Below are positions 1-36,544 of a DNA stretch of 36,544 nucleotides, in pieces. The number at the start of each line of letters is the position of its first letter. Positions within the stretch are counted from its first letter, which is position 1. A program made the translations under genes and the position numbers. The notes beneath the pieces are model-generated. The model had not been told where the DNA came from, searched no databases, and saw only the letters and a list, made by a program, of their open reading frames with translations. Source of the DNA: Verrucomicrobiia bacterium (GTDB lineage: Bacteria; Zixibacteria; MSB-5A5; DSPP01); assembly GCA_035574275.1 (NCBI GenBank), contig DATLYY010000007.1, positions 68,928-105,471 of the forward strand, written 5' to 3'.

Positions 1-1307
1 ATACCTGGTTTTCCTCCTGGCTCTGGCCTTTTTCCACCTTCGGCTGGCCGGAAAAAACGCGCGATTTGGAATTGTTCTATCCGACCAAATCCCTTTTCAC
101 CGCTTCGGAAATCATTTTTCTCTGGGTGGCGAGGATGGTAATGGCCGGACTGGAGTTTATGGGAAAAGAGCCGTTTTCCGATGTCTATATCCACGGCACC
201 GTGCGGGATTCAATAGGCCGGCGGATGTCCAAGTCGCTGGGCAACGGCATCGACCCGTTGGAAATCATTGACAAATTCGGCCCGGATGCCCTGCGGGCCA
301 CCTTGGTTTTCGCGTCGCCGGAGGGGGAGGATCCCAAGCTTTCCTCCAACAGCTTTGAGCAGGGGAGGAACTTCGCCAACAAGCTCTGGAACGCCGCCCG
401 CTTCGTGCAAATGTCCGTTCCTGATTTGGATAAACGGGCGGCAGAAGGAATTCCAAGCAAGGTTGAAAACTGGGCCAACCGTTGGATGCTGGGGCGCTGG
501 GATACTTCCGTGGCCAAAGTCACCAAGGAATTGGAGGCCTTCCGCTTCAACGCCGCAGCGCTCGCGTTGTACGAACTTTTCTGGCACGATTTCGCCGACT
601 GGTATCTGGAACTTTCCAAAACAAGTTTGCGCCAAGGTTCAGAAGCCGAAAAAGCCGAAACGGAACGGGTTTTGGCCTCGCTTCTTAGGCGAATGCTCAT
701 TCTCCTACATCCGTTTGTTCCCTTCGTAACCGAAGAGCTTTTTGCCTCACTCGGCTTCGCTGGGAACTTGAGAAGCATTACCGAAGAAAGCTGGCAAAAT
801 TTACAAGTTTATATCAAACAAGAAATTGAGCTAGATGAACAAGTAAACATGTTTCAATTAAGCAGTAGTAGTATGAGGAACTTGAGATCAGAAGCGCAGG
901 TGCCACCAAGTGAAAAAGTTACTTTTATAATTACAGTAACCAATAAAGACTATCAGGAATTCTTCAACAAGACTGAACCATATTTGAAGGATATCGTTCG
1001 TGCATCTGAGTTGAATATATGGTTAAATGAGAAGCCCCAAAATTGGTCAAACTTATCAGTTTTACCACATGCACAGCACTTCATGATATATACGAAAAAT
1101 GTAGATGTTGCATCGGAGCGTGAGAAATTAAAAGTCGAACTGGAGCGGATTTCCGGCCTTATCGCCGGTACCTCGGCCCGTCTATCGGATTCCCAATTTC
1201 TTTCCAAAGCGCCGGAGTCGGTGCGGGTCAAGGAAAAAGAGAAGCTGGCCAAACTCGAAGGTATGAAACGGGAACTGGAAGAAAGTTTGAAAAACCTGGG
1301 AATATAG
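1..1307 (+). CDS. valS: Valine-tRNA ligase, C-terminal part (5' truncated by window edge)
   Basis: Charges tRNA-Val with valine in the cytoplasm. The reading frame is open from the first base, so this is a 3' fragment; the apparent TTG start at 66 is an internal leucine. Visible are the class I synthetase core leading to the KMSKS loop (seen as RRMSKSLGN, encoded near 210-245), then the helical anticodon-binding domain (roughly 380-800), and a charged C-terminal segment typical of the ValRS tRNA-binding coiled coil (about 1110-1307). The order FLWVARM, YIHG, RMSKSLGN, NKLWNA matches ValRS rather than IleRS or LeuRS. Bases 781-1140 are strikingly AT-rich (about 36% G+C by hand count) compared with flanks near 60%, although the frame stays open and the family pattern is kept. 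Ends 42 bases before the DUF4139 gene. Confidence 0.96.
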   Translation, partial: TWFSSWLWPFSTFGWPEKTRDLELFYPTKSLFTASEIIFLWVARMVMAGLEFMGKEPFSDVYIHGTVRDSIGRRMSKSLGNGIDPLEIIDKFGPDALRATLVFASPEGEDPKLSSNSFEQGRNFANKLWNAARFVQMSVPDLDKRAAEGIPSKVENWANRWMLGRWDTSVAKVTKELEAFRFNAAALALYELFWHDFADWYLELSKTSLRQGSEAEKAETERVLASLLRRMLILLHPFVPFVTEELFASLGFAGNLRSITEESWQNLQVYIKQEIELDEQVNMFQLSSSSMRNLRSEAQVPPSEKVTFIITVTNKDYQEFFNKTEPYLKDIVRASELNIWLNEKPQNWSNLSVLPHAQHFMIYTKNVDVASEREKLKVELERISGLIAGTSARLSDSQFLSKAPESVRVKEKEKLAKLEGMKRELEESLKNLGI

Positions 1308-1349
1308 TCCAGAGGGATGAGTATTATAGGATGACAGGAGGGAGAAGCT

Positions 1350-2723
1350 ATGTCAGAGGATAAAAAAACCGGTTTCAGAAGGGGGTGGCTGTTGGGTTGT
1401 TTCCTCACCATCTTTTTTGCTTCCAATACCTTTTCCCAGAGCGACTTGACCGTCACTGTCTACAACGACGGCCGGGGGCTGGTCAAGGATGTCCGGGAGC
1501 TTTCTTTCAAGCGCGGCGCAGACACGGTCAAAATCACAGATGTGGCCGCATCTTTAGACCCGACTTCTGTTCGCTTTGAACCGCTTGTCAAGAAAAATGA
1601 TATTGACCTGCTCGAGCAGAATTTTGAATTCGATTTGGTCGGCTCGGAAAAACTTTTGAACAAGTATCTGGACAAAACCATCGATTTGGTCACCAAGGAC
1701 CAAAAGGTCTTTTCCGGCAAACTACTTTCCTATAGCGGCGGGAATTACGTTCTCGATGTTTCCAATGGCGGTATACGGATGGTCAACTCTGGAGAAGTGG
1801 TCAACATTTCAATGCCGGAATTGCCCGCCGGCTTTTACACCCGCCCGACTTTGGTCTGGCTCTTCAACAGCCGTTATTCAGGCAAGGAGAAGTGTCAGGT
1901 TTCGTATTTGACAGGAAATCTGGGCTGGCACGCCGAATATGTTGCTCTGGTCAACCCCACCGACGACCGGCTCTCCCTCTCTGGCTGGGTTTCCATCGAC
2001 AACCGTTCCGGGGCTACTTATCCAAAAGCAAAGTTAAAACTGGTTGCCGGTGAATTACATCGTGCCAAACAGCCGCGTCTTATGCGGGCCATGGACGGCG
2101 TGGCGGCGGAGGCGGTGGCACCATTTGAAGAAAAATCCTTCTTCGAATACCACCTTTACACCTTAGCGTTTCCGACCACGCTGGCCAATAATCAAATCAA
2201 GCAGGTTTCCCTTTTTGACCCCGCTGAAACGCCGGTTAAAAAACACTTCATTTATGACCCCGATCGGGATGCCAAAAAAGCCTCGGTCGTTTTGGAGTTC
2301 AAGAACGCCAAGGAGGCCGGTTTGGGGATGGCGCTGCCGGCCGGCATCGTGCGTATAATGAAAAGAGACACGGATGGAGGCATCGAGCTTATCGGCGAAG
2401 ACAACCTGGAGCACACCCCCAAGGATGAACGGGTGGAGCTTACGGTCGGCAAGGCGTTCGACATCGCGTGCGAACAGGCCCAAAAAGACCGCCGCCAGAT
2501 TTCCAACAAGGTTTGGGAGGAGGATTGGGAAATTTCAGTGCGCAACCACAAAACCGAGCCAGTGACCGTCCGGGTGGTCAAGCATTTTTGGGGTTTCTGG
2601 GAGATTCGCCAAAGCTCCCACTCCTCCATCAAAAAAGATGCCTCCACGGTCTGGTTCGAAATATCGGTTGACAAGGACAAGGAAACCAAGCTAACTTTGA
2701 CCGTGCGTTATGAGAATAAGTGA
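1350..2723 (+). CDS. Secreted DUF4139 domain protein
   Basis: A 457-residue protein of unknown molecular function. The N-terminus is basic, followed by a hydrophobic stretch at about residues 13-29 and a likely cleavage region, so export is probable. The rest resembles DUF4139 proteins: an N-terminal beta domain starting with a 'VTVYNDGRGLVKDVREL' pattern, then a beta-rich domain with 'YLTGNLGWHAEYVALV' and 'WVSIDNRSGATYPKAKLKLVAGE', which are hallmark strings of that family. The start is fixed by an excellent Shine-Dalgarno AGGAGGGAG at 1336-1344, 5 bases before the ATG. It is followed by a TPR protein gene whose ribosome site lies just after this stop codon, suggesting co-transcription. Family assignment is from recognised motifs; no function is claimed. 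Confidence 0.85.
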   Translation: MSEDKKTGFRRGWLLGCFLTIFFASNTFSQSDLTVTVYNDGRGLVKDVRELSFKRGADTVKITDVAASLDPTSVRFEPLVKKNDIDLLEQNFEFDLVGSEKLLNKYLDKTIDLVTKDQKVFSGKLLSYSGGNYVLDVSNGGIRMVNSGEVVNISMPELPAGFYTRPTLVWLFNSRYSGKEKCQVSYLTGNLGWHAEYVALVNPTDDRLSLSGWVSIDNRSGATYPKAKLKLVAGELHRAKQPRLMRAMDGVAAEAVAPFEEKSFFEYHLYTLAFPTTLANNQIKQVSLFDPAETPVKKHFIYDPDRDAKKASVVLEFKNAKEAGLGMALPAGIVRIMKRDTDGGIELIGEDNLEHTPKDERVELTVGKAFDIACEQAQKDRRQISNKVWEEDWEISVRNHKTEPVTVRVVKHFWGFWEIRQSSHSSIKKDASTVWFEISVDKDKETKLTLTVRYENK

Positions 2724-2736
2724 GGAAGGAAAGAGG

Positions 2737-3852
2737 ATGAGACAGCTTTTGCTGACTTTCGCCATGGTGAGTGTCTGGGCAACGTTTGTCTGGGCTGACT
2801 GCAAGCCGCGCGATTATTACACCCGTTCGGCCAAAATCTACATCAACCCTTCCCAGGGAAAACAGGATTTGAAACGCGCTGAACAGCTGATTACCGAGGG
2901 ACTCAAGTGCTACCCGGAAGACGGGGAGATGCAGTACACGGCGGCCTGGATGTACTCCCAGAAAAAAGAATTCCAAAAAATGATGGACGCTCTGAACGCT
3001 GCCATCAAGTTCTCCCCGCAATGGAAACCCAAGGCCGAAACGCTGAAGGCGGTTGTGTTCGGCGAAACGTTCAACCAGGCCATCGGATTTTTGGAGAAGG
3101 GAACCAAGGCGGCCACCCGCAAAGACAGCATCAAAAATTTCAGGGAGGCAATCAATCTCTATCGTGGCTGCATCCTGATGGACTCCACCGCCACCGGCCC
3201 CTACAAAAATCTTTCCTTCGTTTATTATGCCCTCGGCATTCAGGACACCTCTACCTATTATGATGGGGTGGCTTTCAAAATGAAACCCGATTCCACCCGT
3301 TGGGGATATGCTTATGCCGTTGGGCTTGTCAACCAGAAAGATTACAGGGCTGCCATAGGTATTCTGGAAAAAGTGGTGGCGGCCGATACGGCATTTTGGG
3401 ATGCCTGGGGGCTTTTAGGCCAGCTCTACGGGGCTGAAGACAGTTTGGATAAAATGGTTTACGTATACCAAAAACTTTTGCGCCAGTATCCCGACTCGGC
3501 CGAATTTTTGGGGCAATTGGCCATGTACAACTTGGGCAAGGGCTCGAACGCCAAAACCTTCAAGGAAGGGGCTCCGTATTTTCACCAGGCCGATACGCTA
3601 TATACGCGCTATCTGGCCAAAAACCCGGCGGACAGCAATTCGTGGTATAATCGGGGGCTGGCGTTGGCTTCCCTCAAAGAGTATGCGAAAGCCAAGGATG
3701 TTTTAAAAACGGCTACGGATAAATTCCCCGGATTTCCGGAGTTGTGGGAATCGCTGTCCGGAGCGTACGCCCAATTGGGAATGGCCAAAGAGGCTAAAGA
3801 AGCTTTTGAGAAATTCCAAAAGTTAAGTGGCAAACCAGCCACGCAAAAATGA
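2737..3852 (+). CDS. Secreted tetratricopeptide repeat protein
   Basis: A 371-residue protein with a signal peptide (about residues 1-20, MRQLLLTFAMVSVWATFVWA) and several TPR-like helical repeats. Clear repeat units are 'WDAWGLLGQLYGAEDSLDKM', 'SNSWYNRGLALASLKEYAKA' and 'PELWESLSGAYAQLGMAKEA', with the typical W/Y-G-A-Y/L-A spacing. It is likely a periplasmic or outer-membrane-associated scaffold for protein-protein contacts; partners are unknown. I chose the ATG at 2737 over an in-frame ATG at 2710 because it is preceded by the purine-rich ribosome site GAGGAAGGAAAGAGG and begins directly with the signal peptide, whereas 2710 overlaps the upstream gene. A rho-independent terminator follows 19 bases after the stop. 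Confidence 0.85.
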   Translation: MRQLLLTFAMVSVWATFVWADCKPRDYYTRSAKIYINPSQGKQDLKRAEQLITEGLKCYPEDGEMQYTAAWMYSQKKEFQKMMDALNAAIKFSPQWKPKAETLKAVVFGETFNQAIGFLEKGTKAATRKDSIKNFREAINLYRGCILMDSTATGPYKNLSFVYYALGIQDTSTYYDGVAFKMKPDSTRWGYAYAVGLVNQKDYRAAIGILEKVVAADTAFWDAWGLLGQLYGAEDSLDKMVYVYQKLLRQYPDSAEFLGQLAMYNLGKGSNAKTFKEGAPYFHQADTLYTRYLAKNPADSNSWYNRGLALASLKEYAKAKDVLKTATDKFPGFPELWESLSGAYAQLGMAKEAKEAFEKFQKLSGKPATQK

Positions 3853-3870
3853 AAAAAACTGGCTTTTCCC

Positions 3871-3900
3871 AAAGGCGGACTCGCTCCGCCTTTTTTGTTT
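3871..3900 (+). terminator. Rho-independent terminator after the TPR gene
   Basis: A 9-bp perfect stem AAAGGCGGA (3871-3879) and TCCGCCTTT (3885-3893) around a 5-base loop, running into a T-rich tract (TTTTTTGTTT, 3891-3900). It ends the valS-side transcript. The T tract ends at the base before the priA ATG, so there is no room for a separate promoter or ribosome site for priA. Confidence 0.85.
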
Positions 3901-6342
3901 ATGCCGCTTGAAGTCGGTTTTCCCTTTCGTGCCGGCCCCGCTTTAAGCTACGAAGCACCCAAGGGGGTTGATCCCAAAGTTCTTTTGGGTTGCCGGGTTG
4001 TGGTGCCGCTCGGTTCCAAAAAAGAAATCGGCGTAGTCATCGGCTTGGACGCCCCCCGCACCCCGGGAATTAAGACCGTAGAAAAGGTAATCGATTCACA
4101 ACCGGCCTATTTGCCGTCCATTCTTTCATTGGTTCGCTGGGCGGCGGACTATTATATCAGCCCTCTCGGCCCCGCCCTGCGCGCCGCGGTGCCCGGGGAA
4201 GTGCAAAGCAAAATCTTTCGTAAAATAAAGTTTCTTTTGCCGGCCGACACCCCCGTTCCGGACGAACTCTTCAGAACGGAAAAGGAACTCTTCTTCTTTC
4301 TTGCCAATGAGGGAGAAGTTGAACTGAAAAAGCTCGCCTCGCGGTTTCCCAAAGCGGCTTTGAACCGGCACCTTTTGGATTTTGCACGCCGCGGCTGGAT
4401 TGCCAGCTTCGACGTTCTGGAAGAGAGTCCCGGCGCCAAAAAGGTTTTGTGCCTTTCCGCCAACCTCGATTTTCAGAATGAATCCTCGTCGGCTGAATTT
4501 TTAAAACTTGTTTCCGAAATTCCAGCCAAAGATGAAAAGAAAAAACATCTGCTTTTATTCCTTCTGGAGCGCCCCGGCTTTCATCCGCTTGCCGAATTAG
4601 CCAAACGCTTCGGCCTTTCCCGCACGGCTATCTCCGCTCTGGCTCAAAGGGGACTGGTCAAACTCGAAAAGAAATCGGAGGAGGAACGGGCCGTATTTCC
4701 GCAAAAAAAGGAGCTCGTTCTCTCCGCCCAGCAGAAAACCGCCTTCGAAACCATCCGCGAGACGCTTGGAGCCGGGCGCTTTGAGCCGTTTTTACTCTAT
4801 GGGGTCACCGGTTCCGGTAAAACGGAGGTGTACTTCGCCTCCATCGAAGAAGTTCTGAAACAGGGGCGGCAGGCGCTCGTTCTTTTGCCCGAAATTTCGG
4901 TCGCTTCCCAAATCATCACCCGCTTCCGGGCCCGCTTCGGAAACCAGGTCGCCGCCTTGCACTCCGGCTTGACCCCCGGCCAAAAAGCGGCAGCGTGGAA
5001 GGCCGTACGCACCGGGGCGTATCCCATTGTCGTCGGCGTCCGCTCGGCGGTTTTTGCCCCCTTGGAAAAGCTTGGTTTAATCATTGTGGACGAGGAGCAT
5101 TCCGTCAGCTACAAGCAGACCGAAGCGGTGCCCTATTACCACGCCCGCGATGCCGCCTTGATGCGGGCGCAAATCGAAGAAATTCCAATCGTTCTGGGTT
5201 CCGCCACGCCCTCGGTCGAGTCGTTCTATCACGCCCAGACGGGCAAGTACAAACTATTGGAGTTGACCGAACGTTTCGGCGGGCAGAAATTACCCCGGTT
5301 CGAAATCATTGATTTGCGCCGCGAAGCCAAACCGCTTCTGGCCGGGAATCTTTCCGGCACGCTGGTTTCCAGCCTGAAAAAGTCGCTGGAAGAAGGGAAT
5401 CAAGCGATTTTGTTTTTGAACCGCCGCGGCTTTTCCTCTTGGGTTCATTGCTCCTCCTGCGGCTTTGTCTTCATCTGCCCCCGCTGCGACGCCGCCTACA
5501 CTTATCACAAAAAGGATTTAACGCTGCGCTGCCATCTTTGCGGAAAAAAGGAAAAAGCCCCGACAGTCTGTCCCCAGTGCCTCGGTGCCACGCTCGATTT
5601 CCGCGGCACCGGCACCCAGCGGGTGGAGGAGGGCCTGGCCTCATTCAAAGATTTGGGCGTGGCGCGCATGGATTACGATACCACCCGCAAAGCCGGGGCG
5701 TATCACAAAATTCTTTCCGGTTTCGCCGCCAGGAAATACCACCTGCTTTTGGGCACCCAAATGGTCACCAAGGGGCTGGATTTCCCGCTGGTTAACTGGG
5801 TTGGTGTCCTTTCCGCCGATGCCCATATCTATCTGCCCGATTTCCGTTCTCGCGAGCGTACTTTTCAGCTTTTGACCCAAGTGGCCGGCCGGGCCGGAAG
5901 GCACATCAAGGAGGGAAAGGTTTTAATCCAGACCTACCAGCCGGAAAATCCGATCTTGCAGGAAGTCGCCGCGAGCGACTATCGGCAGTTTTACGAGAAT
6001 GAAATCGCCGGGCGGAAAAGGCATTTTTATCCTCCTTTTTCGCGGCTCGTTTTGCTCATTTTCTCTTCCAAAAAAGAAGACGCCGCCCGCGATTCGGCCG
6101 CCAATTGGGCTCAAAAACTTTCCGAAATGGCAAAGAGTGTCAAACCGCTCGAAGTGCTGGGCCCCGCCCCCCATTTTTTGGCCAAATTGCGCAACCGTTA
6201 CCGCTGGCAGGTGCTCCTCAAAACCGGCCAGATTTTGAAACTTATTGCCGAATTAAAAAAGCTAAAAGAGGACTGGCAGCGCTTCCACAAAGTCGATTCG
6301 GTTTTTTTGGACATCCTTGTCGACCCGCAAAGTTTGGTCTAA
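3901..6342 (+). CDS. priA: Primosomal replication restart helicase PriA
   Basis: An 813-residue 3'-5' DNA helicase that recognises stalled forks and reloads the replicative helicase. Domains in order: an N-terminal 3'-DNA-binding domain (about 1-100), a winged-helix-like segment, a DEXH helicase core with Walker A GVTGSGKTE starting near residue 301 and DEEH near residue 397, a zinc-binding insert with eight cysteines in CxxC pairs (about 518-562), and helicase motifs GTQMVTKGLDFP and QVAGRAGR. Length and motif order fit full-length PriA. The start is uncertain: ATG at 3901 gives a conserved N-terminus but directly follows a terminator and has no Shine-Dalgarno; TTG at 3895 lies inside the terminator T tract; GTG codons near 4000 would remove the first strands of the DNA-binding domain. 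Translation may be leaderless or depend on an unusual leader. Confidence 0.96.
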   Translation: MPLEVGFPFRAGPALSYEAPKGVDPKVLLGCRVVVPLGSKKEIGVVIGLDAPRTPGIKTVEKVIDSQPAYLPSILSLVRWAADYYISPLGPALRAAVPGEVQSKIFRKIKFLLPADTPVPDELFRTEKELFFFLANEGEVELKKLASRFPKAALNRHLLDFARRGWIASFDVLEESPGAKKVLCLSANLDFQNESSSAEFLKLVSEIPAKDEKKKHLLLFLLERPGFHPLAELAKRFGLSRTAISALAQRGLVKLEKKSEEERAVFPQKKELVLSAQQKTAFETIRETLGAGRFEPFLLYGVTGSGKTEVYFASIEEVLKQGRQALVLLPEISVASQIITRFRARFGNQVAALHSGLTPGQKAAAWKAVRTGAYPIVVGVRSAVFAPLEKLGLIIVDEEHSVSYKQTEAVPYYHARDAALMRAQIEEIPIVLGSATPSVESFYHAQTGKYKLLELTERFGGQKLPRFEIIDLRREAKPLLAGNLSGTLVSSLKKSLEEGNQAILFLNRRGFSSWVHCSSCGFVFICPRCDAAYTYHKKDLTLRCHLCGKKEKAPTVCPQCLGATLDFRGTGTQRVEEGLASFKDLGVARMDYDTTRKAGAYHKILSGFAARKYHLLLGTQMVTKGLDFPLVNWVGVLSADAHIYLPDFRSRERTFQLLTQVAGRAGRHIKEGKVLIQTYQPENPILQEVAASDYRQFYENEIAGRKRHFYPPFSRLVLLIFSSKKEDAARDSAANWAQKLSEMAKSVKPLEVLGPAPHFLAKLRNRYRWQVLLKTGQILKLIAELKKLKEDWQRFHKVDSVFLDILVDPQSLV

Positions 6343-6423
6343 TGCCGACGCAGTTTGGGAGGTGTTCGGGTAATCAAATCCCCGTAACTTGCCGTCCGCT
6401 CCCTTTTTTCGTAGTTTAAGTGA

Positions 6424-7110
6424 ATGGCAAAAATGGCTATCCAGGAAAAACTGGTAACCCTTGAAGAGGTCAAGAAAAACGAAGACGTCCGGCTGCTTAT
6501 CGAAATGGCCGATCGCTACTTGGGGGTCATTGGTTATACAGAACACGGGTTGCGCCACACCGCTTTAGTGGCCAATATCGCCTACAACGTGATGACCCGT
6601 CTCAAACGCACCGAACGCCAGGCCCAGCTCGCTTCCATCGCCGCCTATCTGCACGACATCGGCAACGTGGTCACCCGCGACCATCACGCCCAGACGGGCG
6701 CCCTTTTGGCCTACCGGATTCTGTCCAATATGGATATGCCCAAAGAGGAGGTTCTGGAAATTATGGCGGCCATTGGCAGCCACGAAGAGCGGGGGGGACA
6801 GCCGGTGAATGAAATCGGCGCGGCCGTGATTTTGGCGGACAAATCGGACGTGCACCGCTCCCGGGTGCGCGCCACCGGCTCCATCAAGGAGGATATCCAC
6901 GACCGGGTGAACTACGCGGCCACTTCCTCCTTTTTGCGGGTGGAGGAGGACAAGGGGGTTATCTCCCTCGAATTGAAAATCGACACCTCGATTTCGCAGG
7001 TGATGGAGTATTTTGAAATCTTCCTCTCCCGTATGGCCTTCTGTCGGCGGGCCGCGGAGTTTTTGAAAATGAAATTCGAACTGGAAATCAACGGGCAGAG
7101 ATTGTTGTGA
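6424..7110 (+). CDS. HD-domain metal-dependent phosphohydrolase
   Basis: A 228-residue cytoplasmic protein with a complete HD-type metal site: histidines at 41/45 (HGLRHT), the HD pair at 77-78 (YLHDIGN), histidines at 87-88 (RDHHAQ), His120 (SHEE) and Asp139 (LADKSD). The arrangement fits HDIG-like phosphohydrolases that act on nucleotides or cyclic nucleotides; the substrate cannot be read from the sequence. A C-terminal extension (about 155-228) has no motif I recognise. The stop overlaps the purM GTG start by 4 bases (GTGA), so the two are translationally coupled, which weakly hints at a nucleotide-related role. There is an 81-base gap to priA with no promoter I can support, and no strong Shine-Dalgarno; an in-frame ATG at 6433 is an alternative start. 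Confidence 0.8.
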   Translation: MAKMAIQEKLVTLEEVKKNEDVRLLIEMADRYLGVIGYTEHGLRHTALVANIAYNVMTRLKRTERQAQLASIAAYLHDIGNVVTRDHHAQTGALLAYRILSNMDMPKEEVLEIMAAIGSHEERGGQPVNEIGAAVILADKSDVHRSRVRATGSIKEDIHDRVNYAATSSFLRVEEDKGVISLELKIDTSISQVMEYFEIFLSRMAFCRRAAEFLKMKFELEINGQRLL

Positions 7111-8129
7111 GTGAATACAAAAAAGCGGGGGTGGACATCGCCCTGGCGGACGCCGTAAAAAACAAAATCAAACTTTTGGTCGCCTCCACCCGCACGCCTG
7201 CGGTTTTGGCGGACGTGGGCGCCTTCGGCGGGATGATGACTTTTCCTAAGGACTTCAAAGAGCCTGTTTTGGTTGCCTCCACGGACGGCGTCGGCACCAA
7301 GCTGAAAGTGGCCATCGCCGCCCGTCGACTGGACACCGTCGGGGAGGATTTGGTCAATCACTCCGTCAACGACTTGCTGGTACAGGGCGCGGCTCCTTTG
7401 TTTTTTATGGATTATCAGGCCTGGGGAAAATTGGATGCCTCCGCCGCGGAGGTTTTGATGGAAGGATTAGTCCGCGGCTGCAAAAAGCACAACTGTCCCC
7501 TTTTGGGCGGTGAAACGGCCGAAATGCCCGGTTTTTATGCCGATGGGGAGTTCGACTTGGCGGGGTTTATGGTCGGTGTTGTGGAAAAAAACAAAATCTT
7601 GGACGGCCGGAGCATTACTCCAGGGGACATTTTAATCGGCCTCGCGTCCTCCGGCCTCCACACCAACGGCTATTCGCTTGCCCGCAAGGTGTTGCTGGAC
7701 TCCGGTCTTTACCGGTTGGACAGCTTTCTCCCCGACAACGGAACGACCTTGGCCGATGAGCTCCTGCGCGTCCACCGCTCGTATTTTCATTTATTACACC
7801 CCTTGATTCTGCAAGGGAAATTAAACGGTCTCGCCCACATCACCGGCGGGGGGATACCTGGAAATCTGGTGCGAATTCTGCCCTTCGAGACCTCTGCCGT
7901 GGTGAGCGCCTCCACTTGGGAGGTTCCCCCCATCTTTTCACTTATCCAAAAAGCGGGGGAAGTGAGCAAAGAGGAGATGCACCAGGTTTTCAATATGGGA
8001 ATCGGGATGATTGCCGTGGTGGCCAAGGATAAGTTGGAGGACGTGCTGCGGGACTTGAAGGGGATGAACGAAAAGTTTTGGGTCATCGGCGAAATTACCG
8101 CCGGGAAAAAAGAGGTGGTTTTGCAATGA
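7107..8129 (+). CDS. purM: Phosphoribosylformylglycinamidine cyclo-ligase (AIR synthetase)
   Basis: Catalyses ATP-dependent closure of FGAM to 5-aminoimidazole ribonucleotide, the fifth step of de novo purine synthesis. The 340-residue length is usual. Family strings are all present: 'STDGVGTKLKVA' near residue 53, 'DLVNHSVNDLLVQGA' near 78, 'LLGGETAEMPGFY' near 132, 'GLASSGLHTNGYSLAR' near 177 and 'HITGGGIPGNLVRILP' near 245. GTG start at 7107 overlaps the HD gene stop; the stop at 8127-8129 overlaps the next ATG (ATGA), so three genes are linked by 4-base overlaps. No other purine genes are nearby. Confidence 0.97.
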   Translation: MSEYKKAGVDIALADAVKNKIKLLVASTRTPAVLADVGAFGGMMTFPKDFKEPVLVASTDGVGTKLKVAIAARRLDTVGEDLVNHSVNDLLVQGAAPLFFMDYQAWGKLDASAAEVLMEGLVRGCKKHNCPLLGGETAEMPGFYADGEFDLAGFMVGVVEKNKILDGRSITPGDILIGLASSGLHTNGYSLARKVLLDSGLYRLDSFLPDNGTTLADELLRVHRSYFHLLHPLILQGKLNGLAHITGGGIPGNLVRILPFETSAVVSASTWEVPPIFSLIQKAGEVSKEEMHQVFNMGIGMIAVVAKDKLEDVLRDLKGMNEKFWVIGEITAGKKEVVLQ

Positions 8130-8467
8130 GCGGGCTGGAGCCGGTTTTGAAAAAACTCGAAGAGCTCGGAAAAGTCTTGGTTGTGGCAGGAACTTCCGGC
8201 GCAGCGGTCAACATGAGCGGAGAAATCACCTTTACCGTTCACCCGAACGAAATTTTGCTGGAGTTGAAGGAATGCGCCTGCCGGGTGCACATCAACCCAA
8301 GCAGTTTTCAAACCCTTCATTTCACGCAGGAGGATTTGGGACGCGGGGAACCGGATCCCGTGGTGGAGTTTGCCGATTCCTCCGACCGGCCCGTTTTGCG
8401 CATTTGCTGTCCCTATGAGCCGGAAAAGTTTCTGGCCGTACGGGATTCGCTCCAGCGCGGCGCTTAG
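8126..8467 (+). CDS. Unknown 113-aa cysteine-containing protein
   Basis: A small soluble protein with no signal peptide or membrane segment and no family I recognise with confidence. The middle reads as alternating beta strands ('GEITFTVHPNEILLELKECACRVHIN'-like pattern in two adjacent strands), followed by an acidic stretch and a C-terminal helix. It carries two cysteine pairs, C-A-C near residue 50 and C-C near residue 94. The strand pattern vaguely recalls half-domains of the HemS/ChuX haem-utilisation fold, but this is only an impression. I chose ATG 8126 because it overlaps the purM stop (ATGA) like the preceding junction; longer in-frame starts upstream lie inside purM. gpmI begins 3 bases after its stop, so it is embedded in the operon. 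Confidence 0.72.
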   Translation: MSGLEPVLKKLEELGKVLVVAGTSGAAVNMSGEITFTVHPNEILLELKECACRVHINPSSFQTLHFTQEDLGRGEPDPVVEFADSSDRPVLRICCPYEPEKFLAVRDSLQRGA

Positions 8468-8470
8468 TTT

Positions 8471-9991
8471 ATGCTGATTCTCATCATCCTGGACGGCTAT
8501 GGAGTCCGGGAAGCCGACCAATACAACGCCGTCACCCTGGCCAAAAAGCCGAACTTGGCCCGGCTATTCGACGGCAACCCCTATACCCAGCTTGGCGCCT
8601 CCGGCCGCTCGGTCGGCCTGCCGGAGGGGCAGATGGGGAACTCCGAAGTGGGGCATTTGAATTTGGGCGCCGGCCGTATCGTCTATCAAGAGATCACCCG
8701 CATCGACAAATCAATTGAAGAAGGGGATTTTTTCAAAAATCCTGTCTTGGTCGAAGCAATGGAGAAGACCAAAAAAGACAAGGTCGGTTTGCACCTGCTT
8801 GGTCTGGTCTCCAACGGAGGGGTGCACTCATCCATTGAACATCTTTTTGCCCTATTGCGGATGGCCAAACAGAAAAACGTACCGGATGTCTTTGTCCACG
8901 CCTTTCTGGATGGCCGGGACTGCCCCCCCACTTCCGGCGCGGGATTCATCCAGCAGGTCGTGGATTTCTGCCGTCAGGAACAAGTTGGAGAACTCGCCAC
9001 CGTTTCCGGCCGCTATTGGGGAATGGATCGGGACAAACGTTGGGAAAGAACTTCCAAGGCATATCGCCTGCTGGTCAACGGCGAAGGGAAGAAAACCAAA
9101 GATCCGGTGGCCGCGGTCAAAGATTTCTACTCCAAGGGGACGACCGATGAATTTATGGAGCCGATTTATGTGGAAAGCAAAAAGCCCAATTTGATTACTG
9201 ATGGCGACCAAGTCATCTTCTTCAACTTTCGCACCGACCGGGGACGGCAGCTCTCGTTTATGCTTACGGAAAAAGATGTTCCTGTGGAAGGGGTGGTGAA
9301 AAGGCCGCGTGTCGATTTGTACACGCTCACGCATTATGATGACCGATTAAAAGCCGCCGTGGCTTTTCCGCAAATGACGATGACCAACCTGTTCGGCGAG
9401 GTTTTATCCAAAGCGGGGAGGAGGCAACTGCGCATCGCCGAGACGGAAAAATACCCCCACGTAACCTTCTTTTTCAACGGCCAGAACGAAAAGCCCCATC
9501 CAGGTGAAGATAGAATCCTGATTCCCTCCCCCAAAGTGCCGACCTACGATTTGCAGCCACAAATGAGCGCGCCGGAAGTAACTGAAAAAGTGGTGGAGGC
9601 CGTTCTGTCAAAAAAGTACGATGTAATTATTCTAAATTATGCCAATCCTGACATGGTTGGACACACGGGTGTTCTGAAGGCGGCCATCGCGGCCGTTGAA
9701 ACCGTTGACGCCAGCGTCGGCAAGGTAATGGAAGCAGTCACGAAAGTCGGCGGGACGGCCTTGATTACCGCCGATCACGGTAACTGCGAAACGATGTGGG
9801 ATTATCAAACGAACGGCCCGCACACCGCCCACACCACCAATCCCGTTCCCTGCACGCTTGTGGCGCCGGAAAAGCACCTTTCTTTGCGTTCCGGCGGAAT
9901 TCTGGCCGATATTGCCCCCACATTTCTTGAACTCTTGAAGCTCCCCCAGCCCAAAGAGATGACCGGCCGAACCCTTGTGGCCAATGACTGA
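8471..9991 (+). CDS. gpmI: 2,3-bisphosphoglycerate-independent phosphoglycerate mutase
   Basis: Interconverts 3- and 2-phosphoglycerate in glycolysis and gluconeogenesis, using two metal ions and a phosphoserine intermediate. At 506 residues it is the full family length. Alkaline-phosphatase-superfamily metal motifs are visible: LDGYG at residues 8-12, the catalytic serine in GNSEVGH (about Ser58), DGRDCPP near 146, GRYWGMDRDKRW near 180, FFNFRTDRGRQLS near 252, NYANPDMVGHTG near 390 and TADHGN near 436. The ATG start at 8471 places LDGYG at the expected distance from the N-terminus. The stop overlaps the lnt start by 8 bases. Confidence 0.97.
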   Translation: MLILIILDGYGVREADQYNAVTLAKKPNLARLFDGNPYTQLGASGRSVGLPEGQMGNSEVGHLNLGAGRIVYQEITRIDKSIEEGDFFKNPVLVEAMEKTKKDKVGLHLLGLVSNGGVHSSIEHLFALLRMAKQKNVPDVFVHAFLDGRDCPPTSGAGFIQQVVDFCRQEQVGELATVSGRYWGMDRDKRWERTSKAYRLLVNGEGKKTKDPVAAVKDFYSKGTTDEFMEPIYVESKKPNLITDGDQVIFFNFRTDRGRQLSFMLTEKDVPVEGVVKRPRVDLYTLTHYDDRLKAAVAFPQMTMTNLFGEVLSKAGRRQLRIAETEKYPHVTFFFNGQNEKPHPGEDRILIPSPKVPTYDLQPQMSAPEVTEKVVEAVLSKKYDVIILNYANPDMVGHTGVLKAAIAAVETVDASVGKVMEAVTKVGGTALITADHGNCETMWDYQTNGPHTAHTTNPVPCTLVAPEKHLSLRSGGILADIAPTFLELLKLPQPKEMTGRTLVAND

Positions 9992-11534
9992 AGTATTGAC
10001 TTTTCCCCCTGATATCGCCCCTGCTTTAGAAACGAGACCGGGTATTACCCGGCGAGATTCTCTCCTGGCTGTTGTTGGTGGTCTTCTTCTGACCTTGGCC
10101 TATCCGCCGTTCTCAACCGGTTTTCTGGCCTACTTTGTTTTGGTTCCGGTTTTGTATGCGCTGAAAAACAAAACACCCAAACAGCATCTTTACTTGGCCT
10201 ACTTGTTTGGATTGGCTTTCAACGCCACCGCTCTTTTCTGGACATGGCGAGTGACTCTTCCGGGTACGGTTGCAATGATTCTGATTCTGGCCTTCTATTG
10301 GGCCGTGCCGTTCTGGATTTTCGGGCTTTCAAAAAAACGCTGGGGATGGAAAGCTTATCTGCTTCTGCCGTTTTTGCTGGTTGCGCTTGAATACTTTCGC
10401 ACCTTGGGAGAACTCGCTTTCCCCTGGACGAACTTGAGCTATACGCAAAGTTACTATCCCGCCTGGCTGCAGCTTTTGCCTTTTGCCGGCGACACGTTGC
10501 TTTCCTTTTGGATTGTCTGTCTCAATTTGCTGATTTTTTTCGCCTTTGAAAACGCAGGCAAAAAGCGCTGGCTCGGTTTTGCCGCCGCCTTTCTTTTCTG
10601 GCTTGCGCCGGGCGTGTATGGGGCACGGCTTTTGGCCAATGCGAGGAACGAATCGGTGATGAAAGTTGCGCTTTTACAGGGAAATATCGATAGCTGGAGC
10701 AAATGGGATGCCGCTTTTACCCAAAAAAGTTTTGACACCTACCGGGAGTTGGTCTTTGTGGCCGCCGCGGCGGGGGCCGATTTTCTGGTCTGGCCGGAGA
10801 CGGCGGCCCCCTGCTATTTGCTCCAGGAGCCGAACTATTTGTATCAAGTTATGGCGATGGCGCAGGTGGCCAAAAAGGAGATGCTGGTGGGGACGCTGGC
10901 TTACCGCACGCTCGGCCCGAACCAATATCTCTACTACAACTCGGCCTACCACTTTGACACTTCGGGCGTCCCGTCCATTCCATACAGCAAGTTGCACCTG
11001 GTGCCATTCGGCGAAACGATTCCTTTCTCCGGTCGGGTGCGTGTTTTGAAAGACATTCACGTAGGGCAGGCGGATTTCACCCCGGGGGATTCAATTCTAC
11101 TCCTGCAATCTTCCTTCGGCCCGTACGCCGCACTGATTTGTTACGAAGTGGTCTTTCCCGATTTGGTGCGGCGGTTTGTTTTGAAAGGGGCGAAGTTTTT
11201 GGTGGGCATCACCAACGACGGCTGGTACGGCCGCACGAACGGCCCCTACCAGCACGAGCGGATTGCCTTATTCCGGGCAGTGGAAAACCGGGTCCCGCTC
11301 GTGCGCGCCGCCAATTCGGGCATCTCGGCCGCCTTCGACCCGTACGGCCGGGTCATTTCCGAGGGAGAACTTTTCAAAAAGCAAATCGTGATGGCCGAAA
11401 TTCCGTTGAGGCAGGAAATCACTTTCTATTCCCGCTGGGGGGACTTTTTTCCGCAGGGCTGTTTTGTCGTTTCGCTTCTGGCTGTTCTCTCGCTTGCGCA
11501 GGGATATGTTAAGCGCCGGTTTGGGATAGCATGA
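9984..11534 (+). CDS. lnt: Apolipoprotein N-acyltransferase
   Basis: Integral inner-membrane enzyme that adds the third acyl chain to the N-terminal cysteine of lipoproteins, normally a diderm trait. The 516-residue protein has several N-terminal membrane segments (about residues 20-215), a nitrilase-like periplasmic domain (about 220-485) and a C-terminal membrane helix. The catalytic triad is readable: Glu272 (VWPETA), Lys336 (YSKLHLVPFGE) and Cys386 (LICYE), close to E267-K335-C387 of the E. coli enzyme. ATG 9984 is preferred; an upstream in-frame TTG at 9975 adds only three residues. It overlaps gpmI by 8 bases, and its TGA overlaps the next ATG. Confidence 0.95.
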   Translation: MTEVLTFPPDIAPALETRPGITRRDSLLAVVGGLLLTLAYPPFSTGFLAYFVLVPVLYALKNKTPKQHLYLAYLFGLAFNATALFWTWRVTLPGTVAMILILAFYWAVPFWIFGLSKKRWGWKAYLLLPFLLVALEYFRTLGELAFPWTNLSYTQSYYPAWLQLLPFAGDTLLSFWIVCLNLLIFFAFENAGKKRWLGFAAAFLFWLAPGVYGARLLANARNESVMKVALLQGNIDSWSKWDAAFTQKSFDTYRELVFVAAAAGADFLVWPETAAPCYLLQEPNYLYQVMAMAQVAKKEMLVGTLAYRTLGPNQYLYYNSAYHFDTSGVPSIPYSKLHLVPFGETIPFSGRVRVLKDIHVGQADFTPGDSILLLQSSFGPYAALICYEVVFPDLVRRFVLKGAKFLVGITNDGWYGRTNGPYQHERIALFRAVENRVPLVRAANSGISAAFDPYGRVISEGELFKKQIVMAEIPLRQEITFYSRWGDFFPQGCFVVSLLAVLSLAQGYVKRRFGIA

Positions 11535-13819
11535 TGAAAAAAACGTTCGGCTTGTCTTTTTTGGTTTCACTTCTGACCTGTTCCGCCGCATTTGCTTTCG
11601 TCATCGGCGAGTGGAAAAACTACACAAATACGAACGACGTTCGCGGCTTTGCCTATTCCGGCGGCTATCTCTGGGTCGCCACCACCGGCGGATTGGCTCG
11701 CTTTGACCCCGTAACCGAAAGCCGCCAGGTTTACACCAACGCCGAAGGATTGGGAGGCAACTTCCTTTTGTCGGTGGCCGCCGACGGAAGGGGGAACGTC
11801 TGGGCGGGGGCTGACAACGGCACCCTGACCAAGTTTGAATTGGCCCGCAATCGTTTTACCGTTTATCCGATGATGGCGCCGGATGGCCGGGCGCTCAAGC
11901 TTTCCGCCATCCTGCCGGACTCAGATCGGCTCTGGATTGCAACGGACATCGGGGTGGCCTTGTTCCTTACCGAGCGGAACGGCGGCGAAATGAAGGAAAT
12001 TTACCGCCGGCTCGGTACCATCAATATCGAAACGCCCGTGCGCTCCCTCACGCTTTTCCGCGACTCCATTTGGGCCGCCACGCCGCAGGGGGTGGCGTGC
12101 GGGTATAAAAACGATCCCAATCTTCTGGATCCGGCCCGCTGGCTAAGCTTCCGCCGCAGCAGCAATGTTGGCTTGAATCATGAAGATTCTTATTCACTTT
12201 TGAATTTTCAGGACACCCTTTTGGTTGGGACTATAAAAGGAATTTATTCGTTTGTTCCCGACTCCGGCCGCTTTCGGCGTTTCCGGCCGGAAGTCGATTC
12301 GTTCGGGTTTGTCACCACAATGGCAGCCTTCGCTGACACGCTGTATGCGTCTTTTCAGTTTGGTTTGACGGGAGTCACGCCGACCGGCGCCTTTCTTCTG
12401 GGCAGCGACACGGTAGAGGGCGCCCGCGTTTTTCCCGCATTATTTGTGACTTCCCAAAATCAGCTCTTTGCCGGCACGGGCGGGAAGGGGTTTGCCCGCT
12501 GGCGGGGCGGTTTCTGGTCCATTTACCGCCCCTTGGGGCCGCCCGGAAATTATTTTGACGATTTAGCGGTGGATGCCGGCGGAAAAATCTGGTGCGCCAA
12601 CGACCGGTACGGTGCCTCAATGTTTGACGGTTTAAACTGGACGATTCTCGACCCGGCCATCTATCCGCAAATTGCCGGACAGGCCTGGGGCATCGACATC
12701 GACCAAGCCGGCAACAAGTGGTACAGCTTCTGGGGAGCGGGGGCCTCGGCTGTCTGGGGTTTAGGTTTTCCTCCGGACAGCATCACCCGCTACGATTCCA
12801 CCAACTCACCCTTCCGAAGAATCACATCCAGCGACCCTTCGCTTATTGTCACGGATGCCGCCGTGGATGATTACGGCAACGTCTGGTTTCCGAACGTGCG
12901 CCTCGATACGGTTGGCCCGGGTTTGGTAGTGCGTAGACCTGGGGGAACTTTTACGACATTCAGTAAAACCGTCTGGCTCGAAGGGACAGATAGTCTTGTT
13001 TCCAGCGACATCGTGGCCTTGTATCCCTTCGGCAATCATATCTGGATTGCCTTCAAGACCGCTGGCGCCACAGCCGGCGTGGCGGATTTGAACTTGGACT
13101 CTTTAATTTGCCGTGGTGTCTTTCCCTTCGAGATTTGCCTGAGTGATACGGTGCTTACCTATTACAACAAGGAGAATAATTTTCTTTTAGACAATCGGGT
13201 GACCGCCATTGCAGTCGACCGCCAGGGAACTTTGTGGGCCGGCACCGGGCTGGGGCTTTCCCGTTTCAATGCCGATTTCAGCATCTTCGAAACCGTCCCC
13301 CTGCCGCCGCCGGTGGGGCAGGTGAACTCCATCGTGGTGGACCCGCGCAACAACAAGTGGATTGGCATGACCAACGGGCTGGTTTTAATCACTCATGAAG
13401 GGGAGATTTTCGGCCCCTTCACGCCGGAAAACTCCGGCCTCGTGGCTCCCTTGATTAACGATATGGACTTCGACCCCAAAACGGGCTACCTCTGGATTGG
13501 CACCACCGGCGGGCTTTCGCGTCTCTCCACACAGGTTTTGGAGGAAACCGTGCCCCCCTCGGCGGTTGAGGCGTTCCCCAATCCCTTTATTATTCGTACC
13601 GGCAGCGAGCGGGTCTATTTTCGCCGGCTCCCCTTGGAGGCCCGGCTGCACATCTACACCACGGCTGGGGAGGAGGTGCGGCGGCTGGAAAAGGCCGACT
13701 TTTGGGACGGAAAAAACTCACAGGGAAAATATGTCGCTTCAGGCATTTATCTTTTCTTGGTGCACGTCCCCGGCCAAAAAAGTTTCACCGGCAAATTGGC
13801 CCTTATCCGGCAGTTTTAA
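11531..13819 (+). CDS. Secreted double beta-propeller protein with C-terminal sorting/FlgD-like domain
   Basis: A 762-residue protein with a signal peptide (MMKKTFGLSFLVSLLTCSAAFAF). From about residue 35 to 665 it has roughly fourteen repeats of the two-component-regulator propeller type, with cores such as 'LWVATTGGLARF', 'VWAGADNGTLTKF', 'LWAGTGLGLSRF' and 'LWIGTTGGLSRL', enough for two seven-bladed propellers. The C-terminal ~85 residues start with 'AFPNPF' and include 'LHIYTTAGEEVRRL' and 'YVASGIYLFLV', the pattern of FlgD-type Ig domains and type IX sorting tails. It has no kinase or regulator domain, so it is probably an exported binding or surface protein. It overlaps lnt by 4 bases; the next gene starts 1 base after its stop. 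The ligand is unknown. Confidence 0.85.
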   Translation: MMKKTFGLSFLVSLLTCSAAFAFVIGEWKNYTNTNDVRGFAYSGGYLWVATTGGLARFDPVTESRQVYTNAEGLGGNFLLSVAADGRGNVWAGADNGTLTKFELARNRFTVYPMMAPDGRALKLSAILPDSDRLWIATDIGVALFLTERNGGEMKEIYRRLGTINIETPVRSLTLFRDSIWAATPQGVACGYKNDPNLLDPARWLSFRRSSNVGLNHEDSYSLLNFQDTLLVGTIKGIYSFVPDSGRFRRFRPEVDSFGFVTTMAAFADTLYASFQFGLTGVTPTGAFLLGSDTVEGARVFPALFVTSQNQLFAGTGGKGFARWRGGFWSIYRPLGPPGNYFDDLAVDAGGKIWCANDRYGASMFDGLNWTILDPAIYPQIAGQAWGIDIDQAGNKWYSFWGAGASAVWGLGFPPDSITRYDSTNSPFRRITSSDPSLIVTDAAVDDYGNVWFPNVRLDTVGPGLVVRRPGGTFTTFSKTVWLEGTDSLVSSDIVALYPFGNHIWIAFKTAGATAGVADLNLDSLICRGVFPFEICLSDTVLTYYNKENNFLLDNRVTAIAVDRQGTLWAGTGLGLSRFNADFSIFETVPLPPPVGQVNSIVVDPRNNKWIGMTNGLVLITHEGEIFGPFTPENSGLVAPLINDMDFDPKTGYLWIGTTGGLSRLSTQVLEETVPPSAVEAFPNPFIIRTGSERVYFRRLPLEARLHIYTTAGEEVRRLEKADFWDGKNSQGKYVASGIYLFLVHVPGQKSFTGKLALIRQF

Positions 13820-13820
13820 G

Positions 13821-14780
13821 TTGATTAGGCTTCTCAAACTTTCCGAGCTGGAACGGCCGAAGTGGGAAAAACTTTTGGCAGCCGCCCCTTCCGCCACTTT
13901 TTTCCACACCGCTGAATGGGCCCAGCTCTGGGAAGAGAGCTATTCGTTTTTTAAAAGCTGCTTTCTGGTCGATGTCGCCCCGGACGGGAGCTACCGTGCC
14001 GGGTTACCGTTCGTCCGGGCGCGCAAAGGGCTGGATAACTACTATTCCATGCCCATGGGCAGTTACGGCGGCGTGATTTCCACAGAATCCGGCCTGGAGG
14101 GCGCCCTGTACACCGAATGGCTGAAACTCGCAAGACATCCACGCACGGAACGGCTGATGGTCTCTGCCGAGCAGGAAACGCCGGCGCTGGTTGCGCTTGG
14201 TTTCTCTTCCAAAACCAATTTCACCCACTCGTTGATCCTAACGCCGGATTACGGCGCCCAGCTCTCCCGCTCGGCCCGCAAGGATATCGAACACGCGCGG
14301 CAGGCCGGGTTTTTCTTGGACCGGCTGGAAAATAAAGAAACGCTGGCCGAGTTCTTCGCTTTTTCCGGCCGTAGAGCGGAGAAAGATTTTTATACAAAAC
14401 GATTCTTTGAAAATCTTTTCGCCATTTTGATTCCATCCAAACGGGCCGCCTGGTTTTGCGCCCGCAAAAATGGAGTTCTGGCGGCCTATCAAATTTGCTT
14501 TCTTTTCAAGGATAAAATCGTTTTCTGGGATACCGGCTTTGACCCCCGATTTTCAGAGGATCGCCCCGGCTATTTCCTGATGGATGGAATCCTGTCTTGG
14601 GCTTTGGAGAACGGTTTCAAGGAAGCCGGTTTCGGTCAGACGCCCGAAGGAGCAAAGGGTGCCCTCGAATTCAAAGAGCGGATGGGTGGGGAGAAAAAGA
14701 CGGTCTTTGAATACGGCCATGCGTCGCCCCTGAAACGAAAGCTCCGCTCCGCTTTCGAAAAAGTCCGGGGCCGGAAGTGA
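13821..14780 (+). CDS. FemAB/GNAT-like aminoacyl- or acyl-transferase
   Basis: A 319-residue protein resembling the FemAB-type fold (tandem GNAT domains), members of which attach amino acids to peptidoglycan precursors or act beside exopolysaccharide genes. Supporting strings are 'ATFFHTAEWAQLWEESYSF' near residue 26, 'GLPFVRARKGLDNYYSMPMGSYGG' region near 60-80 (the family's PFGSYGG-like motif), and the second-domain pattern 'AAYQICFLFKDKIVFWDTGFDP' followed by 'GYFLMDGILSWALENGFKEAGFG'. I infer a TTG start at 13821, one base after the propeller stop; an in-frame ATG at 13728 would add 31 residues of non-family sequence antiparallel in meaning to the propeller frame and is less likely. The stop overlaps the next GTG start by 4 bases. 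The substrate is unknown; the glycosyltransferase neighbours suggest envelope glycan or peptidoglycan. Confidence 0.75.
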   Translation: MIRLLKLSELERPKWEKLLAAAPSATFFHTAEWAQLWEESYSFFKSCFLVDVAPDGSYRAGLPFVRARKGLDNYYSMPMGSYGGVISTESGLEGALYTEWLKLARHPRTERLMVSAEQETPALVALGFSSKTNFTHSLILTPDYGAQLSRSARKDIEHARQAGFFLDRLENKETLAEFFAFSGRRAEKDFYTKRFFENLFAILIPSKRAAWFCARKNGVLAAYQICFLFKDKIVFWDTGFDPRFSEDRPGYFLMDGILSWALENGFKEAGFGQTPEGAKGALEFKERMGGEKKTVFEYGHASPLKRKLRSAFEKVRGRK

Positions 14781-15847
14781 AGATTCTTTTTTTGGGGGAT
14801 GCCCATAGTATTCACTTCATCCGCTGGGTTCGTTTTTTTGCCGCCCGGGGGCACGAGGTTTTCGCTTGGTCGGCCGAGCCGCCCAAGGAGGAAATTCCCG
14901 GTTACCGCCGCCTCTTTCCACGCCTGCCGGGGCGGGTTTTGGGCTATCTTTCGCTTGTGCGGGAGCTCAAAAAAGAGATCGCCAAACTCGGGCCTGATTT
15001 GGTCAATGCCCACTTTGTTCCCAACTACGGTTTCATCAGTGCCCTGGCCGGTGCCCGGCCGCTGGCCATCACCACTTGGGGATCGGACGTTCTGATTTCC
15101 CCCCACAAAAGCTTTCTGCACAAATGGCGCGCCTCCCACTCCCTTTCCAAAGCCGGTCTGGTTTTGGCGGATTCGAAAGCGTCGGCGCTCGAGGTTTTGT
15201 ACCTCGGCGTGAACAAGAACAAACTTCTTTCCCGCCCGATGGGGGTGGAGCGGGCTTTTGTGCAGCAAGGGGAAAAAAGAGCCTTATCAGGCACGAAGGA
15301 AAATTTGACGATTCTTTCCTGCCGGCGGCTGGAAAAACTGTACAATGTCGAGACTCTTATTCGGGCGCTCGCCCGGTCAAAATCCGCCCCCAATTGGCAG
15401 GCGGTAATTATCGGAACGGGCTCGCAGAAATTTAAGCTGGAAAAACTGGCTTCCAGGCTGGGAGTCGCCAACCGGCTCTCATTTCTGGGGGAGCTTTCGG
15501 TATCCGATTACCGCAAAATGATGCTGGAGGCTGACATCTACGTTTCCACCGCCCTTTCCGATTCCACCTCCGTTTCGCTGCTTGAGGCGATGGCTTCGAA
15601 GCTGGCCTGCGTAGTGACCGAAATCCCCGGCAATTCCGAGTGGATTACGGTTATGGAGAATGGACTAACCTTCGTCCCGAAAAATGATGAAATGCTGGCC
15701 TTTCTCATCGGCAAACTTTTAGACGACCCGGAACTGCGGATGCGGCTGGGCGAGCGGGCTTTCGAGCGTGTCTCCGCCCGGGCGGTATGGGAGGATAATA
15801 TGGCCGACGTGGAGGAGGCCTTTTTGAAACTGGCGGGGAAACATTAA
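14777..15847 (+). CDS. Glycosyltransferase family 4 (GT-B fold)
   Basis: A 356-residue cytoplasmic retaining glycosyltransferase. The N-terminal Rossmann half starts with MKILFLGDAHSIHFIRW and includes 'GPDLVNAHFVPNYGF' and 'ITTWGSDVL'. The C-terminal half has the GT4 nucleotide-sugar site: 'ILSCRRLEKLYNVETLIRA', 'IIGTGSQKFKLEKLA', 'LLEAMASKLACVVTEIPGN' (the E-x7-E-like region) and 'NGLTFVPKND'. GTG start at 14777 overlaps the FemAB-like gene; the stop shares a base with the next ATG (TAATG). Donor and acceptor sugars cannot be inferred. It is the first of four consecutive sugar-transfer genes. Confidence 0.9.
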   Translation: MKILFLGDAHSIHFIRWVRFFAARGHEVFAWSAEPPKEEIPGYRRLFPRLPGRVLGYLSLVRELKKEIAKLGPDLVNAHFVPNYGFISALAGARPLAITTWGSDVLISPHKSFLHKWRASHSLSKAGLVLADSKASALEVLYLGVNKNKLLSRPMGVERAFVQQGEKRALSGTKENLTILSCRRLEKLYNVETLIRALARSKSAPNWQAVIIGTGSQKFKLEKLASRLGVANRLSFLGELSVSDYRKMMLEADIYVSTALSDSTSVSLLEAMASKLACVVTEIPGNSEWITVMENGLTFVPKNDEMLAFLIGKLLDDPELRMRLGERAFERVSARAVWEDNMADVEEAFLKLAGKH

Positions 15848-17076
15848 TGAACCGGTCGATTCTCGTCATCAGCTACTATTTCCCGCCGCTTGGAATGGCC
15901 GGGATCCAGCGGCCGCTCGGATTGGCCAAATATCTTCACCGGCTGGGTTGGCGCGTTTATGTGCTGACCGTAAAACCCGTTTCCTATTGGGAAACGGATT
16001 CAACCCTTCTCGAAACCTTTCCCAAAGAAATTCCCATTTTCCGCGCCGGTTCGCTGGACCCGGCAAGAGTATCTTACTTAATGGGGCGGAAAAAAAGAAC
16101 GGATGCGGGCTTCCGCTCCTTCTCTGAAAAATTGCCTTGGGATTCGAAACTCGGCTGTGTGCCGTTTCTCTGGGCCAAGGGGTGCCGCCTGATTGAAAAG
16201 TTCTCCATTGCGGTCGTTTGGACGACCTCCCCGCCTCCCTCCATCCATCTGGCCGGGCTCTGGCTCAAACAGACCAACGAGGTCCGCTGGTTCGCCGACT
16301 TCCGCGACCCTTGGGAGGTGGAAGCGCCGGGGGAGAGCTCCACCCCCTGGCAAAGACGGCAAAAAAAGCTGAAACGGCTCCTGTCCGCCGCCGGCGGAGT
16401 AACGGCGGTCAACGACGGCTTGAAGGATTTTCTTGCCTCCTTGGTAGGAGAGGGCAAAGTGACCACCGTCTTCAACGGCTTCGATCCGGAGTTAAAAGTT
16501 CCCACTCCGGCATCTTCGCAAAAGCTTTTCACGCTGGCCTACGGCGGAACCTTAAGCCCGGCCACCAGCCCGCTTTCATTCTTCCAGGCGCTGGCCCGCT
16601 GGAAAAAAGAGAAAAAAAGAAGTTTCCGGCTGTTTTTGGCCGGAAAAACCCTCGGCTTGGCGGTCACCGAATGGGTGGAGGAACTCGGTTTAGCCGGGGA
16701 AACCGAACTTGCCGGCTATCTTGCGCATCGTCTTCTTTTGGAAAGGCTTGCCGCAGCGGACGTTTTGCTCCTTTTCTTGTCCCCGGAGGAAAAATACCGT
16801 TTAACAACTCCCGCCAAACTTTTCGAATATGTTGGCTTGGGCAGGCCGGTTCTGGCCGTCGCCACGGAGAAAGGAGCAGTGGCCGAATTTTTGGCGCAAT
16901 ATCCGGTCGGCGTGCTTTGTAGCCGGGAAGAGGAAATTGTCGAGAAGCTGGAGTATTACTATCAACAATGGGAGAAGGGTTCTTTGCCCGCTCTTCCCGA
17001 AACTTTGCGCGCGCCGTTCGGCTGGGATAAGCAGGCCGAACGGCTGTCGAATTTCATCGAGTCCCGGCTGAAATGA
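15847..17076 (+). CDS. Glycosyltransferase, GT4-like (GT-B fold)
   Basis: A 409-residue protein with the N-terminus typical of a GT-B subgroup found in polysaccharide clusters: 'SYYFPPLGMAGIQRPLGLAKYL' region (residues 9-30), 'GWRVYVLTVKPV' and 'ADFRDPW' near residue 150. The C-terminal half has 'LAYGGTLSP', 'FRLFLAGKT', 'LLERLAAADVLLLFLSPEEKY' and 'KLFEYVGLGRPVLAVA', the nucleotide-sugar-binding region, where E-Y-V-G-L-G-R-P-V is the family signature. The start shares a base with the preceding stop; the stop overlaps the next ATG by 4 bases. It probably acts in the same glycan pathway as its neighbours. Confidence 0.88.
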   Translation: MNRSILVISYYFPPLGMAGIQRPLGLAKYLHRLGWRVYVLTVKPVSYWETDSTLLETFPKEIPIFRAGSLDPARVSYLMGRKKRTDAGFRSFSEKLPWDSKLGCVPFLWAKGCRLIEKFSIAVVWTTSPPPSIHLAGLWLKQTNEVRWFADFRDPWEVEAPGESSTPWQRRQKKLKRLLSAAGGVTAVNDGLKDFLASLVGEGKVTTVFNGFDPELKVPTPASSQKLFTLAYGGTLSPATSPLSFFQALARWKKEKKRSFRLFLAGKTLGLAVTEWVEELGLAGETELAGYLAHRLLLERLAAADVLLLFLSPEEKYRLTTPAKLFEYVGLGRPVLAVATEKGAVAEFLAQYPVGVLCSREEEIVEKLEYYYQQWEKGSLPALPETLRAPFGWDKQAERLSNFIESRLK

Positions 17077-18536
17077 ATTTCTGGCAGAATTGGTCGCTCC
17101 GCAGAAAAATTTTTGTAATGATTCTTCTGCACGTTACCTTCTTGTCAATTTTTATGTTCCTTCGGCTTATCGATGCCGACGAGGGGCTTTACGTCTCCGC
17201 CGCTAGGGAAGTCGCCGCTGGAAATCACCCCTATCTGGATTTCGCCTATGTCCATCCACCCTGTTTTCCCTATTTATTGGCTCCCTTCTCTGGTTGGGGC
17301 TGGGCAAGTTTGTTTGTATCTCGAATTGTTTCCGCCCTTCCATCCCTGTTTATCGGTGTTTTGCTTTTTTTGATAGCCCGGCGGTTGTGGAACGAAAAAA
17401 TCGGATTCGTTCTCTGGGGTTTTTGGATGCTTCACGGCTTGCTTTTGGCCAATCACTCAGTCGCCAAGCCGCTCGCTTGGGCCGATTTGTTTGTTATTTT
17501 GTCTTTTTGGTTTCTGATTGAAGCGAGGAGCTGGGCCGGCCATCTTTTCAGCGGGTTGGCCGTCGGAATGGCCGCCAACTTGCGCGGTTTTATGCTGGTT
17601 CCCCCAGTCGTATTTTTTCTTTACCTGCTTTTCCGCGCAGAAAAGCCGCGAACGGAAAGGATTCTGTACTGGTGTTTCGGTTTTTGCGCCACTTTTTCAT
17701 TTTCTCTTTACTTTTTCCTGCGCGAGCCGGGTGGATTCATCTTCGACAACCTGACCTACCACTATCTATGGGGTGTGCGGGTGGTGATGGAGGGGGGTCG
17801 GTTCGATTTTTTGGACCGGCTCGCCAGCTTGGCCAAGTTCGTCCTCTTTCCGCAGAATTCCGTTCTCCTCCTATTGGCCGCCGGCGCGGTGCCCGCTTTT
17901 TTTCAAACAGATGACAATCACCGAAAGAACCAAATTCTCCTAATGACCGCCCTATTTACGGCGCTTGTGCTCACCTTCTTTTCCACAACTCCGTCCCCGC
18001 TGGCCTATTACGTCCAGACCGTTCCTTACCTTGTGTTATTGGCCGGCTTTGGCGTAAATCGATTGCTGGAAGGAGGGAGGGAGCCATTCTCACCCCTATT
18101 CCGCCGGGGGCTCATTGCCGCCCATCTCTTCTCGCTGGCGCTCATCGCCTACATTTTTCTTTTTGGCCAGCGCCCCCGCGACAGGCAGTATTTGTTGTCC
18201 AGTGTAAAGCCGGTTATTGAGTATTTGCGGGAAAACGGAACTCCAACCGACACGGTTTTTTCCGAATGGCCGGGGTACGCTGTTCTGTCAGGGATGCAAC
18301 TGCCAAAGGGAACGGAGACGGTGGGGTTGGATGTCGCCCACTTGTTGACCGCCGAAGAAAAGATGACCTACCATATTCTTGATTCCGCCGGCGTCGATTC
18401 CCTTCTGTCGCAGAAAAAAATAAAATGGGTCGTCACCGGCGGAACCGTTTCCGCCGTTTGGCCCAAACCGCTGGCCGACAACTATACCGCCGTCCTTCAA
18501 GCCGTTCCGGCCACTATTTACCGCCGAAATGAGTAG
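17073..18536 (+). CDS. Polytopic membrane glycosyltransferase, GT39/ArnT-like
   Basis: A 487-residue membrane protein with about ten to twelve predicted membrane segments in the first 370 residues and a soluble C-terminal tail. The first periplasmic loop reads 'RLIDADEGLYVSAAREVAAG' followed by 'YLDFAYVHPPCFPYLLAPF', the acidic D-x-D/E plus H-P-P pattern of GT-C enzymes that take sugars from polyprenyl phosphate (dolichol-P-mannosyltransferase/ArnT type). The C-terminal segment (about 375-487) resembles the post-membrane domain of such proteins. It starts with a 4-base overlap and its last 8 bases overlap the next gene. It is the only GT-C protein in the cluster, so it probably transfers sugar on the periplasmic side; the acceptor is unknown. 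Confidence 0.8.
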   Translation: MNFWQNWSLRRKIFVMILLHVTFLSIFMFLRLIDADEGLYVSAAREVAAGNHPYLDFAYVHPPCFPYLLAPFSGWGWASLFVSRIVSALPSLFIGVLLFLIARRLWNEKIGFVLWGFWMLHGLLLANHSVAKPLAWADLFVILSFWFLIEARSWAGHLFSGLAVGMAANLRGFMLVPPVVFFLYLLFRAEKPRTERILYWCFGFCATFSFSLYFFLREPGGFIFDNLTYHYLWGVRVVMEGGRFDFLDRLASLAKFVLFPQNSVLLLLAAGAVPAFFQTDDNHRKNQILLMTALFTALVLTFFSTTPSPLAYYVQTVPYLVLLAGFGVNRLLEGGREPFSPLFRRGLIAAHLFSLALIAYIFLFGQRPRDRQYLLSSVKPVIEYLRENGTPTDTVFSEWPGYAVLSGMQLPKGTETVGLDVAHLLTAEEKMTYHILDSAGVDSLLSQKKIKWVVTGGTVSAVWPKPLADNYTAVLQAVPATIYRRNE

Positions 18537-19389
18537 CCCGAAAATCTCGGTTGTCTGCGTCACCTTCAACTCTGCCGATTCGTTGCCCGATTTCCTAAAA
18601 AGTTTGGAACAACTTCCTTCGGTGGAGTTTGAATTTATTTTTATCGATAACTATTCCACCGATTCCTCCGTAGGGGTTGTCCAAAAATGGAAAAGGGCTT
18701 CGCAACTTATTCGAAATGAACAGAATTTGGGCTGGTCGGCCGCCAACAACCAAGGTATCAAGGCTTCAAAAGGGGAGTTGATTTTTTTTGCCAACCCCGA
18801 TATTTGGTTTGAGGCGAATGACTTGCAGAAATTGGCCCAATTTCTTGACCAATATCCGGAATTTGCCGCCGTCGCTCCCCAACTTTTAAATCCGGACGGC
18901 AGCATTCAGCCCTCCTGCCGCCGGCTGCCAACTTTGTCCGATTTGATTTTCCAAATGACCGGCCTGGCATTTCTTTTTCCCAAATCCTTCTTCAATCGCT
19001 GGAAGATGCCTGGGTTTGACCACCAAAATTTTCGGGATGTGGAGCAGCCGATGGCTTCCGCGCTTTTGATACGGCGGATGGTTTTTGAAAAAATCGGCGG
19101 GCTGGATGAACGGTTTTTCGTCTTTTTCGGGGATGTCGACTTCTGCCGCCGGTTAAAAGATGCCGGATTCCGCATTGCCTTCGTTCCGGAAGCTAAGTTT
19201 TTCCACCGGCGAGGCGGCTCCACCCGCCAAATGGGCGCACGTTTTTACTTTTCCTCCCATTTCGGGTTCTTCCACTACCTTTGGAAATGGTCGAATCCAA
19301 TTGAAAAGCTTTTGCTACTATTCCTATGGCCGCTTGTTTTGCTGACCGCACTCGGTAGGGCGGTCGCCGCTTTCGTATTCCGCCGCTAA
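18529..19389 (+). CDS. Glycosyltransferase family 2, rhamnosyltransferase-like
   Basis: A 286-residue GT-A fold enzyme. N-terminal 'ISVVCVTFNSADSLPDFLKSL', 'FIDNYSTDSS' and 'NLGWSAANNQGI' are standard GT2 strings; 'FFANPDIWF' holds the metal-binding acidic motif, and 'MASALLIRRMVFEKIGGLDERFFVFFGDVDFCRRLKDAGF' contains the acceptor-site E/D-D-x-D-x-C-x-R region seen in WbbL-like rhamnosyltransferases. Hydrophobic residues at about 258-283 could anchor it to the inner membrane. ATG 18529 overlaps the previous gene by 8 bases. It is the last gene of this transcript; a terminator lies 62 bases downstream, separating it from the dcw promoter. Confidence 0.9.
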   Translation: MSSPKISVVCVTFNSADSLPDFLKSLEQLPSVEFEFIFIDNYSTDSSVGVVQKWKRASQLIRNEQNLGWSAANNQGIKASKGELIFFANPDIWFEANDLQKLAQFLDQYPEFAAVAPQLLNPDGSIQPSCRRLPTLSDLIFQMTGLAFLFPKSFFNRWKMPGFDHQNFRDVEQPMASALLIRRMVFEKIGGLDERFFVFFGDVDFCRRLKDAGFRIAFVPEAKFFHRRGGSTRQMGARFYFSSHFGFFHYLWKWSNPIEKLLLLFLWPLVLLTALGRAVAAFVFRR

Positions 19390-19450
19390 GTTCTTTTTTT
19401 CACATTCAAAAAAGCACTAAGCAAGCAACTTGCCGTTTCGTTTTCATTCC

Positions 19451-19475
19451 GGAGGGCGTTTGTCCTCCTTTTCTT
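19451..19475 (+). terminator. Rho-independent terminator before the dcw promoter
   Basis: Stem GGAGG (19451-19455) with CCTCC (19464-19468), extendable by a G-T pair, closes an internal loop of 6-8 bases and is followed by TTTTCTT. It sits between the GT2 gene and the mraZ promoter and insulates the dcw operon. The stem is short, so termination may be partial. Confidence 0.7.
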
Positions 19476-19506
19476 AAAAATTTTTTGCAAAAAACCGAGA
19501 TTTTTC
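19476..19506 (+). promoter_or_regulatory. A/T-tract UP-like element upstream of the mraZ promoter
   Basis: An A-tract and T-tract block (AAAAATTTTTT, then AAAAAA, then TTTTT) immediately upstream of the -35 hexamer. In known strong promoters such tracts bind the RNA polymerase alpha C-terminal domain; that role is inferred here from position and composition. Confidence 0.5.
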
Positions 19507-19535
19507 TTGACAAGGGAAGTGGGGAGGAATAATAT
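19507..19535 (+). promoter_or_regulatory. Sigma-70-type promoter of the dcw operon (mraZ promoter)
   Basis: Consensus -35 TTGACA at 19507-19512, an exact 17-base spacer and a near-consensus -10 TAATAT at 19530-19535. It is the only near-perfect promoter I found in the window. The predicted transcription start is near 19542, giving a leader of about 130 bases before the mraZ ATG. An upstream terminator makes this the probable main promoter for the whole cluster. Confidence 0.85.
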
Positions 19536-19575
19536 GGAGTGGATTTTTTTGGGTGGAAGTGGGGAAAAGTGGTAA
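19518..19575 (+). promoter_or_regulatory. MraZ operator: 10-bp-phased TGGGN-type repeats
   Basis: TGGGG at 19520, TGGAT at 19540, TGGGT at 19550, TGGGG at 19560 and TGGTA at 19570 lie at exact multiples of 10 bases. Four of them share the longer core AGTGG (19518, 19538, 19558, 19568). The one empty phase (19530) is occupied by the -10 hexamer. E. coli MraZ binds TGGGN direct repeats spaced by 5 bases, and Mycoplasma MraZ binds AAAGTG[G/T] repeats; GAAGTGGGGA and AAAAGTGGT here fit both. The overlap with the promoter predicts repression by MraZ. Confidence 0.8.
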
Positions 19576-19671
19576 AGCGAAAGCGTTAGGGCGGGTTTAA
19601 AAGAAGTGAAAAAATTGGACCTTTCCGGACGTGAAGGTCTCGGATGAAAGGAAAGAGAAGCTTTTTTTCGT

Positions 19672-20118
19672 ATGGCCGGATATACCGGGAACTACCGCAC
19701 GTCGGTGGACGACAAGGGACGCATGGCCATCCCCGCCAAGCTGCGAAAGGGGGGAGGGGAGAAATTTTACCTCTCCCCCGGTTTCGGGGACTACCTCGTT
19801 CTGTATCCGGAGTCGGAGTGGGAGGGGATTGAAAAAAATCTTTCCGGGCAATCCTTCACCAAAGGGGCCTTCCGGGATTTTGCCCGCTACCTTTATGCCA
19901 ACTCTCAAGAAGTCGCCCCGGACGCGCAGGGGAGAATCTTGATTCCCGCCGAGTTTCTGAAAGACGCGGGAATTTCCGGCGAGGCGATGGTTTTGGGGGT
20001 TTCCCGCTGGATGGAAATCTGGAGCCCGGCCCGCTTCAAAAATTTTACGGCCCGCATGAAGCCGAAATGGGACAAGGTGGCGGAAAAAATTCTGCCCGGG
20101 CCTTCGGGGGGAGCGTAG
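19672..20118 (+). CDS. mraZ: Transcriptional regulator MraZ
   Basis: A 148-residue DNA-binding protein that autoregulates the dcw operon in species studied. It has two SpoVT/AbrB-like half-domains, seen as DDKGRMAIPAKLR (residues 13-25) and DAQGRILIPAEFL (84-96). It assembles into rings that read phased direct repeats; matching repeats lie at its own promoter. ATG 19672 is the only in-frame start consistent with the family N-terminus, since a stop codon lies in frame at 19645-19647. The ribosome site is not ideal: the purine-rich AAGGAAAGAGAAG is separated from the ATG by a T7 run. rsmH begins 3 bases after the stop. Confidence 0.95.
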   Translation: MAGYTGNYRTSVDDKGRMAIPAKLRKGGGEKFYLSPGFGDYLVLYPESEWEGIEKNLSGQSFTKGAFRDFARYLYANSQEVAPDAQGRILIPAEFLKDAGISGEAMVLGVSRWMEIWSPARFKNFTARMKPKWDKVAEKILPGPSGGA

Positions 20119-20121
20119 TGG

Positions 20122-21024
20122 GTGCACCGGCCGGTGCTGGTTCAGGAAGCGCTCTCGTACTGGTTCGTGCGGCCGGAGGGCGTGTACGTGGATGCGACCC
20201 TTGGAGGAGGGGGTCACACTAAGGCGCTGTTGGAACATCCCCGTTTTAGGGGGACGGTAATCGGAATCGACCGGGATAGGATGCCGGAGGAAAAGGCGTT
20301 GGAAAATCCGCGTTTTTCGTTTTACCGGGGAAATTTTGCCGGGATGCCGGACTTGCTGGCGCAAGGCGGGGTCGCCCAGCTATCCGGCATTCTCTTTGAC
20401 TTCGGGTTGTCCTCCGAACAACTGGACGATCCTGCACGCGGCTTGTCCTTCCAATTGGACGGCCCGCTCGATATGCGCTTCGACCGGGAACAGCCGCTCA
20501 CCGCCGAAAAAATTTTAAACGAATACCCGGAAGAAAAACTGTCTGAGATTTTTCACGGTTTTGGCGAAGAGCCAAAAGCCAGGGCGCTGGCCCGGTTTTT
20601 AGTCCGCACCCGTCAAAAAGAAAGAATAACCACAACGGGGCAACTGCGGAAGCTGTTGTTTGCTTTCTGGAGAAAACCGGATCCCCGCCGCTTTCTGGCG
20701 CGCATATTTCAGGCCCTGCGCATCGCGGTCAATGATGAATTACAAAACATCCAACGCGGACTCTCGGTTTCGCTCCCGCTTCTGGAACCGGGGGGGCGGC
20801 TGGTCGCCATTTCTTATCATTCTTTGGAAGACCGCTTGGTCAAGGATTTTTTCAGACGGGAATCATCCGATTGCATCTGCCCGCCGGGCCTGCCGGTTTG
20901 CCAATGCGGGCATCGCGCTTCTTTAAGGATTTTGACATCCAAACCGGTTGTGCCTTCGCAAAAGGAGAAGAAGGAAAACCCCCGTTCGGCATCGGCCAAG
21001 CTTCGGGCGGCCGAGAAAATATGA
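20122..21024 (+). CDS. rsmH: 16S rRNA m4C1402 methyltransferase RsmH (MraW)
   Basis: Methylates N4 of C1402 in the P-site region of 16S rRNA using SAM. The 300-residue length is typical. Motifs: HRPVLVQEAL at the N-terminus, SAM-binding 'VDATLGGGGHTKALL' near residue 24, 'GIDRD' near 48, 'GILFDFGLSSEQLDDPARGLSF' region near 90-112 with 'LDMRFD', 'RIFQALRIAVNDEL' near 195-208 and 'ISYHSLEDRLVKDFF' near 233. GTG start at 20122, with the conserved MHRPVL beginning directly there. The stop overlaps the ftsL ATG by 4 bases. Standard second gene of dcw clusters. Confidence 0.97.
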   Translation: MHRPVLVQEALSYWFVRPEGVYVDATLGGGGHTKALLEHPRFRGTVIGIDRDRMPEEKALENPRFSFYRGNFAGMPDLLAQGGVAQLSGILFDFGLSSEQLDDPARGLSFQLDGPLDMRFDREQPLTAEKILNEYPEEKLSEIFHGFGEEPKARALARFLVRTRQKERITTTGQLRKLLFAFWRKPDPRRFLARIFQALRIAVNDELQNIQRGLSVSLPLLEPGGRLVAISYHSLEDRLVKDFFRRESSDCICPPGLPVCQCGHRASLRILTSKPVVPSQKEKKENPRSASAKLRAAEKI

Positions 21025-21446
21025 GACGCTTTTTTGCTTTTTATTTGTTTCTCTTCAAAACACGCCTGGCCAAGGCGTTCGGCTGCGTGGTCTTGGCGGT
21101 CGGCTTGGCGGCGGCCTATATCGGCCAGCGGGTGAAAACCTACTCCCTTTTGGAAGAAACGGCGGCCTTGGAGGCCGAAAAGCAAAAACTGGTGGAAAAC
21201 ATCGCCTATTTGGAGGAAGCGGTAGCCCGCGCCTCCTCCGTTGAGGCCCTGGAGCCGAAGGCGTACCCGCTGGGGCTGGAGTACCCCCGGCTGGGGCAGT
21301 TGGCGCGGCTTCCCCTTTTCCCGGTGTCGGAAGAAAATCTTTGGCAAAAATCGCTGGATGACCGGGGAATTTTGGCCCGCCTGCGGCAGAATTTCCCCTT
21401 CAAGGAGGCGGTGGTCGTAGCCCGCGAGTTCAAAAATGGCAAGTAG
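21021..21446 (+). CDS. ftsL: Cell division protein FtsL (divergent)
   Basis: A 141-residue bitopic membrane protein that helps activate FtsWI septal synthesis. It has a short basic N-terminus, one membrane segment (about residues 18-36), a Leu/Glu-rich coiled coil (about 40-72) and the FtsL-type C-terminal motif with 'LGLEYPRLGQLARL' at about residues 84-97. The family is poorly conserved, so the assignment rests on topology, that motif and the position between rsmH and ftsI. ATG 21021 overlaps the rsmH stop by 4 bases; longer in-frame starts from 20871 lie inside rsmH. The ~40 residues after the motif are longer than in many FtsL proteins. Confidence 0.82.
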   Translation: MRRFFAFYLFLFKTRLAKAFGCVVLAVGLAAAYIGQRVKTYSLLEETAALEAEKQKLVENIAYLEEAVARASSVEALEPKAYPLGLEYPRLGQLARLPLFPVSEENLWQKSLDDRGILARLRQNFPFKEAVVVAREFKNGK

Positions 21447-23385
21447 ATTCCCAATCGGCGTTTCGAAAGGGCGCGTCAAGCTGCTTTTATCCCTTTCGCT
21501 TTTGGTCTGGGGGGCTTTGGTTTTGCGTTTGGCGCAAATCCAGATTTTCTCCGGCCCGCGCTACGCCAAGATGGCCCGGGAGCAGGAAAAAGGGGTCAAA
21601 ATTCTGGCGGGCAGCCGGGGGATCATCTACGATCGGAACGGAGAGGTTTTGGCCAAAAACCTGGCCACCTATTCCTTTTTCAGCTTCGCCGAAAGCCTGC
21701 CCGCCCCCCGTTTCTTGGCCCAGAGCGTTTTCCGCGGAAAGTTATCCGAGCGGGAGCTCGCGCAGAAGAAGAAACGGAAGGGCTTCGTCTGGCTGGCGCG
21801 GGATGTGGAAAAGGGGGAGGCGGAAAAGATTTTTGCGCGGCGCCCGCGCGGCATTTACGTCACCCCCGAAGAAAAGCGGGCCTATCCGTATTACCCCCTC
21901 GGAGTGGACTGGCTGGGCTTCACCAGTGTCGATAACGCCGGTCAGTCCGGGCTGGAGCTCTTTTACGATAAGCATCTGCGTGGCGATTCCGCCCAACTCC
22001 CCCTGGTTCGGGATGCCCGCGGCCGGACTTTCTCGGTGGAGGAAAAGCAGACCCGCCCGAAAGCGGGGCAAAATTTAATCACCACCATCGATTTCCGGAT
22101 GCAGTCGGTTCTCGAAGAAGAGCTGGAGCAGGCGCTAAAGAAATCCAAGTCGGCCGGCGCCTGGGGCATTTTTATGAACCCCAAAACGGGGGAAATCTGG
22201 GCGATGGCCTCCGTTCTTTCCGGAAACCCGGACCCGCGCGCCACCCGCCAGAAAAATCGGCTGGTGGCGGATCTGTTCGAGCCCGGTTCCACCTTCAAGC
22301 TCGTGACGGCGGCGGCGGCTTTGGAAAAAAAGAAATTCTCCCCCCGCTCCCTCATCAACTGCGAAAAAGGGAAGTACAAAATCGGAAAACGAACCATCCG
22401 GGATGTTCACCCCCACGAGTATTTGACCTTCGAGGATGCCGTGGTGAAATCCTCCAACATCGCGTTGGCAAAAATCGGCCTGGCCATAGGAGGGTCGGGC
22501 TTTTATGAAGCGGCCCGTAAATTCGGTTTCGGGGAAAAAACCGGCATCGACTTGCCGGGGGAGGCAAGCGGACAGTTTCCCTCCGAGGCGGCCCTTTCGC
22601 GCGAGATTCGGCTGGCCACTTGTTCCTACGGCTACGGCGCTTCGGTCACCGCGTTGCAACTCGTTTCCGCCTACGGCGCGGTGGCCAACGACGGTGTTAG
22701 GATGAAGCCTTATATCGTCAAGGAAATTCGGGACGAAAAAGGAGAATTGATCCAGCAAAATCTCCCCACGCCGATGGGGGAAGCGGTCTCCAAAAGGACG
22801 GCAGAGATGCTTCGCCGCTTTTTTTCCGGCGTGGTGGACTCCGGCACGGCCCAAGCTGCCGGTATGGAGGGCGTCACGGTCGCTGGCAAAACCGGCACCT
22901 CCAAAAAAATCGACCCCGAGACCCGGCGCTACGCCCAGGGGCGCTACGTCTCCTCCTTCGTCGGCTTTTTCCCGGCCGATTCCCCGCGGGTGGTCGGTTT
23001 TGTCGCTTTGGACGAGCCGAAGGGGGCCTACTATGGCGGCGAAGTGGCGGCGCCGATCTTCCGCAAAACGGCGGAAAAATTTTTGACCCTCTTGGACGAA
23101 CCGCTCCGGCCCGGGGAGCCGAAAGAAGAATCGTTTGAGTTAATACAGCTGGCCTCCGCCGCCGGGTATAAAACGCCCCCCCCAGTCGGGAGCTGGCGGC
23201 TGGACGAAGTACCGGATTTTGCCGGCATGCCGGTGCGGTTGGCCCTGCGGGAAGCCGCCGCCCGCGGGCTTTCCGTGCGGGTAAAAGGGAAAGGAGTGGT
23301 GCGGGAGCAAAACCTGCCGCCCGGTAGCTCCATCGACCGGTCGGAGGTGGTTTTGTGCTGCCGCCCCCCCTTCACGGATGAGTGA
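21436..23385 (+). CDS. ftsI: Septal peptidoglycan transpeptidase (PBP3-type) with C-terminal PASTA domain
   Basis: A 649-residue class B penicillin-binding protein that cross-links septal peptidoglycan, partner of FtsW. One N-terminal membrane helix (about residues 14-34) is followed by a pedestal domain starting with 'GSRGIIYDRNGEVLAKN' and the transpeptidase domain. Catalytic motifs: S-x-x-K as GSTFK (Ser285), S-x-N as SSN (about Ser339) and K-T-G as KTGTS (about Lys485). The C-terminal ~60 residues (about 585-645) look like one PASTA domain ('VPDFAGMPVRLALREAAARG'). It overlaps ftsL by 11 and murE by 8 bases. The symbol follows position; with PASTA it also resembles SpoVD/PBP2X-like proteins. 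Confidence 0.95.
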   Translation: MASRFPIGVSKGRVKLLLSLSLLVWGALVLRLAQIQIFSGPRYAKMAREQEKGVKILAGSRGIIYDRNGEVLAKNLATYSFFSFAESLPAPRFLAQSVFRGKLSERELAQKKKRKGFVWLARDVEKGEAEKIFARRPRGIYVTPEEKRAYPYYPLGVDWLGFTSVDNAGQSGLELFYDKHLRGDSAQLPLVRDARGRTFSVEEKQTRPKAGQNLITTIDFRMQSVLEEELEQALKKSKSAGAWGIFMNPKTGEIWAMASVLSGNPDPRATRQKNRLVADLFEPGSTFKLVTAAAALEKKKFSPRSLINCEKGKYKIGKRTIRDVHPHEYLTFEDAVVKSSNIALAKIGLAIGGSGFYEAARKFGFGEKTGIDLPGEASGQFPSEAALSREIRLATCSYGYGASVTALQLVSAYGAVANDGVRMKPYIVKEIRDEKGELIQQNLPTPMGEAVSKRTAEMLRRFFSGVVDSGTAQAAGMEGVTVAGKTGTSKKIDPETRRYAQGRYVSSFVGFFPADSPRVVGFVALDEPKGAYYGGEVAAPIFRKTAEKFLTLLDEPLRPGEPKEESFELIQLASAAGYKTPPPVGSWRLDEVPDFAGMPVRLALREAAARGLSVRVKGKGVVREQNLPPGSSIDRSEVVLCCRPPFTDE

Positions 23386-24889
23386 GCTGTTTTCCGCCCC
23401 CCTGCCGGGGCCGGTCAAAAAAGAGGAAATCTTGAAAATTCTGCCGGAAGCCAAGGAAATCGGGGAACTTCCGCCGCAGTTTACGGGAGTGGAGTGCGAT
23501 TCCCGCAAGGTGACCAAGGGGGCGCTTTTTTTCGCCATTCCGGGTTTCAGGCAGGACGGCCGGCAATATGTGCCGGATGCGGTGAAAAGAGGGGCCGCCG
23601 GCGTGGTCACGGTGAACTTTGGACTGGAAGCCGAAGTGGGCTGGCTGGTGGTGCCGGAGATTCGCATCGCGTTGGCAAAAGTGTCCCATTTGGCCTACCG
23701 CCACCCGGCCGACAAACTTTTGCTTTTCGGCGTTACCGGCACGAACGGCAAATCGACCGTGGCTTTTTTGATGCGGGACATTTTAAAAGAGGCCGGTATG
23801 AACCCGGCCGTTCTGGGTACCATCGCCTACGAATTTGCCGGAGCATCCATCCCGGCTTGGAACACCACGCCGGAGTCACTCGACTTGGCCCGCTTCTTCC
23901 ATAATATCACCGAGCGAGGAGGAAAGGCGGCCTCCATGGAGGTCTCTTCCCACGCTTTGGCCCTGGGGCGGGTGGAGGAGATTTTGTTCGACGTCGCCGT
24001 CTTCACCAATTTGACCCGCGACCATTTGGACTTTCACAAAACGATGGAGGCCTACCGCGAGGAGAAGCTGAAACTTTTCACGCAGCATCTTAAGCCCAAT
24101 GGCAAGGCGGTTTTGAACCTGGACGTCCCGGAGTTTGAATTTTTCCGCAAACTGACCAAGGGGAAGGTTTTCACCTATTCCGCCGAACATCCCACCGCCG
24201 ACTTGCAGGCCGTGAAATACCGCTTCACCACGGAAGGGACGGAAATTGATTTTTCCTGCAAAGGGAAGAAGTTTTCATTGAAATCGCATCTGGTCGGTCC
24301 CTTCAACTTGCAAAACCTGCTGGCGGCCGCCGCGGCCGGGCTGGCGCACGGTTTTCCGGTCGATACCGTCCGTGTCGCTCTGGAAAAATCCCCCCCCGTG
24401 CCGGGCAGGGTGGAGCAGGTGAAAGCCGGCCAGCCGTTCATCGTGGTGGTGGATTACGCCCACACCCCGGACGGAGTGGAGCAGATTTTGAAACTGGCCC
24501 GCTTCTTCAAGCCGAAGCGGGTGTTGGTCGCTTTCGGCTGCGGCGGGGATAGAGACAAAGGCAAAAGGCCCTTGATGGCGCAGGCCGCCGAAAAGTACGC
24601 CGATTTGATATTTCTCACCTCCGACAATCCCCGCACCGAACCGCCGGAGCAAATCATCGAGGAAACCTTGTTCGGTTTTGCCGACCGCTCCAAAGTCCGA
24701 AAGATTATTGACCGGAAAGAGGCGCTTTTTGCCATGGTAGAGGAGGCGAAAGATGGGGATTTTCTGGTGGCCTGCGGGAAGGGGCACGAGACCTACCAGC
24801 AAATCGGCGAGAAAAAATTTCCGTTCGACGATAGGGAGGTTTTTCGGGAGGCCTTGAAAAAGAGAGGGTATGCTGGCGGCGGCAACTGA
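23378..24889 (+). CDS. murE: UDP-MurNAc-L-Ala-D-Glu:meso-diaminopimelate ligase
   Basis: Adds the third residue of the stem peptide in the cytoplasm with ATP. The 503-residue protein has the three Mur-ligase domains: N-terminal UDP-binding ('GVECDSRKVTKGALFFAI'), central ATPase with P-loop GVTGTNGKST starting near residue 118, 'NTTPESLDL' and 'MEVSSHALALGRV', and the C-terminal domain with 'VDYAHTPDGVEQIL' and 'FGCGGDRDKGKRPLM'. The DNPR motif at residues 416-419 is the established marker for meso-DAP rather than L-lysine. The start overlaps ftsI by 8 bases; the 3' end overlaps murF by 20 bases. Confidence 0.97.
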   Translation: MSELFSAPLPGPVKKEEILKILPEAKEIGELPPQFTGVECDSRKVTKGALFFAIPGFRQDGRQYVPDAVKRGAAGVVTVNFGLEAEVGWLVVPEIRIALAKVSHLAYRHPADKLLLFGVTGTNGKSTVAFLMRDILKEAGMNPAVLGTIAYEFAGASIPAWNTTPESLDLARFFHNITERGGKAASMEVSSHALALGRVEEILFDVAVFTNLTRDHLDFHKTMEAYREEKLKLFTQHLKPNGKAVLNLDVPEFEFFRKLTKGKVFTYSAEHPTADLQAVKYRFTTEGTEIDFSCKGKKFSLKSHLVGPFNLQNLLAAAAAGLAHGFPVDTVRVALEKSPPVPGRVEQVKAGQPFIVVVDYAHTPDGVEQILKLARFFKPKRVLVAFGCGGDRDKGKRPLMAQAAEKYADLIFLTSDNPRTEPPEQIIEETLFGFADRSKVRKIIDRKEALFAMVEEAKDGDFLVACGKGHETYQQIGEKKFPFDDREVFREALKKRGYAGGGN

Positions 24890-26333
24890 AAATTTGGTAA
24901 AAATGGCCAAGGAGACCCCCTCTTACCGCGTGCTCTTCGGCGAAGCGGGGGGCTTTTCCGCCGGGCAGATTGCCTGGGCGGTAAAGGGGGAGCTTTTCGG
25001 CATAAGCCAGGCGGAGCATTTTTACGCCGTCACCACCGACACCCGGCAACTGGCCCGCGGCGACATTTTCTTCTCCCTGCCGGGTGAAAAAATGGATGGG
25101 CACCAGTATCTCGAAAAAGCGTTTTCTGCCGGGGTCGGTTTGGCGGTGGTCTCCAAGACGTGGTATCTGCAAAACCGGCCGGAAGGAAAACCGTTGCTCG
25201 TTGTGCCGGACACCTTGAAGTCCTTTGGCGATTTGGCCGCCTGGTACCGGGGGCGTTTTTCCCTAAAAGTGGCCGGCATTACCGGCTCCTCCGGCAAAAC
25301 CACGGCCAAAGGGATGAGTATGGCGGCTCTTGCCGCCAGCTTTCCGACCTCCGGCTCGCTCGGCAACTTCAACAATTTGATTGGTCTGCCGCTCTCGATT
25401 TTCACCTTGAATAAGGAACACAAGGCCGCCGTGTACGAAATCGGCATCTCCAAATTGGGAGAAATGGAGCGGGTGGCTTTAATCTGCCGGCCTGATTTCG
25501 GCGTCGTATTGAACATCGGCGACACCCATCTCGAGTTTTTGGGGACAAAAGAAAATGTGATGCGCGAAAAGTGCAAACTGGCGGACGCCCTTCCGCCGGG
25601 GGGAAAGTTTTTTTTGAACGCCGACGACCCCATGCTTGCCAAATTCCGTCCCCGGCCGGAGATTCAACTCTGCCGGTTCGGAATCGACAAGCCGGCCGAT
25701 TATTGCGCCTCGGATTTGAAGCCGAACAAGAAGGGCGGCTATGATTTCGTTTACAACGGAAAACTCCCCGTCTCCCTATCCATAATGGGACGGCATCAAA
25801 TTTACAACGCGCTGGTTGCGCTGGCGCTGGCGGAAACGATGGGCGCCGATTTGGAAAAAGGGCGCGTGGCCCTCGAAAACTTTCGGCCGGTCGCCTGGCG
25901 GATGGAACTGGAAGAAGTTGCCGGAATCTCCATTCTGAACGACAGTTATAACGCCAACCCCGACTCTATGCGGGCCGCTTTAGCCACCCTTGCGGAGCAA
26001 AAAGCGGCCCGCAGGGTGGCCTGTCTGGGGGATATGCGGGAACTGGGGGAAAAGTCGCAGGCGTTACACGCGGAAGTCGGCAAAAAAGCGGCGGAGGCAA
26101 AGCCGGATATTTTGGTGGCCATCGGGCCGAAGTCAAAAGCGCTTTCGGAAGCGGCGGTTGCTTCCGGCTTGGATGCCAAAAGGGTCTTTTGGTTTCCTGA
26201 TAAAAATGAGGCGCTCGGCTTTCTCGTTGAAAATCTGCGCACAGGGGATTTCGTTTTGGTCAAGGCCTCGCGCGGAACCGGCTTGGACGTTTTGGTGCGC
26301 GGGTTGAAGGAAAATCTGGCGGGGAGGAATTGA
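24870..26333 (+). CDS. murF: UDP-MurNAc-tripeptide:D-alanyl-D-alanine ligase
   Basis: Adds D-Ala-D-Ala to the UDP-MurNAc-tripeptide, the last cytoplasmic precursor step. The 487-residue protein shows 'VTTDTRQLARGDIFFSLPG' in the N-terminal domain, P-loop GITGSSGKTT starting near residue 136, 'GNFNNLIGLPLSI', 'EIGISKLGEMERVALICRPD', 'LNIGDTHLEFLGT' and 'NDSYNANPDSMRAAL' near residue 353, all MurF signatures. ATG 24870 follows a GAGAGGG ribosome site within murE; an in-frame ATG at 24903 is an alternative. The stop shares a base with mraY (TGATG). No ddl is adjacent, so D-Ala-D-Ala must be made from elsewhere. Confidence 0.96.
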   Translation: MLAAATENLVKMAKETPSYRVLFGEAGGFSAGQIAWAVKGELFGISQAEHFYAVTTDTRQLARGDIFFSLPGEKMDGHQYLEKAFSAGVGLAVVSKTWYLQNRPEGKPLLVVPDTLKSFGDLAAWYRGRFSLKVAGITGSSGKTTAKGMSMAALAASFPTSGSLGNFNNLIGLPLSIFTLNKEHKAAVYEIGISKLGEMERVALICRPDFGVVLNIGDTHLEFLGTKENVMREKCKLADALPPGGKFFLNADDPMLAKFRPRPEIQLCRFGIDKPADYCASDLKPNKKGGYDFVYNGKLPVSLSIMGRHQIYNALVALALAETMGADLEKGRVALENFRPVAWRMELEEVAGISILNDSYNANPDSMRAALATLAEQKAARRVACLGDMRELGEKSQALHAEVGKKAAEAKPDILVAIGPKSKALSEAAVASGLDAKRVFWFPDKNEALGFLVENLRTGDFVLVKASRGTGLDVLVRGLKENLAGRN

Positions 26334-27421
26334 TGCTATACCATTTGCTCTATCCCCTTGCCGATACGATATCCGGTTTCAACATCTTCCGCTACATCAC
26401 CTTCCGCACGGCCTACGCCACCGTGACGGCTTTGATCATCGCTTGGATTCTGGGACCGTATTTCATCCGCAAGCTGTCGGCGATGCAGCTGAAGGAAAAA
26501 ATCCGGGAAGAGGGGCCGCAAAGCCACCAGTCCAAAGCCGGCACGCCGACGATGGGGGGGCTTATCATCCTCGCCGCCATCGTCATCCCGACTCTTTTGT
26601 GGGCCAATTTGACCAACCGCTACGTGCAACTCATTCTTTTGGTCACCGTCTGGACCGGGGCCATCGGTTTCATGGACGACTACCTCAAAGTCATCAAGCA
26701 TCAGAAAAAGGGGATGGTGGCGCGCAAGAAACTGGCAGGGCAGATTTTGCTCGGGCTTTTGTTTGGTGCGGTTCTCTATTTTTTCCCGCCCTCCTCTGGT
26801 TTTACGCCGGATACCGAAATCCCATTTTTGAAAAACTACTATATCCCCTTCGGCCCTTTCTACATCCCATTCGTGATGCTGATTATCACCGGCGCCTCCA
26901 ACGCCGTGAATTTGACCGACGGGCTGGACGGGCTGGCGATCGGTCTTTCCGGCATCTGCTTCATGGCTTTTGCCGGGCTGGCGTATCTCACCGGCCGGAT
27001 CGACTGGTCGGGCTATTTGAACATCACCTATCTCGAAGGGGTTGGCGAGCTCACCATCTTCTGCGGGGCCGTAATGGGGGCGGCCTTGGGATTCCTCTGG
27101 TTTAATTCCCACCCGGCCCAGGTTTTTATGGGGGATACCGGGTCGCTGTCCCTCGGTGCGGCCTTGGGGGCCTGCGCGGTTCTAATCAAAAAGGAAATGC
27201 TTTTGGTGATTCTGGGGGGCGTTTTCGTTCTGGAAGCGCTTTCCGTGATTTTACAGGTCGCCTCGTTCAAGCTTCGCGGAGGCAAGCGCATCTTCAAAAT
27301 GGCGCCGCTGCATCACCATTACGAGCTTTCCGGCTGGGCGGAGCCGAAGGTGGTGGTGCGCTTCTGGATTCTGGGGGCGCTTTTCGCCCTGTTGTCCTTC
27401 AGCACGCTGAAAATCAGATAA
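26333..27421 (+). CDS. mraY: Phospho-MurNAc-pentapeptide translocase MraY
   Basis: Integral membrane enzyme that moves phospho-MurNAc-pentapeptide onto undecaprenyl phosphate to make lipid I. 362 residues with about ten membrane helices. Catalytic and signature motifs: 'QSHQSKAGTPTMGG' near residue 62, MDDY with Asp115-Asp116, 'NLTDGLDGLAIG' starting near 193, 'FMGDTGSLSLG' near 265 and the HHHYE loop near 327-331, all as in characterised MraY. ATG 26333 follows GGGAGGAAT, shares its first base with the murF stop and is preferred over the adjacent TTG at 26330. The stop shares a base with murD (TAATG). Confidence 0.98.
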   Translation: MLYHLLYPLADTISGFNIFRYITFRTAYATVTALIIAWILGPYFIRKLSAMQLKEKIREEGPQSHQSKAGTPTMGGLIILAAIVIPTLLWANLTNRYVQLILLVTVWTGAIGFMDDYLKVIKHQKKGMVARKKLAGQILLGLLFGAVLYFFPPSSGFTPDTEIPFLKNYYIPFGPFYIPFVMLIITGASNAVNLTDGLDGLAIGLSGICFMAFAGLAYLTGRIDWSGYLNITYLEGVGELTIFCGAVMGAALGFLWFNSHPAQVFMGDTGSLSLGAALGACAVLIKKEMLLVILGGVFVLEALSVILQVASFKLRGGKRIFKMAPLHHHYELSGWAEPKVVVRFWILGALFALLSFSTLKIR

Positions 27422-28821
27422 TGCCGAACCGACCGGAAAGAATTAAGGGGAAAAAAGTCACCGTTCTCGGAATGGCCCGCTCGGGCCTGGCTTTGGCCCG
27501 GCTGGTGAAGGATTTCGGCGGGACGCCTTTCGTTTCCGACCAAAAACCGGCCGCCGCTTTGTCCGAGCCGATTACCGAATTGGAGAAATTAAAAGTGGCC
27601 TACGAAACGGGCGGTCATACTTCCGCCTGCTGGGAAGGGAAGGATTTTCTGGTGATTAGCCCTGGCGTCCCTAAGGACGCCCCGATTCTTCTGGAAGTAC
27701 AAAAGCGGGCGTTGCCGGTTTTCGGCGAAGTGGAGGTGGCCTACTGGCTTTGCCAGTCGCCCATTGCCGCCGTCACCGGTTCCAACGGGAAGACCACGAC
27801 AACCGCCTTGCTGGGAAATATTTTTTACTCCGCCGGTGTTTCCAGCCGGGTGGCGGGCAACATTGGCCTGCCGTTTTCCGCCGTGGTGGCTGAAAAGAAA
27901 AAATATGAAATGATTGTTTTGGAAATTTCCTCTTTCCAATTGGAGTACATCGAGGAGTTTGCGCCGGAGCTTTCGCTCTTTTTGAACCTTTCCCCCGACC
28001 ACCTGGACCGTTACGCCTCATACGAGGAGTACCGGGCCGCCAAGTTGCGGATTTTCGAAAACTTCGCCCCCGGTAAAAAGACCGTGGTGAACTACGACGA
28101 TGCTTTTTTGCGGAAGTACGCCCGAAAGCTGAAGGGGGACGTGTATTACTTTTCAATGAAGGAAAAAGTGCCGCAGGGGGCGTATCTCGAGGGGGAAACT
28201 TTGGTTTTTACGGGCCCCCAAGGGAAAATTCCCCTGGTAAAAAGAGGCGAAATTCCCATCAAGGGGCCACACAACTGCGCCAATGCCCTGGCGGCCGCCG
28301 CCGCGGCACTGGCTTGGGGGTTGCCCGCCGAAGGCGTCAAAAAAGGGCTTCTGACATTCCAAGGCGTGCCGCACCGCTTGGAGCCGGTGGCAACCGTCAA
28401 TGGCGTTGCCTTTGTCAACGACTCCAAGGCCACTAACGTCGATTCGGTCTGGTACGCCCTGCAGTCGGTAACCCCCCCCATTGTCTGGATTGCCGGCGGC
28501 AAGGATAAGGGAGGGAGCTATGCGCCGTTACGGGAGCTTTTTCCCAAGCGGGTCAAGGCGATGGTCCTGATTGGTCAGGCCCGCTCCCTCATTCGCAAGG
28601 CGCTGGAGGATTTGGCGCCGGCCTATGAGACGAGGACTTTGCCGGAGGCGGTGGAGAAGGCGTATGAGCTCGCCTCCGAGGGGGACACCGTGCTGCTTTC
28701 GCCGGCCTGCTCCTCCTTCGATATGTTCACCAACTTCGAGGAGCGGGGAGAGGTTTTCAAGAAATCGGTTCTGGAATTGAAACGGAAAACGGAGAACAAA
28801 TGGAAAACCGCTGGGGCTTAG
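27421..28821 (+). CDS. murD: UDP-MurNAc-L-alanine:D-glutamate ligase
   Basis: Adds D-glutamate as the second stem-peptide residue. The 466-residue protein has a Rossmann-like N-terminal domain ('VTVLGMARSGLALARLV'), the P-loop VTGSNGKTTTT starting near residue 118, 'VAGNIGLPF', 'LEISSFQLEYIEEFAPELSLFLNLSPDHLDRY' region near 160-190, 'HNCANALAAAAAAL' near 280, 'VPHRLEPV' near 317 and 'NDSKATNVDS' near 335, ending with 'LLSPACSSFDMFTNFEERGE', the MurD terminal motif. Its last 22 bases overlap ftsW, the largest overlap in the cluster. Confidence 0.97.
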   Translation: MPNRPERIKGKKVTVLGMARSGLALARLVKDFGGTPFVSDQKPAAALSEPITELEKLKVAYETGGHTSACWEGKDFLVISPGVPKDAPILLEVQKRALPVFGEVEVAYWLCQSPIAAVTGSNGKTTTTALLGNIFYSAGVSSRVAGNIGLPFSAVVAEKKKYEMIVLEISSFQLEYIEEFAPELSLFLNLSPDHLDRYASYEEYRAAKLRIFENFAPGKKTVVNYDDAFLRKYARKLKGDVYYFSMKEKVPQGAYLEGETLVFTGPQGKIPLVKRGEIPIKGPHNCANALAAAAAALAWGLPAEGVKKGLLTFQGVPHRLEPVATVNGVAFVNDSKATNVDSVWYALQSVTPPIVWIAGGKDKGGSYAPLRELFPKRVKAMVLIGQARSLIRKALEDLAPAYETRTLPEAVEKAYELASEGDTVLLSPACSSFDMFTNFEERGEVFKKSVLELKRKTENKWKTAGA

Positions 28822-29933
28822 ATTTCTTTCTGCTCACCGTGGTTCTGATTCTCCTCACGGTTGGGGTGGTGATGGTTTATTCCGCCTCCCATTTCATCGC
28901 GGAAAAGAAATTCGACACCCCGCACTTCTTTTTGCTCCGCCAAGTGGTTTGGAGCATCATTGCACTCGGCGCCGTTCTTGTTTTGTCGCGCATCGATTAT
29001 CATTTGTACCGCCGGATCGCCCTGCCTCTTCTGATAGTTGGTTTTCTGCTTTTGGTTCTGGTTTTGTTTTCCCGTCCCATCAAGGGGGCCCACCGCTGGA
29101 TTTCTTTCCGGGGTTTCCAGTTCCAGCCCTCGGAGTTTTTCAAGTTCGTTCTCGCCATTTATCTGGCCCATTCGCTGGCCAAGCGGGCCGGCAAGCTGGA
29201 GAACTGGCGCTATTTGTTGATTCCCTATGCGCCGATACTCCTTTTGGCCTTCGTTCTGATAATGAAGGAACCGGATTTGGGGACTTTTATGACCATCGCG
29301 GTGATGACCTTCCTGGGCCTTTTCGTCGTGGGGGCCCGGCTCAAGCACTTGGCGTTTGTCACCTTTCCGGTCGTAGCGCTGGCGGCAATTCTGGTCTTCG
29401 GCTTCGGTTACAAAAAAACGCGGGTTTTGGACTATTCCCGCTCCTTCCACGACCCGACTTTGGGGAGCTATCAGGTCAAGCAGGCGACTCTGGCCCTGGG
29501 CTCCGGCGGTTTTTTCGGCCGCGGCTTGGGCGAGGGGCGGCAGAAGATGTTTTATCTGCCGGAGCCGCACACCGACTTCATCTTCGCCTCCATCGGCGAA
29601 GAGGGGGGGTTCGTCGGGCTGGTTTTGCTTCTTTTCGCTTTCTTGGTGCTCATCTGGCGGGGCTGGATGATCGCCGCCCGCGCGCCGGACGTCTTCGGTT
29701 TTTTGCTGGCTTTCATTTTGACCGCGTCGATTTTCGTCGCGGTGGTGTTGAACCTTGCCGTGGTGACCGGCCTCGTGCCGACCACCGGCATCCCGCTTCC
29801 TTTTTTGAGCTACGGCGGCAGCTCGCTTTTGGTCACCGCCATGGGAATCGGCGTGCTTTTGAACATCGCCGCCCAGACCAAACTGTTCGAAGCGGCCCGC
29901 GCCGGAAGAGAAAGGAGAAGCTTCTTTGCCTAA
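28800..29933 (+). CDS. ftsW: Septal peptidoglycan glycosyltransferase FtsW (SEDS family)
   Basis: Polytopic SEDS protein that polymerises lipid II at the septum together with FtsI. 377 residues with about ten membrane helices. Family strings: 'GVVMVYSAS' in helix 1, 'GAHRWISFRGFQFQPSEFFKF' region near 98-118, 'FIMKEPDLGT'-type motif (LIMKEPDLGTF) near 153, 'YQVKQATLALGSGGFFGRGLGEG' region near 223-245, 'EPHTDFIFASIGEEGGFVG' near 253, and 'TGIPLPFLSYGGSS' near 335. The start lies within murD; the last 8 bases overlap murG. RodA is the paralogue, but position beside murD/murG and ftsI supports FtsW. Confidence 0.95.
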   Translation: MENRWGLDFFLLTVVLILLTVGVVMVYSASHFIAEKKFDTPHFFLLRQVVWSIIALGAVLVLSRIDYHLYRRIALPLLIVGFLLLVLVLFSRPIKGAHRWISFRGFQFQPSEFFKFVLAIYLAHSLAKRAGKLENWRYLLIPYAPILLLAFVLIMKEPDLGTFMTIAVMTFLGLFVVGARLKHLAFVTFPVVALAAILVFGFGYKKTRVLDYSRSFHDPTLGSYQVKQATLALGSGGFFGRGLGEGRQKMFYLPEPHTDFIFASIGEEGGFVGLVLLLFAFLVLIWRGWMIAARAPDVFGFLLAFILTASIFVAVVLNLAVVTGLVPTTGIPLPFLSYGGSSLLVTAMGIGVLLNIAAQTKLFEAARAGRERRSFFA

Positions 29934-31065
29934 AATCCTTTTTGCCGGCGGCGGCACGGGAGGGCACATCTATCCCGCGATAGCGATGGCGCAGGAGCTG
30001 GTTTCGCGCCAAGCCGGTTTTACGCCGGTTTTCGTCGGGCGGACCGGCGGGCCGGAGGAAAAAATCGTGCCGCAGGCGGGGTTTGAACTTTTCACGCTCA
30101 AAATCTCCGGCCTGGCCCGTTTCTGGTCGCTCTCAAACTTTTTGTTTCCGCTGCGGCTTTTGCGGTCTCTTTTGGGTGCGCGCCGGCTTTTGAACCAGCT
30201 CCGACCGCTGGTCGTGGTCGGCACCGGCGGCTACGTCTCCTTCCCGGTCCTCTTTTGGGCGCAGTGGAAACGGGCGCCGAACATCGTGCAGGAGCAGAAT
30301 TCCGTTCCGGGACTGGTCACCCGCCTGCTCGCGCCGCGGGCGAACGTCGTCTTCCTCGGATTCCCCGAATCCGGGGAATATTTCTCCCGGCTGGAAAACC
30401 TGCTTTTCACCGGCAACCCGGTTCGCAGGGATTTGGCCAAATCCCGTGAAGAAGGGGCGAAGGTTTTTGGGTTGTCTCCCAACAAAGAAACGGTATTTGT
30501 CTTTGGCGGCAGTCAGGGGTCGCGGAAATTAAACGAAGCGGTGCGGAGCTGGATTTCCTCCGGAAATTTGGGGGATGTCCAACTCCTCTGGCAGACCGGG
30601 CCGAAATGGTTTGCCGAAAACCAGAGCGCATTGTCCCAAAATCCTTCCGGTGTAGCCGTCTTCCCCTATATCGATGATATGGCGGCGGCCTATGCTTGTT
30701 CCGATTTGGTGGTTTGCCGGGCTGGAGCGCTCTCGATCGCCGAACTCACCGTTTTGGGAAAGCCCTCGATTCTGGTTCCCTACGAACTGGCCGCCGCCGA
30801 CCACCAAACCAAAAACGCCGAGGCGCTGGCCCAAACGGGCGGAGCGGTGGTGTTGAAGGAAGCGGATCTGGGGGGGCTGCCGGAAAAAATTATGAATCTC
30901 TTGAAAAACGCCGCCGAGCTGAAAAAGATGGGAGGGCGCGCCCGCGCCTTCGGCAAGCCGGAAGCGGCGCGGCAGATGGTGGATGAAATCTTGAAACTGG
31001 CCAATCCGGTGAAGCCCTTTCTGCCCGAACCGGAAAAACCAAGCCCGAAGGGGGTGAAATGCTGA
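29926..31065 (+). CDS. murG: UDP-GlcNAc:lipid I N-acetylglucosaminyltransferase MurG
   Basis: Peripheral inner-membrane GT-B enzyme that converts lipid I to lipid II. 379 residues. N-terminal G-loop 'FAGGGTGGHIYPAIAMAQEL' at residues 6-25, 'GTGGYVSFPVL' near 101 and 'QEQNSVPGLVTRLLA' near 122; C-terminal 'GNPVRRDL', 'FGGSQGSRKLNEAV' near 194, 'CRAGALSIAELTVLGKPSILVPY' region near 265-285 with 'AADHQTKNAEAL'. TTG 29926 is the only start that gives the conserved M-P-K-I-L-F-A-G-G-G N-terminus; an AAAGGAGAAG ribosome site lies upstream inside ftsW. It overlaps murC by 7 bases. The last ~30 residues (Pro/Lys-rich) are a nonconserved tail. Confidence 0.96.
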   Translation: MPKILFAGGGTGGHIYPAIAMAQELVSRQAGFTPVFVGRTGGPEEKIVPQAGFELFTLKISGLARFWSLSNFLFPLRLLRSLLGARRLLNQLRPLVVVGTGGYVSFPVLFWAQWKRAPNIVQEQNSVPGLVTRLLAPRANVVFLGFPESGEYFSRLENLLFTGNPVRRDLAKSREEGAKVFGLSPNKETVFVFGGSQGSRKLNEAVRSWISSGNLGDVQLLWQTGPKWFAENQSALSQNPSGVAVFPYIDDMAAAYACSDLVVCRAGALSIAELTVLGKPSILVPYELAAADHQTKNAEALAQTGGAVVLKEADLGGLPEKIMNLLKNAAELKKMGGRARAFGKPEAARQMVDEILKLANPVKPFLPEPEKPSPKGVKC

Positions 31066-32477
31066 CGATGGTCAAGGAAAAACGCTCCGTGCTTCCGGTT
31101 CTGCGCAAAATCCGCTCGCTCCATTTCGTCGGTATCGGCGGCACGGGGATGTGCGGGATGGCGGAAGTGCTGTTCAATCTGGGCTACCGGGTCACCGGCT
31201 CCGATCTGGCCCCCTCGGAAGCGACCGACCGGCTCATCAAACTGGGCATTCCGGTGGCCTTCGGCCACAAGCCGGAAAACATCTTCGGCGCCAACGTGGT
31301 GGTTATCTCGTCGGCCGTGAAGGAAGAAAATCCGGAAATCCGGGCGGCCCGCAAGGAGAAAATCCCGGTCATCCGCCGGGCGGAGATGTTGGGGGAGCTG
31401 ATGCGGATGAAGTTTGGCATCGCCGTCTCCGGCACGCACGGCAAAACCACCACCACTTCAATGATCGGGCAGATTCTTTCCTCGGCGGGCCTCGACCCCA
31501 CCATTGTGGTCGGCGGCCGGGTCGTGAATCTCGATACGCACGCCAAGCTGGGGCAGGGGGAGTTTATGGTGGCGGAGGCGGATGAATACGACCGCTCCTT
31601 TTTGATGCTCTCCCCCCATATCGCCGTGGCCACCAATCTGGAAGCGGACCATCTGGATTACTACAAGAATCTGGACGAAATCAAAGAGGCGTTCGTGCAG
31701 TTTTTGAACCGGGTTCCCTTCTACGGGACGATTATCCTCTGCGCGGACGAGCCGAACCTGCGGCTGATTGAACCGTTGCTCACCCGCCCCGTTCTGCGCT
31801 ATGGCATTACCTGCCCGGCCAGGGACTGCGATTTCTGGGGGGAGGATGTTCAAATGGAGGGGTTGGAGACCCATTTCGTCATCAAAACAAAGCTCGGCGA
31901 GACGCAGCCGATTACCTTGCATGTTCCCGGTTTGCACAACGTCAAAAACGCTCTCGCCACGGCCGTCGTGGGGCGGGAGATTGGGATGGGTTGGGATAAA
32001 ATCGCCGCCGGTCTTTCGGAATTCCGCGGCGTGAGAAGAAGATTCGAGATTAAAGGGAAGGGGCGCGGGGTGATTGTGGTGGACGACTACGCCCACCACC
32101 CGACTGAACTGGAGACCACCATCCGAGCCGCCCGCGCCGCCTTCCCGAAAAATCGGTTAATCGCGGTTTTCCAGCCGCATCTTTTTTCCCGCACGCGGGA
32201 TTTCGCCCTGGAGTTCGCCGTGGCGCTCTCGCATGCCGACCGGGCCGTGGTGACCGAAATCTATCCCTCCCGCGAGCAGCCGATTCCGGGGGTCACGTCG
32301 GCCTTGATTTTGGAGGGATTCGAGAAAGTGGGGTACAAGAACTTTGAATTCGTTCCCAAATGGGAGGATGTGCCAAACTTTCTGTTTCCGCAACTCACGG
32401 AGGGGGATTTGGTCATTACGCTGGGGGCCGGCTCCATTTACCGGGCAGGCGAAAAACTGGTGGAGCTTTTGAAATGA
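31059..32477 (+). CDS. murC: UDP-N-acetylmuramate:L-alanine ligase
   Basis: Starts stem-peptide synthesis by adding L-alanine to UDP-MurNAc. 472 residues. N-terminal 'HFVGIGGTGMCGMAEVLFNLGY' region with the conserved G-I-G-G-x-G-M (residues 25-45), P-loop GTHGKTTTTS starting near residue 125, 'EADEYDRSFLMLSP' near 173, 'NLEADHLDYY' near 194, 'GLHNVKNALA' near 291, 'FRGVRRRFE' near 322, 'VVDDYAHHPTE' near 342 and 'FQPHLFSRTRDF' near 370. ATG 31059 is used; an in-frame ATG at 31068 is equally placed for the family. murB, often adjacent in dcw clusters, is absent. The stop overlaps ftsQ by 4 bases. Confidence 0.97.
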   Translation: MLTMVKEKRSVLPVLRKIRSLHFVGIGGTGMCGMAEVLFNLGYRVTGSDLAPSEATDRLIKLGIPVAFGHKPENIFGANVVVISSAVKEENPEIRAARKEKIPVIRRAEMLGELMRMKFGIAVSGTHGKTTTTSMIGQILSSAGLDPTIVVGGRVVNLDTHAKLGQGEFMVAEADEYDRSFLMLSPHIAVATNLEADHLDYYKNLDEIKEAFVQFLNRVPFYGTIILCADEPNLRLIEPLLTRPVLRYGITCPARDCDFWGEDVQMEGLETHFVIKTKLGETQPITLHVPGLHNVKNALATAVVGREIGMGWDKIAAGLSEFRGVRRRFEIKGKGRGVIVVDDYAHHPTELETTIRAARAAFPKNRLIAVFQPHLFSRTRDFALEFAVALSHADRAVVTEIYPSREQPIPGVTSALILEGFEKVGYKNFEFVPKWEDVPNFLFPQLTEGDLVITLGAGSIYRAGEKLVELLK

Positions 32478-33199
32478 GACGCAAACTGCGGAACGCCGGG
32501 TTGGGCATTCTTCTTTGCCTGTTCATTCTCCCCTGGTATTTCTATTTCGGCCCGCAAGCGCCGGAAATCGCCCGGATTGTGGTGGAGGGGACGGAGACCG
32601 TCCCGCCGCGGGAGATCGCCCGGAAGCTGACCGATTTGAAGGGGAAGCCCTTCTCCGGCTTCTCCACCAAGCTGGCGGCGCAGGAGGTCTTGAAAGACCC
32701 GCGCATCGAAAAAACATCCGTGCGCTTCGCCTTTCCCAACAAACTGGTGGTCCGGGTGAAGGAGAAAAAATTCGATTATCTGCTTGTCTCCAACGAGCTT
32801 TTCGGCCTCTCGGAAAAAATGGAGATTTTTCCCCTGGGCGACAGCGTAAAAACGGGCGACCGGCTCGTGATTTCCGGCTGCGGCACCTTTACCGGCTGGT
32901 ACTACCGGCCGACTAAAACGCCGGCCTTCGGCCGGGTTTCCAATTTTCTGGCCTCCGTCCGCAAGGAGTTTCCGGAATTCCTGGATCGTGTTTCCCAGTT
33001 CGATTTCGAGGACCCGAACAATGTGAAAGCCTATTTGCAGCAGGGGGGTACGGAGATCAGTTTGGGCGCCGCGCCGTTTGAGCCGAAGCTTCTGCTTTTA
33101 AAACAGATGGCCGCCTCGGGCTTCCCGGCCGGGAATCTGGATTTGCGCCAGAAAAACGCGGTGTACGGCTTTGTCGGTGTGCCGGAGGAAAACAAATGA
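32474..33199 (+). CDS. ftsQ: Cell division protein FtsQ
   Basis: A 241-residue bitopic divisome protein that links FtsL/FtsB-type partners to the late divisome. It has a short basic cytoplasmic N-terminus, one membrane helix (about residues 9-27), a POTRA domain (about 33-100, starting 'EIARIVVEGTETVPPREIARKL' region) and a beta domain typical of FtsQ/DivIB ('IEKTSVRFAFPNKLVVRVKEKKF' marks the POTRA to beta junction). Identity is supported by the murC-ftsQ-ftsA position. ATG 32474 overlaps the murC stop by 4 bases; longer in-frame starts lie inside murC. The stop overlaps ftsA by 4 bases. Confidence 0.9.
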   Translation: MRRKLRNAGLGILLCLFILPWYFYFGPQAPEIARIVVEGTETVPPREIARKLTDLKGKPFSGFSTKLAAQEVLKDPRIEKTSVRFAFPNKLVVRVKEKKFDYLLVSNELFGLSEKMEIFPLGDSVKTGDRLVISGCGTFTGWYYRPTKTPAFGRVSNFLASVRKEFPEFLDRVSQFDFEDPNNVKAYLQQGGTEISLGAAPFEPKLLLLKQMAASGFPAGNLDLRQKNAVYGFVGVPEENK

Positions 33200-34416
33200 A
33201 GCGGACGGTTGTCTGCGCTTTGGACGTCGGCTCCACCAAAGTCACCGCGGCGGTGATGGAAACGCCGGAAGACCGCCGCCCCCGCTTGGTCGGGCTCGGT
33301 GTAGCCCCCACCCGCGGCGTCAAGCGGGGGGTGGTGGTTGATCTGTTCGGCGCGGTCGATTCCATCCGCCGGGCTTTGCGGGACGCCGAGATGATTCTGG
33401 GGGAGCCGATTTCGCTCGTGGTGGTCGGCATTGCCGGAGAACACTTGAAAAGTTTGCATTCGCGCGGGGGGGTCTCTGTAGGCCATTCTGGATTGGGCAT
33501 CAGCGAGCAGGATTTGGAACGGGCCGTGGCGCAGGCGCGCGCCGTGACTTTGCCGCACGACCGGGAAATCTTTCACACCATTCCGTTCGAATACGTATTG
33601 GACGGCCAGCCGGGAATCAAGGACCCGCGGGGGATGTCCGGCTTCCGGCTGGAAGCGGACGTGCATCTGGTGACCGGCTCCACCACGGCGGCCCAGAATT
33701 TGTACCGCTGCGTGGAAAAAGCGGAGGTGGAACCGTGCGATTTGGTGCTTTCCATTTTGGGCGCGGCGGAAACGGTTCTGGCCCCCACCGAAAAACAGCG
33801 GGGGGCGGTTCTTTTGGATATCGGCGGCGCGGCGACCCACATGGCGGTTTTTCTGGACGGGGAGCTTTTGCACACCTTCGTCATTCCGCTCGGCGGCGGC
33901 AACGTCACCAACGATGTCGCCATCGGGCTGCGGTTGGAGCCGCCGGAGGCGGAGGAGTTGAAGAAGAGTTTCGGCGTTGCCAGTTCCCATCTGGTTGACC
34001 CCGAGGAGGTTTTGGTTCTTCCGCCCTCCGCCGGGCGGGGGGAGCGGAAGATATCCCATTCGATTCTGGCCTCCATCATCGAGCCGCGGATGGAGGAGAT
34101 TTACGGACTGGCCCTGCGGGAAATGCGCTCGCTCGGACTCACCGAATTTTTGACCGGCGGCGTGGTTTTGACCGGCGGCGGCGCGATGCTGGCGGGGGCG
34201 GCCCGGCTGGCGGAGGAGATTTTCGATCTGCCGGCGCGGGTCGGCGTGCCCAAAGGGTTCGGCGGTTCCATCGAGCAGGCGGTAAATCCCCAGTACGCCA
34301 CGGCGGTCGGGCTGGCGCTCTACGCCTCCGGCCACCAACTCGGGCAGAAAAAGCCGCGCGGCAAGGTTTTCGGCCTTTTCGAAAAAACGATGGATTGGAT
34401 GAAGGAATATTTGTGA
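33196..34416 (+). CDS. ftsA: Cell division actin homologue FtsA
   Basis: Actin-like ATPase that tethers FtsZ filaments to the membrane and recruits later divisome proteins. 406 residues. '[17 protein letters not shown]' at the N-terminus is the phosphate-1 loop; the FtsA-specific 1C subdomain lies around 85-165 ('[21 protein letters not shown]'); '[21 protein letters not shown]' near 205 is phosphate-2, and '[22 protein letters not shown]' near 318 the adenosine motif. The C-terminal '[17 protein letters not shown]' fits the membrane-binding amphipathic helix. Start overlaps ftsQ by 4 bases. Unlike upstream junctions, 41 bases separate it from ftsZ. Confidence 0.97.
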
Positions 34417-34447
34417 AAAAAAGCGTAAACGTAAACCACAAACCAAT

Positions 34448-34456
34448 AGGAGAGGG
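34448..34456 (+). promoter_or_regulatory. Strong Shine-Dalgarno that fixes the ftsZ start
   Basis: AGGAGAGGG precedes ATG 34458 at a suitable distance. The frame is open upstream to a TTG at 34395 inside ftsA, but that start has no comparable site and would add a non-family N-terminus. ftsZ is the one late dcw gene with its own intergenic ribosome site, consistent with a need for more FtsZ than FtsA. Confidence 0.8.
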
Positions 34457-34457
34457 T

Positions 34458-35672
34458 ATGGAGAAAGTCACTACCAATCCGGCCGAAATGTTCATCGATT
34501 TCGACCTGGAGGCGCTTTCCGGCGCCAAAATAAAAGTGGTCGGGGTCGGCGGGGCGGGGGGGAACGCCGTCAACCGGATGATTGAAGGAGGATTGAAGGG
34601 GGTCGATTTCATCACTATCAACACGGACAACCAGGTGCTGGAATCGTCGCTTGCGCCGCACAAAATTCAAATCGGCTCCAAAATCACCCGCGGATTAGGG
34701 GCGGGAGCGCGTCCCGAAGTGGGCCGGCAGGCGATTGAAGAAAGCCGGGATTTGGTTTCCGAATTTTTGGCCGGTTCCGATATGGTTTTCGTCACCGCCG
34801 GCATGGGGGGCGGGACGGGAACGGGGGCGGCCCCCATCGTGGCGGAAATCGCCAAGGAATCGGGCGCGCTCGCGGTCGCCATCGTCACCAAGCCGTTCGA
34901 ATTCGAAGGAAAAAAGAGGATGAGCCGGGCCTTGGACGGCCTGGACGAGCTGAAATCCCGCGTGGATACGCTCATCGTCATCCCCAACCAGCGTCTTTTG
35001 TCGCTCGTGGCGGCGGATACGCCTTTGACGGCGGCTTTTTACAAGGCGGATGAGGTTTTGATGCAGGCCACGAAGGGGATTTCCGAGCTGATTACGGTTC
35101 CGGGGTTGATCAACTGCGATTTTGCCGACGTCAGAACCGTCATGGCGGAATCGGGCGACGCCATCATGGGCACGGGGGTGGGGCACGGGCCGAACAAGGG
35201 GGAGGAAGCGGCCAGGCAGGCGATTGCCAGCCCGCTTTTGGACAACGTTTCCATCCTGGGCGCCAAAGGGGTGTTGATGAACATCACCGGCGGAAAGGAT
35301 GTCACGCTCGCCGAAGTGAACGAAGCGACTTCGGTCGTTTATGAAGCCGTCGGCGCGGATGCCAACATCATCTTCGGGGCGGTGATTGACCCGACCTTGA
35401 AGGATGAGATGCGCGTTACCGTGATTGCCACCGGATTTATCGGCGGGTCGGGCGGGGCGACGATGGAGGTGGTGGGGGCGAACGTTTCCGACCTTTTCAC
35501 TTCTGCGCGGCATAAGCTGGGATTGGACAAAATCGGGGTGACCAGCCATCCCTCCATGAACGGGGCGGGGATGGATGCGCCGATTGCGCTGCCGAAAAAA
35601 GAGGCGATGGACCCGAACAACCCGGAAGTGCCGGCGTTTTTGCGCAAGCAGATGAACGGGAAGCGATATTAA
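34458..35672 (+). CDS. ftsZ: Cell division GTPase FtsZ
   Basis: Tubulin homologue that forms the cytokinetic Z ring. 404 residues. '[18 protein letters not shown]' near residue 21 and 'TINTDNQVL' near 54 bind nucleotide; the GTP signature GGGTGTG is at residues 118-124 region; '[13 protein letters not shown]' and the T7 synergy loop follow; '[13 protein letters not shown]'-type sequence ([29 protein letters not shown] region) is intact. After a short linker the C-terminal peptide 'EVPAFLRKQ' matches the FtsA-binding consensus, followed by MNGKRY-stop. Oddly, codons for the same MNGKRY-stop recur 75 bases downstream in the same frame (35727-35747). Last gene of the cluster. Confidence 0.98.
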
Positions 35673-35747
35673 CCTCTCCCTGAACCTTTCTCCTACGAGG
35701 AGAGGGGACAAGAGAGAAAAAAACGAATGAACGGGAAAAGATACTGA
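35652..35747 (+). repeat. Duplicated ftsZ 3' end flanking repeat copy A
   Basis: The last seven codons of ftsZ (35652-35672, M-N-G-K-R-Y-stop) recur at 35727-35747. The copies differ at four bases only: AAG/AAA, CGA/AGA, TAT/TAC and TAA/TGA, all synonymous. The intervening frame is open, so readthrough of the TAA would add 24 residues ending in the same hexapeptide. Confidence 0.8.
35671..35716. repeat. Dispersed palindromic repeat, copy A (abuts ftsZ stop)
   Basis: Begins AACCTCTCCCTGA and contains a hairpin CCTTTCTCC/GGAGAGGGG (35685-35693 with 35699-35707, two G-T pairs, loop TACGA), followed by ACAAGAGAG. Nearly identical in layout to copy C at 36486-36526. The first two bases are the end of the ftsZ TAA codon. 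It may act as an RNA hairpin 3' of ftsZ, but has no T tract. Confidence 0.8.
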
Positions 35748-35750
35748 TCT

Positions 35751-35768
35751 GTCCCCCGGAAGGGGGAC
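35751..35768. other. GC-rich tetraloop hairpin after ftsZ
   Basis: Perfect 7-bp stem GTCCCCC (35751-35757) with GGGGGAC (35762-35768) closing a GGAA tetraloop. There is no T tract on either side. It sits just upstream of the ftsZ terminator and could protect the 3' end or weakly terminate the opposing rpmB transcript. Confidence 0.6.
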
Positions 35769-35774
35769 GGCTCG

Positions 35775-35820
35775 AAGGGCCGGGGGAAACGGAGTTTTGC
35801 CCCGGCCCTTTCCCTTTTAT
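35775..35820 (+). terminator. Rho-independent terminator of the dcw operon
   Basis: Perfect 11-bp stem AAGGGCCGGGG (35775-35785) with CCCCGGCCCTT (35800-35810), loop of 14 bases, followed by TCCCTTTTAT. The T-rich side is only on the + strand, so it mainly ends the ftsZ transcript; the stem itself is readable in both directions between convergent ftsZ and rpmB. Confidence 0.8.
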
Positions 35821-35829
35821 GGGGATAAA

Positions 35830-36045
35830 TTACGCTTCGGCGGCGGCTTTGGGGCGGTGGGTGACTTTCAACACCTTGCCCGCCTTTAGACAGGAGCTGC
35901 AGACCCGGAGGCGCTTGTGGACGCCGTTCAAATTGGCGCGGACGGGGTGCAGATTGGGGAAAAAGCGCCGGCGCGATTTGTTGTTCGCGTGGCTGACGGT
36001 GTGTCCGTTCTGGGCGCTCTTGCCGCAAATATCACATACTTTCAT
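35830..36045 (-). CDS. rpmB: 50S ribosomal protein L28
   Basis: A 71-residue basic protein of the large ribosomal subunit, the only confident minus-strand gene here. 'CDICGKSAQNGHTVSHANNK' at the N-terminus, 'RRRFFPNLHPVRA' and 'RLRVCSSCLKAGKV' are L28 signatures. Two C-x-x-C pairs (CDIC near residues 4-7 and CSSC near 49-52) make it the zinc-binding form. A GAGAGGAAACG ribosome site lies upstream of its ATG (minus strand, 36046-36056 region). It is convergent with ftsZ. Zinc-type L28 genes are sometimes zinc-regulated with C-minus paralogues, but no Zur box is evident. Confidence 0.96.
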   Translation of the reverse strand: MKVCDICGKSAQNGHTVSHANNKSRRRFFPNLHPVRANLNGVHKRLRVCSSCLKAGKVLKVTHRPKAAAEA

Positions 36046-36071
36046 AATCGTTTCCTCTCAACGAGAAGGGG

Positions 36072-36099
36072 AATTTAATGATTTTTTCGGGAAAGGCAA
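36072..36099 (-). promoter_or_regulatory. Possible rpmB promoter
   Basis: On the minus strand, TTGCCT (36099-36094) as -35, a 16-base spacer and TAAATT (36077-36072) as -10 lie about 27 bases before the rpmB start. The match to consensus is moderate, so this is tentative. Confidence 0.4.
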
Positions 36100-36103
36100 G
36101 GGC

Positions 36104-36132
36104 TTGCGACCGGGGGGAATTTGAGCTACCTT
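36104..36132 (+). promoter_or_regulatory. Possible promoter for the 47-aa ORF
   Basis: TTGCGA (36104-36109), 17-base spacer and TACCTT (36127-36132). The -35 is good, the -10 weak. It is divergent from the rpmB promoter candidate and correctly placed for the ORF at 36157. Confidence 0.35.
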
Positions 36133-36156
36133 GGGGGGACAAAAAAGGAGAAGGAA

Positions 36157-36300
36157 ATGAAAAAATTCACCGAGATGACGGGGGATGAATTCGTTGCGAT
36201 GATTCAGGCGGAAGAGAAGCACCGGGAGCGGGAGGCGCGGAGGTCGAAGGGGAGCGGGATAAAACCCTCCAAGAAACGGCTTAAACGGAGGAACCGATAG
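36157..36300 (+). CDS. Small basic hypothetical protein (47 aa)
   Basis: Short ORF with a strong ribosome site (AAGGAGAAGGAA, 36145-36156) directly before ATG. The N-terminal half is mildly acidic and likely helical (MKKFTEMTGDEFVAMIQ, then E/R-rich), while the last ~22 residues are very basic with many Lys and Arg, suggesting nucleic-acid or ribosome contact. No family recognised. Divergent from rpmB. The ribosome site and promoter-like sequence make it more credible than a random ORF, but expression is unproven. Confidence 0.55.
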   Translation: MKKFTEMTGDEFVAMIQAEEKHREREARRSKGSGIKPSKKRLKRRNR

Positions 36301-36441
36301 AAAGACAGAGATCGGAGATTAGGGATTAGTGAAAGGCAAAAACAGTGGGGAAAAAGTTGTGAATTTGGAAAAATGGGCAAAAAAAGGGGGTGTAAATTTG
36401 GGGGGGCTGCAAAATCGGGGGGATTTTGCAGGGGAAAATGC
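36301..36441. other. Intergenic region with G-runs and a perfect palindrome
   Basis: No gene found. It holds four G-runs (GGGGG from 36386, a run of 7 from 36400, a run of 6 from 36417, GGGG from 36431) and a 10-bp perfect inverted repeat CTGCAAAATC (36407-36416) with GATTTTGCAG (36422-36431) around five Gs. No T tract follows on the + strand. Confidence 0.55.
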
Positions 36442-36484
36442 AACCTCCCCTTAATCCCCTCCTTCGTAAGGAGGGGAGGAAAGA
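36442..36484. repeat. Dispersed palindromic repeat, copy B (variant)
   Basis: Begins AACCTCCCCTTAAT and holds a 9-bp perfect stem CCCCTCCTT (36456-36464) with AAGGAGGGG (36468-36476) around CGT, followed by AGGAAAGAC. Same layout as copies A and C but with a distinct arm sequence, so a second subfamily. Confidence 0.75.
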
Positions 36485-36485
36485 C

Positions 36486-36526
36486 AACCTCTCCCTGACC
36501 CTCTCCTACAAGGAGAGGGGACAAGA
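36486..36526. repeat. Dispersed palindromic repeat, copy C
   Basis: Begins AACCTCTCCCTGACC, with an 8-bp perfect stem CCCTCTCC (36499-36506) and GGAGAGGG (36512-36519) around TACAA, then GACAAGAC. Closely matches copy A about 815 bases upstream and directly follows copy B in tandem. Confidence 0.8.
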
Positions 36527-36544
36527 CGAAGCAGATTCCACTCC

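Follow-up and report, generated by a model that had tools for sequence, protein, structure and literature searches.

The control region of the dcw cluster in a Zixibacteria genome (G000) contains five TGG-cored boxes at exact 10-bp steps in and behind a sigma-70-type promoter. With a probability of roughly 0.85, judged from sequence comparison, we consider this array to be an operator through which MraZ would repress its own gene, reaching from the promoter spacer into the early transcript. The array lies within a 36,544-nucleotide stretch (G000:C7:68928-105471, the whole of which is hereafter called the window) of a 2.5-Mb draft genome. MraZ is a widespread regulator, the operator of which we found described in only a few species, and our literature search found no work on MraZ in Zixibacteria. 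Whereas the kind of operator is ordinary, its layout around the -10 element across the phylum is new.

The TTGACA-17-TAATAT promoter that had been predicted is present on the plus strand, with its -35 hexamer at 19507-19512, a 17-bp spacer and its -10 hexamer at 19530-19535, and so are the A/T tracts claimed upstream of the -35 (19474-19506, plus strand), which resemble and may act as an UP element. Matching 10 of 12 hexamer positions, with a spacer inside the 16-18 bp range applied, it is of the sigma-70 type and predicted to be used by sigma. The further claim that it is the best promoter in the window stands as far as a top score is concerned but not as to being alone: in a scan of positions 10000-29999 (11 matches versus 6.7 ± 2.2 in shuffled sequences), it is tied with a minus-strand match at 17148, also 10 of 12, that lies within a plus-strand open reading frame. 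The dcw promoter is separated from the glycosyltransferase-like gene before it by a terminator-like hairpin that matches the consensus (19451-19468, plus strand; 7 pairs, 5 of them G-C), is followed by TTTTCTT and would insulate this promoter; such hairpin matches number 57 in 20 kb versus 42.5 in shuffled sequences.

The five putative MraZ boxes, all on the plus strand, are box 1 (TGGGG, GGAAGTGGGGA; 19520-19524), in the spacer between the two hexamers; box 2 (TGGAT; 19540-19544), the weakest, near the transcription start that we infer from the -10 (19541-19543); box 3 (TGGGT, in the context TTGGG; 19550-19554); box 4 (TGGGG, GGAAGTGGGG; 19560-19564); and box 5 (TGGTA, AAAAGTGGTA; 19570-19574). 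Boxes 2 to 5 extend downstream of the -10 over the presumed start and box 1 is additionally upstream of the -10, in agreement with the original prediction of sites both inside the spacer and past the start. It had also stated that the -10 element fills the missing phase, and the 19530 phase, where a box would stand at +23 from the -35, is indeed occupied by TAATAT and has no box. Its description of the boxes as TGGGN-like needs correction: the five TGG cores occur in the phase that it gave, but only three of them read TGGG, the other two being TGGA (19540) and TGGT (19570). Two further TGG (19535 and 19554) in the same region are out of phase. Counted from the -35, the boxes lie at +13, +33, +43, +53, and +63, which is 3 bp off the slots found phylum-wide (see below).

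The gene behind this promoter (19672-20118, plus strand) is, according to its family and structure matches, mraZ at the head of a dcw cluster. Its 148-aa product, the presumed repressor, has two PF02381 half domains (51.9 and 47.1 bits; cut-off 23), TIGR00242 as best-scoring family (8.2e-27; 93.9 bits, cut-off 98.35), and matches to MraZ chains in the PDB with E values from 6e-13 to 1.5e-11 (entries including 9qlg, 9qlr, 9r4j, 9sx6, and 9sz7). It is 30% identical to E. coli MraZ and keeps the DxKGR and DxxGR signatures, D13-K15-G16-R17 and D84-G87-R88 being invariant between the two proteins in both halves; we take residues of these DxxGR-type signatures to be the ones that contact DNA. The second gene, directly behind, is rsmH (mraW; 20122-21024, plus strand; TIGR00006, 2e-88), and the remaining ones (21436-35672, plus strand), identified by family matches, encode an FtsI/SpoVD-type PBP, murE, murF, mraY, murD, ftsW, murG, murC, an unmatched ORF, ftsA, and ftsZ, to which the cluster reaches. 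The ORF between murC and ftsA (32360-33199) had no NCBIfam match at 1e-10; from the usual gene order, we would presume ftsQ or murB in this interval.

In the sister genome (G001, same genus), 62 of 68 positions from the -35 to the last box are identical to the window, about 49 of them in one unbroken stretch across the boxes, against 91/120 upstream, 60/105 aligned columns in the poorly conserved remainder of the mraZ leader (19575-19671, plus strand), and 383/447 within the coding sequence of mraZ itself. Box 1 is also present there, boxes 2, 3, and 4 are identical, and the slot of box 5 holds TGGG. The exact five-box layout is common only to these two genomes; a member of the same order (G002) has three boxes and lacks the one in the spacer. 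A scan of genome contigs with the window MraZ found one relative, L003 (89% identity in MraZ), which was counted as one with G001 because the two agree in the bases preceding mraZ.

Five in-phase TGG within 60 bp arose once in 10,000 dinucleotide shuffles of 19476-19575 and never in 10,000 shuffles each of 19390-19671 and 19513-19575, and runs of four in-phase TGG arose 1, 0, and 3 times per 10,000 in these respective regions. Among the 949 plus-strand and 560 minus-strand TGG of the window, a set filling five of six successive slots starts only at 19520. It is extremely improbable that the array is a functionless tandem repeat, produced by chance or by slippage in G-rich DNA. The plus strand is G-rich here and two of the boxes are degenerate, but the array is rare in shuffled sequences and conserved above its flanks, and its phase is found phylum-wide despite unlike spacers between the boxes.

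Within the 2.5-Mb genome, four TGG at 10-bp steps have a single match, the dcw promoter (reversed control, 0), which is also the single match of three TGGK (reversed control, 1). Since both patterns match nothing else there, we do not propose a second MraZ target. This exclusiveness holds for the genome itself but not for its relatives in general. Across 58 genomes (relatives and own), the four-TGG pattern matches 46 times, at mraZ in 10 cases (9 genomes) and elsewhere in 36, compared with 20 for the reversed control; eight of these 36 are repeats in G024, G036, and G042, another (G044:C7) looks like an mraZ promoter because it resembles that of G026, and one match away from mraZ also occurs in the sister genome. 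Three GTGG at 10-bp steps, a pattern that finds no match in the window (box 3 being TTGGG), yield 32 matches in the 58 genomes, 13 at mraZ in 10 genomes and 19 elsewhere, with 17 for the reversed control.

The array resembles the MraZ operators already described. The three boxes of E. coli were reportedly shown to bind MraZ by Eraso in 2014. As in the window, the E. coli K-12 promoter has TTGACA and TGGG boxes at exact 10-bp steps, which lie at +38, +48, and +58 from TTGACA, 5 bp from the window slots +43, +53, and +63. The downstream boxes are thus in nearly the same place, and the window adds a box at the start site and another in the spacer, neither of which E. coli K-12 has in the corresponding slots. 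The last box is also farther from the start codon (about 100 bp versus about 20 bp in E. coli K-12), and the E. coli rule that all boxes read TGGG applies to three of the five window boxes, T and A being common at this position of the slots in relatives. Papers citing the E. coli work speak, in the parts concerned with it, of a repeated sequence or of MraZ boxes (PMC7761207, PMC8475190). For the Burkholderia cenocepacia promoter PmraBc, the relevant passages of one of them report four 7-nt repeats with 3-nt spacers, found by eye, which follow the -10 and cover the start site, within a fragment shifted by MraZ in gels (PMC7761207). The 10-bp period and the repeats past the -10 and over the start site are shared with the window, which differs in having more than four boxes and in that those of B. 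cenocepacia are, in the same passages, described as downstream of the -10 (PMC7761207). In Mollicutes, the MraZ site consists of AAAGTG[T/G] direct repeats and the sole site of M. genitalium is at mraZ, according to the section of PMC8475190 that cites Fisunov 2016; the same core in direct repeats, and for M. genitalium a location at mraZ only, recall the window (PMC8475190). A different repressor or a nucleoid protein could in principle read the phased GTGG sites, with MraZ as a mere neighbour. We regard this as quite improbable, since the box sequence, the spacing, the offset from the -35, and the gene context all agree with described MraZ operators and the array occurs in its own genome only at mraZ.

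Conservation of the boxes and of their phasing in relatives had been set beforehand as a test that could refute the prediction, and the boxes survived it, with distance peaks at 10, 20, 30, and 40 bp in 102 regions. We searched 116 genomes. Of these, 105 have mraZ, and after three were dropped (G044, G052, and G058, with mraZ at a contig end), 102 usable upstream regions from 19 families remained, that of the window included. TGG pairs in these regions are 10 bp apart in 181 cases, 20 bp in 105, 30 bp in 58, and 40 bp in 41, compared with 2-19 cases for each distance more than 1 bp off a multiple of ten; 21 bp (30) and 31 bp (22) are intermediate. Control words form fewer pairs at 10 bp (GAG 17, CCA 0, ACC 1, and GGT 30, a weaker signal from a word that overlaps TGGT boxes). 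The 10-bp TGG pair is present in 16 of the 19 families.

For a common frame, promoters were anchored at the TTGAC nearest to the start codon and at least 45 nt away from it, found in 96 of the 102 regions (18 families, window included), and slots were read within ±1 bp. A first anchoring had chosen the -35 partly by the boxes behind it, and the TTGAC anchoring gave the same peaks. The remaining six regions, which lack TTGAC, fall outside this layout. As the genomes are related, counts are not independent, and families were therefore counted as well as genomes, f9 having a large share. TGG occurs at +10 in 40 of the 96 promoters (5 of the 18 families), at +20 in 5 (3), at +30 in 31 (10), at +40 in 59 (9), at +50 in 57 (9), and at +60 in 52 (5), compared with 1-9 genomes at each of the five half-phase slots (23 in total). 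The slots +10, +30, +40, +50, and +60 together hold 239 TGG versus 57 ± 7 in shuffled sequences, none of 300 shuffles reaching this value. Their fourth base is G in 102 cases, T in 64, A in 60, and C in 13. The original prediction had treated five boxes as a special number, and this did not hold up. The lattice (±1 bp) has 0 boxes in 1 genome, 1 in 1, 2 in 9, 3 in 30, 4 in 39, 5 in 15, and 6 in 1, so that five- or six-TGG lattices appear in 16 of the 96 promoters, with four repeats in B. cenocepacia, as described in part of PMC7761207, and three boxes in E. coli K-12; a lattice of five occurred in 5 of 1,920 shuffles. In one relative (G054), the mraZ upstream region without TTGAC (L108) has six successive TGG at steps of 11, 10, 10, 10, and 10 bp, a longer unbroken run than that of the window.

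Box 1, in the spacer, quite likely forms part of the operator. The highest-rated alternative, a variant nested in the operator reading whose odds overlap with it, is that only the boxes from 19540 to 19570 are bound and the one at 19520 is idle. E. coli and G002 have no spacer box and the Burkholderia repeats are, in the passages describing them, downstream of the -10 (PMC7761207), yet box 1 stays in step with the boxes behind the -10 despite the empty slot between them, as does the spacer box of many relatives (+10 TGG in 40/96), and we consider an idle spacer box unlikely. In the wider spacer interval (+6 to +14), TGG is found in 50 of the 96 promoters and nine families, and 39 of these 50 also hold at least two of the +40, +50, and +60 slots within 3 bp. 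These spacer and +10 counts are not independent, since the +10 TGG comes from 5 of 18 families and 32 of the 50 spacer TGG from f9.

The slot left empty at the -10 can be followed in the 75 genomes where three or more TGG share a phase. Where this slot falls at +19 to +23, it is filled in 4 of 65 cases, and where it falls at +17 or +18, in 6 of 7 (Fisher p = 9e-6, only a guide, since the groups were drawn after the sequences were seen, the tested slot may itself count towards the register, and just two families, f12 and f5, supply all six filled cases). One genome of register 4 (slot at +24) and two of register 5 (slot at +15), which belong to neither group, have it empty. Since most genomes whose register is clear of the -10 do have a box in this slot, the empty phase may reflect a conflict with the -10, which would displace a box only where both collide, and the vacancy would then not be a feature of MraZ itself. 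In G016 (TGGT-GTATCT-TGGT), a -10-like hexamer stands exactly in the gap between two boxes. The two register-5 genomes contradict such a conflict, their slot at +15 being clear of the -10 and yet empty. At +20 (±1), 29 of the 96 promoters have GTG followed by T, as in AAAGTGATAAT, whereas the window has no GTG there. In relatives, mostly from f9, AAAGTGATAAT or AAAATGTGATAAT is frequent at the -10 slot and combines a partial MraZ box with an (extended) -10, and TGTGATAAT can also be read as an extended -10; slots of the AAAGTGATAAT type could be MraZ boxes fused to the -10.

The richness in G of these promoters raises another explanation, namely that a G-quadruplex on the G-rich strand controls mraZ and that the phased TGG are its G-tracts. 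There is a precedent in Staphylococcus aureus, where, as the pertinent part of PMC11796246 reports, a G-quadruplex lies downstream of PmraZ and motifs are conserved in several bacteria, and the window shares with this promoter a G-rich stretch at mraZ (PMC11796246). G4Hunter maxima over 25 bp are 1.4 for G000 and 2.16 for G001; a value of 1.2 is attained by 27 of the 96 promoters. Unlike S. aureus, however, the window has helical spacing and lacks the canonical motif (four tracts of at least three G with loops of 1-7), which is found in only one of the 96 promoters (G101). The fourth base of the slot boxes also tolerates A, T, and C, which leaves a two-G tract in a slot that is nevertheless kept, and the exact 10-bp spacing would have no reason. 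For the rarity of the motif and this tolerance, we hold control by a quadruplex to be very improbable.

The MraZ operator reading suggests a simple negative feedback. A sigma-70-type promoter would drive mraZ and, from the gene order, probably the genes behind it as one transcript. MraZ, the first product, would bind GTGG-type boxes that return with roughly every helical turn on the same side of the DNA, its ring possibly spanning several of them, along a stretch that begins in the promoter spacer and ends near +30 of the transcript. Bound to boxes on either side of the -10, MraZ would keep polymerase from binding or from opening the promoter and so repress it, closing the loop on cell-wall and division genes. 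A box coinciding with the -10 would have been lost, as sigma must read that DNA. Occlusion of polymerase is the likeliest mode, since boxes from about -22 to +30 would leave it little room if filled; the downstream boxes might also prevent opening or escape.

More tentatively, and here we lean towards doubt, the dcw control region of the phylum may be a single 10-bp lattice of up to six slots (50-60 bp) that accommodates the promoter and, in many species, also the ribosome-binding site, a box being lost only where it overlaps the -10. With the register shifted by about 3 bp, the -10 would then lie between two neighbouring boxes, leaving the slot occupied. If this were true, five or six turns of DNA would run along a large part of the MraZ ring, and MraZ could act on the translation start or the early transcribed region, an action that the compared three- and four-box operators do not suggest. 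The lattices, mostly of two to six boxes and often on both sides of the -10, would allow one to ask, by comparing natural variants, how many sites a MraZ ring uses at once and whether MraZ blocks polymerase by covering the promoter, and the box register predicts the DNA for which the two would compete. In 30 of the 96 promoters, all from families f9 and f19 (e.g., L053 and L085), the last box and the Shine-Dalgarno sequence merge into GTGGAGG, which ends 4-11 bp before the start codon; MraZ boxes may limit, or borrow from, the ribosome-binding site in these families.

Several minor observations concern the leader and arrays located elsewhere. In the window and the sister genome, about 100 nt of mraZ leader follow the last box, with a possible small hairpin, seen by eye, near 19618-19639 in the former, whereas in many relatives the array ends near the start codon. 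TGG repeats spaced at 10 bp, such as TGGGTTATTATGGGTTTTCT, occur away from mraZ in G024 (contigs C123, C156, C168, and C204), G036 (C54), and G042 (C4 and C8); there are several per genome and they may be repeat-coding DNA rather than operators. Finally, G044:C7:20262-20294 holds a four-box array almost identical to that of the mraZ promoter of G026, a member of the same family. The mraZ match of G044 lies at the end of contig C118, and the array on C7 may serve a second or split copy of mraZ as its promoter.
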